The notes under the pieces: model-generated | Seen by the model: only the letters and a program-made list of their open reading frames with translations | Told to the model about the DNA's origin: nothing | The model's database searches: none | Assembly: GCF_009847015.1 (NCBI RefSeq) | Contig: NZ_WVEM01000003.1 | Span: forward strand, 124,001 to 188,000 | DNA length: 64,000 bases | Reading direction: 5' to 3' | Source: Sunxiuqinia indica | GTDB taxonomy: Bacteria; Bacteroidota; Bacteroidia; Bacteroidales; Prolixibacteraceae | Shown here: one piece after another, positions 1-64,000 of the stretch | Position numbering within the stretch: position 1 is the stretch's first letter | Layout of the letters: each line of letters opens with the position of its first letter | Position numbers and translations under genes: made by a program

Positions 1-2
1 TT

Positions 3-563
3 AGCCGCCAGGTTTTAGCCAATTATGCCTTGCCGGTACAACAGCAAATGGCAATGGCTTACAAAAATAATGACAAGCAGAAATTTCAGCAATACAGCGC
101 CGAGTTCCTGGAGTTGATTGACGATCTGGATCGTTTGCTGGCAACCCGTAAAGATTTTATGCTGGGCCCATGGATCAGCGATGCACGCAGCTGGGGAACA
201 ACACCAGAAGAAAAAGTCTTATACGAGCAAAACGCTCGCGACTTGATTACCCTTTGGGGAGGTGCTGACAACCGTTTGCACGAGTACAGCAACCGTCAAT
301 GGAGTGGTTTATTGAGTGATTTTTATAAGCCGCGTTGGGAGCAGTTTTTTACTGAAGTGAATGTCGACTGGAAAAATTTTGATCAGGCAGCCTTTGATGA
401 AGAAATAAAACAATGGGAATGGAGCTGGGTGACTTCGCAAAAAGATTTTCCAATTCAACCTACAGGTAGCTCAATAGAGGTTGCTAAGGAGTTGCATCAA
501 AAATATCGCGACCGTATCGCGCCGCTTACTGAAACTTTACCAACCATCAATTACAACTACTAG
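3..563 (+). CDS. Alpha-N-acetylglucosaminidase (GH89), C-terminal part, cut by window start
   Basis: The frame is open from base 3, so this is the 3' end of a gene that starts before the window; the TTG at base 30 is only an internal codon. About 186 residues are visible. They match the helical C-terminal domain of NAGLU/GH89 enzymes, including the stretches NARDLITLWGG and QWSGLLSDFYKPRWEQFF. The family removes terminal alpha-linked GlcNAc from glycans; the human enzyme does this on heparan sulfate. The catalytic barrel and any signal peptide lie outside the window. The stop is followed two bases later by the acetyltransferase gene, which suggests translational coupling. The family call is confident; the substrate is inferred. 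Confidence 0.85.
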   Translation, partial: SRQVLANYALPVQQQMAMAYKNNDKQKFQQYSAEFLELIDDLDRLLATRKDFMLGPWISDARSWGTTPEEKVLYEQNARDLITLWGGADNRLHEYSNRQWSGLLSDFYKPRWEQFFTEVNVDWKNFDQAAFDEEIKQWEWSWVTSQKDFPIQPTGSSIEVAKELHQKYRDRIAPLTETLPTINYNY

Positions 564-565
564 TT

Positions 566-1708
566 ATGGTAACAGTAATTAAGAAAGAAGCGGAACGTTT
601 TCTATCACTCGATGTATTTCGAGGATTAACGATCGCTTTGATGATTGTGGTGAACACTCCCGGAACAGGAGCCCATTTTTATCCTTACCTGACACACGCC
701 CAGTGGTTTGGTTTTACCTTAGCCGACCTTGTATTTCCCTCTTTCCTTTTTGCGGTGGGTAATGCCATGAGCTTTTCGATGAAAAAGATGCGATTGGCAA
801 CACCGTCAGATGTTTGGACAAAGATTATCAAACGTACCGTCATCATCTTTTTGTTGGGCTACCTGATGTACTGGTTTCCTTTCTTTCAATTTGGCGATGA
901 TGGAGGGCTGATGTTGAAGCCAATAGGGGAGACTCGGATTATGGGTGTTTTGCAGCGCATTGCACTGTGTTATTTCTTCGCTTCGGTAATCGTTTTGTAT
1001 TTGTCTGAGAAAGCAACGGTTATTGTTTCAGTTCTGATTTTACTGGCTTACTGGGCAATTCTGTATGTATTTGGCGAGCCCGGAGCTCAATTGGAAATGG
1101 CCAGCAACGCGGCCGGCAAGTTCGATTTATCAATTTTAGGTATCGGACATATTTATAAGAAAGATAGTATTCCCTTCGACCCGGAAGGTATTCTAAGTAC
1201 ATTGCCGGCTATAGTCAATGTTTTGTGGGGCTACCTGGCAGGTGTTTTCATTCAAAAGAAAGGAAAGTCGTTTGAGGGAATTGCCAAATTGTTGATGGTT
1301 GGATTCTTACTGGCTTCGCTGGCACTGTGGTGGGATCTGGTTTTTCCTATATCAAAGAAATTGTGGACAAGTCCGTTTGTGCTCTATACTGTCGGATTGG
1401 ATTTGTCAATTATGGCTGTTTTGATTTATCTAATCGAACTTAAAAAAGTTAAGGTTGGAGTCAAGTTCTTCGATGTATTTGGCAAAAATCCGCTTTTCAT
1501 CTATTTGTTTTCCGAACTTTTCTACATGACGTTGCGTCTGATTCCGGTGAATGCCAATCAGGATGCTTTCGAGTGGGTGAGCGAACAGATATTTCAACAA
1601 CTATTTCCGGGGCCGTTTGGAGCCTTTGTAACAGCAATTGTTTACGTCATGCTATGTTGGGCACTGGGGTGGTGGCTAAATAAAAGACGGATTTATATTA
1701 AAATATAA
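566..1708 (+). CDS. HGSNAT-like transmembrane acetyltransferase (DUF5009 family)
   Basis: A 380-residue polytopic membrane protein with about ten hydrophobic segments. The N-terminus carries the family signature SLDVFRGLTIALMIVVNTPG, then THAQW and ADLVFPSFLF. His44 in THAQW aligns by eye with the acetyl-accepting histidine region of human heparan-alpha-glucosaminide N-acetyltransferase. That enzyme moves acetyl groups from cytosolic acetyl-CoA across a membrane onto a terminal glucosamine. Starting two bases after a GH89 gene makes a matching role plausible here: acetylating terminal glucosamine in the periplasm so that GH89 can cleave it. The family is well supported. The bacterial substrate is inferred, and other sugar O- or N-acetylations are possible. 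Confidence 0.75.
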   Translation: MVTVIKKEAERFLSLDVFRGLTIALMIVVNTPGTGAHFYPYLTHAQWFGFTLADLVFPSFLFAVGNAMSFSMKKMRLATPSDVWTKIIKRTVIIFLLGYLMYWFPFFQFGDDGGLMLKPIGETRIMGVLQRIALCYFFASVIVLYLSEKATVIVSVLILLAYWAILYVFGEPGAQLEMASNAAGKFDLSILGIGHIYKKDSIPFDPEGILSTLPAIVNVLWGYLAGVFIQKKGKSFEGIAKLLMVGFLLASLALWWDLVFPISKKLWTSPFVLYTVGLDLSIMAVLIYLIELKKVKVGVKFFDVFGKNPLFIYLFSELFYMTLRLIPVNANQDAFEWVSEQIFQQLFPGPFGAFVTAIVYVMLCWALGWWLNKRRIYIKI

Positions 1709-1797
1709 TATGATGCCCGGTGGTTTTGCGGGATCGTGTTAAGAAGCGATATATGCAGAACTGTAGTAAAAAGAAGAATTGATAATAAAAGACAATC

Positions 1798-4700
1798 ATG
1801 AGAATAAAAAGCAGGCAGAGAATCCAGTTATTGTTGATCATGTTAATGATGAATGCCTTCGTTACTCAAGCCCAAAACTATTGGCAAGATCCGAAGGTCA
1901 ATGAAGTAAACCGTGCGCCCATGCACAGTGCATTTTTTGCTTACGAGTCAGAAGATGCCGCATCAGAAGCTATAAAGGAAGTTTCAACCAATTTTATGAG
2001 CCTTAACGGCAGTTGGAAATTCAACTGGGTGCAGCACGCCTGGCAACGTCCAACCGATTTTTATAAGCTTGAATTGAATGATAAAGGCTGGAACGACATG
2101 CCGGTTCCCGGACTTTGGGAGTTGAACGGCTACGGCGATCCATTGTATGTGAATATCGGCTATGCCTGGCGCAACCAGTACAAAAATAACCCACCAATTG
2201 TTCCCGAAGAAAATAATCATGTAGGAACTTATCGCAAAGAAATACAGTTGCCGGCAAATTGGGATGGAAAAGAAATCTTTGTTCATTTTGGTTCGGTAAC
2301 TTCTAACATCAGTTTGTATGTCAACGGAAAATTTGTTGGATACAGCGAAGACAGCAAACTGGAGGCTGAATTTAATCTGACTAAATACCTGAAGCCGGGT
2401 AGAAACCTACTGGCGTTTCAAACCTTTCGCTGGTGTGATGGCACCTATCTGGAAGATCAGGATTTTTGGCGCTTCGCTGGCGTTGGTCGCGACTGCTATT
2501 TGTATGCCCGCAATAAAACCTACATCCGCGATTTAAAAGTTACCCCCGATTTAGTAAATGACTACGCCGATGGAGTTTTGCAGGTTAAACTTGATTTGTC
2601 GGCAAAAGCTGACGTTGAGTTAAAATTAAAAGATGCAAGGGGGAATGTTGTAGCCGAAAAACAGCTGACTGGCTCCGGTTGGTTGACTACCGAAATTGAA
2701 GTTGCCAACCCCGCAAAGTGGACCGCTGAAACGCCAACATTATATCGCATAATGGCAACGCTTAAAAAATCAGGAAAAGTATTAGAAGTGATTCCGGTAC
2801 ACGTTGGTTTCCGAAAAGTAGAAATAAAGAATAGTCAGCTTTGTGTGAATGGCCAACCCATATTGATTAAAGGGGTGAACCGCCATGAACTGGATCCTGA
2901 TGGTGGCTATGTGGTATCTCCCGAGCGCATGGAACAAGACATCAGAATGATGAAAAAATTCAATGTAAATGCGGTGCGCACCTGCCACTATCCCGATAAC
3001 AGCTTGTGGTATGAATTGTGCGACAAGTACGGAATTTATGTGGTAGCTGAAGCTAATCTGGAATCGCATGGCATGGGTTATGGTGACGAAACGCTGGCTA
3101 AGAATCCGTTGTTCGATAAGGCGCATTTGGAACGTAACGAACGTAACGTATTGCGCAACTACAACCATCCTTCAGTAATTATATGGTCGATGGGAAATGA
3201 GGCCGGCTTTGGATCAAACTTTGAAGCTACCTATAAATGGATTAAGGGGTACGATCAATCGCGCCCGGTTCAATACGAAGGAGCAGGACAAAATGACTAT
3301 ACTGATATTTTTTGTCCCATGTATTATGGCTACGAGAGCAGCGAAAAGTATGGACAGTCAGATAAAAAGAAACCACTAATTCAATGCGAATATGCCCATG
3401 CCATGGGTAATTCCGAAGGCGGATTTAAAGAATATTGGGATTTGATCCGCAAATATCCCCTCTATCAGGGAGGTTTTATTTGGGATTTTGTAGATCAGTC
3501 AATCCATTGGGAAAATGAAGATGCCCAGTTGATTTATGCATATGGCGGCGATTTCAACCCTTATGATGCCACCGACAATAACTTCCTCGACAACGGATTA
3601 ATTAGTCCCGATCGCAAACCAAATCCACATTACTACGAAGTCGGTTATTATTATCAGTCGATCTGGACCACTCCACTTGACCTGAAAAACGGGCAGGTTG
3701 AAGTGTCCAATGAATACTTTTTTCGTGATCTTTCAAATTTCTACCTCCAGTGGGAATTGGTGGCCGACGGCAAAATTTTACAAACCGGTATTGTCGATGA
3801 TTTAAATGTTAAGCCACAGCAAAAAACTAAAGTTGACCTTGGCGTTAAATTGCGGGGCGATCTTCAGGCAAACGAGGTGTTTGTAAATGTAGTCTACAAA
3901 TTGAAAGCTGCAGAACAGCTCGTTTCGGCAGGCTATACCTTGGCTCGTCAACAATTGGCCGTTAAGGATTGGACATTTAAACCACTTGAACTCACCAATA
4001 AAATTAGGGCTAACCAGCAGGTGGATGTGCCAACAATTATTGAAAATGATACGAATTACTTGTTGGTTAAGGGTGAAAATTTTCAAGTAGACTTTAGCCG
4101 GAAATCAGGCTACCTGTGTCGCTATAACGTTAATGGAAAATTTGTATTTGAGGATGGTTCTGAATTGAAACCGAACTTTTGGCGGGCTCCGACCGATAAT
4201 GACTTCGGTGCCAAGTTACAGCTGAAATATGCGGTTTGGAAAAAACCTAAAATTGAGTTGAAATCGATTGATGCGGCAATGACTGCGGAAGGCTTAGCCG
4301 AAGTGAAGGCAGAATACAACATGCCTGAAGTAGACGGGAAATTGCTAATGACGTATCAAATTAATAACGAGGGAGCTGTAAAAGTAAACCAGAAACTGAT
4401 AGCCGGCGAAAATGACGAGATTTCGGAAATGTTCCGTTTTGGTATGAAACTGGAAATGCCTGAAAACTATTCACATATTAAATACTACGGTCGTGGGCCG
4501 GGCGAAAACTACATCGACCGGAAAGATGCCGCCTTTATAGGTTTGTACAGTCAAACCGTTGATGAGCAAGCTTACGCTTACATCCGTCCACAGGAAACTG
4601 GCACCAAATCCGACATTCGCTGGTGGGCACAGTTAGACGAAGCGCGCTCGGGACTTTGCTTCAAGTCGGATGATGTTTACTCGATTTCAGCCTTAAACTA

Positions 4701-4917
4701 CACCATTCATGCGCTGGATGATGGTATCGAAAAAGATCAACGACACTTTCCGGAAGTAGAGCAAAGTAATTTCGTTACTATTTGTATCGATAAAAAGCAA
4801 ATGGGCTTGGGGTGTGTAACTAGCTGGGGGGCACTTCCACTCAAACAATACCGGATGCCTTACCAGAACTATGAGTTTGATTTTGTTATTTCACCGATAG
4901 CACATCTGTTTGAATAA
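1798..4917 (+). CDS. Secreted beta-galactosidase, glycoside hydrolase family 2 (LacZ-like)
   Basis: A 1039-residue protein with an N-terminal signal peptide ending near TQAQ, so it is probably periplasmic. The order is the normal long GH2 layout: sugar-binding jelly roll, immunoglobulin-like domain, TIM barrel, and C-terminal beta-galactosidase small-chain domain. The catalytic acid/base is Glu468 in WSMGNEAGFG and the nucleophile is Glu531 in QCEYAHAMGNSEGG. WCDGTYLEDQDFWR and FWRAPTDND are further LacZ-type blocks. It would remove terminal beta-linked galactose from a complex glycan. It lies 89 bp after the acetyltransferase and on the same strand as the other glycan genes. Length and motifs are intact. 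Confidence 0.9.
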   Translation: MRIKSRQRIQLLLIMLMMNAFVTQAQNYWQDPKVNEVNRAPMHSAFFAYESEDAASEAIKEVSTNFMSLNGSWKFNWVQHAWQRPTDFYKLELNDKGWNDMPVPGLWELNGYGDPLYVNIGYAWRNQYKNNPPIVPEENNHVGTYRKEIQLPANWDGKEIFVHFGSVTSNISLYVNGKFVGYSEDSKLEAEFNLTKYLKPGRNLLAFQTFRWCDGTYLEDQDFWRFAGVGRDCYLYARNKTYIRDLKVTPDLVNDYADGVLQVKLDLSAKADVELKLKDARGNVVAEKQLTGSGWLTTEIEVANPAKWTAETPTLYRIMATLKKSGKVLEVIPVHVGFRKVEIKNSQLCVNGQPILIKGVNRHELDPDGGYVVSPERMEQDIRMMKKFNVNAVRTCHYPDNSLWYELCDKYGIYVVAEANLESHGMGYGDETLAKNPLFDKAHLERNERNVLRNYNHPSVIIWSMGNEAGFGSNFEATYKWIKGYDQSRPVQYEGAGQNDYTDIFCPMYYGYESSEKYGQSDKKKPLIQCEYAHAMGNSEGGFKEYWDLIRKYPLYQGGFIWDFVDQSIHWENEDAQLIYAYGGDFNPYDATDNNFLDNGLISPDRKPNPHYYEVGYYYQSIWTTPLDLKNGQVEVSNEYFFRDLSNFYLQWELVADGKILQTGIVDDLNVKPQQKTKVDLGVKLRGDLQANEVFVNVVYKLKAAEQLVSAGYTLARQQLAVKDWTFKPLELTNKIRANQQVDVPTIIENDTNYLLVKGENFQVDFSRKSGYLCRYNVNGKFVFEDGSELKPNFWRAPTDNDFGAKLQLKYAVWKKPKIELKSIDAAMTAEGLAEVKAEYNMPEVDGKLLMTYQINNEGAVKVNQKLIAGENDEISEMFRFGMKLEMPENYSHIKYYGRGPGENYIDRKDAAFIGLYSQTVDEQAYAYIRPQETGTKSDIRWWAQLDEARSGLCFKSDDVYSISALNYTIHALDDGIEKDQRHFPEVEQSNFVTICIDKKQMGLGCVTSWGALPLKQYRMPYQNYEFDFVISPIAHLFE

Positions 4918-5010
4918 GTAACAAAATAACCAAATTGCGTGTATTGGTTAAAAAATATTGCATGTGCATTTATTGTAAAATAGTGAAAGAAGATAATTAA
5001 TTTCTTAATC

Positions 5011-6957
5011 ATGAATAATAGTCTGAGTTATATCGAGAAAACCATTGAGAAACTTCCGATTACCATTGTGGAAGATCAACCGACAGGAGCAAAGATTATT
5101 GCCGGCCAGGTTGCTGAATTGATAAAACGGAAGCAAGCCGAAGGGCAGTTCGCAGTTCTGGGGCTGGCAACAGGTTCATCTCCTCTTTTGATTTACAGAG
5201 AGTTGGTTCGCCTACATAAGGAGGAAGGTTTAAGCTTCAAAAACGTGATCACTTTTAATCTGGACGAATATTTCTCAATATCACCGGAAAGTGAGAAAAG
5301 CTACGTTTATTTTATGCATAACCACCTTTTCAGCCACATCGACATTCTTCCGGAGAATGTTTACATCCCTGACGGATCGCTGAAAATAGAAGAAGTGTCG
5401 GCGTTTTGTTCTGCCTATGAGGCAAAGATTGAAGAGGTTGGAGGAATTGATATACAAATTTTAGGAATTGGGCGCTCGGGGCATATTGGATTCAATGAAC
5501 CGGGCTCCACTGTGAATTCAACGACCCGCTTGGTCAAACTGGACCAAATTACGATCACCGATGCAATTAAAGATTTTGGGGATGAGCAACATGTTCCACA
5601 TCGTGCCATTACAATGGGTGTCGGCACTATTTTGAGTGCACGTCGCATTATTCTGGCTGCCTGGGGAAAATCGAAATCGCCGATTCTAAAAGAGATGATC
5701 GAAGGACCCGTAACGACAGATGTGCCAGCTTCGTTCCTTCAACGCCATAAAAATGTAATGGTTTATTTGGATGAATCGGCGACAGATGCTTTTACCCGTA
5801 ATAAGGCTCCGTGGTTGGTAGGGGTGGTCGACTGGACTCCGAAAATGAAAAAACGAGCAGTGATTTGGTTGAGCCAAAGAGCAAATAAACCAATTCTTAA
5901 ATTGACTGATGAAGATTATAAAAAAGCCGGATTGCGCGATTTGTTGGTTGAATATGGTGGTGCCTACGATTTGAATATCAAGATTTTTGGACAGCTGCGT
6001 GATACCATTACCGGATGGCCGGGAGGAAAGCCCGGAGCTTACGAGAAAACCCGGCCAGAACGTCCCGAGCCCATTGTGAAGCGTTCGATCGTTTTCAGCC
6101 CGCACCCCGATGATGACGTGATTTCGATGGGGGGAACTCTGATTCGTTTGGCCGATCAGGGACATGATGTTCATGTGGCTTACCAAACCTCAGGTAACAT
6201 TGCTGTATTTGATGATGACGCTATTCGTTTTTCTCAGTTTGTTGTTGACCTCATGAACAATCAAAAATTGGATTGTCCGGACCTGGTCAAATCGAATGAA
6301 GATCTGGTCAACTTCGTAAAGAATAAAAAGCCGGGGCAGATTGACACCCCATTTCTAAAAGCAGTAAAAGGACTGATTCGTCGTGGAGAAGCCGCAGCCG
6401 GATGTCGTTACAGTGGTGTGAAAGATGAAAATGTTCACTTTCTCGACTTGCCGTTTTACGAAACCGGACAGGTGGAAAAAAGCGTGCCGACTGATGCAGA
6501 TCTGAGCATCGTGATTGATTTGCTGCGCGAAATCCAACCGCACCAGATTTTTGCAGCCGGTGATTTGCAAGACCCGCACGGAACACACGAAGTTTGTTTG
6601 CAAATCATTTTCGAGGCCATTCGCCAAATGCGCACAGAGGGAGACAAATGGCTGGACGACTGCTACGTCTGGTTGTATCGTGGTGCCTGGCAGGAATGGA
6701 ATGTGGAAGACATCGAAATGGCTGTTCCAATTAGTCCGGATGAATTGTTCCGTAAACGCAAGGCAATTTTTAAGCACCAGTCGCAAAAAGATGAACCTGT
6801 TTTCCCCGGTGAAGATAAAAGAGAGTTTTGGCAACGGGCCGAAGATCGTAACCGTACGACAGCCAAAATTTATGACCAATTGGGATTGACGGAATACGAG
6901 GCCATTGAGGCTTTCGTTCGTTACCCCTTCGATGATGAAGAATCATTTTTGAAATAA
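5011..6957 (+). CDS. nagB: Glucosamine-6-phosphate deaminase fused to a PIG-L/LmbE-like deacetylase domain
   Basis: A 648-residue cytoplasmic two-domain protein. Residues 1 to about 290 are NagB-like, with FNLDEYF and the active-site block GRSGHIGFNEPGS. Residues from about 360 form a PIG-L/LmbE zinc deacetylase fold with PHPDDD (His365) and HGTHE (His523, His526). NagB converts glucosamine-6-phosphate to fructose-6-phosphate and ammonia. The second domain might deacetylate an N-acetylated precursor, but this is not shown. This long form is usual in Bacteroidota. In the active site, the position equal to Asp141 of E. coli NagB is Ser here (G-R-S-G-H instead of G-N-D-G-H). It fits the locus as the entry point of GlcNAc into glycolysis. 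Confidence 0.85.
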   Translation: MNNSLSYIEKTIEKLPITIVEDQPTGAKIIAGQVAELIKRKQAEGQFAVLGLATGSSPLLIYRELVRLHKEEGLSFKNVITFNLDEYFSISPESEKSYVYFMHNHLFSHIDILPENVYIPDGSLKIEEVSAFCSAYEAKIEEVGGIDIQILGIGRSGHIGFNEPGSTVNSTTRLVKLDQITITDAIKDFGDEQHVPHRAITMGVGTILSARRIILAAWGKSKSPILKEMIEGPVTTDVPASFLQRHKNVMVYLDESATDAFTRNKAPWLVGVVDWTPKMKKRAVIWLSQRANKPILKLTDEDYKKAGLRDLLVEYGGAYDLNIKIFGQLRDTITGWPGGKPGAYEKTRPERPEPIVKRSIVFSPHPDDDVISMGGTLIRLADQGHDVHVAYQTSGNIAVFDDDAIRFSQFVVDLMNNQKLDCPDLVKSNEDLVNFVKNKKPGQIDTPFLKAVKGLIRRGEAAAGCRYSGVKDENVHFLDLPFYETGQVEKSVPTDADLSIVIDLLREIQPHQIFAAGDLQDPHGTHEVCLQIIFEAIRQMRTEGDKWLDDCYVWLYRGAWQEWNVEDIEMAVPISPDELFRKRKAIFKHQSQKDEPVFPGEDKREFWQRAEDRNRTTAKIYDQLGLTEYEAIEAFVRYPFDDEESFLK

Positions 6958-6974
6958 ATTTTTTTGCATCGATA

Positions 6975-7005
6975 AGGTCTCATTGCGCAATTCGTTGTGG
7001 GGCCT
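6975..7005 (+). terminator. Weak hairpin after nagB
   Basis: AGGTCTCA (6975-6982) can pair with TGGGGCCT (6998-7005) through eight pairs, two of them G-T, around a 15-base loop. No clear T-run follows, so termination is uncertain. Confidence 0.3.
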
Positions 7006-7053
7006 CTATTTATTCGCTATAAGAGGAAATAACCAGCTGCATTTAATTAAACT

Positions 7054-7069
7054 TTTAGTTATAACTAAA
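7054..7069. promoter_or_regulatory. 16-bp perfect palindrome upstream of GH115
   Basis: TTTAGTTATAACTAAA is a perfect palindrome 39 bp before the GH115 start and is flanked by further near-symmetric bases. It could be an operator for a regulator of the GH115/phosphatase pair. An AT-rich palindrome can also arise by chance, and no TAnnTTTG box is seen nearby. Confidence 0.3.
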
Positions 7070-7108
7070 GTTTGACTATTTTTCAGCCCCAAAATAAAGA
7101 AACGAAAG

Positions 7109-10105
7109 ATGAAAAACCCAACGTCAAATATCTGTTTACTGTTACTTTTGAGTGTGTTAGTTCTTTTTAATTTGAATGTTCGAGCAAGTAAAAAAGAAAA
7201 GACTAGTTCTTTCCCAATTGTGGAAAAGAAAGAAGCTACTCCAATTATTGTTTCAGTGGATGAACCCCACGTTGTTTCAATAGCTGCAAAACTTTTTGCA
7301 GGGGATGTTAAGGCTGTTTCAGGGCAAAAACCAACAACTTTAACTGCCCTTCCGACAAAGGGTAGTCAGTTTATTATTGCCGGAACAATTGGTAACAATA
7401 CATGGATCGATCAACTGATTGCGGAAAGGAAAATAGACGTTTCTGCCATTCAGGGAAAATGGGAGAGTTGGTCGATGCAGGTTATCACAACACCTTTTCA
7501 AGACGTGGAAAGAGCGCTGGTTATTGTTGGCAGCGACCGCAGGGCAACAGCTTACGGTATTTTAGAACTTTCCCGCATGATGGGCGTTTCAGCTTGGGAA
7601 TGGTGGGCCGATGTTCCGACTCCGAAACAGGATCAAATTACACTTCAAATTGATAATGAAACATATGGTTCACCGTCAGTGAAGTACCGTGGCTTGTTTT
7701 TGAATGACGAAGATTGGGGGCTTCAACCATGGGCTGCGAAGACTTTTGAACCGGAAACCGGAGATATTGGCCCCAAAACCTATGCTAAGATTTTTGAACT
7801 GATGCTGCGTCTTCGGGCGAACACCATTTGGCCTGCTATGCACGGCTGCACCAAAGCTTTCTATACGATTGACGGCAATGCACAAACAGCCGACGATTAT
7901 GCGATTGTGGTTGGCACTTCGCACTGTGAACCAATGCTGTGCAACATCAATGCCGAATGGGATCATAAGACCATGGGCGAGTGGCGCTACGACAATAATG
8001 ATGAAACAATTCGGGAGTTGTTTGAACAGCGGACAAAAGCCACTTCTGACTTTGAAAGTATATATACCATTGGGATGCGTGGAGAGCATGACTCGCCCAT
8101 GAATGCCAAAGATTTGACCAAGGCCGATCAGATTAACTTGCTTGAAAAGGTGATTGCCGATCAGCGGGAAATTTTAGCAAGAGAAAAAGGCAAGAATCCG
8201 AAAAATATTCCGCAGGCTTTTATTCCTTATAAAGAAGTACTGGATTATTACCAAAATGGACTGGAAGTTCCTGAGGATGTTACGCTGATGTGGACGGATG
8301 ACAACTATGGATACATTCGCCAGCTGAGTACGCCGGAAGAGCAAAAGCGCCCCGGGGGAGGTGGTATCTATTATCACGCATCGTACTGGGGACGGCCGCA
8401 CGATTACCTGTGGTTGAGCTCAACAAGTCCGATGCTGATTTGGGAAGAAATGTACAAAGCCTATCAGTTCAACTGCCACGATATGTGGATTCTGAATTGT
8501 GGCGATATTAAACCCTTGGAATACAATATTGAACTGTTTATGGATATGGCTTGGGATATCGAGAAGTTTCCTTCAAGTCAGGCGGTAAAACCTCACTTAA
8601 GTCAATGGCTGTCGGATAAATTTGGGCCTGATCATTCAGCTCAGCTCACTGATTTGATGCTTGAATATTATCATTTGTCCTTCATGCGTCGACCTGAGTT
8701 TATGGCCTGGAGCCAGACTGAGCCAACAACAAAACCACAGAAAACGGAGTTGACTCAGATTCGGTATGGCGATGAGTTGACCAAACGATTGCAGGCGTGG
8801 GAGAACATTGCAGATGAAGTTAAGCGATTAAATGAAGTTATTCCTTCGACACAAAAAGACGCGTTCTTCGAGTTGGTCTATTATCCGCTAACCGGAGCTT
8901 CGTTGATGAACCAAAAATGGCTGTATCATTATAAAAACGAGCTGGCAGCTCGTCAGGGGCGAACCAGTGCGCTAGATTTTGCTGAGCGTTCGAAAGAAGC
9001 TTATGAGCAAATACAAAAGGAAACAGCCTATTTCAATAAACTACAGGATGGGAAGTGGAAAAACATGATGAGTATGTCGCCTCGCAATCTGCCGGTGTTT
9101 TCAAAACCATCATACGCATTGCCGTCCGAAGATAGCTTGGTGGGGCTTGGATTGTTAGTGGAGGGCTATGAAATGGAGGTGAACTCGAGTATTCCGAACG
9201 CCTATTCCGATGTGTTGCCGGTGCTTAACGCTTACCTAAAAGATTCCACTTTTGTTGATGTTTATCTGAAGGGCAAAGGTGAAATTGAGTGGACCGCAAA
9301 ACCAAAGGCTGATTGGATTCGCATATCGTCGACGAGCGGAACGCTTGATGATCAAAGCGGGCAGGCGGAGCAAAGACTTTGGGTGAGTATTGATTGGGAC
9401 AAAGTACCGCAAGGCAAAAATACCAAAGAGCCGCCTCTGGGGCATGATTATCAACTGATTCCGCCAGCTTACAAAGTGAACGGCTCAATTGAGTTTACTT
9501 CGGCGGACACGACAATTACCATCGGCGTTTCAACCTTCAACCCGAAGCTTGAGGAACTAGAAGATTATGAGGGTTTTATTGAGGGGAATGGTTATGTGTC
9601 GATTGATGCTGAGAATCCATCATCGTTCAAGGCTGGAAAAGATGCCGCATGGGAAGTGTTCGATGGACTCGGGTACTCTGGAAGTGTTGTTGTTGCATTA
9701 CCCTACAATACCGAACCACTTATTGATCCGGCGACAATAAAGGCACAAAGTCCGATGCTGGAGTACGATTTCTTCACCTTTAATTTTGGTGAGACTAATG
9801 TTCGGGTGCAGGCTGTGCCTACGCATCCGTTTTTCGAAGGTAGCAGCGTGCGTTGTGCCGTTGCAATCGATGATGCCGAACCGGTGGTTATCAATTTTAA
9901 AACTGTTGGCCGCAGCAATGAGTGGAAACAAAACGTGTTGAAAAATGCGGCCGTGAAATCTGCTAAACAAATGATTTCTGAGCCCGGCAAACACAAACTA
10001 AAAGTCTGGATGGTTGATCCCGGCGTGATGATTGACGAAATTTTAATCGATTTGGGGGGATGGAAAAGCAGTTACGCCTTTCCACCCGAAACGCGAAAAA
10101 AATAA
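7109..10105 (+). CDS. Secreted GH115 alpha-glucuronidase
   Basis: A 998-residue protein with a signal peptide (hydrophobic residues about 9-27). Residues about 190-560 contain the GH115 core, with KYRGLFLNDEDWGLQPW, LMLRLRANTIWPAMHG and DNYGYIRQLS. The C-terminal third is a beta-rich accessory region normal for this family. GH115 enzymes release glucuronic acid or its 4-O-methyl form from xylan side chains or arabinogalactan. The length is normal and no active-site loss was noticed. The stop codon abuts the start of the phosphatase gene, so the two are co-translated. The GH115 call is strong; which polymer is attacked cannot be read from the sequence. Confidence 0.88.
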   Translation: MKNPTSNICLLLLLSVLVLFNLNVRASKKEKTSSFPIVEKKEATPIIVSVDEPHVVSIAAKLFAGDVKAVSGQKPTTLTALPTKGSQFIIAGTIGNNTWIDQLIAERKIDVSAIQGKWESWSMQVITTPFQDVERALVIVGSDRRATAYGILELSRMMGVSAWEWWADVPTPKQDQITLQIDNETYGSPSVKYRGLFLNDEDWGLQPWAAKTFEPETGDIGPKTYAKIFELMLRLRANTIWPAMHGCTKAFYTIDGNAQTADDYAIVVGTSHCEPMLCNINAEWDHKTMGEWRYDNNDETIRELFEQRTKATSDFESIYTIGMRGEHDSPMNAKDLTKADQINLLEKVIADQREILAREKGKNPKNIPQAFIPYKEVLDYYQNGLEVPEDVTLMWTDDNYGYIRQLSTPEEQKRPGGGGIYYHASYWGRPHDYLWLSSTSPMLIWEEMYKAYQFNCHDMWILNCGDIKPLEYNIELFMDMAWDIEKFPSSQAVKPHLSQWLSDKFGPDHSAQLTDLMLEYYHLSFMRRPEFMAWSQTEPTTKPQKTELTQIRYGDELTKRLQAWENIADEVKRLNEVIPSTQKDAFFELVYYPLTGASLMNQKWLYHYKNELAARQGRTSALDFAERSKEAYEQIQKETAYFNKLQDGKWKNMMSMSPRNLPVFSKPSYALPSEDSLVGLGLLVEGYEMEVNSSIPNAYSDVLPVLNAYLKDSTFVDVYLKGKGEIEWTAKPKADWIRISSTSGTLDDQSGQAEQRLWVSIDWDKVPQGKNTKEPPLGHDYQLIPPAYKVNGSIEFTSADTTITIGVSTFNPKLEELEDYEGFIEGNGYVSIDAENPSSFKAGKDAAWEVFDGLGYSGSVVVALPYNTEPLIDPATIKAQSPMLEYDFFTFNFGETNVRVQAVPTHPFFEGSSVRCAVAIDDAEPVVINFKTVGRSNEWKQNVLKNAAVKSAKQMISEPGKHKLKVWMVDPGVMIDEILIDLGGWKSSYAFPPETRKK

Positions 10106-11989
10106 ATGAAAAAAATAAAAAACAAGGTTTGTAGAAATAGCAGCATGGCATTGGTCATGCTGCTATTCTCAATTACAGCTTGCACAAACAGGGCACCCGA
10201 GCCTTTAAAGAATTTACAAATAGCGTTTATGGCAGATGTGCATTTGCAAAATCTTTACGGCACACTTTCCGATAGCGATTATAAGGGTGTGGCGAATCCC
10301 GGCAATGGCCGTTATGTGCTGGGACGTACCATGGAGGCTCAGTTGCGTTCAACCCGGTTATTCAACGAAAACTATTTTGCTTTTTTAGCTGCCTTGGATG
10401 ATGTGGTGAAGCGCGGTGTAAAATATGTTGTGCTGCCCGGTGATTTTAGCGACGATGGGCAACCACTAAATATTCGGGGAATGAGGGAAATTCTTCGTGA
10501 ATATGAAGCGAAATACAGTTTACAGTTTATCGCTATAACCGGCAATCACGATCCGGTCCGTCCTTTTGCGATGGATGCCGGCAAAACAGATTATTTGGGT
10601 GCCGGAGGAAAAGCGCAGGTATTAATGAGCAAACAGGGAGTGTACACGCCTCAAAGCTCGAATGAGAATCCGGTTGTTATAACAAACGACATTCACAAAA
10701 TGGGCTATGCCGAAATAATGGATGAAATGGGGGATTTTGGTTTCTTTCCCACACCCGGCGATGTGTATTGGGAGTCGCCTTTTTCAAACTACAATTACGA
10801 AGACTACTCCTTCGACCAAGCTGAGAAGGAAGCTCGATTGGACAAGCGACAGTATCCGATTCCACCCACCAATTATTTATTGCCTGATGTTAGCTATTTA
10901 GTGGAACCGGTTGAGGGACTTTGGCTACTGGCAATTGATGGCAATGTATACCTTCCCAAGGATGAGGCGGTAACAGATCGATCTAATCCAGAAAATTATG
11001 AAGGAGCAAGCATTGGTTACAATCAGGTGCTGACGCACAAAAAGCATTTGTTGGATTGGGTGAAACAGGTTTGTCAGGAGGCTGAAGAGCGTGGTAAAAC
11101 GTTGATTGCTTTTAGTCATTTCCCGATGGTGGAGTTTTATGACGACGCGAGCCCCGAGATTCGTGAATTGTTAGGCGAGCATAACATGGATCTCCATCGG
11201 GTGCCGACTGAAGAGGTGGCGCGCGCTTTTGCAGAGGCAGGGATTAAACTACATTTTGGTGGACACATGCACATTAATGATACCGGGATTCGAAACTACA
11301 GCGATGGAAAATTTCTGATTAATGTTCAGATTCCGTCATTGGCGGCTTACATTCCGGCGTATAAGCTACTTACCATTCACGATAATCAGCGAATGGAGGT
11401 TGAAACAATAAAGCTGGATTCCGTTCCTCGGTTCAGGGAACTGTTTCCTTTATACGAACGCGAATACGCTTATTTGGATAGTTTGAAGAGTCCTTCGATT
11501 TGGGATCGCAACATTTTGACGACAAACAGCTACCATGATTATACGGCCTGGCATTTAAAAGAACTGGTGCGCTTACGTTTTCTTCCGAATGATTGGCCGA
11601 AAGACCTCCGGGAGTTTATTCTAAACTCAACAGGAAAGGAAATGCTTGAATTTGTATTCAAAAACAGCGAGACGCTTGAGGCTGACACAATCATAGAAAT
11701 AGGAGACTGGACAGGCTTCAACCTGATCTACGATTTTTACCGGTTACGAAGTGCCGATAAGTTAGCGCTTCCCGATATCGGGGAGGAGCGAGTGGAACAG
11801 TATCAGCAATTCTTCGATCTGCTTAATCAAGTGCAGCCCAAGGCAAATGCGGAAACACACCTTGGGAAGCTAAAGGGCTTGGCCAACATTTTTGAGCATT
11901 TTCTGAACGGTGCTCCTGCCGATCATTTTTTTATCGATATGATGAGCTGCAGGGACCGTGTTCGGGGCTATCAAACACCACAAGAATAG
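10106..11989 (+). CDS. Calcineurin-like metallophosphatase lipoprotein
   Basis: A 627-residue protein with a lipoprotein signal peptide (ITAC, Cys26), so probably membrane-anchored in the periplasm or at the surface. It carries the full metallophosphoesterase set in order: ADVHL, PGDFSDDG, TGNHDPV, FSHFP and FGGHMH, which bind two metal ions. The last 200 residues are an extra domain I do not recognise. It starts on the base after the GH115 stop. Possible roles are removal of phosphate from a glycan or phosphodiester hydrolysis. It could also be a nucleotidase. The fold is certain, the substrate unknown. Confidence 0.75.
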   Translation: MKKIKNKVCRNSSMALVMLLFSITACTNRAPEPLKNLQIAFMADVHLQNLYGTLSDSDYKGVANPGNGRYVLGRTMEAQLRSTRLFNENYFAFLAALDDVVKRGVKYVVLPGDFSDDGQPLNIRGMREILREYEAKYSLQFIAITGNHDPVRPFAMDAGKTDYLGAGGKAQVLMSKQGVYTPQSSNENPVVITNDIHKMGYAEIMDEMGDFGFFPTPGDVYWESPFSNYNYEDYSFDQAEKEARLDKRQYPIPPTNYLLPDVSYLVEPVEGLWLLAIDGNVYLPKDEAVTDRSNPENYEGASIGYNQVLTHKKHLLDWVKQVCQEAEERGKTLIAFSHFPMVEFYDDASPEIRELLGEHNMDLHRVPTEEVARAFAEAGIKLHFGGHMHINDTGIRNYSDGKFLINVQIPSLAAYIPAYKLLTIHDNQRMEVETIKLDSVPRFRELFPLYEREYAYLDSLKSPSIWDRNILTTNSYHDYTAWHLKELVRLRFLPNDWPKDLREFILNSTGKEMLEFVFKNSETLEADTIIEIGDWTGFNLIYDFYRLRSADKLALPDIGEERVEQYQQFFDLLNQVQPKANAETHLGKLKGLANIFEHFLNGAPADHFFIDMMSCRDRVRGYQTPQE

Positions 11990-12111
11990 CTAACCCAGCT
12001 TCCGTTACTACTGAACTGGATAGCTCTGGTTTTCTTTCAGAGGGTCTTTGTGCTTTGCACCAGTTTTTTGTCTAATAGAATCAGCTGGGGTATCTTAATA
12101 AAAGTATTTAG

Positions 12112-12119
12112 TACATTTG
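12112..12119 (+). promoter_or_regulatory. Bacteroidota -7 box (TACATTTG) for the GH27 gene
   Basis: TACATTTG fits the TAnnTTTG consensus and lies 44 bp before the GH27 ATG. No clear -33 TTG was found. It suggests GH27 has its own start after the 174-bp gap that follows the phosphatase. Confidence 0.4.
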
Positions 12120-12163
12120 TTTAATAGCTATACAACTACCAATTATTATTAAATCTATCTAGC

Positions 12164-13540
12164 ATGAGATCAATAAGTCTTTTACTATTGAGTTTTTTAA
12201 CGATATCTTTTCTGTCCTGTAAAAACGAAAGCAAAACCAATAGTGGACCATTCAAGCATGGAGCGTTTAAAACGTGGGCGAAAACCCCACCAATGGGCTG
12301 GAACAGCTGGGATTGTTATGGCCCTACTGTTGAAGAACCAGAGGTGAAAGCCAATGCCGATTACATGGCTGAGAACCTGAAGAAATACGGATGGGAATAC
12401 ATTGTGGTGGATATTCGCTGGTTTGTGGAGAACGACAAAGCCGGGGGCTACAACCAAACCGATCCGCGTTACGTGATTGACGAATATGGGCGCTACCTGC
12501 CTGCCGTTAACCGTTTCCCATCGGCTGCTGATGGCAAAGGGTTTAAAGAATTGGCTAGCTATGTTCATAATAAAGACTTAAAATTTGGCATTCACATCAT
12601 GCGTGGAGTCCCTAAAGTGGCCGTTGAAAATAAGTTGCCTATTAAGGGAACAGATGGAATTACCGCTGATCAGATTTACTCAACTGAGTTGCAATGTCCT
12701 TGGTTGAAAGATAACTACACCATTGTCGCAGATAAACCCGGTGCCCAGGAGTATTACAATTCTATTTTTGATATGTATGCCGATTGGGGAGTCGATTTTG
12801 TAAAAGTCGATGATCTTTCACGTCCTTATCATCAGGCAGAAATTGAGCTAATTCGTAATGCCATTGATCAATGCGGTCGTCCAATCGTTTTGAGTACTTC
12901 GCCCGGAGAAACTCCCATTGAAGCAGCCGATCATGTAAAAGAGCATGCCAATATGTGGCGCATGGTTGACGATGTTTGGGATACCTGGCCACACATCACG
13001 CACCTGATGGATGTGTGTGAAAGGTGGTATCCATACATTGCACCAGGTACCTGGCCTGATTGCGATATGATTCCATTGGGGCGAATCTCTATTCGTGGTG
13101 AGCGTGGAGAAGATCGTATGACCCGACTGACAAAAGAAGAGCAATATACCTTGATGACTTTGTTTACGATTTTCAAATCTCCGTTGATGTTTGGTGGTGA
13201 CTTACCAAGCAACGATGATTTTACTCTTTCGCTGTTAACAAACGAGGACGTATTGAAAATGCATCGCGAAGGAACCGATGTACGACAGATTTTTCAAGAA
13301 GATGGAAAAGTCGCCATTACATCGCACAATCCAACGACTGGGGAAGTTTTCCTGGCGCTTTTTAATATTTCAGATAGCGAATCAACGGTTGAAGTGTCAG
13401 TACCCTTTGATGAGCTAGGTTTATCCGGAAGTCCGGAAGTAACCAACTTATGGACTGGTGAAAAACTAGATTCGATAGAAGGATCATTTGGACAGGAATT
13501 AGCTGCACACGAAAGCATTTTGGTTAAATTAGCGAACTAG
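12164..13540 (+). CDS. Alpha-galactosidase lipoprotein (GH27)
   Basis: A 458-residue protein with a lipoprotein signal (FLSC, Cys19). The GH27 signature TPPMGWNSWDCYG opens the TIM barrel. The nucleophile is probably Asp216 in DFVKVDDLSRP and the acid/base Asp270 in WRMVDDVWDTW, by analogy with the usual K-x-D and R-x-x-x-D patterns. A short beta-sandwich domain follows, as in the family. It would remove terminal alpha-galactose; some GH27 members act on beta-L-arabinopyranose or alpha-GalNAc instead. A strong terminator follows, separating the enzyme genes from the regulatory/SusCD genes. Confidence 0.87.
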   Translation: MRSISLLLLSFLTISFLSCKNESKTNSGPFKHGAFKTWAKTPPMGWNSWDCYGPTVEEPEVKANADYMAENLKKYGWEYIVVDIRWFVENDKAGGYNQTDPRYVIDEYGRYLPAVNRFPSAADGKGFKELASYVHNKDLKFGIHIMRGVPKVAVENKLPIKGTDGITADQIYSTELQCPWLKDNYTIVADKPGAQEYYNSIFDMYADWGVDFVKVDDLSRPYHQAEIELIRNAIDQCGRPIVLSTSPGETPIEAADHVKEHANMWRMVDDVWDTWPHITHLMDVCERWYPYIAPGTWPDCDMIPLGRISIRGERGEDRMTRLTKEEQYTLMTLFTIFKSPLMFGGDLPSNDDFTLSLLTNEDVLKMHREGTDVRQIFQEDGKVAITSHNPTTGEVFLALFNISDSESTVEVSVPFDELGLSGSPEVTNLWTGEKLDSIEGSFGQELAAHESILVKLAN

Positions 13541-13636
13541 TTAATTTCCGTTGATTCTTCCGGATTTACCCTTCAGTAGCGGGGTGAGAAGATTGAAAAA
13601 TTTCCACTTTAGGGAATTTTTCAAACCGATCATTAT

Positions 13637-13672
13637 AAGCTTGCTGATATTCAATTATCAGCAAGCTTTTTT
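13637..13672 (+). terminator. Strong terminator after GH27
   Basis: A perfect 13-bp stem (13637-13649 with 13656-13668) with a 6-base loop is followed by a T-run. It ends the transcript of the enzyme genes before the ECF sigma gene. Confidence 0.85.
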
Positions 13673-13773
13673 ATAGCTCTGTCAGTTTAGCACCCGCAAC
13701 TTCGGAAATATCCATTTTACGAAAACCGAAATCATTTTATTTGTTGTCGATTATTTTTTTCTACTTTTAAAAA

Positions 13774-14364
13774 ATGAAGCGTTTGGAGTCTCTTACCGAA
13801 GAAGAATTGGTTATTTCTTTAAGAAGTAACTCACAAGATGCATTTAAACAATTGTTTGATCAGTATAGCCAAAAGCTGTTTCATTTTTCACGATCCTACC
13901 TTAAATCAGATTTTGAATCAGAAGAGATTGTGCAGGAGGTATTCATAAAAATATGGGAGAATAGAGGAAATTTAAAAAGTGATAAATCCTTTAAATCATA
14001 CCTGTTTACGATTGCTTTTAATGCCATAAAAAAGCATTTTAATAAAAAGATGCGTGAGGAAAAGTACAAGCACGATCTGTTTGAATGGCTAATACTGAGT
14101 TCACCTGACTTGGAAACCCGAGACGAATTTGAAAAGCTAATTGAAAAATTAGATCATCTAATAGATCAATTTCCTCCGAAGCGAAAGATCATATTTCTTC
14201 GTCGAAAAAAAGAAGGGAAGTCAATTAATGAAATTGCCCTTGAAATGGGTATTTCTTCTAAAACCGTTAAAAATCAGATAACTGCTGGGATGAATGCACT
14301 GAAAAAGTCTTTTACGGAAGAAGACTTCTCCACCGTACTTTTCTATTTTTTATTTATTTCATAA
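13774..14364 (+). CDS. ECF sigma factor of a SusCD-linked switch
   Basis: A 196-residue sigma-70 family protein. Region 2 is at about residues 25-95 (SEEIVQEVFIKIWENRGNLK) and region 4 near 130-185 (SINEIALEMGISSKTVKNQI). It directs RNA polymerase to its target operon when released by an anti-sigma factor. The next gene is a FecR anti-sigma factor and then a SusC with an STN domain. This order is the known trans-envelope signalling set of Bacteroidota, in which substrate in SusC signals via STN to FecR. Targets are probably SusCD and perhaps the upstream hydrolases. The start is the ATG at 13774. Confidence 0.9.
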   Translation: MKRLESLTEEELVISLRSNSQDAFKQLFDQYSQKLFHFSRSYLKSDFESEEIVQEVFIKIWENRGNLKSDKSFKSYLFTIAFNAIKKHFNKKMREEKYKHDLFEWLILSSPDLETRDEFEKLIEKLDHLIDQFPPKRKIIFLRRKKEGKSINEIALEMGISSKTVKNQITAGMNALKKSFTEEDFSTVLFYFLFIS

Positions 14365-14436
14365 GAAAGACTCATTTTTCAATAGGACTATTTGCGACTG
14401 CGGGATATAACTGGTAAAACACAATAAAATTTCCGC

Positions 14437-15477
14437 ATGAAAGAAAAAGTAGACAGCGGTGTCACCAAAAAATATAAAAGTGGACGATACTCATTTCGTG
14501 ATTTGATGAAACTCGCTTCGTGGTTTCAGGATAGCGAAAATCATGAAATTTTACAATCGAACATGCGCCAAGAGTGGGACGATTTTAATCTTCAGCCCAC
14601 CGATCTTCAAAAAGATCTTTCATCGGTGTATCTGAATATTGAGAGCAAAATAAATTCCGATAAAAAAGCGGTAAACTTCAAAGATCGTTTTTTTCATGTT
14701 TATTTACGGGTGGCTGCGGTTTTACTAATTCCGTTGCTCATTTATTCCTCTATTGTCACCTTCCAACAAAAATCAGTAGAAGAACTGGAGCCAAGTTGGG
14801 TTGAAGTAAATGCACCTTACGGAACCCGAACACTGGTAAGCTTACCAGACGGTACTGAAGTAACCTTAAATAGTGGTTCTCAATTAAAATATCTGGCTGA
14901 TTTTGAAAATGAAAGAAAGTTACAAATTGATGGCGAAGCTTATTTTGATGTGGTTCATGATCCTTCCTCTCCATTTGTAGTTCATACCGATTTTATGGAT
15001 GTGAAAGTGCTGGGAACAAAGTTTAGTGTTGTTTCTGCTGAGGACGAAAATACGATCGATGTAATTTTGGAAGAAGGAAGGGTTCAATTAACGGGCGCCC
15101 AAAATTCATTTTCTGAGGTACTTACCAAAGACGAAAGCTTTGTATTTGATAAAGTAGCTCGCACAGGAAAAATAAGAAAGGTTGACGCTAGATATTTAAC
15201 CTCATGGAAAGATGGTTACCTGGTATTTAGAAAAGAACCCTTGGGTAAAGTAATGCAGCGGCTTGGTAGATGGTACAACGTTCAATTCGAAATTGAAGAT
15301 CCGGAAGTTGAAGATTTTAAATACCGGGCGACATTTCATGATGAACCATTGGAAGAAGTGCTTAGATTAATTGCATTGACTGCTCCAATTAATTACGAAA
15401 TAAAAGAACGAAAGATAAATGCACGTGATGAATACGAACCCAAAATAGTAATAATCAGACTCGAAAAACAAGACTAA
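14437..15477 (+). CDS. FecR-family anti-sigma factor
   Basis: A 346-residue inner-membrane protein with a cytoplasmic N-terminus of about 90 residues, one membrane segment (about 91-109, VAAVLLIPLLIYSSIV), a periplasmic FecR domain, and a C-terminal DUF4974-type domain (from about residue 265). The N-terminal part would hold the ECF sigma factor. The C-terminal part would contact the STN domain of the SusC encoded 93 bp downstream. It lies 72 bp after the sigma gene, so co-transcription is likely. Typical in size and order for the family. Confidence 0.9.
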   Translation: MKEKVDSGVTKKYKSGRYSFRDLMKLASWFQDSENHEILQSNMRQEWDDFNLQPTDLQKDLSSVYLNIESKINSDKKAVNFKDRFFHVYLRVAAVLLIPLLIYSSIVTFQQKSVEELEPSWVEVNAPYGTRTLVSLPDGTEVTLNSGSQLKYLADFENERKLQIDGEAYFDVVHDPSSPFVVHTDFMDVKVLGTKFSVVSAEDENTIDVILEEGRVQLTGAQNSFSEVLTKDESFVFDKVARTGKIRKVDARYLTSWKDGYLVFRKEPLGKVMQRLGRWYNVQFEIEDPEVEDFKYRATFHDEPLEEVLRLIALTAPINYEIKERKINARDEYEPKIVIIRLEKQD

Positions 15478-15570
15478 ATTAAAAATCAGGAAAGTGCTCG
15501 CAACACTCCCCTGATAAAGTAATGCATGAAAATGCGCTGAACATTTTATTAACATCACAAACGTAAATTT

Positions 15571-18500
15571 ATGAAAAAAAATCCAGAACGATGGGTATTG
15601 CCCAGGCATGCTCTGAAAAAAGGTTTGCAAATGATGAAATGCAGTTTAATTCTCTATTTTCTTGGAATAATTCAGGTTTTTGCATTGGACACTTATTCCC
15701 AACAAACCAAGTTTTCGATGAACTTTGAAAGTACACGACTGGAAAGCATCTTAAACGAAATCGAAAATCAAAGTGAGTATTATTTTCTGTACAACCAGGA
15801 TTATGTCGATGTTGATCAGGTTGTAACTGTCGATGTAAAGGATCGCCGCATTGAGGAGCTTCTCAATAGCTTGCTCGAAACGACATCTATTGAGTTCGAA
15901 ATATTCAATCGACAAATTGTACTTACCGAAAAGAATGATTTTTTAAGGCAGCAACAAAAAACAATTACCGGTAAGGTGACTGATTCAAATGATCTGCCAC
16001 TGCCGGGAGTTACAGTAGTTATTAAAGGCTCAACAGTTGGAACGATTACTGATCTTGATGGAGAGTACCAAATTTCGGAAGTACCAACAAACTCGACTTT
16101 AGTTTTCTCTTTTGTTGGATTAAAAACTCAGGAAATCCAAGTTGAAGGTCGGTCTGCAATTGATGTTACAATGGTTGAAGATGCCATTGGACTGGATGAA
16201 GTTGTAGCTATTGGGTATGGTACTGTACGCAAACGAGACCTCACAGGTTCAGTTGTTTCCGTGGGAGCTGATAAGCTGGAAGAACGTCCGTACAGTAATG
16301 CTATGCAAGCATTATCTGGTCAGGTTTCGGGTGTTCAGATTACGCAAACACAGGGAGCTCCGGGGATCGCACCAACGGTTAAAGTTCGCGGTGCCTCATC
16401 AATAAATGCAGGTACTACGCCTTTGTATGTTGTCGATGGAATACCACTGGAAGATAACACGTCTAATTCAACTTCAACAGGAGCGAGTTCTGGAAGTAAT
16501 ATGGATTTTAACCGAAATCCACTGAATTATATTAACCCGAACGACATCGAATCTATTGAAATATTGAAAGATGCTTCATCGGCAGCTATTTATGGTTCTC
16601 GTGGAGCAAATGGTGTTGTGCTGATTACAACCAAGCAAGGTCAAGCCGGAGAAACTAAAATTGAAGCAAATTATGAGTTCGGTATTTCAAGAGTCAATCG
16701 CAAGACCGAGATGATGGATGCCAAACAATTTATCGAATTTCAGACAGCCGCCAGAAATAACTCGTGGGCGACAATTGTTGCCAATGATCCGAATGCAACC
16801 AGGGGTAATAACGTAACTGTTCCTGTTGAGTTTTCAGATTCTGAATGGCTCAATCGTATTGGCAATGGTACCGATTGGCAGGATGTTCTTTTCAGAACGG
16901 CACAGTCGCACAATATTCAGCTTTCTGCCTCCGGAGGTAATGAAAAAACACAATTCATGGTATCTGCAGGTTTCCTGGATTCAGAAGGAGTTGTTGATCA
17001 AAACACCTACAGTCGCATAAACCTTCGGTCAAATGTAAGGCATAAGTTTAATGATAGATCTCGCATGGGGCTTAACATCGGACTTAGCAGGGCACAAGAA
17101 GCTCCTTACGGAACGTCGGGAAAATCAGATGTAACAAGTTTGGCTTTGCAAAGCAACCCCATTTTCCCGCTTTATGTAGAAACAGGAAGTCTTGGATTCA
17201 AAGATCCCGAGTCAATATGGAATACCTTCGTTAAATATGGCCTTCAGCTGTGGCATCCTTATTCTCTAACCAGAGAAGCTGATAAAAAGAAGATCATGAA
17301 TGTTGTGACTGCGAGCTCATATTTTGAATATGATGTCTTAAAAGATTTAACGTTCAAAACTTCAATGAGTACCAATGTAGAAAATACGTTTTACAACTTC
17401 TATTGGAACGAAGGGCAGAATTGGGGATACTCCGGATGGGTTCCTGCAACGGCCGATTTTATTACACTTCAATCCTATAACTGGGTGTGGGAGAATACGT
17501 TAAATTATAATAAAACTTTTAATGAAGTTCATGATTTAAGTGTTCTGGCAGGTTACAGTATTCAGGAGCAACGTACTGACTATAGTAATATGCGAGCTAG
17601 TAGTTTTCCGAATGATTTAGTTCACACCCTGAATGCAGGGGTGGTTAATAACGGGAGTACCTCAGCTCAGGACTGGTCATTGATTTCCTATTTGGCGCGT
17701 ACCAATTATTCCTATAAAGGAAAGTACCTTGTTACAGCAGCTGTTCGTGCTGATGGTTCATCTCGATTTGGTTCCAATAATCTTTGGGGATATTTCCCTT
17801 CCGGATCGGTTGCTTGGCGTATGTCAGAAGAAGCATTTTTACAATCGACATCTTGGTTGGATAATCTGAAAGTTCGATTAAGCTATGGTGCGACTGGTAA
17901 CAACCAAATCCCGAACTACGGAGCGATTGGTATTTTAGGTTACTCGCCATATGTTGCTGGCGATAATGTCGAGCAAGGGATTAGTACCGAGACTTTTGCT
18001 GATAAAAATTTAAAGTGGGAAAAGACAGGCCAAGTAAACTTCGGTGTTGATATGAGTATCCTCAATCAACGGGTAAATTTTTCTGGTGATATCTATTATT
18101 CTAAAACACGCGACCTATTGCTTGATGTTCCAATCCCAATCCTTACCGGATTCTCTTCAACTTTAACGAATGTTGGTGAACTGGAAAACAAAGGTTTTGA
18201 AGTAAATGTCAATACGCGTAATATCGATCGTAAATTTAAGTGGATGACTGATTTTAACATTTTTGCGAACCGCAATAAAGTGCTAAAGTTGGGCGAAAAT
18301 GATGCTCCGATTGATATTAATGTAAGTAGTATGACATCGCGTACTGTCGTTGGTAAGCCAATTGGCATGTACTATGGTTATGTAATCGATGGCGTAATTA
18401 TGTCGCAGGCAGAATTGAACAGTAATGAATACCCGGTATGGCCAGGCAGTGAACCCGGTGATCCCAGAGTGAAAGACGTTAATGATGATGGTAAAATTGA

Positions 18501-19044
18501 TTCTGAAGACCGGACATTCCTGGGAAACTATCAGCCAACATTTCAATGGGGTATGACCAATACCTGGTCGTATGAAGGAATCGAATTGTCAGTAATGCTT
18601 AGAGGTTCGCATGGAGCTGAAGTGCTTAACCATAATGCCCGCTATCTAAAATCAGGAGTTGGAGGTGGTAACCGAAACATGTATGAAGTTGTTTCAAACT
18701 TCTGGCGGTCAGAATCGAATCCGGGTAATGGTGAAATACCTAAACCTCGTATGCTACCGACTACTGTTCGTGATTTTGGCTCCAGCTATTGGGTTGAAGA
18801 CGGATCATTTGTTCGGATTCAAAACATTCGAATTGGCTATAACTTACCACAACGAATGGCTCAGAAGCTAAACGTAGGCGGAGTAAAACTCTATGTGAAT
18901 ATGGAAAATGTATATGTATTCTCTGACTACCTAGGATATGACCCGGAAGGAAGTACCTATCAAACTGGCGTTTTAGTAGGCTTTGATTATGGCGCCTATC
19001 CAAATCCGTTTACAGCTACAGCCGGAGTTAATATTACATTTTAA
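15571..19044 (+). CDS. SusC-type TonB-dependent glycan importer with STN signalling domain
   Basis: A 1157-residue outer-membrane protein. After a signal peptide (ending near FALDTYSQ) come an STN domain (about 45-115), a carboxypeptidase-like beta-sandwich (about 130-215), the plug (about 220-335) and a 22-strand barrel ending in VNITF. STN domains mark transporters that signal to a FecR partner, and the FecR gene is directly upstream. It would import oligosaccharides using TonB energy, with the SusD lipoprotein as its lid. The ATG at 15571 leaves an unusually long positively charged n-region; the in-frame ATGs at 15631 and 15634 are alternatives. Confidence 0.92.
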   Translation: MKKNPERWVLPRHALKKGLQMMKCSLILYFLGIIQVFALDTYSQQTKFSMNFESTRLESILNEIENQSEYYFLYNQDYVDVDQVVTVDVKDRRIEELLNSLLETTSIEFEIFNRQIVLTEKNDFLRQQQKTITGKVTDSNDLPLPGVTVVIKGSTVGTITDLDGEYQISEVPTNSTLVFSFVGLKTQEIQVEGRSAIDVTMVEDAIGLDEVVAIGYGTVRKRDLTGSVVSVGADKLEERPYSNAMQALSGQVSGVQITQTQGAPGIAPTVKVRGASSINAGTTPLYVVDGIPLEDNTSNSTSTGASSGSNMDFNRNPLNYINPNDIESIEILKDASSAAIYGSRGANGVVLITTKQGQAGETKIEANYEFGISRVNRKTEMMDAKQFIEFQTAARNNSWATIVANDPNATRGNNVTVPVEFSDSEWLNRIGNGTDWQDVLFRTAQSHNIQLSASGGNEKTQFMVSAGFLDSEGVVDQNTYSRINLRSNVRHKFNDRSRMGLNIGLSRAQEAPYGTSGKSDVTSLALQSNPIFPLYVETGSLGFKDPESIWNTFVKYGLQLWHPYSLTREADKKKIMNVVTASSYFEYDVLKDLTFKTSMSTNVENTFYNFYWNEGQNWGYSGWVPATADFITLQSYNWVWENTLNYNKTFNEVHDLSVLAGYSIQEQRTDYSNMRASSFPNDLVHTLNAGVVNNGSTSAQDWSLISYLARTNYSYKGKYLVTAAVRADGSSRFGSNNLWGYFPSGSVAWRMSEEAFLQSTSWLDNLKVRLSYGATGNNQIPNYGAIGILGYSPYVAGDNVEQGISTETFADKNLKWEKTGQVNFGVDMSILNQRVNFSGDIYYSKTRDLLLDVPIPILTGFSSTLTNVGELENKGFEVNVNTRNIDRKFKWMTDFNIFANRNKVLKLGENDAPIDINVSSMTSRTVVGKPIGMYYGYVIDGVIMSQAELNSNEYPVWPGSEPGDPRVKDVNDDGKIDSEDRTFLGNYQPTFQWGMTNTWSYEGIELSVMLRGSHGAEVLNHNARYLKSGVGGGNRNMYEVVSNFWRSESNPGNGEIPKPRMLPTTVRDFGSSYWVEDGSFVRIQNIRIGYNLPQRMAQKLNVGGVKLYVNMENVYVFSDYLGYDPEGSTYQTGVLVGFDYGAYPNPFTATAGVNITF

Positions 19045-19076
19045 AAAACCAGATATAACTATTAAAACTAAGGAAA

Positions 19077-20483
19077 ATGAAAAAAATATTATATATCCTG
19101 TTTTTAAGCTGCATAATTCTCTCTGGTTGTGGGGAAGAATTTCTTGATCGGACACCTATTTCAAATCCTAATGAAGCGGATTTTTATCAATCGCAGGAAG
19201 ATATAGAAACAGGATTGTGGGCTGTATATAATTCATTGTATACCCTCTATGGTCCGGAGAGTTTACCATCGTTCTATGGCGAATTGATGTCAGATAATGC
19301 TTATAGTGATAATGCAGCAGGAAGAATTCAAGACTATGAGGGGTTTGAAAATCACACCATGAGCGACGATAATGAATTGGTGTTGGGCTATTGGAATAGC
19401 TACTACGAAGCTTTGTATGATATTAATAATATCATCACGAGTGCTGAAAATATCGAAGAAGGTAATCTGGATGGGTTAATTGGAGAGGCCAAGTTTTTGC
19501 GGGCTCTCTACTATTTCGATATGGTTCGGGCTTGGGGCGATGTGCCGTTGGTTACCACTCCGCTTAGTATTAGCGAAGCATATGCGCAAGGTCGCACCTC
19601 TGAGTCCATTGTTTACGAGCAGATTATTTCAGACTTGACATCGGCTGCATCCCTATTGCCAACCAAAGCGAATGAACGCTTCGTTGGTGCGGCAACTAGC
19701 GATGCTGCGAATACGCTTATGGGTAAAGTTTATCTTACCTTGGGCGATAAGTCAAAGGCAACAGAAGCTTTAATGAAAGTGTACGGTAAGTTTTCACTGG
19801 TACCCTATGCTGACTTGTGGGATTTGACTAAGAAGAATAATGCGTCATCTATCTTTGAAGTTCAGTATAAAGGTGGGATTTCTAACCCATACAGCAGATA
19901 TTGGGCGATGTTCTCTCCGCTCGATAACCGTGTTGTTACGGCCTGGGGGGCAGGAATGAATCAGGTTACCATGGATTTGTGGAATGCCTACGAAGATGGC
20001 GATCCCAGACGAGATCTTTCTATTCAGGATGGTTACACAACTGCAAGCGGTGTAGAAGTGGACGTGAAATACCCTATTAAATGGAAAGATGAAAATGCTG
20101 ATGTTGATGGATTAAGAGAAACAGCTGATAATAACTTTATTGTCTTGAGATATGCCGATGTTTTACTTATGCTTACTGAAGCGACCGGAGACGTTAAATA
20201 TATGAATGAGGTTAGAGCTCGGGTCGGTCTACCGGCCTATGGTACCGCAGGATTTCCATCGGAGTATAATACCGTTCCTTTGGCGCTTGAACACGAACGC
20301 CGGGTTGAGCTCGCACTGGAGTTTCATCGTTGGTTTGATCTGAAACGTACAGGACGTGCCATTGAAGTATTGAAAAATAGTGGGAAAGGGATCACAATTA
20401 ATGAGAATCAACTGTGGCTGCCTATTCCTCTCGAGGTGATTACACAAAACCCTGAAGTGATTAGTCAAAATGATGGCTACTAA
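19077..20483 (+). CDS. SusD/RagB-family surface glycan-binding lipoprotein
   Basis: A 468-residue lipoprotein (Cys18 in ILSGCGEEF) with the SusD layout: an N-terminal SusD-like helical region (DRTPISNPNEADFY, GEAKFLRALYYFDMVRAWG) and the RagB/SusD C-terminal part (LALEHERRVELALEFHRW FDLKRT, LWLPIPLEVI). It caps the SusC barrel and presents glycan. It starts 32 bp after SusC and ends the operon at a hairpin terminator. It is somewhat shorter than many SusD proteins but complete. Ligand specificity cannot be read from sequence. Confidence 0.92.
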   Translation: MKKILYILFLSCIILSGCGEEFLDRTPISNPNEADFYQSQEDIETGLWAVYNSLYTLYGPESLPSFYGELMSDNAYSDNAAGRIQDYEGFENHTMSDDNELVLGYWNSYYEALYDINNIITSAENIEEGNLDGLIGEAKFLRALYYFDMVRAWGDVPLVTTPLSISEAYAQGRTSESIVYEQIISDLTSAASLLPTKANERFVGAATSDAANTLMGKVYLTLGDKSKATEALMKVYGKFSLVPYADLWDLTKKNNASSIFEVQYKGGISNPYSRYWAMFSPLDNRVVTAWGAGMNQVTMDLWNAYEDGDPRRDLSIQDGYTTASGVEVDVKYPIKWKDENADVDGLRETADNNFIVLRYADVLLMLTEATGDVKYMNEVRARVGLPAYGTAGFPSEYNTVPLALEHERRVELALEFHRWFDLKRTGRAIEVLKNSGKGITINENQLWLPIPLEVITQNPEVISQNDGY

Positions 20484-20520
20484 CATTTTTTATAACAATC
20501 GTTTTAGTTAAGTTAGATTG

Positions 20521-20566
20521 AAGACTGCTGGTTTGTTAATAATAACAGATTGGCAGTCTTTTTCTT
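20521..20566 (+). terminator. Terminator after SusD
   Basis: An 18-pair stem (20521-20538 with 20543-20560), four of the pairs G-T, with a 4-base loop and a following T-run. It closes the glycan locus. Confidence 0.85.
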
Positions 20567-20657
20567 TCTTCTGAGTTTTGTTTTTCAATAACGATTTTTG
20601 TTTTTAGAAAAATTGATGCTCTAACCAGCTAAACGACTCAAAAGTGGGAAGATTAGC

Positions 20658-20858
20658 CAATGGATATAACACAGGGAATTGGCATTGAAGACCATTATTT
20701 TATTCGGTCGTGATTTTGATGAAAATGGAGTGCTGCATGAATAATACGAACCGAAAATAGGTGAGCCTTTTCTTAATGACCGATTTCAAAATTGTAATTA
20801 TTTGGTGATTAACAGGACTGCCAGATCAGAAGGCCGGGATTTGGTGGCTGAAATTTAA
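20658..20858 (+). pseudogene. Possible decayed gene remnant
   Basis: This 370-bp gap between SusD and the YdcF-like gene has no intact gene. One frame reads as protein-like text for about 66 codons: PMDITQGIGIEDHYLFGRDF, then DENGVLHE, an in-frame TAA at 20742, then YEPKIGEPFLNDRFQN and CNYLVINRTARSEGRDLVAE to a TAA at 20856. Another in-frame TAG precedes it at 20655. It may be the eroded 3' end of a gene of the glycan locus. The family is not recognised, and chance cannot be excluded. Confidence 0.3.
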
Positions 20859-21631
20859 ATCCAGCCTCTCAATTTATAATAGCCTAAGGCTGCCAGTTCT
20901 CGGGCAATCAGAATCTCGTATTTGAGGTGGTTCCAAAACTGGTAGCGAAAGGATTTGCTTTTTCCAATGTTTGGTATTGGTAGCTGATTTCCACCTAATT
21001 TGTCGTCGTCAAAGCTCAGATCAGCTTCCAGCGTGTTCTCAAATGCGGGCAAGGCATTTACACGCGTAAAACCAGCTTTCTGAAAGCACAGGACAGAACG
21101 CCTCGTGTGTTCGGGTGAGGTAACAATTAAAAGCGGCTTTTGTGTTAGTAATCGGCCATGGAAAAGGCGTAGATTCAGGGCTTGCCAGCGTGTGTTTGTT
21201 CCATGTTGCTCAAATAAAATCCGATCTTTCGAAATACCTCTTTTGATTAAATCAGTAGCTACTCGCTTGGGTGTGGAAAGTGAATCATTCAAATTTCCGG
21301 GTATGGAGATGATGACTTTACTTTCTGGAAATTGGAGAGCCGCATCTACCACAAACCAGGCTCGCATCAGGTTCGATTCACTGGGCATGCCACCGCCTCC
21401 GAGCATGACAATGTATGCCGGTTTTTCCTTTACTTCGGATAAACTGGTTCCCAGCCAATGATAGGCATAATAAGGGACAGTCGTGAAACTGAGACCCAGA
21501 ATGATCAGGAAAAGGATGCCCGATGCAAAAACAAGCCGTTGAAATAATCTCAAAATTTTGATGCCCACTTTAACATTGTATTTGTTAAGCGACAGCAAAG
21601 TACAAAAAAGGGTGGTTCTGATCAAAATCAA
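20855..21631 (-). CDS. YdcF/SanA/ElyC-type membrane-anchored DUF218 protein
   Basis: A 258-residue protein with one N-terminal membrane segment (about 33-52) and a DUF218 domain. The domain markers are AYIVMLGGGG, the acidic and polar block near RAWFVVDAALQFPESKVIIS, and RWQALNLR. The family in E. coli (SanA, ElyC, YdcF) is tied to envelope integrity and lipid-carrier or peptidoglycan metabolism, without a firm reaction. The start is uncertain: the ATG at 21631 lies only 38 bp from the divergent promoter, and a GTG at 21568 would give a cleaner signal anchor. It is divergent from the kinase/RapZ-like gene. Confidence 0.75.
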   Translation of the reverse strand: MILIRTTLFCTLLSLNKYNVKVGIKILRLFQRLVFASGILFLIILGLSFTTVPYYAYHWLGTSLSEVKEKPAYIVMLGGGGMPSESNLMRAWFVVDAALQFPESKVIISIPGNLNDSLSTPKRVATDLIKRGISKDRILFEQHGTNTRWQALNLRLFHGRLLTQKPLLIVTSPEHTRRSVLCFQKAGFTRVNALPAFENTLEADLSFDDDKLGGNQLPIPNIGKSKSFRYQFWNHLKYEILIARELAALGYYKLRGWI

Positions 21632-21668
21632 GACACTGGTTTTAGCTTCAGGAGCTCTGATTTTCTGT

Positions 21669-21676
21669 TATCTTTG
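21669..21676 (+). promoter_or_regulatory. -7 box (TATCTTTG) that sets the start of the next gene
   Basis: A perfect TAnnTTTG box. Transcription should begin near base 21680, so codons upstream of that cannot be translated and the GTG at 21701 becomes the likely start. Confidence 0.6.
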
Positions 21677-21700
21677 TTTATCAAGAAAAAAAAGATAATT

Positions 21701-23128
21701 GTGGACTTAAAAGTAAAAGAAGAAATCATCCGATTATATGAAGGTTATTTTCACGAAGAAATGACCGCTTTTGAAGTGCTGCCTCAATCCGGTTCGTATC
21801 GTGAGTATTGCCGGATTAAAAGTGCGAATCATCAGGCCATTGGTTCCTGGAATCAGGATGTGAAGGAAAATACCGCTTTCCTCGAATTTTCTGATCATTT
21901 TTTTAAACAGGGAATTTCCGTACCGGAAATCTATACGGTAAATAAGGAGAAAACTTGCTATATCCAAGAAGATTTGGGGAATCTCACTTTGTTTGATTAT
22001 TTGAGTCGTACCCGTGAGTTGGAGGGCTTTTCGGAAAAAATAGTCAATGTGTATCAAAAAGTACTTATTGAACTTCCCAAGCTGCAGATCAAAGCCGGCA
22101 AGGGGATCAACTATAATGTCTGTTATCCGCGTGCGGCATTCGACAAGCAGTCGATGATGTGGGACTTGAACTACTTCAAGTACTATTTTCTGAAGCTGGC
22201 GAAAATCCCGTTTGATGAGCAGGCGTTGGAAGACGATTTTCAAAAGTTCAGTGATTACCTGCTGGCGGCAGAGAGCGACTTTTTCATGTTTCGTGATTTC
22301 CAGTCGCGCAACATTATGCTTCGCGACGGCAAGGTCGCTTTTATCGATTATCAGGGAGGACGAAAAGGGGCTTTACAATACGATTTAGCCTCCTTGCTTT
22401 ACGATGCCAAAGCCGATATTCCTCAACCGGTTCGTAATGATTTGTTGGAGTTTTACCTGGATGAATTGGAGAAATACAATCCCAAAGATCGCGACGAGTT
22501 TAAAGCCTATTTTACCGGTTATGTGTTGATTCGTATTATGCAGGCCATGGGTGCTTATGGGTTTCGGGGATTTTATGAGAAGAAAGAGCATTTCCTGAAA
22601 AGTATTCCGTTTGCCCTGGAGAATTTGAGCTATTTGCTGAAGAACAATAATATTCCGATTGAATTGCCTGAATTGTATGGTGTTTTGGAAGCCGTAAGCG
22701 ATTCTATTTTCCTGAAGAAAGTAGGTGAGAAAAATGGTACCTTAACCGTGACAGTCAGCAGCTTTTCATACAAAAAAGGTTTGCCGCAGGATACTTCCGG
22801 TAATGGGGGAGGCTATATTTTCGATTGCCGTGCTATTCATAATCCGGGACGATATGAAGAATACAAACAACTCACAGGAAAAGACCAGCCAGTTATTGAC
22901 TTTTTGGAAGAGAAATCTGATGTAAAAGAATTTCTCAGTCATGTTTATGGTTTGGTTGATCAATCAGTACAAACCTATCTGTCGAGAGGGTTTACCCACC
23001 TGAGTGTTAACTTCGGCTGTACCGGCGGCCAACATCGGTCGGTATATGCTGCCGAGCAACTGGCAGCTCATCTGAAAGAAAAATACAAGGTCAATATATT
23101 GTTGTCTCATCGTGAGCAGGATTTTTAG
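21701..23128 (+). CDS. Phosphotransferase (APH/AmgK-like) fused to a RapZ C-terminal domain
   Basis: About 475 residues from the GTG start. The first 320 residues have an aminoglycoside-phosphotransferase-like kinase fold: FFMFRDFQSRNIML (catalytic loop, H-to-F-R-D-x-x-x-x-N form) and AFIDYQGGRKGALQYDLA (DxD-like). This resembles AmgK-type sugar kinases of cell-wall recycling. The last 140 residues match the C-terminal domain of RapZ: GGYIFDCRAIHNPGRY, FLSHVYGLVD and NFGCTGGQHRSVY. In E. coli that domain senses glucosamine-6-phosphate and binds small RNA and RNase E. The Walker domain of RapZ is absent. The fusion suggests a kinase whose activity is tied to amino-sugar levels. Domain calls are good; function is inferred. 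Its 3' end overlaps the convergent gene by 4 bp. Confidence 0.75.
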   Translation: MDLKVKEEIIRLYEGYFHEEMTAFEVLPQSGSYREYCRIKSANHQAIGSWNQDVKENTAFLEFSDHFFKQGISVPEIYTVNKEKTCYIQEDLGNLTLFDYLSRTRELEGFSEKIVNVYQKVLIELPKLQIKAGKGINYNVCYPRAAFDKQSMMWDLNYFKYYFLKLAKIPFDEQALEDDFQKFSDYLLAAESDFFMFRDFQSRNIMLRDGKVAFIDYQGGRKGALQYDLASLLYDAKADIPQPVRNDLLEFYLDELEKYNPKDRDEFKAYFTGYVLIRIMQAMGAYGFRGFYEKKEHFLKSIPFALENLSYLLKNNNIPIELPELYGVLEAVSDSIFLKKVGEKNGTLTVTVSSFSYKKGLPQDTSGNGGGYIFDCRAIHNPGRYEEYKQLTGKDQPVIDFLEEKSDVKEFLSHVYGLVDQSVQTYLSRGFTHLSVNFGCTGGQHRSVYAAEQLAAHLKEKYKVNILLSHREQDF

Positions 23129-23505
23129 CCAAGTAATTGAAAACGAATATAGTTGTTTAGTCGGTCGATTATTTCAATTTTGTACCGGTTAAATAGCTTG
23201 TTCGATTCGTTGGCGCTCAAAAATACAAGTAGAAATCCAGTTTGACTCATTTTCCAATCGTGATAGGTATCTCCATTTTCGATGTTCGTTACGAAAATTG
23301 GTTTGATGTAGTGTTGCGGATTCAACCCAGCGCAAAACAAGGTGTGATTTGCATGTCGGATCGCTTCTGCCAATTCGTGCTCATCGCGTAGTCCCGCATC
23401 GTACAAGTCGGTGCAGGAATAACGTAATTCACGGTCATGCAATCCTTCAATTAGGGCGCGCAACATGTCAGTCTCGATTTCAGGATATTTGATTAAGCTT
23501 TTCAT
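23125..23505 (-). CDS. Uncharacterised 126-residue protein, possibly Rha/antirepressor-like
   Basis: I do not recognise this protein with confidence. It is soluble, has no signal peptide, and begins 13 bp after the cbpA stop in the same direction. The C-terminal half (HYIKPIFVTNIENGDTY, MSQTGFLLVFLSANES, then an amphipathic helix) loosely resembles the layout of phage Rha/antirepressor domains. It does not look like the CbpM chaperone modulator usually found beside cbpA. A role as a partner or modulator of the DnaJ-like protein is inferred only from position. Confidence 0.55.
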   Translation of the reverse strand: MKSLIKYPEIETDMLRALIEGLHDRELRYSCTDLYDAGLRDEHELAEAIRHANHTLFCAGLNPQHYIKPIFVTNIENGDTYHDWKMSQTGFLLVFLSANESNKLFNRYKIEIIDRLNNYIRFQLLG

Positions 23506-23518
23506 AAACTTTCTATTT

Positions 23519-24457
23519 TCAGTTAAAACTTAGCCTGAGTTTCTCAAACAGTTCTTTTTGCGTAGGAGTTAGCTTTTCGGGGATCTGTATCTGAAGTTGA
23601 ACCAACAGGTCGCCGGCTTGATTCGGTTTACCGTAAATTGGCATACCTTTCCCTTTTACTCTCAGTATTTTGTCGTTTTTAGTACCGGCCGGAATTTTGA
23701 TTTTTATCTTTCCGTCCATTGTTTTAACCTTTGTTTCGCCTCCCAGCACAGCGTCAAACAAGCTGATCTGGTGACGTATCTTCAGGTCATTCCCGATTCG
23801 CTCAAATGAACTGTGTGGCAACACACGCAGGGTGACCATCAGGTTGCCGGGATCACCACTGCCACTTCCTTTCCCTCCTTTGCCCTTAAGCCGCAACACT
23901 TGTTTGTCGTAGGCACCGGGTTTTATTGTCAGCTTGATTTTCTCCTGTTGGAGCTGAATAATCTTACTGGTTCCGTGGAAGGCTTCCTCCAGGCTAATTC
24001 GAAGATCCGCTTGAAAGTCCTGCCCCTTGAAACCAAAGTTCGCGTTTCTTCCCCTTGAGCTTCGGGAACTTCCTCTGCTTCCAAAAAATGCGTCAAAGAA
24101 ATCGGAAAAGCCGGATGAGCCAAAGCCGCCAAATACGTCGTTTAAGTCGTCTTCCGAATAGAATGTTTGTCCTTGCTGCCGGCCAAAACCTCCAAATGGA
24201 TTGTGTCCTGAGTAAGCTCCACCCTGTTCAAACCGGTTCCAATTTTCGCCCAGCTCGTCATATTTTTTCCGCTTGTCAGGGTTGCTCAATACCGCGTGGG
24301 CTTCGTTTATTTCCTTGAACCGGCTTTCTGTTTCTTTGTCACCCTGATTTTTGTCCGGGTGGTACTTAATAGCCAGTTTTCGGTAGGCTTTCTTTATTTC
24401 GGCCTGCGAAGCATTTTTATCAACTCCAAGTATTTTGTAATAGTCTTTGTATTCCAT
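23519..24457 (-). CDS. cbpA: CbpA-type DnaJ co-chaperone
   Basis: A 312-residue cytoplasmic protein. The J domain (1-70) has the HPD motif at residues 33-35, which stimulates DnaK ATPase. A Gly/Phe-rich linker with many Gly-Ser-Arg residues (about 75-140) follows, then the two beta-barrel substrate-binding domains of DnaJ C-terminal type ([24 protein letters not shown]). There is no cysteine-rich zinc domain, which separates CbpA from DnaJ. It lies downstream of two small heat-shock genes and a terminator, so it may also have its own promoter. It is expected to deliver misfolded proteins to DnaK. Confidence 0.88.
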
Positions 24458-24481
24458 TTCGGCTTCTTGTTTAAAATCAGC

Positions 24482-24517
24482 AAAAAAGGGGTGTCCGTTG
24501 GTTGGTCACCCCTTTTT
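24482..24517 (-). terminator. Terminator between hsp20 and cbpA
   Basis: A 10-bp stem (24484-24493 with 24507-24516) with a 13-base loop, bounded by A-run and T-run so that it works on either strand. On the minus strand it would end the hsp20 transcript. Confidence 0.75.
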
Positions 24518-24542
24518 CATTGAGGACGGGGCCACCGGTCCG

Positions 24543-24989
24543 TTAATTAATTTCAATTTTTTTTGCAGGTTTTGGCTTCGCTTCCTCTTTCTTGGGAATT
24601 GCAATTTTCAGTACTCCATTTTCATATTTAGCCGAAATCTTATCACTTTCTGCGGTCTGCGGCAAAGTGAACGAACGGCTAAACGATTGATAACTGAATT
24701 CACGTTGGGTAAACTGCTGTCCTTTTTTCGTTTCGCTGTCTACTTTTTTTTCAGATGAAATGGTCAGCAAGCTGTTTTCAAGGTCAATTTTGAAATCTTT
24801 TTTTTCAAACCCTGGTGCGGCCATTTCCACTTCAAACCCACCATCGTCTTCCTTAATGTTTACCGAAGGAAGTGTTGTGTTCGTGTTTGAAAAATTACGT
24901 GTTGAAAAATCCATCCAGTTACGGTCGAAAAGATCATTAAAAAATTTCGGCCATAATGGAAAGTTTTCGTGTTTTTTAATTCCATTCAT
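24543..24989 (-). CDS. Small heat-shock protein, Hsp20 family (copy 2)
   Basis: A 148-residue alpha-crystallin-domain protein. The core carries MAAPGFEKKDFKIDLENSLL, a tyrosine- and phenylalanine-rich strand (REFSYQSFSRSFTLP), and ENGVLKIAIPKKE before the C-terminal tail. It is an ATP-independent holdase that keeps unfolding proteins soluble. By eye about three quarters of the residues are shared with the copy at 25668-26120, which points to local duplication. It lies 33 bp after the lipoprotein gene and is probably co-transcribed with it. Confidence 0.9.
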   Translation of the reverse strand: MNGIKKHENFPLWPKFFNDLFDRNWMDFSTRNFSNTNTTLPSVNIKEDDGGFEVEMAAPGFEKKDFKIDLENSLLTISSEKKVDSETKKGQQFTQREFSYQSFSRSFTLPQTAESDKISAKYENGVLKIAIPKKEEAKPKPAKKIEIN

Positions 24990-25022
24990 AACAACCTTCT
25001 TTTTTAATGTTACACTTCTTCA

Positions 25023-25496
25023 TTATTGATCATCCCTTGGATGATTCTGATCATTTAACGGAAATTGGTCCATGAAAAACTGATTTTTCAGGGAGTCCAT
25101 TTGCCAGAACAATGAATCCATACGCTTCATGTTGTTGCGAAAACGCTCCGAAAAAAAGTCTTTTCTGTAGAAATCGTATTTCAGCAAAGAGTCCTCGAAA
25201 AAGAAATCATTAAAATAGGACTTGCCGGAGAACGGATACTGCTGGTTGAAGCGATTTTTGAATTCATTTAAGATGCTGTCGGCTAGTAAGGTATTACCCT
25301 CAATATTGGAGTAAAACCGGGTGTACGTTGAGTCGTATCTGATCAGGTTACCGTCATCATCAAATTCCTTGTTCACCAAGATATCGGTTTTTGGTGAAAT
25401 TGAATCGGTGGACGGATTTCCTTTTTTTTCGCCCTGACCGGTACAGCTGCCTAATAACAGGACGAATAGTAACATGGATAAGCAAATGCGTTTCAT
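25023..25496 (-). CDS. Uncharacterised lipoprotein between two hsp20 copies
   Basis: A 157-residue protein with a clear lipobox (LLLGSC, Cys18), then a highly charged region rich in Asp, Phe and Asn. Short repeats of the kind D-S-L-x-x-x (DSILNEF, DSLLKYDFY, DSLFWQMDSL) suggest a helical or coiled structure. No family is recognised. Its place between two chaperone genes suggests a stress-related envelope role, but this is by position only. The gene starts 171 bp after the first hsp20 gene. Confidence 0.65.
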   Translation of the reverse strand: MKRICLSMLLFVLLLGSCTGQGEKKGNPSTDSISPKTDILVNKEFDDDGNLIRYDSTYTRFYSNIEGNTLLADSILNEFKNRFNQQYPFSGKSYFNDFFFEDSLLKYDFYRKDFFSERFRNNMKRMDSLFWQMDSLKNQFFMDQFPLNDQNHPRDDQ

Positions 25497-25667
25497 AATC
25501 TTCCTTGTTTATTCGTTAGATGATTAATTTGGCAAATGCAAGCTATTCTGCTTTTTCAATTGGCAGGCCTTGTTTTCGACCTGCCTTTAGAATTTCCGGT
25601 TTAGGGTATTATTCTTACCCGGTGGTAAGGTCGAATACCGTTTGATTTTTGATGTTCCGGTTAATTC

Positions 25668-26120
25668 TTACTTGATTTCAATTTGTTTGGGTGGTTTTGG
25701 CTTAACCTCTTCTTTTTTGGGAATGTTAACTTTCAGAATTCCATTTTCATACCTGGCCGCGATTTTTTCACTTTCAACAGTTTGGGGCAAGGTAAATGAA
25801 CGGCTAAAGGATTGGTAGCTAAACTCACGCCTGGTAAATTGTTGCCCTTTTTTTGTTTCGTCTTCCATCTTTTTCTCTGAGGAGATGGTGAGCAGGCTGT
25901 TGTTCAAGTCGATTTTGAAATCTTTTTTATCGAAACCCGGAACAGCCACTTCAACTTCAAAACCATCGTTGTCTTCCTTAATGTTTACAGCGGGCAAAGT
26001 GGTATTCGTTGTTGAATAATTCCGGTTTGACCAGTCAAATAAATTCGTATCAAAAAAGCGGTCAAATAAATCCGGATACTGATTTGAAAATCTGGTTAGT
26101 GCCATCATTTTATCCTCCAT
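25668..26120 (-). CDS. Small heat-shock protein, Hsp20 family (copy 1)
   Basis: A 150-residue Hsp20 with an alpha-crystallin domain (VAVPGFDKKDFKIDLNNSLL, REFSYQSFSRSFTLP, ENGILKVNIPKKE). It heads the stress cluster. The ATG at 26120 gives MEDKMMALTRF; the ATG at 26108 or 26105 gives a more typical start. The protein is a holdase like its paralogue, and two copies may allow mixed oligomers. About 170 bp separate it from the lipoprotein gene. A 6-bp inverted repeat there (25562-25585) lacks a T-run, so read-through is likely. Confidence 0.9.
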   Translation of the reverse strand: MEDKMMALTRFSNQYPDLFDRFFDTNLFDWSNRNYSTTNTTLPAVNIKEDNDGFEVEVAVPGFDKKDFKIDLNNSLLTISSEKKMEDETKKGQQFTRREFSYQSFSRSFTLPQTVESEKIAARYENGILKVNIPKKEEVKPKPPKQIEIK

Positions 26121-26285
26121 ACTTTTTAGTTAAACATTTATTTTTTCGATGTAAAAAAAATCAAATTAAATGCCAGAGGTTGTGAAAAGACAAATTTTCA
26201 AGCCTTAGCTGTCATTTGTTCAGTTGTACAGCTTAATGCATGCTGCCTGCCCGATTGGATGCATTGTTTTAAAATGTCATTATGG

Positions 26286-26348
26286 CAGCCTGAAAGGTGG
26301 ATCAACACTGAATAAATCAGCTTTTGTTATTGATTGCTTTTCAGGCTG
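26286..26348 (-). repeat. Inverted repeat at the 3' end of the hydrogenase operon
   Basis: CAGCCTGAAA (26286-26295) and TTTCAGGCTG (26338-26347) are perfect complements with 42 bases between. The inner arm overlaps the stop of the NuoE-like gene. No T-run follows, so it may be an mRNA 3'-end stabiliser rather than a terminator. Confidence 0.45.
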
Positions 26349-26847
26349 ATTTGGCCTCGGAGGGACATCCTTGCTGGTACTCGGCAATAATTTTACTGAC
26401 CTGTTGTGGAGACACCCGTCCGTATACTTTTTCGCCCACTGTTACAACAGGGGCTAATCCGCAAGCACCCACACAGCGCAGGCTGCTAAGGGAGAATTTA
26501 CCGTCGGGCGATGTTTGCCCGACTTCAATGTTCAATTGGCGTTTAAATTCGGTGAGCACCTGTTCGGCACCGCGCACGTAGCAGGCAGTTCCCATGCAGA
26601 TGGATATCGGATGTTCACCCTGTGGCAGCATGGTAAAGAACGAATAGAAGGTGACCACACCGTACACTTTGGCCAGCGACATTTTTAATTCTTTGGCAAT
26701 TACTTCCTGCACTTCGGCAGGTAGGTAACCCAGTTTATTTTGTACCTGGTGCAAGACGTTGATTAACTCACCTTCCTGGTTGTCAAACTGAGCGCAGATT
26801 TCTTTTATTTGATTGATTGTATTTTCTGCAAGTTTTATTTTCGGCAT
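26341..26847 (-). CDS. hndA: NuoE/HndA-type [2Fe-2S] subunit of the bifurcating hydrogenase
   Basis: A 168-residue cytoplasmic protein with an N-terminal four-helix region and a thioredoxin-like [2Fe-2S] domain. The four ligands are Cys84 and Cys89 (ICMGTACY) and Cys125 and Cys129 (LRCVGACG), the normal NuoE spacing. It passes electrons between the flavoprotein subunit and the other clusters. It is the last gene of the operon, 49 bp after the catalytic subunit. Alternative naming as HydC of the HydABC system is equally valid. Confidence 0.9.
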   Translation of the reverse strand: MPKIKLAENTINQIKEICAQFDNQEGELINVLHQVQNKLGYLPAEVQEVIAKELKMSLAKVYGVVTFYSFFTMLPQGEHPISICMGTACYVRGAEQVLTEFKRQLNIEVGQTSPDGKFSLSSLRCVGACGLAPVVTVGEKVYGRVSPQQVSKIIAEYQQGCPSEAKSA

Positions 26848-26896
26848 CGTGTTTTTGTTTTACAATTAAATTCGTTTTCTGACTATGACTCATTTT

Positions 26897-28648
26897 TTAG
26901 CTCCTGTCAAAATACTCGGTGTGCAGCAAGTGATGTGCTTTTTCACTCATTGGCTCTCCTAAGAACTCGTCATACAATTTTTTGATGTATGGGTTTTCGT
27001 GCGACTTTCGGATGCTCTTGTTTTTGTCTTCAGCATAAATCGCCTTTTGACGTTTTTTCAAAATTTCTACATCTCCGTGATGGTAGGGTTGTCCGCCGCC
27101 TCCAATACAACCTCCGGGGCACGACATGATTTCAATGGCGTGGAATTCACTATTGCCGGCCTTGATCTCTTCCAGTAATTTCCGTGCATTTCCAAGTCCG
27201 TGTGCAATACCAATATTGATGGGGAGTCCGTCAAAATCGATGGTTGCCTTACGCAATCCTTCCATGCCACGCAGCTCCTCAAAATCCAGCCGTTCCAGCG
27301 TTTTGCCGGTTTGGACCTCGTAAGCCGTGCGAACGGCAGCTTCAATAACACCACCTGTTGTCCCGAAGATGACACTGGCTCCGGTTGATTCTCCCATTGG
27401 ATTGTCAAATTCTTCGTCGGGCAAAGACTTGAAATCAATGTTTGCCAGATTGATGATTTGTGCTAATTCTCTTGTTGTTAGGGCATAATCTACATCCGGG
27501 TTGCCGTCAACAGCAAATTCGTCTCGGCTGCTTTCGTATTTCTTGGCCACACAGGGCATGATGGAAACGACCACCAGGTCTTCTCGTTTTACCGCCATTT
27601 TTTCGGCCAAATAGGTTTTTGCTATCGCACCAAACATTTGTTGAGGAGAACGGGCTGTTGATGGAATATCTTTCATCCCCGGAAAATGATGCTCGAAAAA
27701 TTTCACCCAAGCAGGGCAGCAGGAGGTTAGTATTGGTAGTTTGACCTCCTTGTCGCCTGCAAGGTATTTGTTGAGGCGGCCGAGCAATTCTGTTCCTTCT
27801 TCCATAATGGTGAGGTCGGCAGCAAAGTCGGTGTCAAATACATGATCAAAACCTAAACGGCGCAGGGCAGCAGCCATTTTACCCGTAACCAATGAGCCGG
27901 CTTCCATGCCAAATTCTTCACCTAGTGCAGCACGTACGGCAGGTGCAGTTTGTACAATAACTGTTTTTGTTGGATCGGAAAGTGCCCGAATGACAGCTCC
28001 GGTTTCATCCACTTCAGTTAATGCGGCGGTGGGGCAAACGGCTACACATTGTCCGCAGTAAGTGCAGGATGAATGATCCAAGTTCATTTCGAATGCCGGT
28101 GATACCACAGCCTCGAATCCACGGTTGATGGTTGAAAGCACTCCAACAGTTTGTACTTCGTTACACATGGTTTCGCAGCGTCGACAAAGAATACATTTGT
28201 CGATCTCGCGAATGATAGCAGGGCTGGTGTCCTCACGGTAGTGTGATTGCTCCCCCTGATAATGGATTTCTCGGATTCCAAGGTGATGAGCTATATTCTG
28301 TAAATCGCACTTCCCCGATTTTGCACAGATCAGGCAGTCGGCAGGATGGTCAGACAAAATCAGCTCAACAATGGTTCGACGGGCGTTAACCGCACGCATG
28401 GAGTGAGTGCTGATTTCCATTCCATCTGCTACTTCAGTACAGCAAGCCGGAGCCAAATTGCGTCTTCCTTTTACTTCTACAACACAAACGCGGCAACCGC
28501 CGGGTTTGTTTTCAATATTCATATCATGCAAATGCATGTGGCAAAGCGTTGGTACATCAATGCCAATACTGGATGCAGCTTCCAATAAGGTTGTTCCTTT
28601 TTTAACAACCAGGGATTTATTGTCGATGGTTAAATTGATCATTTCCAT
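26897..28648 (-). CDS. hndD: [FeFe] hydrogenase catalytic subunit, group A (bifurcating, HndD/HydA type)
   Basis: A 583-residue protein that reduces protons or oxidises H2. Clusters in order: N-terminal [2Fe-2S] (Cys36, 52, 55, 69), the His-Cys3 [4Fe-4S] (His101, Cys105, 108, 114), two [4Fe-4S] (Cys152/155/158/205 and Cys195/198/201/162), then the H-cluster. The three signatures are intact: TSCCPAW (Cys310, 311), MPCVAKKYE (Cys366) and MSCPGGCIGGGGQP (Cys510, 514). With NuoE-, NuoF- and HndB-like partners it forms a group A3-type complex that couples NADH and reduced ferredoxin to H2. The C-terminal tail contains HHLLHTEYF, typical of the family. No maturase genes hydE, hydF or hydG are in the window. 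Confidence 0.95.
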   Translation of the reverse strand: MEMINLTIDNKSLVVKKGTTLLEAASSIGIDVPTLCHMHLHDMNIENKPGGCRVCVVEVKGRRNLAPACCTEVADGMEISTHSMRAVNARRTIVELILSDHPADCLICAKSGKCDLQNIAHHLGIREIHYQGEQSHYREDTSPAIIREIDKCILCRRCETMCNEVQTVGVLSTINRGFEAVVSPAFEMNLDHSSCTYCGQCVAVCPTAALTEVDETGAVIRALSDPTKTVIVQTAPAVRAALGEEFGMEAGSLVTGKMAAALRRLGFDHVFDTDFAADLTIMEEGTELLGRLNKYLAGDKEVKLPILTSCCPAWVKFFEHHFPGMKDIPSTARSPQQMFGAIAKTYLAEKMAVKREDLVVVSIMPCVAKKYESSRDEFAVDGNPDVDYALTTRELAQIINLANIDFKSLPDEEFDNPMGESTGASVIFGTTGGVIEAAVRTAYEVQTGKTLERLDFEELRGMEGLRKATIDFDGLPINIGIAHGLGNARKLLEEIKAGNSEFHAIEIMSCPGGCIGGGGQPYHHGDVEILKKRQKAIYAEDKNKSIRKSHENPYIKKLYDEFLGEPMSEKAHHLLHTEYFDRS

Positions 28649-28660
28649 AGTTTTCTTTGT

Positions 28661-30454
28661 TTACGCGATTTTAATTGCATCAAACTTACATTTGTCATAG
28701 CAGGCTCCACATTTGATGCAAAGCGATTGGTCGATGTAGTGTGGATTGCGCTTTTCTCCTGAAATCGCTCCAACGGGGCAGTTTCTGAAGCACAGTGTAC
28801 AGCCGGTACATTTTTCATCGGTAATAACATATTGCAACAGAGCTTTACATTGACCTGCCGGGCATTTGCCATCATTAACGTGAGCTTCGTATTCGTGCAT
28901 GAAATTGTCTAAGGTTGAAAGAATCGGGTTTGGAGAAGTCTGTCCCAGTCCGCACAATGACGAATCCTTAATGACATGACTAAGCATGCGTAGTTTGGTC
29001 AAGTCTTCCGGCGTTCCTTTTCCGTCAGTAATTTTTTCGAGAATTTCGTACAACCGCTTGTTCCCGATCCGGCAAGGTGTGCATTTTCCACAGGATTCGT
29101 CCAGGGTAAATTCAAGGTAGAATTTGGCGATTGATACCATACAGTCATCTTCATCCATTACGATCATACCTCCAGATCCCATCATAGAGCCGGCCGCAAG
29201 TAAGTTATCATAGTCGATTGGAGTATCCAGAAAATCGTTGGTTAAACAACCACCGGATGGGCCACCAGTCTGCACCGATTTAAATTCTTTACCATTTTTA
29301 ATCCCTCCACCTATATCATAAATGACTTCGCGAAGAGTAATGCCCATCGGAACTTCGATCAATCCAACGTTGTTGATTTTTCCGGCCAGAGCAAAAACTT
29401 TGGTTCCTTTTGATTTTTCGGTTCCAATGCTGCTAAACCAATCTGCTCCCTTGGTAATGATGGGAGGGATGTTGGCAAACGTTTCCACGTTGTTCACGTT
29501 GGTCGGCTTTCCAAGGTAGCCCTCTTGTGATGGGAATGGTGGTTTAAATGTTGGCTCGCCACGCTTGCCTTCCATAGAGTGGATCAGGGCTGTTTCTTCG
29601 CCACACACAAATGCACCGGCTCCGTAGCGGATTTCAATTTCGAAACTGAAATCGGAACCCAAAATATTTTCACCAAGTAAGCCATACTCGCGAGCTTGGG
29701 TTAAGGCCGTTTTTAATCGCTGAATAGCCAGCGGATACTCTGCGCGGATATATACCAAGCCTTTGTTTGCTCCGATGCAGTAACCGCAAATGGCCATTGC
29801 TTCGATGACGGTGTGCGGATCACCTTCCAGAATGGAGCGATCCATAAATGCGCCGGGGTCGCCTTCATCTGCATTGCAAACCACGTACTTTTGTTCGTTC
29901 TCGACCTTGCGGGTGATGTCCCATTTCAGTCCGGTTGGGAAACCGCCGCCTCCACGTCCACGAAGGCCTGAATCCATAATCATTTTAATGGCGCTTTCGG
30001 GTGTTAGTTCTTCCAGACATTTTCCGAGAGCTGAATAGCCATCGTTTCCAATATATTCTTCGATATTTTCAGGATTGATAAAACCGCAATTTCGCAAAGC
30101 AATACGGACTTGTTTTTTGTAAAAGTCCATGTTTTTGCTCTCCGTAATTTGCACTTTTGTATTGGGGTCGGTGTACAATAGATGATCAACCTGACGTCCT
30201 TTCACAATGTGCTCGTTTATAATTTCTCTGGTATCGTCAGGTGTAACTGAAACATAGAAGGTATTATCCGGTTGGACTTTCACAATGGGGCCTTGTTCGC
30301 AAAAACCAAAACATCCGGTATGAATTACCTGAACGTCATTTTCGAGGCCAACTTCCTGTAATTGATTTTTAAAATTGTTTTTTATCTGTTCACTTTGTGA
30401 AGCCTTACATCCGGTACCTCCACAAACCAACAGGTGCATTTTGTAGTCAGTCAT
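28661..30454 (-). CDS. hndC: NuoF/HndC-type NADH-binding flavoprotein of the hydrogenase
   Basis: A 597-residue subunit. An N-terminal thioredoxin-like [2Fe-2S] domain (Cys11, 16, 48, 52) is followed by the NuoF core: FMN/NADH loop RGRGGGGFPTGLKW and GAGAFVCGEETALIHSMEG. Next comes a [4Fe-4S] site ESCGKCTPCRIG, and a C-terminal 2[4Fe-4S] ferredoxin domain (CTGCTLCFRNCP, CIKCGACYDKC). It is the NAD(H) and probably bifurcating-flavin site. It lies 12 bp before the catalytic subunit gene. The layout equals HndC or HydB of known bifurcating hydrogenases. Confidence 0.95.
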   Translation of the reverse strand: MTDYKMHLLVCGGTGCKASQSEQIKNNFKNQLQEVGLENDVQVIHTGCFGFCEQGPIVKVQPDNTFYVSVTPDDTREIINEHIVKGRQVDHLLYTDPNTKVQITESKNMDFYKKQVRIALRNCGFINPENIEEYIGNDGYSALGKCLEELTPESAIKMIMDSGLRGRGGGGFPTGLKWDITRKVENEQKYVVCNADEGDPGAFMDRSILEGDPHTVIEAMAICGYCIGANKGLVYIRAEYPLAIQRLKTALTQAREYGLLGENILGSDFSFEIEIRYGAGAFVCGEETALIHSMEGKRGEPTFKPPFPSQEGYLGKPTNVNNVETFANIPPIITKGADWFSSIGTEKSKGTKVFALAGKINNVGLIEVPMGITLREVIYDIGGGIKNGKEFKSVQTGGPSGGCLTNDFLDTPIDYDNLLAAGSMMGSGGMIVMDEDDCMVSIAKFYLEFTLDESCGKCTPCRIGNKRLYEILEKITDGKGTPEDLTKLRMLSHVIKDSSLCGLGQTSPNPILSTLDNFMHEYEAHVNDGKCPAGQCKALLQYVITDEKCTGCTLCFRNCPVGAISGEKRNPHYIDQSLCIKCGACYDKCKFDAIKIA

Positions 30455-30476
30455 TATTCGAGTAGTTTATAGTGGG

Positions 30477-30866
30477 TCAAAGGGTTTTGTAGCTAACCGG
30501 TATGATGCCATCTACCAGTTCATTCAATTTAATATGCTTGTCGATAATTTCCTGTGCCTTCGTCTTATTTACATCGCCATAAACGACAGGTTGGTTGCCG
30601 GGAATGGTAAGCTCAATAGTTGGTTCGGCATAGCAATATCCCATGCATCCGGTTTGGGTAACCAGAGCATCGATTCCTTGGTGTTCGAGTTCTTCGATAA
30701 AATAATTCATCGTGTCTTTTGCTCCTGAAGCGATTCCGCAGGTGGCCATCGAAACTTTTATCTGAATCAGGTTTTCGGGATGATCTCCTTTTTCTCGAAG
30801 TTTAATTTTTGACTGAACCTCTTCTTTCAATTTTTTAAGGTCAGCAAGTGATTTAACTTTTGTCAT
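30477..30866 (-). CDS. hndB: HndB-type [2Fe-2S] ferredoxin-like subunit
   Basis: A 129-residue thioredoxin-like protein with a helical N-terminus. Visible cluster ligands are in ATCGIASGAK (Cys43) and GCMGYCYAEP (Cys74, Cys78), the usual HndB pattern. It begins the structural part of the hydrogenase operon, 22 bp before the NuoF-like gene and 92 bp after the last regulatory gene. That 92-bp gap could contain a second promoter, but no perfect TAnnTTTG box was found there. It probably serves as the fourth subunit. Confidence 0.85.
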   Translation of the reverse strand: MTKVKSLADLKKLKEEVQSKIKLREKGDHPENLIQIKVSMATCGIASGAKDTMNYFIEELEHQGIDALVTQTGCMGYCYAEPTIELTIPGNQPVVYGDVNKTKAQEIIDKHIKLNELVDGIIPVSYKTL

Positions 30867-30958
30867 GGTATATTGTTTATGGTTTTTTAATCAGTAAGTT
30901 ATGTCTTCTGGTTTACAAATTTCACTCGATTTTAACAATTAGAATCTAATTTTCGTCA

Positions 30959-31507
30959 TTATTCGCTTATTTGAATCTGTTCTAAATTACCCAGAATCAT
31001 CTCTTTCAAAAATAGTTGTATCTCAGGTGTTGAAAGCGGTATTCCATCAAGCTCCTTTTTTATTTCACGGGTGTCGAATTCAAATGTACCCTTGCTGGTT
31101 TGATGCGTGTAAAGAAGGTCAGCCTGGGTTTCATTCGAAATCAAGATCAACAGGCATCCTGCAATATCGCCAATAATAGGCCTGTCGAAATGATGAAATC
31201 CAAAACTGACAGTTAATGTCGTTCCGATTTTTTCGGTAGATTGAAGTTGAAACTGCCCGTTTGTTTGCTCCGCGTTTTGTTTCAGTAACGGAATTCCCAA
31301 CCCAACTTTTCGGGTTGTCCTTGAGGTGAAAAAAGGATTTTCAGCTTGCTTCACTTGGTGTTGCTTCATGCCCTCTCCATCGTCTTTTATTTGGATGGAC
31401 AATAAGTCTTCGTCAGGCAATTCCTTTACGTGAATCTGGATTAAGCCGGCATTGGCTCTGATGGAGTTTTGTGCAATGTCTAAAATATGGAGAGACAACT
31501 CATTCAT
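30959..31507 (-). CDS. Stand-alone HATPase (GHKL) protein of the hydrogenase cassette
   Basis: A 182-residue GHKL ATP-binding protein. N box Asn14 in LDIAQNSIRANA, G1 box DDGEGM (42-47) and G2 box GLGIPLLK (69-76). There is no histidine-containing dimerisation domain and no sensor region, so it is not a normal histidine kinase. The last 70 residues are unassigned. It overlaps the PHP gene by 4 bp. Similar ATPases beside bifurcating hydrogenases are, from memory, seen in Clostridia. It may phosphorylate another member of the cassette or act as a nucleotide sensor. Confidence 0.75.
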   Translation of the reverse strand: MNELSLHILDIAQNSIRANAGLIQIHVKELPDEDLLSIQIKDDGEGMKQHQVKQAENPFFTSRTTRKVGLGIPLLKQNAEQTNGQFQLQSTEKIGTTLTVSFGFHHFDRPIIGDIAGCLLILISNETQADLLYTHQTSKGTFEFDTREIKKELDGIPLSTPEIQLFLKEMILGNLEQIQISE

Positions 31508-32247
31508 GATTCAATTTTTACAAATCTTCCGTTCTTTTGATTTAAAGCGCATCGAAGTTCCTGGAACGTGGGCTCAAACAGGTGAAAAGAGGTGTGTGCT
31601 GAGCCAACATCTTCTATGTAATGAGCGTCGGACGCTGTGATCAGGCTTACTTCCTTATGAATGTCGTACTGCCGCCTGATTTTGTTTTCCGAAGCAAATT
31701 TTGAAAGTTGCATACCATCAACATTCATATCAGAGGGCAGATAGCCCAGTTGACTATATATACTACTGATGGGGCGGTCGATATGGGCTGGAATGAAAAT
31801 TCCGTTAAGCTGGTGCGTGTATTTTTCAATTGTTTCCAAATCAACCTGAAGTGGACTCAACAAATAGTGTGGTGAATGATGAACGATGTTATTTCGATCG
31901 TCTACTATTACCTGATGACCATTGTACTCCGGCTTGTTGGGTATTTTTGGCAGATGTTGATCTAGAAACTGCTGAAATTGATCTCGGGTATAGTCATCTT
32001 CAAACAGGCAAATTGCATGGACTTCTTCCTTGCTGTTCACTTCACATCCATTGATTACGAGCAGGTTTGTTCCTTCGGCATGTTTTTTTACCATCGCACA
32101 TTGCCTGGTCGCATTATGATCGGTGATCGCGATAATATCAATTCCTCGGTCAATAGCTTTTTGTACAATTTTATCAGGGCTCATTTCCAAATCAGCACAT
32201 GGCGACAAAACGGTGTGAATATGTAAATCGGCCCGATATTTTTTCAT
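31504..32247 (-). CDS. PHP-domain phosphoesterase of the hydrogenase cassette
   Basis: A 247-residue PHP-fold metal-dependent hydrolase. It has the opening motif DLHIHTVLSPCADLEMSP, then AITDHNATRQC, GCEVNSKEE, IPAHIDRP and ITASDAHYIEDVG, supplying the His/Asp metal ligands. The family includes histidinol phosphatase, polymerase-linked phosphoesterases and pAp or RNA phosphoesterases. Its start overlaps the DRTGG stop by one base, and its 3' end overlaps the ATPase by four. This tight coupling suggests a signal-turnover job, for example hydrolysing a nucleotide signal. The substrate is unknown. Confidence 0.8.
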   Translation of the reverse strand: MKKYRADLHIHTVLSPCADLEMSPDKIVQKAIDRGIDIIAITDHNATRQCAMVKKHAEGTNLLVINGCEVNSKEEVHAICLFEDDYTRDQFQQFLDQHLPKIPNKPEYNGHQVIVDDRNNIVHHSPHYLLSPLQVDLETIEKYTHQLNGIFIPAHIDRPISSIYSQLGYLPSDMNVDGMQLSKFASENKIRRQYDIHKEVSLITASDAHYIEDVGSAHTSFHLFEPTFQELRCALNQKNGRFVKIES

Positions 32248-32585
32248 TATTGCTGTTTCAACAACGCATAAAGTTTTCCGCTTATATCGAAGGTTGAATC
32301 AGAGGTTGACAGAATGGGGATTTGCTCCTCATTGCTGTGTTCGATCGTGCTTTTGTGGGGCTGCAGTCCTTTTACCAGAATGACAGCTGCCAAATCTTTC
32401 AGCGAAGCAATAGCCATTACATTTTGATGTACCTGCAGCGTAATCCAAAGCTGTTCTTCCTTAGCATTGCCCATCACATCGCTCAATAAGTCGGAAACAT
32501 ACGCTCCGCTAATTTCCCGGTCAAGTCCTTTTTCTCCGGAAATTACTTTTAAATTTAGTTGTTCTATTAAATCAGAAACCTTCAT
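32247..32585 (-). CDS. DRTGG-domain protein (copy 2)
   Basis: About 112 residues from the ATG at 32585. The upstream in-frame ATG at 32648 would add 21 charged residues and overlap the HydS-like gene much more. Overlap from 32585 is 14 bp. It contains VSDLLSDVMG, which aligns with SDLMSDVL in the paralogue at 34361-34705, so both are the same DRTGG-like fold. DRTGG domains occur in phosphotransacetylase and CBS-linked regulators and are thought to bind small ligands or mediate protein contacts. Role here is unknown. Confidence 0.75.
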   Translation of the reverse strand: MKVSDLIEQLNLKVISGEKGLDREISGAYVSDLLSDVMGNAKEEQLWITLQVHQNVMAIASLKDLAAVILVKGLQPHKSTIEHSNEEQIPILSTSDSTFDISGKLYALLKQQ

Positions 32586-33948
32586 TTCTTTTTCCTCGTT
32601 TATTACAATCAGCCTGAAATCTTTTTTCTCCCCACTTCTTTTCCACATTTCGGAAAGCCTTTGTTGTGCTGATTTTTCCTTCGTCTTCCCACATTTGTTG
32701 CAGAAATACGCAATCAGACATTTTTGCTTTTCCGTTTACCATGTCTTCGGCTAGTGCCTGGCAGTTTGGAGCACCGCATGCACCGCAATCAACGCCAGGT
32801 AAAAAGCAGATTATCCGTTGGGCCCGGTTCATTTTTTCCAGTGCCCGAACACGATCTTTATCCAGACTAAATGCAGGTTTGGGGGTGATTTTATCGGCGA
32901 TTAGTTTTTGTTTTATCTCTTTCGAACCTTTTATTGCTTCACTATCTTTTAGCTTCCAGGCTTGTGGGTAACGTTTTGCACGGCGCTCAAGCCTGGTTAC
33001 GGTTAAAAAACGATTGCCCGTCATCAAAATTCCTCCGGCACAACTTTGGTCGCAGGCACGAAGTTCCAAAAAGTCGATCTCCGGTACCTCTTCGTTTTCC
33101 AGGCGTTCCAAAAATTTAATGACATTGTGAATGCCGTCAATGGCCATGCTGCGTTCTCCAAAGTGAATCGATTCGCCACGGGTCAGGCTCCACAGAATGC
33201 CGTCGCGACTTAAATTTTCGCGCAAATGACTGGTGTCTTCCGCTTCCTTGTCATTGATAACTTGCATCACCCGGTTGTATAAATCATTCATATTGATGAT
33301 GCCATCAGCAATCGACTCTTTTTCACCAACCGGGCTTTTCACCGAACTAATTTTTGCATTGCAAGGGGTAATGTAAAACAGGCCAATTTCATCCTCTTTA
33401 GCACCTTGTTTTTTCAATTCGTTAATGGCAAAGTGAGCTCCCAAATCGTGCGGTGATTTCCGCTGAATCAGGTTTTCGGTTAACGAAGGGTAGCGAATCT
33501 GTATCAGGCGTACAATTGCCGGGCAAAAACTAGATATGTGTGGTTTATTGTTGGGTGAAGTTTTGCAGTATTGCTTCATCGAGTCCTTCAAAATGCCAAT
33601 TGGCTGTTCCACTTCAAAAGCGTGGGTAAAGCCAATTTTTAGCAGGGCTGCATAGATCTGATTTTCAGTATATTTTTCAGGAAACTGGCCAATCATAACA
33701 GCCGGAAATAAAGCCACCCTGTATTTGAATGTTTGGGAAATCTTTAAGTCATCCTGCTCCACGTAGATAGCTTTGGCCGGGCAGGCACGCATACAGTGTC
33801 CACAGTCAACGCATCGTTCTTTCGATATTTCAGCTAACCCACCAACTACTCGAATAGCTTCGGTCGGACAAGCTTTCATGCAATGGATACACCCAATGCA
33901 TTTCTTTTCGTCGACTGTTAATGCGTGATATGTTTTTGCCGTTACCAT
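32572..33948 (-). CDS. HydS-like sensory-type [FeFe] hydrogenase homologue
   Basis: A 458-residue protein. Two [4Fe-4S] clusters (Cys17/20/23/27 and 46/49/52/56) precede an H-cluster domain with divergent signatures: SSFCPAIVRL (Cys142), ITPCNAKI (Cys196) and LRACDQSCAGG (Cys299, Cys303). All four H-cluster cysteines remain, but the CC of TSCCP is F-C, so the proton-relay cysteine is missing. MPCxxKxxE is only TPCNAK, and GGGQP is absent. A C-terminal four-cysteine cluster follows (Cys388, 391, 396, 413; DCGACGAPNC), then a basic tail. These traits fit sensory group C/D proteins. It overlaps the RsbW-like gene by one base, so it probably signals to it. Confidence 0.85.
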   Translation of the reverse strand: MVTAKTYHALTVDEKKCIGCIHCMKACPTEAIRVVGGLAEISKERCVDCGHCMRACPAKAIYVEQDDLKISQTFKYRVALFPAVMIGQFPEKYTENQIYAALLKIGFTHAFEVEQPIGILKDSMKQYCKTSPNNKPHISSFCPAIVRLIQIRYPSLTENLIQRKSPHDLGAHFAINELKKQGAKEDEIGLFYITPCNAKISSVKSPVGEKESIADGIINMNDLYNRVMQVINDKEAEDTSHLRENLSRDGILWSLTRGESIHFGERSMAIDGIHNVIKFLERLENEEVPEIDFLELRACDQSCAGGILMTGNRFLTVTRLERRAKRYPQAWKLKDSEAIKGSKEIKQKLIADKITPKPAFSLDKDRVRALEKMNRAQRIICFLPGVDCGACGAPNCQALAEDMVNGKAKMSDCVFLQQMWEDEGKISTTKAFRNVEKKWGEKRFQADCNKRGKRNEGF

Positions 33949-34364
33949 TAAAAATGATTGACCATTTTAACTGTTGTTCCCTTATTTACGGTTGACTCAA
34001 TCGTTAGCTCATCCGTATTTTTTTTGATGTTGGGAAGCCCCATTCCTGCTCCAAATCCCATTTCTCTTACTTTTTTACTCGCCGTGGAGTAACCTTCCTG
34101 CATTGCCAAATCAACATCGGCTATTCCCGGTCCTTTGTCGGAGATTACCGTCGTAATTTTGTCTGATTCAATATGAACCTGAATAAGGCCTTCAAAAGCA
34201 TGTGCTACTACATTCACTTCTGCCTCGTACATGGCAATTACGATGTTTTTGATGCAACGTGAATCAACCCCCAATTGCTTGAGCATTTTTTTGATTTCAC
34301 TCGAAGCATGACCGGCTCGCGAAAAATTTCCTCCCTCTATTTGAAACTCCAGATTCATATTCAA
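33948..34364 (-). CDS. RsbW/SpoIIAB-like anti-sigma serine kinase
   Basis: A 138-residue GHKL kinase of the anti-sigma type. N box AMYEAEVNVVAHA (Asn51), G1 box DKGPGI (76-81) and G2 box GFGAGMGLPNIKK (103-115). In Bacillus such kinases bind sigma factors and phosphorylate a STAS-domain antagonist, which a SpoIIE-type phosphatase reverses. Here the phosphatase is encoded at 35933-37114, but no STAS protein or sigma factor is nearby. The gene overlaps the DRTGG gene by 4 bp and HydS by 1 bp. Confidence 0.85.
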   Translation of the reverse strand: MNMNLEFQIEGGNFSRAGHASSEIKKMLKQLGVDSRCIKNIVIAMYEAEVNVVAHAFEGLIQVHIESDKITTVISDKGPGIADVDLAMQEGYSTASKKVREMGFGAGMGLPNIKKNTDELTIESTVNKGTTVKMVNHF

Positions 34365-34705
34365 TAAACTGGTTTTAGTCCTGCCTGGTACAACAGACCA
34401 CTGGCTTTAAATAGCGTGAATGGCGATTCCAAAATGCACATGTTATTTTCTTTAGCAAGCGCAAGCATCTCATCGTTTAATTTCTTATTGCGCACAAACA
34501 CAATGAATTTGATGTCTGCCATCTCAGATGTGCGGATCGTTTGTAAATTACACAATCCGGTAATCAGGAGCAGATTGTCGGTGTCCAGTGTCAGGACATC
34601 ACTCATTAAATCAGAGCTGTACCCTCGCTCTATCGTTGCTGATGAATACTTATTTCCACAGATGATTGTGGCAGATAAAAGTTCGCAGATTTGACTGACT
34701 TGCAT
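34361..34705 (-). CDS. DRTGG-domain protein (copy 1), first gene of the hydrogenase operon
   Basis: About 114 residues from the ATG at 34705. An ATG at 34777 would add 24 residues, but those lie upstream of a good promoter whose start point falls near 34721. The sequence (MQVSQICELLSA, GYSSDLMSDVLTL, LLLITGLCNLQTIRTSEM) is of the DRTGG type and is a paralogue of the protein at 32247-32585. It overlaps the kinase gene by an ATGA junction. It may replace the missing STAS partner in the switch; this is a guess. Confidence 0.75.
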   Translation of the reverse strand: MQVSQICELLSATIICGNKYSSATIERGYSSDLMSDVLTLDTDNLLLITGLCNLQTIRTSEMADIKFIVFVRNKKLNDEMLALAKENNMCILESPFTLFKASGLLYQAGLKPVY

Positions 34706-34724
34706 GTTCTTGTAAAGATTTTTG

Positions 34725-34756
34725 CAAAGATCACCGAAAAGTTCGAAATGGAACAA
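34725..34756 (-). promoter_or_regulatory. Promoter of the ten-gene hydrogenase operon
   Basis: On the minus strand a TTG (-33, 34754-34756) lies 21 bases before GATCTTTG (34725-34732), which differs from TAnnTTTG by one base. It places the start point near 34721 and supports the start codon at 34705. Confidence 0.5.
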
Positions 34757-34777
34757 AATTTCGTCTACATAATGCAT

Positions 34778-34961
34778 TTAAACCTCAAATTTAGATTGAT
34801 TTGAAATAAGCCTTTTCAGTTTTTAATTTTTAATTTAGCGGTAGTGGGAGGACGGTGCCGTGTTCAGGCACAGTGGACAGGTAGAAGTAACAGTGATTGG
34901 TAAGTGAAAACCAAAATTAAGTCGTTAGTCGTAATGACAACTGTCTCGTAGCCAACCTACA
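34778..34961. promoter_or_regulatory. Divergent intergenic region between the two signalling transcripts
   Basis: This region separates the minus-strand hydrogenase operon from the plus-strand PAS/SpoIIE pair. It holds a 5-bp inverted repeat GTGCC/GGCAC (34855-34871) and a 7-bp dyad with one mismatch, GTCGTTA/TAATGAC (34921-34938). Either may bind a regulator. No plus-strand TAnnTTTG box was seen, so the PAS gene may use an alternative sigma factor. Confidence 0.35.
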
Positions 34962-35933
34962 ATGATCAATGAAGAATTAGCTAATTATCCAATACCAACG
35001 ACAATGATATATGATGACCAGTCTTTTCATTCGGATATGATTCAGTATCCGGATTTGCATCAGAAAATTATTGATGCTTTACCGATCCCGATTTTCTATC
35101 GCGATATCAACGGCATATATAAAGCCACCAACAAAGCACATGAGAATTTTATAGGCTTAAAAAAGGAAGAGATCATTGGCAAAACGGTGTTTGACGTTCA
35201 GCCGACGGATATTGCTGAAATGTATGCCCGGCGTGATCAAGAGTTATTTGAAACGCCGGTTGATCAGAGCTATGAAACTAAGTTTCGTTTATCGGACGGA
35301 TCAATGCACGATGTGATTTTCAACAAAGCTGTGATTCGAAATGATGAGAATGAAATTATCGGCATCGTCGGTTCGATCCTCGATATAACTGATCGGAAGA
35401 AGGCAGAACGAAATCTGGAACAAGCCCAGGAAGCTTCCGTTATTGCATCTGCAATGATGCACAAAATCAGAGCTGGAGTCATTATCGTAGATCAGGATTT
35501 TAAGGTCATTGATTCAAACCAGGGATTCGCACGCCTGTTTGGGGAAGAGTTGGAAGAACTGTATGATACAATACCCGGATTGCAAGGAGCCGAACTCAGT
35601 TCACTAATTCCGGAGGTGGTTTTTAAAATGTTCGCTTCGTTAATGGTCTCAGGCGAAAATATGTTGGAACGCGATCTGAAAATACAAAACCGCTTGTTGC
35701 ATGTTTCGGTGATTTCGATCTACAAAAATAGAGTTGTTGGGGCATTGATTCGAGATATGTCAGCTCCTTTGTTAGTCAGGGAGGAAATCATTAGCCGGGC
35801 ACAACGCGTGAACAAGCAAAATCTGGATACCGTGCAAAAGATTGCTTTTTTGTTGGGTGAAAATGCGGCTCAAACGGAGGAATTACTCAACTCCATTATT
35901 CAATCGTATAAATATGGGGAGGACGACAACTAA
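34962..35933 (+). CDS. Double-PAS sensor protein
   Basis: A 323-residue soluble protein. Two PAS domains: residues about 30-145 (LPIPIFYRDINGIYKATNKA, IVGSILDITDRKKAER) and about 150-265 (AGVIIVDQDFKVIDSNQGFA). The C-terminal 55 residues form an amphipathic helix pair (KIAFLLGENAAQTEELLNSI). No kinase, cyclase or DNA-binding domain is present, so it must act through a partner. The stop overlaps the ATG of the SpoIIE phosphatase by one base, making the phosphatase the obvious partner. PAS ligands such as heme, flavin or FeS cannot be told from sequence. Confidence 0.82.
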   Translation: MINEELANYPIPTTMIYDDQSFHSDMIQYPDLHQKIIDALPIPIFYRDINGIYKATNKAHENFIGLKKEEIIGKTVFDVQPTDIAEMYARRDQELFETPVDQSYETKFRLSDGSMHDVIFNKAVIRNDENEIIGIVGSILDITDRKKAERNLEQAQEASVIASAMMHKIRAGVIIVDQDFKVIDSNQGFARLFGEELEELYDTIPGLQGAELSSLIPEVVFKMFASLMVSGENMLERDLKIQNRLLHVSVISIYKNRVVGALIRDMSAPLLVREEIISRAQRVNKQNLDTVQKIAFLLGENAAQTEELLNSIIQSYKYGEDDN

Positions 35934-37114
35934 TGGCTGATTATCACTTTGATGTTGATATTCAACAGCAACTACCTAAAGGTGAGGTAGTTTGTGGTGA
36001 TGTGTTTTACACCCGTCGAATTAAGGAAGAAGGTCGTGTAATTATGGTTTTGTCTGATGGAATTGGACATGGTGTAAGGGCGAATGTTTTAGCCACATTA
36101 ACGGCTTCAATGGCTTTAAGCTATTCCTCCTTACACACGGAACCTGATGTGGCAGCCAAGGTTTTTATGCGTGCTTTGCCTCGCAGCAGCGATGGAAAAG
36201 AAAGCTACGCCACATTCACGATTATTGAAATTGAAGTAGATGGATTGGTTCGGATCGTGAATTATGATAATCCACCAACTTTAATTTTCCGCAAAGGCGA
36301 ATACTTTTCGCCTAACGAAATTGAAGTAAATATCAGGGGAGAAGAGAATGTAGGCAAAATTTTGCGTATCCGAGAGTTCACACCGATTAAAGGCGACCGG
36401 ATTATTTTTATGACCGATGGAGTTGTCCAAAGTGGGTTGGGGGGTAAAAAATATCCGATGGGCTGGGGAATAGAGCAGGTGCATGAGTTTGCAAAAAGGC
36501 AGATTTCCCGCGAAAATAAAATTTCGGCTACTCGTCTGGCACGGAAGATTTTAAACCAGGCTGCCATGAATGATGGATTTAATTTGAAGGATGATACCAG
36601 TTGTGGCATTGTTCACTTTCGAAAACCCCGAGAGTTTATGCTGATAACGGGACCTCCGTTCTATAAAATTAAAGATGTGGATTTTGTGAAACGAGTGACA
36701 GAGTTCCCGGGCAAGAAAATTATATGTGGTGGTACAACTGCTGAAATTATTGCCCGCGAACTGGGTTTGGAAGTCAATATCCAGCATCGGTATGCTGGAG
36801 AGTCGATTCCTCCGGCGGCCGAAATGGAAGGTTTTGAAATGGTGACGGAGGGCGTGTTGACGATGGGAAAAGTGGAGGAAGTTCTTGAAAACTACACCCG
36901 TGAAACCCGCTTGGGAAACAGCCCGCCGGAAGAAGTGGTGAAATTGTTGCTGGAGCACGATATTATTCACATTATTGTAGGTACTCGAATTAATTGGGCT
37001 CATCAGGATCCGGAGCAGCCAATTGAGCTTGAGATACGCAAGTTTGTTGTAAAACGGGTGGTTCGTTTACTGGAAGAACGTTTTTTAAAGAATGTAACTT
37101 TAGAGTTGGTCTAA
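35933..37114 (+). CDS. SpoIIE-type PP2C phosphatase with an unassigned C-terminal domain
   Basis: A 393-residue protein. The N-terminal 230 residues are a SpoIIE/RsbU PP2C domain with metal-binding motifs VCGDVF (Asp23), LSDGIGHG (Asp42), FMTDGVVQSG and DDTSCGIV. Residues 235-393 (FMLITGPPFYKIKDVDFV, GKKIICGGTTAEIIARELGL, HDIIHIIVGTRINWAH) form a domain I cannot name. It would dephosphorylate a partner of the RsbW-like kinase, with the PAS protein as its switch. From memory, PP2C-linked sensory hydrogenases are a described subgroup. The target is not identified. Confidence 0.85.
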   Translation: MADYHFDVDIQQQLPKGEVVCGDVFYTRRIKEEGRVIMVLSDGIGHGVRANVLATLTASMALSYSSLHTEPDVAAKVFMRALPRSSDGKESYATFTIIEIEVDGLVRIVNYDNPPTLIFRKGEYFSPNEIEVNIRGEENVGKILRIREFTPIKGDRIIFMTDGVVQSGLGGKKYPMGWGIEQVHEFAKRQISRENKISATRLARKILNQAAMNDGFNLKDDTSCGIVHFRKPREFMLITGPPFYKIKDVDFVKRVTEFPGKKIICGGTTAEIIARELGLEVNIQHRYAGESIPPAAEMEGFEMVTEGVLTMGKVEEVLENYTRETRLGNSPPEEVVKLLLEHDIIHIIVGTRINWAHQDPEQPIELEIRKFVVKRVVRLLEERFLKNVTLELV

Positions 37115-37173
37115 TGAGCATTGTTAGGGAGGATTGAATTCAGCCCGTTTAAAATCCAGAAGATAAATCAGAA

Positions 37174-37629
37174 ATGAATAAGGAAATAAAGGCATTGCTG
37201 TTGGCAGAACTCTCCCAATTGTTGGATGAACGAATTGGCACAACATTATCGGAAATAGAATCGGCAAAAGAGTCACGCGATAGCGATACCAAAAGCAGTG
37301 CCGGCGATAAATATGAAACCGGGCGGGAAATGATCCAACAAGAATTGAATAAATTTCAGGCTCAGTTGAGCAAGTTTCAAGCTTTGAAAAGTGACTTGGC
37401 ACGAATTGATCCTTCGAAAATACATACACAAGTAGAATTTGGTAGCCTGGTAATTTGTAATCAAGGGAACTATTTTCTATCGGTTGCATTGGGAAAGGTT
37501 CATGTGCAGTCCTCGGATTACTTTTGTTTGTCAATGGTTTCGCCGATCGGCCAGGCGCTATCGAGAGGAAAAGTTGGCGAACAGGTTTTGTTTAACGGGA
37601 AGACGATTTTGATTGAAGCCATTTATTAG
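37174..37629 (+). CDS. GreA/GreB-like protein (often misnamed 3-oxoacyl-ACP synthase)
   Basis: A 151-residue protein with an N-terminal coiled-coil-like helix pair (ALLLAELSQLLDERIGTT, EMIQQELNKFQAQLSKFQA) and a C-terminal small beta domain (FGSLVICNQGNYFLSVALG, SPIGQALSRGKVGEQV). SPIGQALxGKxVGE is the hallmark of Gre factors, which rescue backtracked RNA polymerase. Bacteroidota databases often label this family 3-oxoacyl-ACP synthase; nothing in the sequence supports that. It lies 59 bp after the phosphatase and may be a separate housekeeping gene. Confidence 0.75.
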   Translation: MNKEIKALLLAELSQLLDERIGTTLSEIESAKESRDSDTKSSAGDKYETGREMIQQELNKFQAQLSKFQALKSDLARIDPSKIHTQVEFGSLVICNQGNYFLSVALGKVHVQSSDYFCLSMVSPIGQALSRGKVGEQVLFNGKTILIEAIY

Positions 37630-37637
37630 GTTATAAC

Positions 37638-38603
37638 TTATTTCCATCTCTGGATCCACTCTTTCTGCTCAACTTTTGAAAGAAATGTCCATGCTATTAT
37701 CCGGCTGACTTTATTACCTTGCCCCATGCTGATGGTTTGTACTTCGGTGGCATCAATCTGTTTTAAGAATTTGTATATGAGCGGGAGCCGTTCGCTTTTT
37801 GATACTAAACTCGTAAACCAAGAGCATGTTTTTGCAAATTGCTTACTTTCATGAATCATCGTTTTCAGGAAGGCAACTTCACCGCCTTCGCACCACAACT
37901 CATTACTTTGTCCGCCAAAGTTTAGCTTCGGACTTTTTGCTTTTTGTGTGTTGAGCTTGCTGAGTTTACGAAGAGTTCCGGCTTGTGCTTCAGCAGCTGA
38001 TGCATGAAAAGGTGGGTTACAAACGGTCAGGTCAAACCGTTCATTGGATTGGATGATTCCGGTAAAAATGTTTTTCGGGTTGGCTTGCAATCGTAAAGTG
38101 ACTCGTTCGGTTAGTGCTGGATTTTGATTTACAATTCTGGTGGCCGAATCAATTGCTGTCGGATCAATATCAGCACCCACAAAATTCCATCCGTACTCCA
38201 TGCTTCCAATAATTGGGTAAATGCAGTTGGCACCAACGCCAACATCTAAACAGTTGATGGAGGAGCCTGTCGGAATTTTACCAGCGTTGCAGTTGCTCAG
38301 GATGTCGGCAGCATAGTGAATGTAGTCTGCTCGTCCCGGTATTGGAGGGCACAGGTAATTCGCCGGAATATCCCAATATCCGAGTCCGTAGTGGCTTTTT
38401 AGTATGGCCGTGTTTAGTATTTTTACTGCTTTTGCATCTGAGAAATCAATCGATTCATCACCATAAGGGTTTTCTCTTACAAATTCGTTCAGTTCAGGAC
38501 AAACAGCAATCAGTTGTTTAAATTCGTAACGCTCACGATTTTTGTTGCGAGGGTGCAGTTTCGACTTTATTGTAGGATGAATCTTCTTTTTAACCATGAT
38601 CAT
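37638..38603 (-). CDS. rlmF: 23S rRNA (adenine-1618-N6)-methyltransferase
   Basis: About 321 residues from the ATG at 38603. An upstream ATG at 38621 overlaps the -7 box and cannot be used. The family opening LHPRNKNRERYEF and YLCPPIPGRADYIH match E. coli RlmF. Methyltransferase motif I is LDVGVGANCIYP and the catalytic motif IV is NPPF(HAS), for N6-methylation of adenine in 23S rRNA. It is convergent with the GreA-like gene, 8 bp apart. Length matches the family. Confidence 0.9.
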   Translation of the reverse strand: MIMVKKKIHPTIKSKLHPRNKNRERYEFKQLIAVCPELNEFVRENPYGDESIDFSDAKAVKILNTAILKSHYGLGYWDIPANYLCPPIPGRADYIHYAADILSNCNAGKIPTGSSINCLDVGVGANCIYPIIGSMEYGWNFVGADIDPTAIDSATRIVNQNPALTERVTLRLQANPKNIFTGIIQSNERFDLTVCNPPFHASAAEAQAGTLRKLSKLNTQKAKSPKLNFGGQSNELWCEGGEVAFLKTMIHESKQFAKTCSWFTSLVSKSERLPLIYKFLKQIDATEVQTISMGQGNKVSRIIAWTFLSKVEQKEWIQRWK

Positions 38604-38618
38604 AAATTTAGGACGCGA

Positions 38619-38626
38619 CAAATTTA
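38619..38626 (-). promoter_or_regulatory. -7 box for rlmF
   Basis: On the minus strand TAAATTTG fits TAnnTTTG. The start point falls near 38615, giving a leader of about 12 bases to the ATG at 38603. Confidence 0.5.
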
Positions 38627-38691
38627 CTTTTATTTGTTCGAATGAAATAAAACCAGAACGACCGATGACTCATTAGCTCTTAAAATAAACC

Positions 38692-38699
38692 TATCTTTG
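38692..38699 (+). promoter_or_regulatory. -7 box for the DbpA-like helicase gene
   Basis: TATCTTTG fits the consensus, but ends only 4 bases before the ATG at 38704. The transcript would be leaderless or nearly so. Confidence 0.5.
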
Positions 38700-38703
38700 T
38701 CAC

Positions 38704-40017
38704 ATGTCAAAATCGATTAAAAATCAAAAAAATATACTGGATAAGCTGAATATTGAGCAATTGAACCCAATGCAGGAAGAGGCTCAATTAGCAATCCACT
38801 CCAATGCTGAAGTCGTTTTACTGTCGCCCACCGGAACCGGAAAAACATTGGCCTTTTTGTTGCCCCTTGTTGCAGAATTGAAGCGGGATTGTGATGAAAT
38901 TCAGACTTTAATTTTGGCGCCATCGCGCGAGTTGGCGATTCAGATTGAACAAGTGCTTCGCGAAATGGGCGCTGGCTATAAAACCAATGCTGTTTACGGA
39001 GGCACTTCATTTTCAAAAGATAAACTGGAGCTAAAGCATCGTCCGGCAGTGTTGGTTGGTACGCCGGGTCGTGTGGCCGACCATTTGCGGCGCGAAACCT
39101 TTTCTACCGACCGTATCAAAACATTGGTGCTCGATGAGTTTGATAAATCGTTGGAAATTGGTTTTGAAGATGAAATGCGTGAGATTTTGCGAATGCTCCC
39201 GATGGTGGAAAAGAAGATTCTGACTTCGGCGACTCAAAAAGTGGACATCCCGGCTTTTGTGGGATTGAAAGATCCGGTCAATTTAAATTATCTGGGTGAA
39301 AAAAGCTCCCAGCTTAAAATCAAAAAAATACTTTCACCTGATAAAGACAAACTGGAGGTACTGTTTAAAGCTTTGTGTCATATTGGAAATCAGCCGGGAA
39401 TTATTTTTTGCAACTTTAAAGATACGATTCAGCGAGTGAGTGATTTCCTAAATGAAAAGAAAATCAGGCACGGCTGCTTTTATGGGGGAATGGAGCAGAT
39501 GGATCGCGAACGGGCGCTTATTCAATTTAGAAACGGCACACATCAATTGTTGATTGCAACCGACCTGGCTGCCCGAGGAATTGATGTTCCTGAGATCAAA
39601 TTTATTATGCATTATCAACTGCCAAGGCGGAAAGATGAATTTACCCACCGGAATGGCCGAACAGCGCGAATGTTTAACGATGGAACAGCCTATATTCTTC
39701 ACTGGGAACGAGAGGAATTACCTGACTACCTGGGGGCGGTTGGCATTGAAAGACTTCGGGAAGCACCTCTTTTAAATAAATCTGCATGGACGACTTTATT
39801 TATCTCCGGAGGGCGAAAAGACAAAATATCGAAAGGAGATATTGCCGGCTTATTTTTCAAACAAGGTAAACTCAACAAAGAGCAGTTAGGGATTATTGAG
39901 CTTAAACAGGATTGTGCGTTTGTTGGCGTGCATGCCAGCCAATCGAAACAACTAATTGAATTGCTGGACGGCTGTAGACTGAAAAATAAAAAGATCAGGA
40001 TTTCAATCGTTTCCTGA
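38704..40017 (+). CDS. dbpA: DbpA-like DEAD-box RNA helicase
   Basis: A 437-residue helicase. Q motif near NIEQLNPMQEEAQ, Walker A PTGTGKT, motif Ib TPGR, motif II DEFD in LVLDEFDKSLEIGF, motif III SAT, motif V ATDLAARGIDVPE, and motif VI HRNGRTAR. The C-terminal 70 residues resemble the DbpA RNA-binding domain that targets 23S rRNA hairpin 92, suggesting a role in large-subunit assembly. Motif II is DEFD rather than DEAD, which keeps both acidic residues and should stay active. An adjacent 23S methyltransferase fits a ribosome role. Confidence 0.85.
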   Translation: MSKSIKNQKNILDKLNIEQLNPMQEEAQLAIHSNAEVVLLSPTGTGKTLAFLLPLVAELKRDCDEIQTLILAPSRELAIQIEQVLREMGAGYKTNAVYGGTSFSKDKLELKHRPAVLVGTPGRVADHLRRETFSTDRIKTLVLDEFDKSLEIGFEDEMREILRMLPMVEKKILTSATQKVDIPAFVGLKDPVNLNYLGEKSSQLKIKKILSPDKDKLEVLFKALCHIGNQPGIIFCNFKDTIQRVSDFLNEKKIRHGCFYGGMEQMDRERALIQFRNGTHQLLIATDLAARGIDVPEIKFIMHYQLPRRKDEFTHRNGRTARMFNDGTAYILHWEREELPDYLGAVGIERLREAPLLNKSAWTTLFISGGRKDKISKGDIAGLFFKQGKLNKEQLGIIELKQDCAFVGVHASQSKQLIELLDGCRLKNKKIRISIVS

Positions 40018-40035
40018 TTTTTTAATAATTAATAA

Positions 40036-40069
40036 AAAAAGGCTTCGGATAAATTATCCAAAGCCTTTT
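40036..40069. terminator. Bidirectional terminator between dbpA and the DHOD-like gene
   Basis: A stem AAAGGCTT (40038-40045) with AAGCCTTT (40061-40068), extended by GGAT/ATCC past one mismatch, with A- and T-runs on the two sides. It serves both convergent genes. Confidence 0.85.
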
Positions 40070-40101
40070 CAGGATCTATTCCAGTTACAATTAAGCAATT
40101 C

Positions 40102-41115
40102 TTAAACCATTGGGTATTTTTTGAAGACCTCTTCTGATTTCATCAAAATATCAACATATTGTGCTCGTTGATAGGCGAATGGATCTTTCAGATTTTTACG
40201 AGAAAGTTTTCCGCGGAAATCATTCAGCGATTTATAGCCTTTTTTATCCATCCATGCTGATAAGTCAGTCAACACTTTTTCGACAAATGGTGGTTGGTTG
40301 CGGTAAATCGCCGATACTACCTGAACCACATCAGCTCCTGCCAATAACATTTTGATCACATCTTCGGAGCTTGAAATACCGCGGCTTGCGCAAACACTAG
40401 CATCAATATTTCCATAGAGTAAACCGGCATATCGCAGTGAAAGCTGAAAATCTTTTTCCTGACTTAAATCCCACGGATAATGAAATAGTTCTTCCTGGAT
40501 GTCAATGTCGGGTTGGAAAAAGCGATTGAAAATCACAAAACCATCAACTCCGGCCTCATCTAATTTCTTGATAAAGTTAAGAGTGTTCGTGTAAAATGGA
40601 CTTAGTTTTACACTTACCGGAATCTTAACTGCCTTTTTAACGCTTTTTACTATTTGTATTTGCTTGTCTTCAATACCTTCTCCAGCGACTTCAAAATATC
40701 CGGGAGTTGCGTAAAGATTAATTTCCAAAACATCAACTCCGGTCTTCTCTAGTTCTTTAGCGTACTCGACCCACGATGTTTCGTAAATCGCATTTAAACT
40801 GGCGATAATTGGTACCGTGGTATTTTCTTTTAGTGTTTTTACATTGAAGAGGTGTTCCTTTGGTCCGGCGTGCTCCATATCAGGAAAAATGCTTGTCATT
40901 TCTGCATGACGTTCTTCATATTCATGAAGCTCGTCGTCAAGCTGAGCAGACTCTAGTTGGATTTGCTCCTCAAATAAAGATTTGTATACAATAGCACCTA
41001 TTCCAGCTTTCTCCAGTTGTTGAATTACTTCCGGCTTATTGACCAGGTTACTAGCTCCTAAAACTAATGGGTTCTTCAGTTTTAGCCCCATGTAGGTGGT
41101 TGATAAATCTGCCAT
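40102..41115 (-). CDS. Dihydroorotate dehydrogenase-like FMN protein
   Basis: A 337-residue TIM-barrel protein of the DHOD/dihydropyrimidine-dehydrogenase FMN family. It has the start block YMGLKLKNPLVLGAS, the FMN phosphate-site region GADVVQVVSAIYRNQP, and VSVKLSPFYTN. It lacks the C-terminal extension and cluster-binding partners of true PyrD types. In databases it is usually called dihydroorotate dehydrogenase-like. The substrate is unknown; pyrimidine or related heterocycle reduction is possible. The gene stands alone and is bounded by a terminator downstream. Confidence 0.8.
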   Translation of the reverse strand: MADLSTTYMGLKLKNPLVLGASNLVNKPEVIQQLEKAGIGAIVYKSLFEEQIQLESAQLDDELHEYEERHAEMTSIFPDMEHAGPKEHLFNVKTLKENTTVPIIASLNAIYETSWVEYAKELEKTGVDVLEINLYATPGYFEVAGEGIEDKQIQIVKSVKKAVKIPVSVKLSPFYTNTLNFIKKLDEAGVDGFVIFNRFFQPDIDIQEELFHYPWDLSQEKDFQLSLRYAGLLYGNIDASVCASRGISSSEDVIKMLLAGADVVQVVSAIYRNQPPFVEKVLTDLSAWMDKKGYKSLNDFRGKLSRKNLKDPFAYQRAQYVDILMKSEEVFKKYPMV

Positions 41116-41278
41116 AATATTGATTTTACAGGTTGTTTTCTGATTAGTTAAACTCCTTAAGTTCCGCTTTTGTTCAAGCGTCTGCGAGTAAAGTTAATCA
41201 AATGACTGATTATCTACAATATAAAAAAGGTTAAGCTTTTGGTGGATCGCTAAGACAGGATTAATTCAGGTGGAAAGT

Positions 41279-42460
41279 CTAGCTGATAACGCCCGATCCG
41301 ATCAACTCCTTACCATTATACCAAGCTGCGAACTGACCGGCGGTAATTCCTCGTTGTTCATTTTCAAAAAGGATATAAATTCCTTCTTCTTGCTGATAAA
41401 GTGTCGCTTTTTCGAGTGGTTGGCGATAGCGAATTCGCACGTCATAGTCACGGTTTTCACCAAGCTCCATTTTCAGGTCTTCACGAATCCAGTGGATTTC
41501 TTCACTGGAAATAAATAATCCGGGACGATACAACCCGGGATGTTCAGTGCCTTCCCCTACGTAAATAATGTTGCGATTGACATCCGTTCCGAGCACAAAC
41601 AGAGGTTCGTCGTGTCCTCCTATGTTCAGTCCTTTTCGTTGACCTACCGTGTAAAAGTGCGCGCCACGGTGCTCTCCAATTACTTTGCCATTCCACGGTT
41701 TGTAGGGGTAAGCAAAACATAGTTTTTTGAAGTTATCCGGTGTTTTTTCAACCGATTTCTTTTTGGCCATAAACTCTCCCGGCACTTCAATTACATTTCC
41801 GGTTTTTGGCTCCAGTTGTTGTTGCAGAAAAGTAGGTAGATCAACTTTTCCGACAAAGCAAATTCCCTGCGAATCTTTGCGGGCTGCCGTAGGCAAATCC
41901 TGCTCAGCAGCAATTCTACGAACTTCGGGTTTGTCGATATGACCAATTGGGAAAAGAGCCTTACTTAATTGGTTTTGGTTTAACTGGCACAGAAAATAGC
42001 TTTGGTCTTTGTTGTTGTCTTCACCAGCCAAAAGTTGGTAGGTCATTTTTCCATCTTGCTCGAACTCTGTTTTCTGGCAATAGTGTCCGGTGGCAACATA
42101 GTCAGCACCAAACTTCAGGCACTCATCCATAAAAATGTCGAACTTGATTTCGCGGTTACAAAGTACGTCGGGGTTTGGGGTGCGTCCTTTGCTATATTCG
42201 TCAAACATGTAATCGACCACCCGCGTTTTGTAGTCTTTGCTCAGGTCAACAATATGAAAAGGCATATCGAGTTTTTTTGCCACCATTTCAGCAATCATGG
42301 CATCGTCTTCCCAGGTACAGTGTCCTGTAATGGCACCCGTCCGGTCGTGCCAGTTCACCATAAACAGTGCAATTACATCGTATCCCTGTTGCTTTAACAG
42401 GTACGCTGCTACACTGGAATCAACTCCGCCTGAAAGCCCGATAACTACTTTTTTACCCAT
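41279..42460 (-). CDS. mnmA: tRNA 2-thiouridine(34) synthase MnmA
   Basis: A 393-residue enzyme from the ATG at 42460; a TTG at 42469 also fits the frame but is a weaker start. The PP-loop is GLSGGVDSS at residues 8-16, which adenylates U34. The catalytic cysteines are in PDVLCNREIKF and QGICFVGKV, and GHYC is also present. MnmA thiolates the wobble base of Lys, Glu and Gln tRNAs using sulfur from a relay. A good promoter lies 21 bp upstream. Length is slightly longer than in E. coli but normal for Bacteroidota. Confidence 0.93.
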   Translation of the reverse strand: MGKKVVIGLSGGVDSSVAAYLLKQQGYDVIALFMVNWHDRTGAITGHCTWEDDAMIAEMVAKKLDMPFHIVDLSKDYKTRVVDYMFDEYSKGRTPNPDVLCNREIKFDIFMDECLKFGADYVATGHYCQKTEFEQDGKMTYQLLAGEDNNKDQSYFLCQLNQNQLSKALFPIGHIDKPEVRRIAAEQDLPTAARKDSQGICFVGKVDLPTFLQQQLEPKTGNVIEVPGEFMAKKKSVEKTPDNFKKLCFAYPYKPWNGKVIGEHRGAHFYTVGQRKGLNIGGHDEPLFVLGTDVNRNIIYVGEGTEHPGLYRPGLFISSEEIHWIREDLKMELGENRDYDVRIRYRQPLEKATLYQQEEGIYILFENEQRGITAGQFAAWYNGKELIGSGVIS

Positions 42461-42480
42461 TTTATCCAATAATTGAGCGA

Positions 42481-42511
42481 CAAAAGTAGGAGGAATTTTT
42501 CAGATTGACAA
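42481..42511 (-). promoter_or_regulatory. Promoter of mnmA
   Basis: On the minus strand TTG (42509-42511) is followed after 20 bases by TACTTTTG (42481-42488), the best -33/-7 pair in the window. It gives a leader of about 17 bases. Confidence 0.7.
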
Positions 42512-42585
42512 TTGTTGTATTCTGCCGATTGAAAGCAGGATTCGGTGGGTAAAACACAGTAACTTTTCGGGAAGTTTTCGTCTTA

Positions 42586-43752
42586 CTAGAAACTCCACTT
42601 CAAACGGGCAAACAGCAATTGCCCGATGTCGCCAAACTCGGAGCCGTCCTTTCCAAAAAAGAGCTGGCTGGTGGCCATCAATTCCAGGTTGTTTTGCAGC
42701 GAATAAGTTAGTGATGGGCCAAAATACCACGAGCCATCATTGGGGTTGACAATGCCGGAAATGCTTGTGGAAAGCAATGGCGTAACGGAGTAGGAGCACT
42801 GTGCGAACAACGAATATTGTGCAAACGAAAGGTATTTGGCTGACAGCTGATTGTTGAAGAAAGGATCAATTCCCCCAGCATTTCCCTTTTTTCCGTGGCT
42901 ATTGTACAGCACACTTGTGTGGAAGTAAAGGGAACTCGGAAAAGTGTAGTCGGCAGAAATTGATGCAACGGTCGCTTTTTCAGAGCCTGAACTGTTTTCT
43001 CTGGGCACGAAGTGATTGATCTCTCCCCGAAATCCCGCACCTCGAATATCGCCAGCCCATCCTGCGCCAATCATATAGTCAGCTCCAACCCATCCTCCAA
43101 TAAATTGAAAGTCGTAGCTCCATTGAGAGAAATGATAAAGCCCGGCCAAGGCCATCTCATTTTCGTTTGGCCCAATTTTATAGACCAGCTCTGCTGATGA
43201 AGTCATACCGGTGTAATACTGTACTCTCAGCGCATCGGTTCCCGGACGCTCTTCATAATCGAAATCAAAATAAGAAAAGGAGTTGAACACGTCATTGGGA
43301 TTCCACACCAGATTAATTCCCCAGTTAACACGCTGGCGGCCTGCACGAACCTGCCAGTTGCCCGAAATCCAATCAATATAAGCTCGGTCGAACATGGAGT
43401 GCATAAACCAACCGTTTCCGTCTATTGGGATAAACGACAGGTCGAAATAACCATTGTCAATATCTACAGTTGACTGATAGTCCGGGAATTTTTTTACAAG
43501 ACTGCCGAACAAAATGCGATTGCGCATTTCTGCCACCACGGTAATTTCATTGCTGGCATACCACTTAAAATTGAGTCGGTTATGTATCGTGTTTGTAGTG
43601 AGGTGATCTAAGTTCAAACCCGGAATTTGTTGCTCGGGTGTGTAGTACATAAACAGTTCTTTGATGTAGCCATTTAATGTCCAGTTTCTTTCTTGGGCGA
43701 AAGCCGAAACCGTAAACAGGAGGAATAGCAGAAGCGTGTAAAAATGTTTCAT
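42586..43752 (-). CDS. Outer-membrane beta-barrel protein of the ABC/LolA-like operon
   Basis: A 388-residue protein with a signal peptide ending AFAQE and a run of amphipathic strands finishing in ARLKWSF, the C-terminal aromatic signature of outer-membrane barrels. Stretches such as WQVRAGRQRVNWGINLVWNP resemble porin or alginate-export-like barrels. Family not firmly recognised. It is the last gene of the TetR/LolA-like/ABC/CAP operon, 24 bp after the CAP gene. It could be the outer-membrane exit or receiving point for the cargo moved by that system. Confidence 0.7.
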   Translation of the reverse strand: MKHFYTLLLFLLFTVSAFAQERNWTLNGYIKELFMYYTPEQQIPGLNLDHLTTNTIHNRLNFKWYASNEITVVAEMRNRILFGSLVKKFPDYQSTVDIDNGYFDLSFIPIDGNGWFMHSMFDRAYIDWISGNWQVRAGRQRVNWGINLVWNPNDVFNSFSYFDFDYEERPGTDALRVQYYTGMTSSAELVYKIGPNENEMALAGLYHFSQWSYDFQFIGGWVGADYMIGAGWAGDIRGAGFRGEINHFVPRENSSGSEKATVASISADYTFPSSLYFHTSVLYNSHGKKGNAGGIDPFFNNQLSAKYLSFAQYSLFAQCSYSVTPLLSTSISGIVNPNDGSWYFGPSLTYSLQNNLELMATSQLFFGKDGSEFGDIGQLLFARLKWSF

Positions 43753-43776
43753 CGCGTTCGTTTTTTTATCAATTCT

Positions 43777-44439
43777 TTATTTTGATTGAAAACCGCCAGC
43801 CATTTCCATGACGCACATCTTGGTGTATTTTGGATGATCTCCGGCAGCAATTCCAATGGTGCGAAATGCCGTATCCAGAATATTTTCCCGGTGGTTTCTG
43901 GAGGGAACACCATCATCAATGAGTAAGTTGACAACCACCCGGAAAGGCGAGTTGTTACCATAAGTGATATTTTCTGCAAGCTTGCCTTTCCAATCTCCAA
44001 GCTGTTCTACTCGTGTTTGCGGGTTGGAGCCTCGGCGTCCGGTATGACCAATAGCGCTGGTTTGTTGCTGTTCTTTTACTAAAATGTTGGCAGCCTTGCT
44101 CAGGCCCTCCGAAGGAGAAAGTAAGGGCAGTGGCTTTTGTTTTTTCATGACACGAATGCACTCAATCAGTGCTTTTTTTCCTTCGTGGGTTTTTATTGGA
44201 ATAGTCCCCGGCCAGATGAATAATCGACCATCAAAAGCTTTTAATAGCGGTTCCAGATTTTCTTCAGCGTATTTTGCCGGGTTTGCCCGCACCTTGTTCA
44301 GTTCAATTAACACTTGTTTTTCGAAAGCACTGAGATAATCAGCACGCTGGATGAGTTGATTGTTCGGTTGTGCTTCGGCATTGAATGCGAACAGGCTGAT
44401 ATAAAACAGGAAGAAAATGGGAAAAATACGTTGACTCAT
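43777..44439 (-). CDS. Secreted CAP (SCP/PR-1) domain protein
   Basis: A 220-residue exported protein (signal peptide ends NAEAQ). The CAP fold shows in EKQVLIELNKVRANPAKYAE, LSPSEGLSKAANILVKEQ, GHTGRRGSNPQTRVEQ, AENITYGN and NHRENIL. Bacterial CAP proteins are extracellular with unclear activity; some bind sterols or lipids in eukaryotes. Sitting two bases after the ABC ATPase gene, it probably serves the lipid- or lipoprotein-related function of the operon. Confidence 0.85.
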   Translation of the reverse strand: MSQRIFPIFFLFYISLFAFNAEAQPNNQLIQRADYLSAFEKQVLIELNKVRANPAKYAEENLEPLLKAFDGRLFIWPGTIPIKTHEGKKALIECIRVMKKQKPLPLLSPSEGLSKAANILVKEQQQTSAIGHTGRRGSNPQTRVEQLGDWKGKLAENITYGNNSPFRVVVNLLIDDGVPSRNHRENILDTAFRTIGIAAGDHPKYTKMCVMEMAGGFQSK

Positions 44440-44441
44440 GA

Positions 44442-45131
44442 TTATTCGTTTTTTCGATCGTCGCTAATTATTTTTCCATCTTCAAGTGTGATCACTCGAT
44501 GGGCTTTGTTCACTACGCGTTGATCGTGTGTGCTAAATATAAACGTGATTTTCTCTTGCTTATTGAGTTCTTCCATCATGCTTAGCAAATTCTCTGTTGA
44601 CTTGGAATCGAGGTTGGCAGTTGGCTCATCGGCTAACACAAAGGTTGGTTTTGATGCCAGTGCACGGGCAACCGCCACGCGCTGTTGCTGACCTCCTGAA
44701 AGTTTCGAAGGCCGACTGTTAATCCGGTCGCCAAGTCCGACTTGGATGAGTAGATCTTTGGCGCGCTGCTGCCGTTGTTTTTTATCCACTCCTTGCATTT
44801 GCATGATGAATTCCACATTTTCGAGTGCTGTTAAAACCGGTATCAGGTTGTAAGCCTGAAATACAAAACCGATGTTTTGTAGCCTGAAGTCAATCAATTT
44901 TGATGAGCTCAGTTTTCCAATCTCGGTGCCTCCAATATTAATATCACCACTGGTTGGTGAGTCGAGTCCCCCAAGCATATTCAGAAAAGTTGTTTTCCCC
45001 GAACCGGATGGTCCGACAATCGCTGTAAATTCTCCTTTTTCAATGGTCAAATCGATGCCATTTAGTGCGTTTACTTTTACTTCGGTGCTGTTGTATACTT
45101 TTTTCAGGTCTTTTACTTCTATAACGTTCAT
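44442..45131 (-). CDS. LolD/MacB-type ABC transporter ATPase
   Basis: A 229-residue ATPase with Walker A GPSGSGKTT, Q loop FQAYNLIP, signature LSGGQQQRVAVARAL, Walker B VLADEPTANLD and the H loop (FSTHD). Its sequence class is the MacB/LolD type, which powers FtsX-like permeases that move lipoproteins or extract substrates rather than import solutes. Two such permeases are encoded just upstream. The gap to the nearest permease gene is 41 bp. Confidence 0.92.
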   Translation of the reverse strand: MNVIEVKDLKKVYNSTEVKVNALNGIDLTIEKGEFTAIVGPSGSGKTTFLNMLGGLDSPTSGDINIGGTEIGKLSSSKLIDFRLQNIGFVFQAYNLIPVLTALENVEFIMQMQGVDKKQRQQRAKDLLIQVGLGDRINSRPSKLSGGQQQRVAVARALASKPTFVLADEPTANLDSKSTENLLSMMEELNKQEKITFIFSTHDQRVVNKAHRVITLEDGKIISDDRKNE

Positions 45132-45172
45132 GATAATCGGATTTTAGTTGTTAAGCCTTTTCATGGAAATTG

Positions 45173-46393
45173 TTAAAGGTCAATACGAATGGCTTCGGCC
45201 GGTTTTAATTTAAGTGCTTTCGTGGCCGGATAGATCGCCGCAATAATTCCGGTAACGATGACCATTAGTGCGATTTGCATGGAAACATAAAATGGCAATT
45301 GGGTATAAACCAGCGTGTCGAATCCCATCGATTCGTAGGCTGTTGACCAGGTTCCCAAATCAATTCCCTGGTAGCCAAAATAGAACGTAAGGAGCCATCC
45401 CAATGCAATTCCGAACAATCCTCCAACTAGAGAAAGCATGACTGTTTCGAGTAAGATCATGGTGAAAACCCTCGTCTTATTTAAGCCAACAGCCATTAAC
45501 ATTCCCAATTCTTTTTTTCGTTCTAAAACAGCCATTAACATGGTATTAATAATGCCAAAAAGCAGGGCGAGTAAAATGATGCCGATAAAAACAAACATGG
45601 TTATTCCAAAGCTGCTTTCAACCAGACTAACTTCAGGCATGATTTCACGCCACGTTTTTACATCCAGTGTTGATAACTCCTCGGTCAATGATGTATTTGT
45701 TGATGCTAGATTTTCGTTGTTATCCAGCAAAATTGCAATTTCGTGACTGGCCTGATTATCCAACTGCATAATTCGGCTGATATCCGATTTCCGAACAAAT
45801 ACGCTGGCTTTATCAAAAGCCGTGTTTGATGTTCGGAAAATACCTTCAACCTTAAAGGCTGCACCGGTTAAATTTCCTTGCATATCTTGTAAGGTGACGA
45901 CCACTTTCGACTTCAATTTGACGTTTAGCTTGTTCGCTAGTTCTTCACCAATTACAATCGGGTTTCGTTTCACTTCTTCAAAGTAAGTTCCTTCAATTAG
46001 TTTGGTTGAAAGGTTGGTCACTTGCTTTTCATCTTCAGGATTAATACCTGTTATTTTAACACCGGTACCGGTTTTTGCCGATTGCGCCATGGTGTTTATA
46101 ATCACCCGGCTGCTAATCGCTTTTACATGCTCATTAGAGCGGATGATTTGTACTGTTGAGTCTGTATTTGAAATGACGAATTTTTTATCCGGATTATTCA
46201 AATATTCTTTGTGGTGAACCTGAATGTGTGAAGCCTCGGTTTTTATGGCTGTATTGATCCGTTGAACGACCATGCCTTTATAAAAAGCCATGTAAAAAAT
46301 GCCGGAAGCCAAGCCCAGGCAAATGGCAATTAGGATGACAAGGCTTCTGGTTTTATTGCGCCAAATGTTTCTCCAGGCAACTGCTAGTATCAT
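45173..46393 (-). CDS. FtsX-type ABC permease (second)
   Basis: A 406-residue membrane protein: one N-terminal membrane segment, a large periplasmic MacB-type domain (about 45-255) and three C-terminal membrane segments (about 270-395). AVLERKKELGMLMAVGLNKTR is the typical cytoplasmic loop. With the first permease it likely forms a heterodimer like LolCE. It lies 18 bp after the first permease. Confidence 0.9.
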   Translation of the reverse strand: MILAVAWRNIWRNKTRSLVILIAICLGLASGIFYMAFYKGMVVQRINTAIKTEASHIQVHHKEYLNNPDKKFVISNTDSTVQIIRSNEHVKAISSRVIINTMAQSAKTGTGVKITGINPEDEKQVTNLSTKLIEGTYFEEVKRNPIVIGEELANKLNVKLKSKVVVTLQDMQGNLTGAAFKVEGIFRTSNTAFDKASVFVRKSDISRIMQLDNQASHEIAILLDNNENLASTNTSLTEELSTLDVKTWREIMPEVSLVESSFGITMFVFIGIILLALLFGIINTMLMAVLERKKELGMLMAVGLNKTRVFTMILLETVMLSLVGGLFGIALGWLLTFYFGYQGIDLGTWSTAYESMGFDTLVYTQLPFYVSMQIALMVIVTGIIAAIYPATKALKLKPAEAIRIDL

Positions 46394-46411
46394 GATTTCA
46401 GTTTTTTTAGG

Positions 46412-47635
46412 TTATGAATGAAGTGCTTCGGTCAGCTTTAAACGGTAGGTTTTAAATAATGGATAGAGGTAGACCACCATGGTTAAAATGAAGATGACCA
46501 ATACTTGGCGCGCGAAAATGAACCATTTTGCTGAAAAGTACATGACTGCCTCCAGTCCAAACTGTTCGTAAGCTTTTGCTGCTTCTCCCGTAAGAGGAAT
46601 AGGATGATAAACCAGGTAGATAATAAACGGTAATGAAATGGCGAATCCGAAGATAACACCAATCAAACCAATTAGCGTTGTTTCGTAGAAAAGGATTTTG
46701 CTCAGCCTGCTTTTTTGCATGCCTATTGCAATCATGATTCCCATTTCTTTCCGGCGTTCGGCAATCATCATAATTACCGTTCCAAATATGCCAAAGCCGA
46801 CAAGTGCATAAAGGATTCCCTTGGTCAGGTAAGCTCCTGAACGATCAGCTTCAATCATATTTTTAGTCACCGGATCCATTTCGTCCCAAGTCATAATTTC
46901 GTAACGATCTTTTAACTCTGTTTGCAGTTGATGCTTGATTTGATTGACTTTTGAATAATCGTCAATCATGAGCACCAGGGAGGTGAGTTTTTCCGGCACT
47001 GAAAAGAATTCCTGAGCAGCTTTTATATCAATATATCCACCAAGATTATTCATTGCAGGGGAGGGGAATTTGAGAATTCCTTTTACCGGAAATAAGGCTG
47101 CAGCACTAGCTCCATGGTAGCCTTGGCTGATTAAAACCAAGGTGTCGTTCAGATTAACGCCAAGGTTCTTGGCCAGGTTTACGGGCAATAGGATTCCATC
47201 ATCTCCTTGTTTCAGGTATTGGCCTTTTTCAACCCAACGAGACAAATTAGTCATCTGATTTTCTTTCGTTGGATCAATGCCAATTAAGGCTGCTCCTTTT
47301 GTGCTATTCTCATAGGACATGAGCGTAAATGATTCCAGTCTGGGGACGTAGCTGGTTATTTCCTGATTTTCCTGGAGAACCTGAATTAACGAGTCGTTAG
47401 GTTGAAAGGTGTATTCAATGGTTTTATTATCCCAATAATCGTTTTGATGAATTTGGATGTAACCGGAATAGAAACTGACCACATTGTCGATCATTTTCGA
47501 ATAGGTGCCTTCCTGCATCGATGTCATGAATGTACTGAGCAAAACACCAAAAAAAATAGATGCAACCGTGATCAATGTTCTTCTTCGGTTTCTCCAGATA
47601 TTTCGCCAGGCTAATTTTAAATTTGTTTTCATCAC
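46412..47635 (-). CDS. FtsX-type ABC permease (first)
   Basis: A 407-residue permease of the same layout as its neighbour: N-terminal segment, large periplasmic domain and three C-terminal segments. ERRKEMGIMIAIGMQKSRL is the cytoplasmic loop. The two proteins are related but clearly diverged, so a heterodimer is likely. The upstream gene is LolA-like, which supports lipoprotein or lipid movement as the job of the complex. Confidence 0.9.
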   Translation of the reverse strand: MMKTNLKLAWRNIWRNRRRTLITVASIFFGVLLSTFMTSMQEGTYSKMIDNVVSFYSGYIQIHQNDYWDNKTIEYTFQPNDSLIQVLQENQEITSYVPRLESFTLMSYENSTKGAALIGIDPTKENQMTNLSRWVEKGQYLKQGDDGILLPVNLAKNLGVNLNDTLVLISQGYHGASAAALFPVKGILKFPSPAMNNLGGYIDIKAAQEFFSVPEKLTSLVLMIDDYSKVNQIKHQLQTELKDRYEIMTWDEMDPVTKNMIEADRSGAYLTKGILYALVGFGIFGTVIMMIAERRKEMGIMIAIGMQKSRLSKILFYETTLIGLIGVIFGFAISLPFIIYLVYHPIPLTGEAAKAYEQFGLEAVMYFSAKWFIFARQVLVIFILTMVVYLYPLFKTYRLKLTEALHS

Positions 47636-47655
47636 GATCTGAGTTAAGAGTAGAA

Positions 47656-48405
47656 TTAGCGTAACCTTTTCATGTTTTGAATAGAGAAGAATGATTCCTT
47701 CAGATCAACATTGAAATCAATTTCGTCAAAAGTCATGATTGTTTTATGACCTTCTTCGTTTGCCGGTATCATTTCCAGGTGAGTAGGGATCTCCCGGTCA
47801 TCCATCATTTTAACGTTGGTGAGGATTTCAGTATTGACAAGCATCTCATCTTCGTCAAAGTATTCAGCTTTCAACCACAGTAGCTTCTCTTTTGAAACCC
47901 ACATATAAATCTTTCCCCAAACCACTGCAGCATCTTCGTTCGGAATCAGCTCAATCTTGTAGCACTCGTATCCTTCAATTGTTTCCTTGCCAACCAGTGA
48001 GTGTTCATAGTCTTTGACCAGTGAAGATTCTTTTACCAGATCATCGTTGGTAAAGTCCGATCCCATCCAGCTTTGCATCATCATGGAGGGCGGTATTTTA
48101 ATCATTCGGTCGATATTGGGCACCCAGTTCCACATTTCGTTTTGGCGTTTCAGGAAAACTTGCCCTTTTTCCTTGGCGGGAGCGGTTATTAAAATTAGCG
48201 AGTATTCATTTCCAAGGGTCCAGTTTTTCATGGAAATGGTTCGTTCCCATGATGGTCGTTTAATGGTCATCGTTACTTCACCGATACTGGAAGTGCCCCG
48301 GAGTTTTTCATCGGCTTGACGAACAATTTCTTTAATATCGATATCCTTAGCAGATAATGAGACTGCAATCAGGAGGAGAAAAAAGATGTTTGTAATTGTT
48401 TTCAT
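47656..48405 (-). CDS. LolA-like outer-membrane lipoprotein-sorting protein
   Basis: A 249-residue exported protein (signal peptide ends LSAKD). It has the half-barrel pattern of LolA/LolB-like carriers, including QNEMWNWVPNIDRMIKIPP and GYECYKIELIPNEDAAVVWG. This subfamily (often labelled outer membrane lipoprotein-sorting protein) accompanies RND or ABC exporters and is probably a lipid carrier. The gene overlaps TetR by four bases. Confidence 0.82.
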   Translation of the reverse strand: MKTITNIFFLLLIAVSLSAKDIDIKEIVRQADEKLRGTSSIGEVTMTIKRPSWERTISMKNWTLGNEYSLILITAPAKEKGQVFLKRQNEMWNWVPNIDRMIKIPPSMMMQSWMGSDFTNDDLVKESSLVKDYEHSLVGKETIEGYECYKIELIPNEDAAVVWGKIYMWVSKEKLLWLKAEYFDEDEMLVNTEILTNVKMMDDREIPTHLEMIPANEEGHKTIMTFDEIDFNVDLKESFFSIQNMKRLR

Positions 48406-49007
48406 GGCTGTTTGTTTGTGTTGGTGATGATAATTCGTTGTATCGTTGAAATTATTTTTTCGACAAGTTGGTCGATGGGGAAGATGTCTGGGGTAACTAC
48501 CGCGTAAAGCATGGCGCCTTCTAGCATACTGCCGATGGCCATCAGATCTCCTTCCGGGTCCTGACTCCCTTTGGTAACAATGAAGTTATACATCATGCCC
48601 ATCACTGGTTTACTGCGATCGATAAATTCATTCGATAGGCTGTCGGTAACAACTGGTTGGAGCATTAGTGAATAATAGAGCTTCCAATATCGTGGATTTT
48701 GTTTGACTAGCGCAAAACTTTTTCGAATGAAGGCATAGAATTCTTCATCAGTAACCCTGTTGTCCTGGTTGACATTGAAACCACCGAAAAACTCATCAAA
48801 TCCGTTGTATATAATGTCTTTCAGAATGTCAAATTTGCTTTCGAAATAATTGTATGCAAGTCCTTTCGAAATTTTTGCCTTTTGGGCAATCTGACTGATT
48901 GACGTGGCATGAAACCCATTTTCAGCAAATAATCCTAAAGCCGTTTCTCTGATGAGCTTCTTCTTTTCGTTTCTGAGTTGTTCAAATTGTTCTGAGCTTC
49001 GAGGCAT
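48402..49007 (-). CDS. TetR-family regulator of the envelope operon
   Basis: A 201-residue regulator. The N-terminal helix-turn-helix region (about 10-57) contains IRETALGLFAENGFHATSIS and KISKGLAYNYFESK, the usual TetR DNA-binding pattern. The C-terminal ligand domain is alpha-helical. It is the first gene of the operon, so it probably represses its own transcription. A palindrome 82-107 bp upstream is a candidate operator. Confidence 0.9.
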   Translation of the reverse strand: MPRSSEQFEQLRNEKKKLIRETALGLFAENGFHATSISQIAQKAKISKGLAYNYFESKFDILKDIIYNGFDEFFGGFNVNQDNRVTDEEFYAFIRKSFALVKQNPRYWKLYYSLMLQPVVTDSLSNEFIDRSKPVMGMMYNFIVTKGSQDPEGDLMAIGSMLEGAMLYAVVTPDIFPIDQLVEKIISTIQRIIITNTNKQP

Positions 49008-49036
49008 GGTGTTTTGTTTATGATTGAACGATTGGT

Positions 49037-49067
49037 CAAAGGTAAAATGCAGTTACTTTCAGCACAA
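49037..49067 (-). promoter_or_regulatory. Promoter of the TetR/ABC operon
   Basis: On the minus strand TTG (49065-49067) and TACCTTTG (49037-49044) are spaced by 20 bases, a full Bacteroidota promoter. The start point would be near 49033, 26 bp before the TetR ATG. Confidence 0.65.
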
Positions 49068-49088
49068 TTATCCAATATTAAATAATTA

Positions 49089-49114
49089 TTAACATGACCA
49101 GCCGGTCAATTTAA
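49089..49114. promoter_or_regulatory. Candidate TetR operator
   Basis: TGACC-AGCC-GGTCA forms a 5-bp inverted repeat with TTAA on both outer edges at equal distance. It lies just upstream of the -33 box of the TetR operon and 137 bp before the divergent oxidoreductase gene, so it could affect both. Confidence 0.45.
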
Positions 49115-49250
49115 GTGATGAAATTGTCTTTTTGTGCTGATATTGATTGTGAGGGAAATTTTTTAGCTGGAAATCTACCATTCTGATTCGCTTTTTATTC
49201 ATTTCAGTTATCTTTATGGCAATCTTTAAAAACCAACAAACAGAATAAAC

Positions 49251-50570
49251 ATGGATAATACCCGTAGAAATTTTGTCAAACAATCTGCTGTAGTTGCAGC
49301 CGGAATAGCAGCGTTTCCAACGATTATGAACGCCGGCTGTGCTTCTCCAAACGAAAAAATTACTGTTGGATTAATTGGATGCCGAGGTATGGGATTCAGC
49401 GATCTCCAATCATTTTTGAAAAATAAGGAAGTTGAATGTATCGCTCTTTGTGATGTTGACCAACGAGTACTGGATAAACGCGCAGAAGATGTTGAAAAAC
49501 TTACCGGAAAACGTCCCTTGTTGTATAATGATTTCCGACAGATTATTGATAATAAAGATATTGATGCGGTAATTGTTGGAACTCCTGATCATTGGCATTG
49601 CCTACCTATGGTTTATGCCTCGCAAGTTGGAAAACATGTTTATGTTGAAAAGCCTCTTGGAAATACCATTGAGGAATGTAATGTGATGGTGGCTGCGCAA
49701 AAGCGATATGGAAATATAGTTCAGGTAGGGCAGTGGCAACGAAGTCATCAGCACTGGAACGACGCAGTGGAGTATTTGCATGCGGGAAGCATAGGGCGTA
49801 TTCGCTCAGTAAAATCATGGTCTAATGTTGGGTGGAAGAATTCCATTCCGGTTATTCCTGATTCTGACGCTCCTGATGGAGTCGATTATAATATGTGGTT
49901 GGGACCGGCTCCTGATCGGCCTTTTAACAAGAATCGATTTCATTTTACTTTTCGATGGTTTTGGGATTATGCCGGCGGCTTAATGACTGATTGGGGAGTT
50001 CATCTGCTCGATTTTGCTTTGTTCGGGATGAATCAGTATGTTCCCAAATCGATAACAGCTGTGGGCGGTAAATATGCATTTCCTAAAGATGCTATGCAAA
50101 CACCGGATACCATGTCAGCTGTTTTTGATTTTGGCGATTTTGGTTTGATTTGGGATCATACCATTGGAATTTATGGAGCCAACTATGGAGGTCGCGGGCA
50201 TGGCGTTGCTTTTGTGGGAGAATATGGCACGTTGGTCGTTGATCGAAATGGATGGGAGGTTATCCCTGAAACAAGAAGTACAAGTGCTAAGGAAGGCTAT
50301 GAGGGGGTGGAATTGCATCATGCGGTTGGAAATGGATTAGATTTGCATGTTCAAAATTTTCTGGATTGTATAAGAACAGGGGATAAACCTAATTGTGATA
50401 TTGAAACCGGAGCACACATTGCCCGCTTTGCACATTTAGGAAATATCTCATATCGCTTAGGACGTAAAGTAAACTGGAATTCGGAAAAACAGGAGTTTGA
50501 AAATGATGCAGAAGCTAACCTATTGGTAAAAGCAAATTACCGATTGCCCTGGACCTTGCCAGAAATTTAA
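49251..50570 (+). CDS. Gfo/Idh/MocA-family oxidoreductase with Tat-like signal
   Basis: A 439-residue protein. The N-terminus RRNFVKQSAVVAAGIAAF resembles a Tat signal, as is common for this family in Bacteroidota. A Rossmann domain follows (ITVGLIGCRGMG, ALCDVD), with the conserved EKP in HVYVEKPLGN, and a C-terminal alpha/beta domain. Members oxidise or isomerise sugars or cyclitols with NAD(P). A periplasmic location would need a folded, cofactor-loaded enzyme, which fits Tat export. The substrate is unknown. It is a single gene, convergent with ispH. Confidence 0.85.
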   Translation: MDNTRRNFVKQSAVVAAGIAAFPTIMNAGCASPNEKITVGLIGCRGMGFSDLQSFLKNKEVECIALCDVDQRVLDKRAEDVEKLTGKRPLLYNDFRQIIDNKDIDAVIVGTPDHWHCLPMVYASQVGKHVYVEKPLGNTIEECNVMVAAQKRYGNIVQVGQWQRSHQHWNDAVEYLHAGSIGRIRSVKSWSNVGWKNSIPVIPDSDAPDGVDYNMWLGPAPDRPFNKNRFHFTFRWFWDYAGGLMTDWGVHLLDFALFGMNQYVPKSITAVGGKYAFPKDAMQTPDTMSAVFDFGDFGLIWDHTIGIYGANYGGRGHGVAFVGEYGTLVVDRNGWEVIPETRSTSAKEGYEGVELHHAVGNGLDLHVQNFLDCIRTGDKPNCDIETGAHIARFAHLGNISYRLGRKVNWNSEKQEFENDAEANLLVKANYRLPWTLPEI

Positions 50571-50597
50571 GAGGGAATTCGGGCTCAAAAAGTCATG

Positions 50598-51464
50598 TTA
50601 AATGTCCGATGTTTCGTATTTCTTTATTTGTCCCGCTACTTTTTCCATTAACCATTGTGGGGTTGAAGTAGCACCACAAATCCCTACGGAATTGTCACTG
50701 GAAAACCAGTTGGGATTTAGTTCGTCAGGATTTGAAATAAAGTAGCTATTCGGGTTGCTTTTTTTACAAACTTCAAATAGGAATTGAGCATTGGAACTTT
50801 TTTTGCCACCAACAAAAACGATCACATCATGTTGGTTGGCAAATTCTTTCATACGGGGAACCCGATTGGCTACCTGTCGGCAAATAGTATCTTTAATGAT
50901 TATTTCCTGCTTTGAATTTTGCTTCAGTTCGGCTGCGATTTCATTGAATTTTTCGAGTGATTTGGTGGTTTGAGAAAACAAGTAAGCCGGCTTTTCAGGA
51001 TCTACTTCAGATAGATCATCTTTGTTTTCAACAACGATAGCGTGATTGTCAGTTTGTCCGTCCAGACTCACTATTTCGGCATGTCCTTTTTTTCCAAACA
51101 AGATAATTTGTCCATCTTTTTGGTTCATTTCTAAGGTAGCCTTTTTAACCCGCTGCTGAAGTTTGAGAACCACCGGGCAGGTTGCATCAATCAGTTCAAT
51201 ATTGTTGGCCTTGGCGTGTTCGTAAGTTGAAGGTGGTTCACCATGAGCACGAAGGAGCACCTGACAATTTTTAAGGGTGAAGAATGTTTCCCGGTCAATA
51301 GTGATGAGCCCCAGCTCTTCAAGTCTTTCTACCTCCATTCCATTGTGTACAATATCGCCCAGACAATAAAGTTTCTCACTCTTGTCAAGTGTTTCTTCAG
51401 CCTTTTTGATGGCATTTACAACACCAAAACAAAATCCTGATTTATGATCAATCTCAATCTGCAT
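50598..51464 (-). CDS. ispH: 4-hydroxy-3-methylbut-2-enyl diphosphate reductase IspH
   Basis: A 288-residue [4Fe-4S] enzyme, last step of the MEP isoprenoid pathway. The cluster cysteines lie in SGFCFGVV (Cys12), DATCPVVLK and KDTICRQVANR. LLRAHGEPPS, the equivalent of RxHG/TVFFRAHG, and CGATSTPQWL are also present. Length is normal. A 97-bp gap separates it from cmk, which reads in the same direction. Confidence 0.93.
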   Translation of the reverse strand: MQIEIDHKSGFCFGVVNAIKKAEETLDKSEKLYCLGDIVHNGMEVERLEELGLITIDRETFFTLKNCQVLLRAHGEPPSTYEHAKANNIELIDATCPVVLKLQQRVKKATLEMNQKDGQIILFGKKGHAEIVSLDGQTDNHAIVVENKDDLSEVDPEKPAYLFSQTTKSLEKFNEIAAELKQNSKQEIIIKDTICRQVANRVPRMKEFANQHDVIVFVGGKKSSNAQFLFEVCKKSNPNSYFISNPDELNPNWFSSDNSVGICGATSTPQWLMEKVAGQIKKYETSDI

Positions 51465-51561
51465 TAAACGCTAAGTTTCAAATTTCAAGTTTCAAAAAAC
51501 ACTCCTTATTTCATCGGGGATTCTTTGGTTGTATAACTTTCGGTTTGCCAGTTATGTACGA

Positions 51562-52269
51562 TTAGTCCTCTGTGATCTCTTTTACTTTTTTAGTCACCCA
51601 CTTCAATTGCTCTTCCCGACTGATCGTGCTATTGTCAAGAATTAAAGCATCATCGGCTTGCTTTAGCGGACTCTCTTTTCTCCCCGAATCAATACGATCA
51701 CGATCTTGTACATTTTTTAAAATTTCTTCAAAGCTAACTTGCTTGCCTTTTTCGGTCAGTTCATCGTACCGGCGTTGCGCACGAACTTCCGGGCTGGCAG
51801 TCATAAATATTTTCAACTCTGCATCAGGGAAAACAACTGTGCCAATGTCGCGCCCATCCATAACGATGCCTTTGTTTTTTCCCATTGCTTGTTGTTGCCT
51901 AACCATGGCCTGCCGAACTTCGCGAATGGTTGCAACAGGACTAACGTGATTGGCTACCGGAAGTTGACGAATTTCGTCTTCCACGTTTTCGCCATTCAAA
52001 TAGGTATCATTCTGTTTGGTAGCCTCATTAAACCGGAACTCAATTTTTATCTCTTCCAAACGATCAATTAAGCCTTGTTCATCGACTTTTCCATCGGCAG
52101 CCAATTGGTTGCGTAAGGCAAATAAAGTAACTGCCCGGTACATAGCGCCACTGTCTAAATAGATGTATTTTAACTGTTTGGCAAGTTGTTTGGCCACGGT
52201 GCTTTTCCCACACGAAGAGTGGCCATCAATGGCAATTACAATTTTATTGTTGTCAGCTTTTTGATTCAT
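51562..52269 (-). CDS. cmk: Cytidylate kinase
   Basis: A 235-residue nucleoside monophosphate kinase. The P-loop is IDGHSSCGKST near residues 13-23, then LDSGAMYRAVTLFAL, MDGRDIGTVVFP and RDRIDSGRKESPLK, all conserved in Cmk. It converts CMP and dCMP to diphosphates. The neighbour ispH is the usual Bacteroidota arrangement. The -7 box ends 6 bases before the ATG, so the mRNA seems almost leaderless. Confidence 0.93.
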   Translation of the reverse strand: MNQKADNNKIVIAIDGHSSCGKSTVAKQLAKQLKYIYLDSGAMYRAVTLFALRNQLAADGKVDEQGLIDRLEEIKIEFRFNEATKQNDTYLNGENVEDEIRQLPVANHVSPVATIREVRQAMVRQQQAMGKNKGIVMDGRDIGTVVFPDAELKIFMTASPEVRAQRRYDELTEKGKQVSFEEILKNVQDRDRIDSGRKESPLKQADDALILDNSTISREEQLKWVTKKVKEITED

Positions 52270-52274
52270 GTTGA

Positions 52275-52282
52275 CAAATATA
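52275..52282 (-). promoter_or_regulatory. -7 box of cmk
   Basis: TATATTTG on the minus strand fits TAnnTTTG; its last base is 52275, 6 bases from the ATG at 52269. No -33 TTG at the usual distance was seen. Confidence 0.45.
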
Positions 52283-52412
52283 TTGTTTTTCGATGGAAGA
52301 AATTGTTCAACGCGCAGAAATAGAGCCAGTCGTTAATTGTTACTGAAAATTGTTTCAAATGGGTGTGGACTTCATGATTCAGATGGCTACTTCTGAATAT
52401 GAATAAATTTGG

Positions 52413-53438
52413 CTAGTTAAAACTATTATGCAAATTGATAGCCACAGAAATGTGATTACTGGTTGCTGCCAAATGGTAGCGTGCCGATCCATAGTTGAAG
52501 TGAAAGCGGTTTATTTTAAACCCAAATCCCCATGAAAAACCGACTGTTGATGCCTTGTCTTTGAAAAGCAGTTCTTGTCGCCTTTGGTAATTGTATCCGG
52601 CGCGGATTGTAAAATTGTCCGAAGGGAGCAATTCAACGCCAAGAACCAAATGGCGCAGGAACTTCTTGCTAAAATCATCTTTTTCAATGGTTGTTTCAAA
52701 ACCATTGTCAACTTCTTCTGGTTGAGCCAAAGACCATTTTTGTAAGTGTTGCAAGGTAGCAGTCAGACGGAATGGGGCATGAGCTAGTCTTTTTGAAACC
52801 CCCAACTGGACATCAAATGGAATAGACTCACGATTAGCTCCTTCGTAGTAAGTCGTTATTTGCCCGCCCATATTTTTAAGTACAAGAGCAATATTGGTTA
52901 GTTTATCGAGGCTGGCATAGCTAATGCCGGCATCAACGGCCAACCCAAATGACTGGTAAGCTTCAAACGACGATAAAATTGGCTTTAATGTAGCTCCAAC
53001 CTGAAACCGATTAAATTGCTTCGCCCAAATGATGTTTAGTGCATATTCTGAAGCATTGAATGTTCCACCACGCTGCCCGACTTCGTCAGCATAAGTAAAT
53101 TTACCATAGTTGATATAATGCATTCCCAATGCAAAAGTTCCAATGTCTCCATAATTTTTTGCAAACGAGGCATAGCCAAACTTAATATCATCAAAATAGC
53201 TGACGTAGTTCATCAACAGTTTCTGGTTCATCGATGGATGCAGCAAGGCCGGGTTGTTGTAGGCGACATTTAAATCGGTAGAGTCGTTTATTGCTACCTG
53301 GTTGCCCCCAAGTGCTGCCATCCGTGCAGAATTTGGCAAATTTAAAAACTCGTAAGTTGATTCACCTCCTACTTGAGCGTTCGAGCTAAAAGCTGTGAAT
53401 AATAAAAATGAAAGTAAAATGAGCTGTCTGGTCATCAT
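52413..53438 (-). CDS. porQ: Type IX secretion system protein PorQ
   Basis: A 341-residue outer-membrane barrel of the FadL-related PorV/PorQ class. Signal peptide, then the typical start FLNLPNSARMAALGG and NNPALLHPSMNQKLLMNYVS. PorQ works with PorZ and PorV at the T9SS exit to process and anchor secreted proteins. Its presence indicates a type IX secretion system in the organism, with the other components outside the window. A -7 box lies upstream. Confidence 0.88.
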   Translation of the reverse strand: MMTRQLILLSFLLFTAFSSNAQVGGESTYEFLNLPNSARMAALGGNQVAINDSTDLNVAYNNPALLHPSMNQKLLMNYVSYFDDIKFGYASFAKNYGDIGTFALGMHYINYGKFTYADEVGQRGGTFNASEYALNIIWAKQFNRFQVGATLKPILSSFEAYQSFGLAVDAGISYASLDKLTNIALVLKNMGGQITTYYEGANRESIPFDVQLGVSKRLAHAPFRLTATLQHLQKWSLAQPEEVDNGFETTIEKDDFSKKFLRHLVLGVELLPSDNFTIRAGYNYQRRQELLFKDKASTVGFSWGFGFKINRFHFNYGSARYHLAATSNHISVAINLHNSFN

Positions 53439-53466
53439 CCCTGTGGGCTGGTTTTACATCTAACGC

Positions 53467-53474
53467 CAAAGTTA
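53467..53474 (-). promoter_or_regulatory. -7 box of porQ
   Basis: TAACTTTG on the minus strand fits TAnnTTTG, 29 bp before the ATG. A TTG at 53492-53494 is 17 bases upstream, slightly close. Confidence 0.5.
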
Positions 53475-53750
53475 TTTTTTTATTTTAATAGCAAGATAGT
53501 TTTTAAAGAATTTTCCCAAACAATCGACTTTGCTGAGTTTGTAGAATATTGATGTTTCTTTTTTGTTGAGTTTGGATTGAAAAAGAGAGCTTATTTCTCA
53601 TTGACACAGGCAGTCACTTCAAGGAGTTTTGGTTCTGGTAGTTGAAGGTGTTGATCGGGTTTTGAATTTTTGTGATGATTTGTTCAACCCCAAAAGGTGC
53701 TTGAAATTATAATGTTTGTTAACAGAATAATGCGGTTCATTTTTTATTTT
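53475..53750. other. Gene-free stretch between porQ and the copper cluster
   Basis: AT-rich and without a credible reading frame, RNA gene or hairpin terminator. It separates two divergent genes, so it should hold both control regions; apart from the -7 boxes at its ends nothing is recognised. Confidence 0.5.
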
Positions 53751-53758
53751 TATTTTTG
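53751..53758 (+). promoter_or_regulatory. -7 box of the copper-type cluster
   Basis: TATTTTTG fits TAnnTTTG and ends 6 bases before the ATG at 53765, implying a leader of only a few bases. No -33 TTG at normal spacing was found. Confidence 0.4.
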
Positions 53759-53764
53759 CAGGAG

Positions 53765-54151
53765 ATGAAACGAGCACTGGTCGTCATACTGTCTGTATTT
53801 TATTTGCTGGTTACCGTTGGGTTGGCAGTTCAGGTACAATATTGCTCGGGCGAAATCTTGTCGGTACAGCTTTTTTCAGAAACAAATTCTTGTTGTGGAG
53901 AAGCGAGTTTCTGTGATACAGACTGTTGCCACAATCAATCTCAGGTGATTCAGTTCGAAGAACAACAAACGCTTCTGAGTAATTCTAAGCTGAAAGTAGA
54001 ACAACCGATGTCTCAGCAGGCTGTTTCTACCTTGGTTTATTCGCCTGATTTTTTCGCGAAACAGGATGCCCCATTCGTTAGAAATACTTTTTATCCACCA
54101 CCAAACGAGCCGGTTTGGTTACTGCATTGTTCCTTGGTTTACTATGGTTAG
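53765..54151 (+). CDS. HYC_CC_PP-type small membrane protein
   Basis: A 128-residue protein with a signal or anchor segment (VILSVFYLLVTVGLAV). Its cysteine pattern is QYC, SCCG, FCDTDCCHNQ, then FYPPPNEPV near the end. It matches the family named for its HYC, CC and PP motifs, usually found beside metal-handling genes; here the first motif is QYC. A role in copper or other soft-metal handling is inferred from neighbours. A TTG at 53756 is in frame but overlaps the -7 box, so the ATG at 53765 is used. Confidence 0.7.
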   Translation: MKRALVVILSVFYLLVTVGLAVQVQYCSGEILSVQLFSETNSCCGEASFCDTDCCHNQSQVIQFEEQQTLLSNSKLKVEQPMSQQAVSTLVYSPDFFAKQDAPFVRNTFYPPPNEPVWLLHCSLVYYG

Positions 54152-54231
54152 CTTTTAATCGATCAACACTTAACGGGCCGTTAATTTTGATGGCCCGAAT
54201 AGTCTTATGGTATCAATTAAAAACTAACAAA

Positions 54232-54594
54232 ATGAGAACATCAATTTTATTTTCAGTTATACTTGGCCTGTTTTTCTCAGTGGTCGTTTTTGCCGAAAAT
54301 GGCGAAAAAAAGAAAAAAGTAGAAACTCTTGAATTTGAAGTTTCAGGAGTTTGCGGTGCGTGTGAAAAACGTATTGAAAAAGCGGCCTTAATAAAAGGCG
54401 TAAAAATGGCTGAATGGGACAAACAAACCCAAAAAATTAAAGTCATTTATTCCACTAAAAAGACGGATGAGAAAGCCATTCATCAGGCCATTGCGAAGGC
54501 CGGGCACGACACCAAAAAAGTGAAAGCCACCGATGAAGCTTACGCTCAACTAAACGATTGTTGCAAGTACCGCGACGGAGTAGAAATTCACTAA
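54232..54594 (+). CDS. Exported heavy-metal-associated (HMA) domain protein
   Basis: A 120-residue protein with a signal peptide (ends VVVFAEN) and one HMA ferredoxin-like domain. Metal-binding CxxC is Cys41-Gly-Ala-Cys44 in GVCGACEKRIEKAA, and a CC pair occurs near the C-terminus (NDCCKY). It would pick up copper or a similar ion in the periplasm. An upstream ATG at 54115 overlaps the previous gene and lacks the signal peptide at its front; the ATG at 54232 is preferred. It lies 11 bp before the TonB receptor. Confidence 0.8.
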   Translation: MRTSILFSVILGLFFSVVVFAENGEKKKKVETLEFEVSGVCGACEKRIEKAALIKGVKMAEWDKQTQKIKVIYSTKKTDEKAIHQAIAKAGHDTKKVKATDEAYAQLNDCCKYRDGVEIH

Positions 54595-54605
54595 TTCAAT
54601 TCACT

Positions 54606-56849
54606 ATGATTCAGAAGGGATGGCTAGTTTCCCTGCTACTTGTATTTCCATTGTTCGGATTGGCGCAGCTTGCCCCAAATATGGTGGAAGGAAGTGTAGC
54701 AGAGAGAACAGAAGATGGGAAAACGGCGCCGCTTGTTGGTGTCAACGTCTATTGGGAAGGCACTTCGATTGGTACCAGTTCGGACAATACCGGGCAATTT
54801 ATGATTGAGCGGACCAATAAAACCAAGCAGCTGGTGTTTAGTTATATTGGTTATCGCAACGACACATTAGAGGTTAACACCGACAAAATTCCGGTGGTGG
54901 TGATGGATGTTTCGCGCGAGTTGGGCGAAGTGGAGGTTGTACACCGACAGAAATCGACCGAGATCTCCATGCTGGGCTCCGTCAAGGTGGAGCATATTGG
55001 GGAGAAGGAGTTGTGTAAAGCAGCCTGCTGTAACCTGAGTGAAAGTTTTGAAACCAGTCCAAGTATCGACGTTTCGTTTACCGATGCAGTAACCGGGTCG
55101 CGCCAGATTCAGATGCTGGGGCTGGCTGGTCCCTACGTGCAGATGACCCGTGAAAATATACCGGATATGCGCGGACTGGCTTCGATTTATGGTTTAACAT
55201 TGGTTCCGGGAACCTGGATCGAGAGCATTCAGCTGAACAAAGGAACGGGGTCGGTGGTGAACGGTTACGAAAGCATTGCCGGGCAAATCAACCTAGAGAT
55301 GAGAAAGCCTGAGGTCGCGGATCGGCTGTATTTGAACTTGTTTGCCAATGCAGAAAGTCGTTTGGAGGCCAACCTGAACCTGGCTCACCGGTTTAAAAAT
55401 GAAAATTGGTCAACAGCCTTATTGTTGCATGGAAAGAACAATTCTAGAAAGTTTGATCACAACAATGACGGGTTTATGGATATGCCGATCGGCAGCACGT
55501 TTACCGCACTGAACCGCTGGACTTATAACGGCGGGCAGGGAATTCATTTGCAATTTGGCGTCAAGGGATCGGCCATGAGCAGTGAAGGCGGGGAATTGGA
55601 TTTTCAACCTGAAGATGCTCTCACGAGCAATGGCTGGGGAATGAACGTTGATGTGAAACGACTGGAAGGTTGGGCAAAAATAGGCAAGGTGTTTTACGAT
55701 CTGCCATGGAAATCAATGGGTTTACAACTGGCCGCAACAACACATGAGCAGGATAGTTATTTTGGTTTGAATGCCTATCACGCGGAGCAGCAATCAGCCT
55801 ATGCCAATTTCATTTATCAGAGTATTATTGGGAACACCAACCATGAGTTTAAAACGGGAGTCTCTCTTCAGTATGATGATTTTCACGAAACGTTGAATGA
55901 TACAATCTTCAACCGCGAAGAATCGGTGCCGGGCGTCTTTTTCGAGTACAGCTGGCTGCCATCTGATGCGTTTAGCTTGGTCGCAGGTATGCGGGCTGAT
56001 TATCACAATTTGTATGGCGCATTTCTAACGCCACGTCTGCATGTTCGCTACGCGCCGGCAGAACAAACGGTGTTGCGACTTTCGGTAGGGAGAGGGCAAC
56101 GCACAGCAAGTGTGATCAGTGAAAATAGTGGCATACTGGCCAGTTCGCGTCAAATTATATTTCAGGGTAAAGCCAATGATTATCCTTATGGATTTGGTCC
56201 TGAGGTAGCCTGGAATTACGGGTTGAACCTGACCCAAAAGTTTGAATTGGGGTATCGCCCCGGAAGCATCAGCTTTGATTTTTACCAAACGGACTTTTCC
56301 TCTCAGGTGGTACTCGACTTGGATCAAGACCCACAGCAGGCCTTGTTTTTTGAGTCGAGTGAAAAATCTTATTCCACTAGTTTTCAGGGACAGGTTGATT
56401 ATGAACTTGTTCAACGCCTGGATGCGCGTTTCGCTTATCGTTGGTATGATGTAAAAACAACCTATCGGCAAGGTTTGTTGGCAAAGCCTTTGCTGGCCAG
56501 CCACCGGGCATTTCTTAACCTGGCTTATGAAACCCGTAATTCGTGGAGCTTTGACTATACCATTAATTGGCAGGGCGAAAAGCGGATTCCAAATACGTCT
56601 TCTAATCCTCCGGAATTTCAACGAGATGGTTATTCACCCGATTTTTTTCTGATGAATGCACAGGTTAGCAAAAGTTTTAGTGAGAGGTTCGAGATTTATG
56701 TGGGAGTTGAAAATCTGACTGGTTACAAACAGGATAATCCGATTATAGCCAGCGATCAACCGTTTAGTCCTTATTTTGACAGCTCATTGATTTGGGGGCC
56801 CATTTATGGACGCAAATCGTATGTTGGTCTCCGTTTTAGAATTCAGTAA
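54606..56849 (+). CDS. TonB-dependent receptor, probably for copper or metal chelates
   Basis: A 747-residue outer-membrane receptor from the ATG at 54606. Signal peptide (ends FGLAQ), carboxypeptidase-like beta-sandwich (about 25-110), plug (about 125-240) and barrel ending in GLRFRIQ. The plug contains CKAACCNLSESF with Cys137, 141 and 142, an unusual cysteine cluster that would suit soft-metal binding. It has no STN domain and no SusD partner. With an HMA chaperone and an HYC_CC_PP protein upstream it forms a metal-uptake or sensing set. Confidence 0.82.
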   Translation: MIQKGWLVSLLLVFPLFGLAQLAPNMVEGSVAERTEDGKTAPLVGVNVYWEGTSIGTSSDNTGQFMIERTNKTKQLVFSYIGYRNDTLEVNTDKIPVVVMDVSRELGEVEVVHRQKSTEISMLGSVKVEHIGEKELCKAACCNLSESFETSPSIDVSFTDAVTGSRQIQMLGLAGPYVQMTRENIPDMRGLASIYGLTLVPGTWIESIQLNKGTGSVVNGYESIAGQINLEMRKPEVADRLYLNLFANAESRLEANLNLAHRFKNENWSTALLLHGKNNSRKFDHNNDGFMDMPIGSTFTALNRWTYNGGQGIHLQFGVKGSAMSSEGGELDFQPEDALTSNGWGMNVDVKRLEGWAKIGKVFYDLPWKSMGLQLAATTHEQDSYFGLNAYHAEQQSAYANFIYQSIIGNTNHEFKTGVSLQYDDFHETLNDTIFNREESVPGVFFEYSWLPSDAFSLVAGMRADYHNLYGAFLTPRLHVRYAPAEQTVLRLSVGRGQRTASVISENSGILASSRQIIFQGKANDYPYGFGPEVAWNYGLNLTQKFELGYRPGSISFDFYQTDFSSQVVLDLDQDPQQALFFESSEKSYSTSFQGQVDYELVQRLDARFAYRWYDVKTTYRQGLLAKPLLASHRAFLNLAYETRNSWSFDYTINWQGEKRIPNTSSNPPEFQRDGYSPDFFLMNAQVSKSFSERFEIYVGVENLTGYKQDNPIIASDQPFSPYFDSSLIWGPIYGRKSYVGLRFRIQ

Positions 56850-56874
56850 GAAACGGTTTTTCGGCCTAAATAAC

Positions 56875-56925
56875 AGCGATAAACCACTTGGATTACTGAA
56901 GCCCCAAGTGGCTTATCGCTTTTTC
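56875..56925 (+). terminator. Terminator after the copper-type cluster
   Basis: A 17-bp stem (56875-56891 with 56904-56920, one mismatch), a 12-base loop and a T-run. Confidence 0.85.
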
Positions 56926-56960
56926 CCATCGAATATCTTGAATTGCTTGCGCTCTTAATT

Positions 56961-57539
56961 TTATTGGGCAAGCTCAATTCTCCATAGGCCCCGGAGTTCG
57001 TTTAATTTGTAGCCAGTGGCTTTGTCGTTGGGGTAAAGTGTTTGCAGCTTTTCGTAGGTTTCAGGCTGAATGGTCTCCGCTGGTCCGTGACATTGCAGGC
57101 AAGCCGGCATTGCTGTCCGGATTGGTTTGTAGTAAATAGCCTGCGACTTAACCACAACCAGCGTATCTTTCGGAACATCCTGTTGGGTTGCCCAGTTCCA
57201 TAATTGCTTGTCTGTTGCTGTTTTAAGGCTATTCCCCGGATTCCTGTTCTTATCCGAAATGCGAGATATCGTGTAGTTGAAATGATTACTTAGGCTGTCG
57301 GTAATAGAGGAGGCTTGCAGGTTGCAAAATTCCACTGCATAAAGACTACCACCTTTTTTCATGGCGCTCGAAACATGAGATAGTAAGGAGGTTTGTGCTT
57401 GTGCCGAAATGTGGTTGCCGATTTTCAGAAGTCTGGAGTAAGCTTCTGCATCCATTTCATTTTTAGCGTTTCTTTGCCCGCAAGAAAGAAGCATTAAGCT
57501 GATTAGGATTGAAATTGAAAAGAACAGTTTTTGTTTCAT
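56961..57539 (-). CDS. DUF3365 c-heme lipoprotein
   Basis: A 192-residue lipoprotein (LLSC, Cys20) with the single heme c motif CLQCH at residues 147-151. The layout matches DUF3365/Tll0287-like proteins, in which a PAS-like fold binds heme and may sense redox or gas. LYAVEFCNLQA is in the expected place. It would lie in the periplasm or at the outer membrane. It starts 67 bp after the terminator of small-RNA copy 1, so that RNA could also act as its leader. Confidence 0.82.
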   Translation of the reverse strand: MKQKLFFSISILISLMLLSCGQRNAKNEMDAEAYSRLLKIGNHISAQAQTSLLSHVSSAMKKGGSLYAVEFCNLQASSITDSLSNHFNYTISRISDKNRNPGNSLKTATDKQLWNWATQQDVPKDTLVVVKSQAIYYKPIRTAMPACLQCHGPAETIQPETYEKLQTLYPNDKATGYKLNELRGLWRIELAQ

Positions 57540-57605
57540 TTTCTGAATTTTAGTTGATTCGTTATGTCAATACCTACGAAAAGTGGATTCATTTGGGTTA
57601 CACGC

Positions 57606-57696
57606 AAAAAAAAAAGAGTAGATCTCTATCTACCCTTTTCTAACCTAACTAAACCAATAAAACTAATCAAACCTAAACTTATGAAATAAAATCTAC
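57606..57696 (-). ncRNA. Putative small RNA, copy 1
   Basis: On the minus strand a perfect -7 box (57699-57706) is followed by about 90 bases and then an intrinsic terminator. The terminator stem is AAAAGGGTAGAT with ATCTACTCTTTT (12 pairs, one G-T) and a 4-base loop, then a T-run. The middle is an about 45-base stretch with no C, built from G, T and A (GTTTAGGTTTGATTAG), which would stay single-stranded. There is no open frame. GTAGAT occurs at the 5' end and again in the terminator, so the 5' end could compete for the 3' arm. Family not recognised. Confidence 0.65.
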
Positions 57697-57698
57697 CA

Positions 57699-57730
57699 CA
57701 AAGATATGTTGAAAAACACAAACTTGTGTT
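57699..57730 (-). promoter_or_regulatory. Promoter of small RNA copy 1 with a dyad in the spacer
   Basis: -7 box TATCTTTG (57699-57706). Eight bases further upstream is a 7-bp perfect dyad AACACAA-AC-TTGTGTT (57715-57730) covering the -33 region, a good place for a repressor. Confidence 0.55.
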
Positions 57731-57748
57731 ATGTGAATGTTAAAAAAC

Positions 57749-57762
57749 ATGTTCTACAGCAT
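57749..57762. promoter_or_regulatory. 14-bp quasi-palindrome upstream of RNA copy 1
   Basis: ATGTTCTACAGCAT is symmetric at five of seven pairs. The same element lies at the same distance upstream of copy 2. Candidate regulator site. Confidence 0.45.
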
Positions 57763-57787
57763 TTATATTGATTTTATTCAAGATTTG

Positions 57788-57877
57788 AAAAAAAAAGAGT
57801 AGATCTCTATCTACCCTTTTCTAACCTAACTAAACCAATAAAACTAATCAAACCTAAACTTATGAAATAAAATCTAC
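57788..57877 (-). ncRNA. Putative small RNA, copy 2
   Basis: Nearly identical to copy 1 over its whole length (CTACTACA in place of CTACCACA near the 5' end), 182 bp away. It has its own -7 box (57880-57887), the same C-free middle, and the same terminator (stem from about 57793 to 57819, then a T-run to 57788). The conservation of the body but divergence of the flanks between copies suggests selection on the RNA itself. Confidence 0.65.
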
Positions 57878-57879
57878 TA

Positions 57880-57911
57880 CAAAGGTAAGGTGAAAAACAC
57901 GATTGTGTGTT
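57880..57911 (-). promoter_or_regulatory. Promoter of small RNA copy 2 with a dyad in the spacer
   Basis: -7 box TACCTTTG (57880-57887). Eight bases upstream is AACAC-GATTGT-GTGTT (57896-57911), a 5-bp dyad in the same position as that of copy 1. Confidence 0.55.
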
Positions 57912-57929
57912 AAGCCAATATTAAAAAAC

Positions 57930-57943
57930 GTGCTGTAGAACAT
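57930..57943. promoter_or_regulatory. 14-bp quasi-palindrome upstream of RNA copy 2
   Basis: GTGCTGTAGAACAT is, in reverse, 13 of 14 identical to the element of copy 1, and has the same flanks (TTAAAAAAC before it). Confidence 0.45.
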
Positions 57944-57971
57944 TTTTTAACAATTGAATTATTCCTATAGC

Positions 57972-58011
57972 AAAAGAAAGGGCGCTTCCAATTGGAAACG
58001 CCCTTTCTTTT
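57972..58011 (-). terminator. Terminator of the floA operon
   Basis: A 13-bp stem AAAAGAAAGGGCG (57972-57984) with CGCCCTTTCTTTT (57999-58011), with a TTCC/GGAA inner pair. T-rich arms make it bidirectional. Confidence 0.85.
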
Positions 58012-58028
58012 GAGTAGTTACTTTCTGC

Positions 58029-59009
58029 TTATTTCTTTTTGCCTTTACCTTTTTCGTCTCCGGCTATTGAGTCTCGCATCGAAGTGTCGGCCATGATATT
58101 TTTGTATTTCATGTAATCCATAATTCCCAGATTACCGAGTTTAAATGCTTCTGCAATTGCTAAGGGAACTTGGGCTTCAGCTTCGATTACTTTAGCACGC
58201 ATTTCCTGCGCCATTGCAATCATCTCTTGTTCTAATGCAACAGCCATTGCACGACGCTCTTCTGCTTTCGCTTGTGCAATATTCTTATCAGCATCAGCTT
58301 GGTCAATTTGCAGCCCGGCACCAATATTTTTACCAATGTCGATGTCGGCGATATCAATCGAAAGAATCTCGAATGCTGTACCTGCATCCAATCCTTTGTT
58401 TAGTACAACTTTGGAAATAGAGTCTGGATTTTCCAGCACTGCTTTGTGGGTGTGCGATGAACCGATAGAAGAAACGATACCTTCGCCAACCCGCGCCAAA
58501 ATAGTGTCTTCGCCTGCACCACCAACTAGCTGTTTGATATTTGCACGAACAGTCACCCTTGCTTTGGCTATGAGCTGAATACCGTCTTTGGCAACAGCAG
58601 CAACCGGAGGTGTGTCAATTACCTTCGGATTCACAGACATCTGTACAGCCTCAAATACATCGCGGCCTGCCAGGTCAATGGCGGTGGCCATATTAAATGT
58701 CAGATCAATGTTGGCTTTTTCGGCCGAAACTAATGCATGAACAACCATGTCAACTTTTCCGCCAGCTAAATAGTGAGCTTCAAGTTTGTCACGGTCTAAC
58801 TTTATGCCGGCTTTGGTTCCTTCAATTAAAGCACGAACAATTACAGAGGGCGGAACTTTCCTGAAACGCATCAGGAACAGTTGCATAAGTGAGATACGAA
58901 CTCCGGAAACTAAGGCTGAAAACCAAAGTCCGATTGGTATAAAATACAGGATGATGATGAGTAGGACAAAAATCCCAACAACTAATCCTAAAGTTCCAAA
59001 ATATTCCAT
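58029..59009 (-). CDS. floA: Flotillin-like protein FloA
   Basis: A 326-residue protein with an N-terminal membrane hairpin (about 5-40), an SPFH/band-7 domain and a C-terminal helical region rich in Ala, Glu and Lys ([20 protein letters not shown]). The length and sequence match FloA (YqfA), which forms membrane microdomains and influences membrane fluidity, secretion and cell shape. It lies 3 bp after the NfeD gene, the standard flotillin pair. It is the last gene of the SPOR/ClpS/NfeD/FloA operon. Confidence 0.93.
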
Positions 59010-59012
59010 TAT

Positions 59013-59483
59013 TTATTGATTTATTGGTTCAACAATTACTTGCGTTTTTAAAACTTCAATAACCTTGATTTTGACATGTTGATCAACAAAGCCCCCTGCG
59101 GATTTGGCCTCCATGCTAAGCTTGTTTATTTTGACCCGTCCTGTAGGAGCTAGTCTTCCGAGGGTTATTCCTTCATCGCCAACACGAATAAGCTGCTCAT
59201 CTATTTTGTCGATATGGCTATCGATTTCAGAATTCAAAAGCATGTGTTTACCCGTTTTACTTTGAAAAAGCTGGTAGACAATGATAGGGGAGGCAATGAT
59301 AACGAAAGCGAGTGTGATAATTCCTACTAAAATACCATAAGTATCAAAAGCTAAATAAACACTTGCTCCAAGTAAAACGACACCCCCAATTCCGGCAATA
59401 GTGATTCCCGGGATCACAACAAATTCTAAAAGCAATAGCAGAATTCCCAGTAAGATCAGGAATAAGATGATTAGAATGGTCAT
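59013..59483 (-). CDS. NfeD-like membrane protein
   Basis: A 156-residue protein with three N-terminal membrane segments (about 1-75) and a C-terminal OB-fold NfeD domain (GDEGITLGRLAPTGRVKING-like: GRLAPTGRVKINK). This short form lacks the protease domain of long NfeD. It partners with FloA in membrane microdomains. Position upstream of floA is typical. Confidence 0.9.
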   Translation of the reverse strand: MTILIILFLILLGILLLLLEFVVIPGITIAGIGGVVLLGASVYLAFDTYGILVGIITLAFVIIASPIIVYQLFQSKTGKHMLLNSEIDSHIDKIDEQLIRVGDEGITLGRLAPTGRVKINKLSMEAKSAGGFVDQHVKIKVIEVLKTQVIVEPINQ

Positions 59484-59494
59484 TTGTTTTTTTG

Positions 59495-59788
59495 TTAATC
59501 GATGGTGGCCGTTAATTCTCGGGCAACCAAGGCTTTCTTTAGTGGACTAAGGTAAGTAAAACTTCCCTTTTTAACATCACATTTCCCTTTATAATGTGTG
59601 ATTAAAGTGCATTGGGTTGCTTGTTCAGCATCGTGCTCACAAACTTTAATTAAGGCATCAATCACATAATCAAAGCTATGGTTGTTATCATTGTGAAGAA
59701 TGAGAAACCGGTTATTCTTCCGTTCTGTCTTATTATCTTGTTCCGGTTGCTTTTTTGTTTGTTCTCCAGGCTTCATTTTATTTTCCAT
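59495..59788 (-). CDS. clpS: ClpS-type adaptor for the ClpAP/ClpCP protease
   Basis: A 97-residue protein. A charged, disordered N-terminal 27 residues precede the ClpS core (RFLILHNDNNHSFDYVIDAL, then VCEHDAEQATQCTLITHYKG). ClpS delivers N-degron substrates to the Clp protease. The Asn-Asp at HND matches the substrate-binding Asn-Asp of the LLNDD motif. It lies 11 bp before nfeD and one base after the SPOR gene. Confidence 0.82.
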   Translation of the reverse strand: MENKMKPGEQTKKQPEQDNKTERKNNRFLILHNDNNHSFDYVIDALIKVCEHDAEQATQCTLITHYKGKCDVKKGSFTYLSPLKKALVARELTATID

Positions 59789-59789
59789 A

Positions 59790-61118
59790 TTATCCCTCAG
59801 TAATACTTCGGGCTTCTTTTACAGGTATTCGTTTTCCGTTTTTATAGGCCGCAATAAATGCGTCTTTAACTCCTTCGGTTCGTACTTGAGATTGCATTTG
59901 CAGTGCATCGTCGTACGATTTCAGTTCCCCAACAGTATAAACCGTCACGCCATTCTCGTCGGTATATTGATCAATGCGACGAATGACCGACAATTTTTTA
60001 AATAAACGTTGAACCCAGTCAGGAGGAGTTTTACTATAAGCGCCAATTTGTATCTTATAGGTCACCCCATTGTCAGCTGTCTCGGGTTCATCAGGCAGTA
60101 AGTTTTTAACAAGGCTATCGGGCAATACCACTGGCTTTTGAGCTTCCAGCTTCTTGATGCGTTCTGCTTCGTGAGCTTGCCAAATACTGTCTTCCATAGC
60201 TTTGATTTTTTGAATGAACGACTGAATGTCCTCCTGGCCAGCCTGCTCCCAATAATTGATTTCCCGTTTTCGGGCTTCAAAATATTGTTCGTTAATAGCT
60301 TGGTTTTTAGAGTAAGTTTCTTTTTCTAAAGTAAGGATTTTATTGGCAATGTCCTCTTTTTCGTCGGCTAAAGCTGAATGATATTTATCACGAAGATTGT
60401 TCGTTTTTATCAATACTTGCTTCAGTTCCTGTTCGTCTTGCCAAGCTTGAATAAAAGCCTGAAGTGACTTGGGATTTTTAAATTGGTCTATCTTTAGATA
60501 CTTGATGCTTGAATTAACCTGAAAATTGATCAGGCTATCTTCCAGCCCGGCAGGGATCTCTATTTGAATCGGCTTTTGTTTTTCAAGCGTGTCAACTTTT
60601 TGTATTTCCTCTTCTTTAACTTCGGGCTCAATGTCAACCTGCTGTTCCGGTTTGGGAAACGGATTAATTTGCTTTTCAGAAAACTCAATCAGCTCATCCA
60701 GGTTTGTCGAGCGCTTTACCCGGTTTCTAGCTTCATCATCAAACTGTTTGTAGTAGCTGAGTGCTTCGGTATAATTTTCTTCTGCATGAAAGCATTGTGC
60801 GAGGTAGTACAGGCTTTTTGCAGGCGTATCTTTTCCCAGTGATAATAGCAGTGCCTCTTTTGTTTCAGCTCCAAACTGTTCGGTCTCTGCCAGGCACATG
60901 CCCAGGTAGTAATTTAACTCTTTATCCTGAGGATACAAATGAACCAAATCCTTGAAATAGGGCAGGGCTTCGGTGTATTTTTCTTCTTCAATTAAATTCT
61001 TAGCCAGCTGTTCCGGATCGTTTTGTGCAAGGGCTGTTTTTCCGAAGAAACAAAGGCCGACTAAAAACAATAAAAGAAATGAAGTTGTTCTGTGAAAAGT
61101 TGTCATGTTTATATGCAT
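59790..61118 (-). CDS. TPR and SPOR-domain envelope protein
   Basis: A 442-residue exported protein (signal peptide ends TALAQN). TPR-like repeats occupy about 35-160 (KYTEALPYFKDLVHLYPQD, NYTEALSYYKQF), then a long charged helical region (about 160-345) and a C-terminal SPOR domain (about 350-432, TYKIQIGAYSKTPPDW and VYTVGELKSYDDALQMQSQV). SPOR domains bind denuded peptidoglycan at division or remodelling sites. It is the first gene of the operon. Confidence 0.85.
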   Translation of the reverse strand: MHINMTTFHRTTSFLLLFLVGLCFFGKTALAQNDPEQLAKNLIEEEKYTEALPYFKDLVHLYPQDKELNYYLGMCLAETEQFGAETKEALLLSLGKDTPAKSLYYLAQCFHAEENYTEALSYYKQFDDEARNRVKRSTNLDELIEFSEKQINPFPKPEQQVDIEPEVKEEEIQKVDTLEKQKPIQIEIPAGLEDSLINFQVNSSIKYLKIDQFKNPKSLQAFIQAWQDEQELKQVLIKTNNLRDKYHSALADEKEDIANKILTLEKETYSKNQAINEQYFEARKREINYWEQAGQEDIQSFIQKIKAMEDSIWQAHEAERIKKLEAQKPVVLPDSLVKNLLPDEPETADNGVTYKIQIGAYSKTPPDWVQRLFKKLSVIRRIDQYTDENGVTVYTVGELKSYDDALQMQSQVRTEGVKDAFIAAYKNGKRIPVKEARSITEG

Positions 61119-61239
61119 AATAGCGATATCGTTTTCGATCTAAAATTACAAAAAATGTTGAAAGCTAATTTTTCTTTAACTGTTAAGTTTTTGTTCGTTT
61201 TTCAACTCATATTAAACTGAAATTTATCATTAATTCAAG

Positions 61240-61247
61240 TATATTTG
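61240..61247 (+). promoter_or_regulatory. -7 box of the bcp-recA operon
   Basis: TATATTTG fits TAnnTTTG; it lies 22 bp before the bcp ATG. No clear -33 TTG at the usual distance. Confidence 0.45.
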
Positions 61248-61269
61248 TCTAATTAAACAGAAAAAATGT

Positions 61270-61737
61270 ATGGCACTTCTGAATAAAGGTGATATTGCAC
61301 CTGAATTTAAAGGACTTAATCAAAATAGCGAATTCGTTTCTCTGTCTGATTTTAGAGGCAAGAAATTAATTTTATACTTTTACCCTAAAGACAATACGCC
61401 GGGATGTACGGCTGAATCCTGTAATCTGAATGACAATTATGATGCCTGGATTGAAAAAGGCTATGAGATTGTGGGTGTTAGTCCTGATAACGTAGCTTCT
61501 CACAAAAAGTTTGCTGATAAATTCGGCTTTAATTTCAATCTGATCGCTGATACAGAGAAGGAAATTCTACAAGCTTATGGTGTGTGGGGCGAAAAAAACA
61601 TGTATGGTAAAAAGTACATGGGCGTTATTCGTACAACCTATGTGATAAACGAAGAGGGTGTTGTTGAAGAGGTATTTAAAAAGGTAAAAACAAAAGATCA
61701 CACAAGTCAAATAATCAAAGCTTTAGACTTATCGTAA
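61270..61737 (+). CDS. bcp: Thioredoxin-dependent thiol peroxidase (Bcp)
   Basis: A 155-residue AhpC/TSA-family peroxiredoxin. The peroxidatic cysteine is Cys46 in [13 protein letters not shown] and the resolving cysteine Cys51, the atypical 2-Cys Bcp arrangement. It reduces hydroperoxides using thioredoxin. Its stop is one base before the recA start, so both are co-transcribed, joining oxidative defence and DNA repair. Confidence 0.93.
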
Positions 61738-61738
61738 T

Positions 61739-62761
61739 ATGGCAAAAGAAGAATCAAATGTGAACAAGGAAAAGCTGAAAGCCCTTCAGCTTACAATGGA
61801 TAAAATAGAAAAAAGTTACGGCAAAGGCGCCATTATGAAGATGGGGGATCGTGCAGTCGAAGACGTTCCGGCAATTTCTTCTGGTTCAATTGGATTGGAT
61901 ATTGCCTTGGGAGTCGGTGGATTTCCGAAAGGCCGGGTCATTGAGATTTATGGTCCGGAATCATCAGGTAAAACGACTTTGGCGATTCATGCGATTGCTG
62001 AAGCACAAAAGGCTGGAGGTATTGCTGCCATCATTGATGCCGAGCATGCATTTGATCCTTACTATGCGAAAAAATTAGGTGTTGATACCGATGAGTTATT
62101 GATTTCTCAGCCTGATAATGGTGAGCAAGCACTGGAAATTGCTGACAACCTGATTCGCTCGGGAGCTGTGGATATCGTCGTTATTGACTCGGTCGCTGCC
62201 TTAACTCCAAAAGCGGAAATTGAAGGTGAAATGGGCGACTCAAAAATGGGGCTTCAAGCTCGATTGATGTCGCAGGCGTTGCGTAAGCTAACGGCCAACA
62301 TTAACCGCACAAAAACCTGTTGTATCTTTATCAACCAGTTGCGTGAGAAAATTGGCGTTATGTTTGGAAACCCGGAGACAACAACTGGTGGTAATGCCTT
62401 GAAATTCTATGCTTCTGTTCGTTTAGACATTCGTCGTATTGGTCAAATTAAAGATGGTGAAGAGGTGATGGGTAACCATACTCGTGTTAAAGTGGTGAAA
62501 AACAAAGTGGCTCCACCATTTCGTAAAGCTGAATTTGATATCATGTATGGTGAAGGAATTTCAAAGGTTGGTGAAATCATTGATTTGGGCGTAAATTATA
62601 ACATCATTAAAAAAAGCGGTTCATGGTTTAGTTACGGTGAAACAAAACTGGGACAAGGACGTGAAGGCGTTAAAAATATATTGCGCGATAATCAGGAGTT
62701 GGCGCATGAATTGGAAACAAAAATTATTGAAGCGGTGGCTATAGCAGCCACGGTTGAATAG
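61739..62761 (+). CDS. recA: RecA recombinase
   Basis: A 340-residue recombinase with Walker [10 protein letters not shown], Walker [10 protein letters not shown]1 [19 protein letters not shown]2 ([20 protein letters not shown]), and a C-terminal domain. It drives strand exchange in repair and activates LexA cleavage. No LexA-type site was recognised upstream; it is read through from bcp. A strong terminator follows. Confidence 0.98.
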
Positions 62762-62783
62762 TCGAAATGATATTGCAGTAATG

Positions 62784-62823
62784 TCTGGATGAGGCGCGAA
62801 ACTGCTTCATCCAGATTTTTTTT
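62784..62823 (+). terminator. Terminator after recA
   Basis: A 12-bp stem (62784-62795 with 62804-62815, one G-T), an 8-base loop and eight T's. Confidence 0.9.
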
Positions 62824-62957
62824 GATAAGGAGTGGACAGCTGCTGCAACCGTCTTCAGGAAAGATTCCCCGCTTGTTATCTTTTAATTTTAAATAGTTGT
62901 TTGAATTCGAACTGAGCTGGTATTATAGGTCAGGAATCGAGAATCTAATTATCAAGT

Positions 62958-64000
62958 ATGAAAGTGTTGAAATTTGGAGGTACTTCTGTTGGAAGTGCTG
63001 AAAACATCCGAAAGGTAAAGGAAATTGTGAAAGGTCAGCCAGGCGACGTGATTGTTGTCGTTTCTGCATTGGGCGGAATAACTGACAAGATATTAAATGC
63101 AGCAAAAATGGCTGTGTTAGCAACGGAATATTTCAATACGGAAATTACGGCAATTAAGGAGAGGCACGATGAAGTTGTTGACGCTTTGTTTGATGGCGAA
63201 CAAATGGAAAAGGTAAAAGCAGAAGTCAATCAATTGTTGGATGAACTGTCTAAAGTGATTCAGGGAGTTTCCATGATTGGAGAGTTAACACCAAAAACGC
63301 TGGATAAAATTGGTGGCTTTGGCGAACGTTTGTCTTCCTATATTATTAGCGAATTCATTGAAGGATCGCAATGGGCTGATGCTTCAAAAATGATAAAAAC
63401 CGATAGCGCTTTTGGCCGCGCCCTGGTCGATTTTAAACTGACGAATAAGAAGGTAAAAAAGGCATTTGAGAATTTCTCAGGTGTTTGTGTTGCTCCGGGC
63501 TTTGTTTCAAGCAACAGTGCCGGAGAGTATACAACTCTTGGACGCGGAGGTTCTGATTATACCGCAGCAATTCTGGCAGCCGCATTAAATGTTGAGGTGC
63601 TTGAGATCTGGACCGATGTCAATGGTTTTATGACTGCTGATCCTCGTATCATTAGTAAAGCTTACACCATTCAATCGCTGAGTTATTCCGAGGCGATGGA
63701 GCTTTCACATTTTGGAGCGAAAGTCATTTATCCACCAACTATTTTGCCGGTTTTTCAGAAGGGAATACCTGTGCAAATAAAAAATACGCTGGATCCTGAA
63801 CACGAAGGAACCTTGGTTCGTCCAAGTCAGCCGAATGGCAAAGACCGCCCAATTAAAGGGATTTCTTCCATTTCAAACATTAGCCTGATTACTGTTCAAG
63901 GCTTAGGAATGGTTGGAGTTACCGGCATATCGAGCCGTTTGTTTGGTGCATTGGCCAAGGAAAATATCAATGTGATTTTGATTTCACAAGCATCATCCGA
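62958..64000 (+). CDS. thrA: Aspartokinase, probably bifunctional aspartokinase/homoserine dehydrogenase, cut by window end
   Basis: The ATG at 62958 opens a frame that runs to the window end (347 codons visible). It shows the aspartate kinase block MKVLKFGGTSVGSAENIRK, GRGGSDYTAAILAAAL and TDVNGFMTADPR, then the start of an ACT domain (ISLITVQGLGMVGVTGISS). Aspartokinase makes aspartyl phosphate, the entry to lysine, threonine and methionine. The pattern of the ACT start resembles ThrA of Bacteroidota; the dehydrogenase half would lie outside the window, so a monofunctional enzyme is not excluded. A 134-bp gap after the recA terminator holds no clear promoter. Confidence 0.85.
   Translation, partial: MKVLKFGGTSVGSAENIRKVKEIVKGQPGDVIVVVSALGGITDKILNAAKMAVLATEYFNTEITAIKERHDEVVDALFDGEQMEKVKAEVNQLLDELSKVIQGVSMIGELTPKTLDKIGGFGERLSSYIISEFIEGSQWADASKMIKTDSAFGRALVDFKLTNKKVKKAFENFSGVCVAPGFVSSNSAGEYTTLGRGGSDYTAAILAAALNVEVLEIWTDVNGFMTADPRIISKAYTIQSLSYSEAMELSHFGAKVIYPPTILPVFQKGIPVQIKNTLDPEHEGTLVRPSQPNGKDRPIKGISSISNISLITVQGLGMVGVTGISSRLFGALAKENINVILISQASS

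Follow-up and report, generated by a model that had tools for sequence, protein, structure and literature searches.

A core cassette of three genes, encoding a small DRTGG-domain protein (DRTGG1), a SpoIIAB/RsbW-type kinase and a sensory hydrogenase (HydS), is real and widespread and in Sunxiuqinia indica lies upstream of a bifurcating hydrogenase. The analysis shows its gene order, conservation, gene fusions and co-occurrence, and a domain swap in a neighboring phosphatase arm. We propose that the cassette may be a redox- or H2-gated serine-phosphorylation module for bifurcating enzymes that share the HndA/B/C NADH module, a reading to which we assign about an even chance. The SpoIIE phosphatase that is its neighbor in the window (the whole 64,000-nucleotide stretch analyzed) is a separate arm, outside the core.

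Organization of the locus

Six overlapping minus-strand genes precede hndBCDA, and a plus-strand pair encoding a double-PAS protein and SpoIIE diverges from them (Table 1); the reading frames of all 12 genes are intact. Successive overlaps in the six genes are 4 bp (DRTGG1/kinase, 34361-34364), 1 bp (kinase/HydS, 33948), 14 bp (HydS/DRTGG2, counting DRTGG2 from the ATG at 32585), 1 bp (DRTGG2/PHP, 32247) and 4 bp (PHP/ATPase, 31504-31507), confirming the 1- to 14-bp overlaps given by the initial annotation. The PAS and SpoIIE genes overlap by 1 bp (35933), and gaps of 92, 22, 12 and 49 bp separate successive genes at the hndBCDA end of the run. The gene identities first assigned also held in family matches, with corrections to the HydS group, the DRTGG1 start and the kinase start. 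DRTGG1 probably begins at M25, a position that hardly varies among 24 sequences; the first 11 residues are absent in over 90% of 133, and the median length is 114. The divergent intergenic region holds the element TAAATTTG, which we take to resemble a Bacteroidota -7 box; by eye, the block containing it recurs in Sunxiuqinia elliptica.

Table 1. Genes and intergenic region of the locus, in window coordinates
Feature	Coordinates	Strand	Remarks
DRTGG1, small DRTGG protein	34361..34777	-	probable true start ATG 34705 (114 aa)
SpoIIAB/RsbW-type serine kinase (GHKL ATPase)	33948..34364	-	TTG start
HydS, group D (M2e) type sensory [FeFe]-hydrogenase	32572..33948	-	2x[4Fe-4S], H-domain, C-terminal Cx2Cx4Cx16C, without PAS
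DRTGG2, second small DRTGG protein	32247..32585	-	ATG at 32585; longer frame from 32648 less likely
PHP metallophosphoesterase	31504..32247	-	Pfam match over cut-off
Free GHKL (histidine-kinase-like) ATPase, C-terminal extension	30959..31507	-	HATPase_c over Pfam cut-off
HndB-like [2Fe-2S] thioredoxin-fold protein	30477..30866	-	below Pfam cut-off (19.1 vs 24.8)
HndC, NuoF-like FMN/NADH subunit, N-terminal [2Fe-2S] thioredoxin-like domain	28661..30454	-	
HndD, group A catalytic [FeFe]-hydrogenase subunit	26897..28648	-	NCBIfam group A6, over cut-off
HndA, NuoE-like [2Fe-2S] subunit	26341..26847	-	
Double-PAS protein	34962..35933	+	PAS over Pfam cut-off
SpoIIE-type PP2C phosphatase, extra conserved C-terminal domain (about 230-393)	35933..37114	+	Pfam over cut-off
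Divergent intergenic region	34778..34961	.	TAAATTTG element, minus strand

Conservation of the cassette

A search for the gene set across Bacteroidota and Clostridia, as the initial annotation had proposed, found the core to be widespread. In three surveys, counted after excluding loci with too short flanks, DRTGG1 lies near HydS at 76/76, 52/53 and 39/40 loci; the corresponding counts for the kinase are 76/76, 53/53 and 38/40. The third survey is of Clostridia, with 40 loci retrieved from 117 HydS genomes. The order DRTGG1-kinase-HydS recurs at nearly all of the 176 surveyed loci with enough flank (counting four duplicates: L151, L184, L186 and L219 equal L043, L074, L069 and L103), and the set is therefore not a product of chance. 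One of the 40 Clostridia loci (L236) has HydS and none of the rest of the cassette, and at L283-L286 HydS alone is missing, with the other cassette genes present up to the contig limits.

DRTGG1, the kinase and their fusion

The kinase scores 49.6 against a cut-off of 27.4 for HATPase_c_2, and its best NCBIfam match is SpoIIAB, below the model cut-off (65.9 vs 135). It has the features of the SpoIIAB/RsbW family, namely the GHKL fold, the N-box Glu and Asn and the ATP lid. Among 135 sequences, E47, E49, N51 and D76 are conserved at 100%, G78-I81 at 99-100% and G103-L110 at 96-100%; we take the N-box and lid residues to have catalytic-type roles. Window DRTGG1 falls below the Pfam DRTGG cut-off (16.6 vs 25.2 bits), which a relative (L228) and the fusion protein L101 exceed and L193 just misses. 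Its motif SDLMSDV is strongly conserved in 133 sequences (S59 100%, D56 and D60 99%; ORF numbering), and profile alignment found no counterpart of it in the DRTGG protein AF1212.

At three loci in two phyla, DRTGG1 and the kinase are fused into one protein (L101 in Tepidanaerobacter, L193 and L194 in Bacteroidota), these being the only kinase frames of at least 250 aa among 183 loci with a kinase match, duplicates included. From these fusions we infer that the partner of the kinase is DRTGG1 and not a STAS protein. An AlphaFold model of the L101 fusion, run for docking of DRTGG1 on the kinase, is confident in both halves (mean pLDDT 92.3), which match SpoIIAB (1til, TMt 0.84) and AF1212 (2ioj, TMt 0.78); their relative placement is not fixed (pTM 0.59), and hence no contact between them is seen.

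No STAS domain was matched in the 12 window proteins, so the classical form of RsbW-like partner switching is not shown; no STAS antagonist is encoded beside the kinase, and all four genomic STAS matches lie away from the cassette. Ordinary partner switching could still operate at a distance, with the kinase acting on a STAS protein and regulator encoded elsewhere while HydS and SpoIIE set hydrogenase expression. The family of the kinase fits such a scheme, as do a further RsbW-like kinase and two small STAS reading frames, of 131 and 115 aa, elsewhere in the genome, and transcriptional control by sensory-hydrogenase, kinase and phosphatase genes has been proposed, in the available text of two reports, for R. 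albus and C. thermocellum (PMC6776011, PMC3492117). We nevertheless consider it unlikely, given the empty STAS search in the 12 proteins, the DRTGG identity of the fused partner and the neighborhood: among neighbors clustered at 83 loci and searched for a transcription factor, the largest non-profiled family reached 7/83. By eye, a Rex-like family occurs at three of these loci and a CRP-like family at four.

HydS and the remaining cassette proteins

HydS, which combines Fe_hyd_lg_C and FeS domains in profile searches, is on its sequence features of the group D (M2e) type and not the PAS-bearing kind. All four H-cluster cysteines and the C-terminal cysteines are kept by every untruncated HydS among 138: C142 and C196 in 138/138, C299 and C303 in 137/138 (one row truncated), C388, C391 and C396 in 137/138 (one truncated) and C413 in 136/138 (two truncated). 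All eight cysteines of the N-terminal [4Fe-4S] motifs are present in window HydS, C20 being absent in 4 and C23 in 1 of the 138 rows. Position 141 is F/Y/A/S and position 194 T/S across these rows, corresponding to the group D loss of C299 and change of M353 to Ser/Thr, and HydS has no proton-path Cys. The initial reading as a sensory hydrogenase thus stands with respect to the H-cluster, which HydS appears competent to bind, but not with respect to the PAS-bearing, PP2C-linked kind. An H-domain fused to PAS beside a phosphatase gene, the mark of HydDB group C3, is not found at this locus, where HydS has no PAS and the double-PAS protein gives no H-domain match in profile searches; relatives elsewhere have both.

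DRTGG2 scores 32.1 bits against a Pfam cut-off of 25.2. PHP keeps at 97-100% positions that we take to be the usual metal ligands, and catalytic-type residues are conserved in the kinase, HydS, PHP and PP2C alike.

Association with bifurcating enzymes

The operon of the window hydrogenase encodes NuoE-like and NuoF-like subunits together with a group A catalytic subunit; by this composition the enzyme is of the electron-bifurcating HydABC/Hnd (Bfu) type, and bifurcation is predicted. Across genomes of the order, hndD is present in 54/58 with HydS (all 58 except the window's own genome and the G487 fragment were retrieved) vs 20/140 without, and in Clostridia hndC is present in 114/117 vs 82/128; the Fisher tests, here and below, ignore kinship. 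One genome scored as lacking HydS (G382) may reflect an assembly gap, since its PHP and ATPase sit at a contig end (L309). Within the examined flanks, hndC was found at 36/51, 29/42 and 24/37 loci of the three surveys and was not found at 15/51, 13/42 and 13/37. The cassette is thus not set apart from hydrogenase genes in most genomes, the outcome that the initial annotation had named as speaking against its proposal. Its term "hydrogenase operon" is too narrow, because the cassette also accompanies non-[FeFe] complexes that share the NADH module: formate dehydrogenase (L286), Nfn-like (L193, L194) and [NiFe]/Hdr (L195, L196).

Among HndC proteins of at least 65% core identity, the N-terminal [2Fe-2S] domain is present in 103/103 with the kinase in the locus vs 11/18 without (p = 5e-7), an association noticed after the fact; L193 and L194 have the cassette and an HndC without a detected N-domain. 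The related genome G486 keeps hndABCD and PAS-SpoIIE and has no kinase cassette.

A role of the cassette genes in assembly, repair or turnover of the bifurcating complex, with chaperone-like GHKL ATPases, HydS as scaffold or electron-transfer subunit and PHP as cofactor phosphoesterase, is very unlikely: the free ATPase does sit between hndA and hndB in 23/40 Clostridia loci, HydG-like and HydF-like genes (named by eye) lie near 7/83 and 4/83 loci, and the kinase set persists on formate dehydrogenase without HydS (L286), but the kinase retains its catalytic-type Glu and lid, the proton-path Cys is missing from HydS, and the characterized group D enzyme is described as slow (PMC8163306, available text).

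The SpoIIE arm

SpoIIE keeps D23, D42, D162 and D221, presumably in metal-binding roles; in a Foldseek search with its model, the 50 matches listed are PP2C-type entries, none of which explains the C-terminal domain. It lies near the cassette at 8/51, 4/42 and, in Clostridia with full flanks, 0/37 loci. Its relatives are usually at another locus, mostly after a group C HydS with a PAS tail, and at most loci the gene upstream of SpoIIE is a group C sensory hydrogenase. In the window's clade this gene has lost the H-domain and has a PAS domain in its place; in the double-PAS protein, homology with the PAS tail of group C HydS covers the C-terminal half and not the N-terminal PAS. In our reading of the SpoIIE tree as first run, two counted changes become one origin, since row L140 owes its PAS2 label solely to a truncated locus, and in L266 a group C HydS lies upstream of the same gene; the group C label of L256 is weak, as only 199 residues of the upstream gene are visible. 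SpoIIE occurs in 66/198 genomes, and the idea that it is a rare accessory was dropped on that count.

The kinase/phosphatase switch first proposed is partly supported: the set holds a SpoIIAB-type kinase, an H-cluster-competent HydS, PHP and a PP2C, and it accompanies the hydrogenase across genomes, but SpoIIE lies outside the core. Within hndD genomes, SpoIIE is equally common with or without HydS-D (45/54 vs 16/20, p = 0.74); a common substrate for kinase and phosphatase is thus not required. The two arms may then be independent and merely neighbors around the hydrogenase genes, an appreciable possibility that is compatible with our explanation of the kinase arm and agrees with the usual position of SpoIIE elsewhere and its absence from the Clostridia loci; against it, PAS-SpoIIE and the cassette face away from each other in the window and in Sunxiuqinia and its kin, and in several Marinilabiliaceae PAS-SpoIIE is just upstream in the same direction.

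Discussion

In the phosphorylation module that we propose, group D HydS would meet H2 at its H-cluster and hand its state to the SpoIIAB/RsbW-type kinase encoded by the adjacent gene. The small DRTGG1 would be the kinase partner, in the role of the STAS antagonist of SpoIIAB and RsbW systems, with the invariant Ser of SDLMSDV as the most likely phosphoacceptor; DRTGG2, PHP (a probable phosphoesterase) and the free GHKL ATPase would complete the module. Among neighbors of the cassette, clustered at 83 loci, we found no conserved sigma factor, DNA-binding family or STAS protein; we therefore expect the output to fall on the bifurcating complex itself, through its activity or assembly, more probably than on transcription. 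The HndC N-terminal [2Fe-2S] domain is a candidate contact. The H2 signal, phosphorylation of DRTGG1, the target and the direction of control are what we infer in this scheme. A second arm on the same metabolism would consist of SpoIIE and the group C sensory hydrogenase that drives this phosphatase; in the window's clade it may read a signal other than H2, because the sensor has lost its H-domain and carries PAS instead. A more ambitious version, which we think rather doubtful, is a push-pull switch in which the kinase arm and the phosphatase arm each have a separate sensory [FeFe]-hydrogenase as their gate, DRTGG proteins form a new class of phospho-antagonist replacing STAS, an entire class of bifurcating NADH enzymes is controlled post-translationally, perhaps via the HndC N-terminal [2Fe-2S] domain, and the phosphatase arm has been rewired from H2 to PAS by domain swap in the window's clade.

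One of the closest known systems is TamHydS of Thermoanaerobacter mathranii, a group D (M2e) enzyme with low rates. According to the available text, it shares with window HydS two N-terminal [4Fe-4S] motifs, the H-domain, the C-terminal Cx2Cx4Cx16C, the lack of PAS, the loss of C299 and the change of M353 to Ser/Thr, and its gene lies upstream of a bifurcating hydrogenase with a histidine-kinase-like ATPase adjacent; unlike here, that text names no DRTGG, PHP or PP2C partner (PMC8163306), and our neighbors are counted over three surveys. The window SpoIIE belongs to the arm of the HydDB group C3 phosphatase-linked [FeFe]-hydrogenases, such as HfsB/HfsC of Thermoanaerobacterium and HydS of Ruminococcus albus, as far as these are described in the text available (PMC5037454, PMC6776011, PMC11837493), but in the window's clade PAS stands in place of the H-domain, and window HydS itself is of group D type. 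The kinase resembles those of SpoIIAB/SpoIIAA and RsbW/RsbV in fold, catalytic-type residues and a small partner gene directly upstream, and differs in that the proposed partner is a DRTGG-domain and not a STAS protein, the set includes no sigma factor and a sensory hydrogenase comes third in order. The HndA/HndC/HndD-type core is that of the BfuABC family, whose catalytic partner varies ([FeFe], [NiFe], Fdh, Nfn); the available text on that family describes no kinase cassette and does not contain the word "kinase" (PMC9304861). Kinases and phosphatases near sensory-hydrogenase operons are already in print (PMC3492117, available text), and our literature search found no description of a DRTGG-kinase-HydS set.

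A 2026 paper, in its available text, calls it critical to find out what group D sensory hydrogenases interact with (PMC13104023). That question now has a concrete candidate in the DRTGG1-kinase pair, which, backed by the fusions and by a single conserved Ser as candidate, makes it directly testable. The hydrogen enzyme is adjoined by old, widely shared genes for a kinase, its small partner proteins and a probable H2 sensor, which may tune the enzyme by addition and removal of phosphate. If true, this would show how bifurcating enzymes, and with them the choice between H2, formate and other products, are set in many fermenting anaerobes.

The cassette and its sensory hydrogenase

The gene set described in the initial annotation is present in the window, as are the overlaps among its six upstream genes, which measure 4, 1, 14, 1 and 4 bp. 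These six genes, encoding DRTGG1, a SpoIIAB/RsbW-type kinase, HydS, DRTGG2, PHP and a free GHKL ATPase, are here called the cassette. HndD belongs to group A6, above the NCBIfam cut-off. The window DRTGG1 scores below the Pfam cut-off (16.6 versus 25.2 bits), and DRTGG is detected above it in one relative and in a fusion protein at L101, a surveyed locus of Tepidanaerobacter. Hsp20-, DnaJ/CbpA- and CbpM-like genes adjoin the hydrogenase operon.

Coordinates of the features (window positions unless a contig or locus is named)
Feature	Position	Strand
DRTGG1, SpoIIAB/RsbW-like kinase, HydS, DRTGG2, PHP, free GHKL ATPase, hndB, hndC, hndD, hndA (in this order)	34777 -> 26341	minus
Double-PAS protein, SpoIIE phosphatase	34962-37114	plus
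SpoIIE gene	35933-37114	plus
Two Hsp20-like genes, one DnaJ/CbpA-like, one CbpM-like (assigned by eye)	23125-26120	
Two small STAS open frames and a second RsbW-like kinase (same genome, outside the window)	C33:22669-22965, C38:142153-142413, C1:37779-38141	
Cassette locus without HydS	L286:6416-13950	
Cassette, hndA, ATPase, hndB and hndC, without hndD; RnfC-like gene adjoining (by profile and eye)	L234:1138-10105	

In the window HydS an H-domain follows two N-terminal [4Fe-4S] motifs and precedes a C-terminal FeS motif; a domain scan found no PAS domain in the protein. Among 138 distinct HydS sequences the H-cluster cysteines are present in all untruncated rows, with F, Y, A or S at position 141 (C299 of CpI) and T or S at position 194 (M353). 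Because these features match the group D (M2e) marks listed in the available text of PMC8163306, the window HydS is assigned to group D by features rather than by a tree. The same text places the gene for TamHydS, like that for the window HydS, upstream of a bifurcating hydrogenase.

Conservation across genomes

Neighboring genes were located with profiles made from the window proteins in three surveys, comprising the best 80 of at least 522 loci from a genome scan, 56 from sampled genomes of the window's order and 40 Clostridia loci, with four loci duplicated between surveys. The nearest of the best 80 is L030 of Sunxiuqinia elliptica (HydS identity 85%). In the genome, order and Clostridia surveys, respectively, DRTGG1 (fusions included) occurs at 76/76, 52/53 and 39/40 loci and the kinase at 76/76, 53/53 and 38/40, counting loci with at least 1.2 kb upstream. 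With 1.5 kb downstream, DRTGG2 occurs at 64/74, 43/52 and 36/39 and PHP at 65/74, 44/52 and 35/39. Among loci extending 5 kb upstream and 6 kb downstream, hndC is present at 36/51, 29/42 and 24/37 loci and SpoIIE at 8/51, 4/42 and 0/37. The cassette stands apart from hnd genes at five Parabacteroides loci (L028, L048, L049, L054 and L067), in three of which the ATPase follows directly. Seventeen genomes with no hnd genes in the surveyed surroundings of the cassette were searched, and 16 of them proved to encode a protein resembling HndD (E ≤ 1e-30), the exception being a 1.6 Mb MAG.

Of 198 genomes of the order, 58 encode group D HydS, 62 the kinase, 66 SpoIIE and 74 a close hndD (>850 bits). 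With kinship ignored, hndD accompanies HydS in 54/58 genomes versus 20/140 without it, and SpoIIE in 61/66 versus 13/132; among hndD genomes SpoIIE is as frequent with HydS (45/54) as without (16/20; Fisher test, p = 0.74). Among 245 Clostridia genomes, likewise ignoring kinship, hndC is carried by 114/117 with group D HydS versus 82/128 without. Genomics gives good support to a conserved kinase cassette that sits, with its sensory hydrogenase, on bifurcating enzymes.

The enzymes that carry the cassette vary. A close hndD is lacking from four HydS genomes, three of which still encode an hndC-type subunit beside the cassette: L179 with hndB, hndC and hndA but no hndD, and L193 and L194 with hndA, hndC, two Nfn-like subunits and a NuoG-like protein (domain scan in L193 only, where a molybdopterin domain exceeds its cut-off). 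At L195 and L196, scanned mainly in L195 and with the large subunit and Hdr names assigned by eye, the cassette sits amid HdrA-, HdrB-, HdrC-, FlpD- and [NiFe]-hydrogenase-type genes, with HndA/B/C and an HndD-like protein of ∼587 residues in which the scan of L195 matched no H-domain. At L286 a formate-dehydrogenase-like subunit of 900 residues lies between hndC and hndA. Given these Nfn-like, Hdr/[NiFe] and formate-dehydrogenase versions, the common factor of the cassette looks like the NADH module rather than [FeFe] catalysis; BfuABC enzymes with partners of exactly these kinds are defined in the available text of PMC9304861. HydS itself looks like an exchangeable input, since it is absent at L283-L286, from four of 62 kinase genomes, with its neighbors kept up to the contig limits. 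At L234, hndD is lacking and an RnfC-like gene adjoins.

DRTGG1 as the proposed kinase partner

DRTGG1 and the kinase form a single protein in L101 and in L193 and L194 of Bacteroidota, and Pfam detects both domains in the L101 and L193 fusions, the L193 DRTGG match falling slightly under its cut-off. These fusions support DRTGG1 as the kinase's partner. E47, N51 and D76 of the kinase are present in 135/135 sequences and DRTGG1 Ser59 in 133/133, AF1212 carries a different sequence where DRTGG1 has SDLMSDV (profile alignment), and the fusion model combines a SpoIIAB fold with a DRTGG fold, the mutual placement of the halves not being fixed. From the fusions, residues, AF1212 comparison and folds together we infer that DRTGG1 stands in for the STAS antagonist; its putative phosphorylation would be gated by H2, and the output is likewise putative. 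The STAS frames and second RsbW-like kinase elsewhere in the genome are possible distant partners.

The phosphatase arm

The gene directly before SpoIIE encodes a group C HydS at 39 of 49 distinct loci, a PAS protein (by label) at seven and neither at three. One of the seven, L140, ends at the locus edge, and L266 has a group C HydS at that place. The other six fall in one clade (100/100), in which two MAGs and two genomes from the window's family join the window and Sunxiuqinia. Against the tail of every one of the 17 group C HydS compared (each >600 residues), the PAS protein shows 39-49% identity over residues ∼143-320, and its first PAS matched none of the 17 at E 1e-3. Because the C-terminal half matches that tail, the first PAS does not and the phosphatase is the same, the alignments indicate that in this clade a PAS domain replaced the H-domain. 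The proposal that PAS modulates the phosphatase agrees with this placement. The reading as an H2-sensing phospho-switch in a bifurcating hydrogenase operon is supported in part: the cassette's place on bifurcating enzymes holds up, but H2 reading by the phosphatase arm does not fit the window's clade, where the H-domain has been exchanged. SpoIIE residues ∼230-393 form a conserved domain C-terminal to PP2C, with a GTRIN-AHQDP stretch, for which none of the 50 structure matches listed accounts. A [2Fe-2S] thioredoxin-like small protein (82-109 residues where length is given; domain scan in L297) directly precedes group C HydS at L037, L038, L041, L042, L044 and L294-L298.

Discussion

In the available portions of the literature, HydDB has a C3 class of sensory hydrogenases linked to phosphatases, their role given there as undetermined (PMC5037454), group C HydS with Ser/Thr phosphatase is treated in PMC6776011 and PMC11837493, PMC3492117 notes that in C. 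thermocellum phosphatases, kinases and PAS sensors lie upstream of bifurcating hydrogenases, and a partner of group D HydS is sought in PMC13104023. One paper, PMC10102598, was matched by DRTGG in combination with hydrogenase, and the word DRTGG is absent from the available text of PMC5113046 and PMC4374699. No description of the DRTGG-kinase-HydS set was found in the literature searched, whose available text mostly excludes subscription journals.

HndC is ∼110 residues shorter in some genomes lacking the cassette. Among HndC proteins with at least 65% core identity that are not truncated at a locus edge, the N-terminal [2Fe-2S] thioredoxin-like domain is present in 103/103 with the kinase in the locus versus 11/18 without (p = 5e-7), a comparison noticed after the fact, ignoring kinship and including duplicates; for all HndC above 700 bits the counts are 111/113 and 12/21. 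The two kinase-locus exceptions are L193, whose HndC starts (by eye) with an HndB-like stretch, and L194. The domain is missing from the HndC (486-499 residues) of L287, L288, L289, L304 and L306, and from L299, where the core is fused to an HndB-like domain, and L302, none of which has the kinase. The association with the kinase hints that the cassette may make contact with the N-terminal domain of HndC. L287, in genome G486 of the window's family, has hndABCD and PAS-SpoIIE, and no kinase cassette was found in that genome; G486 is a natural comparison strain.
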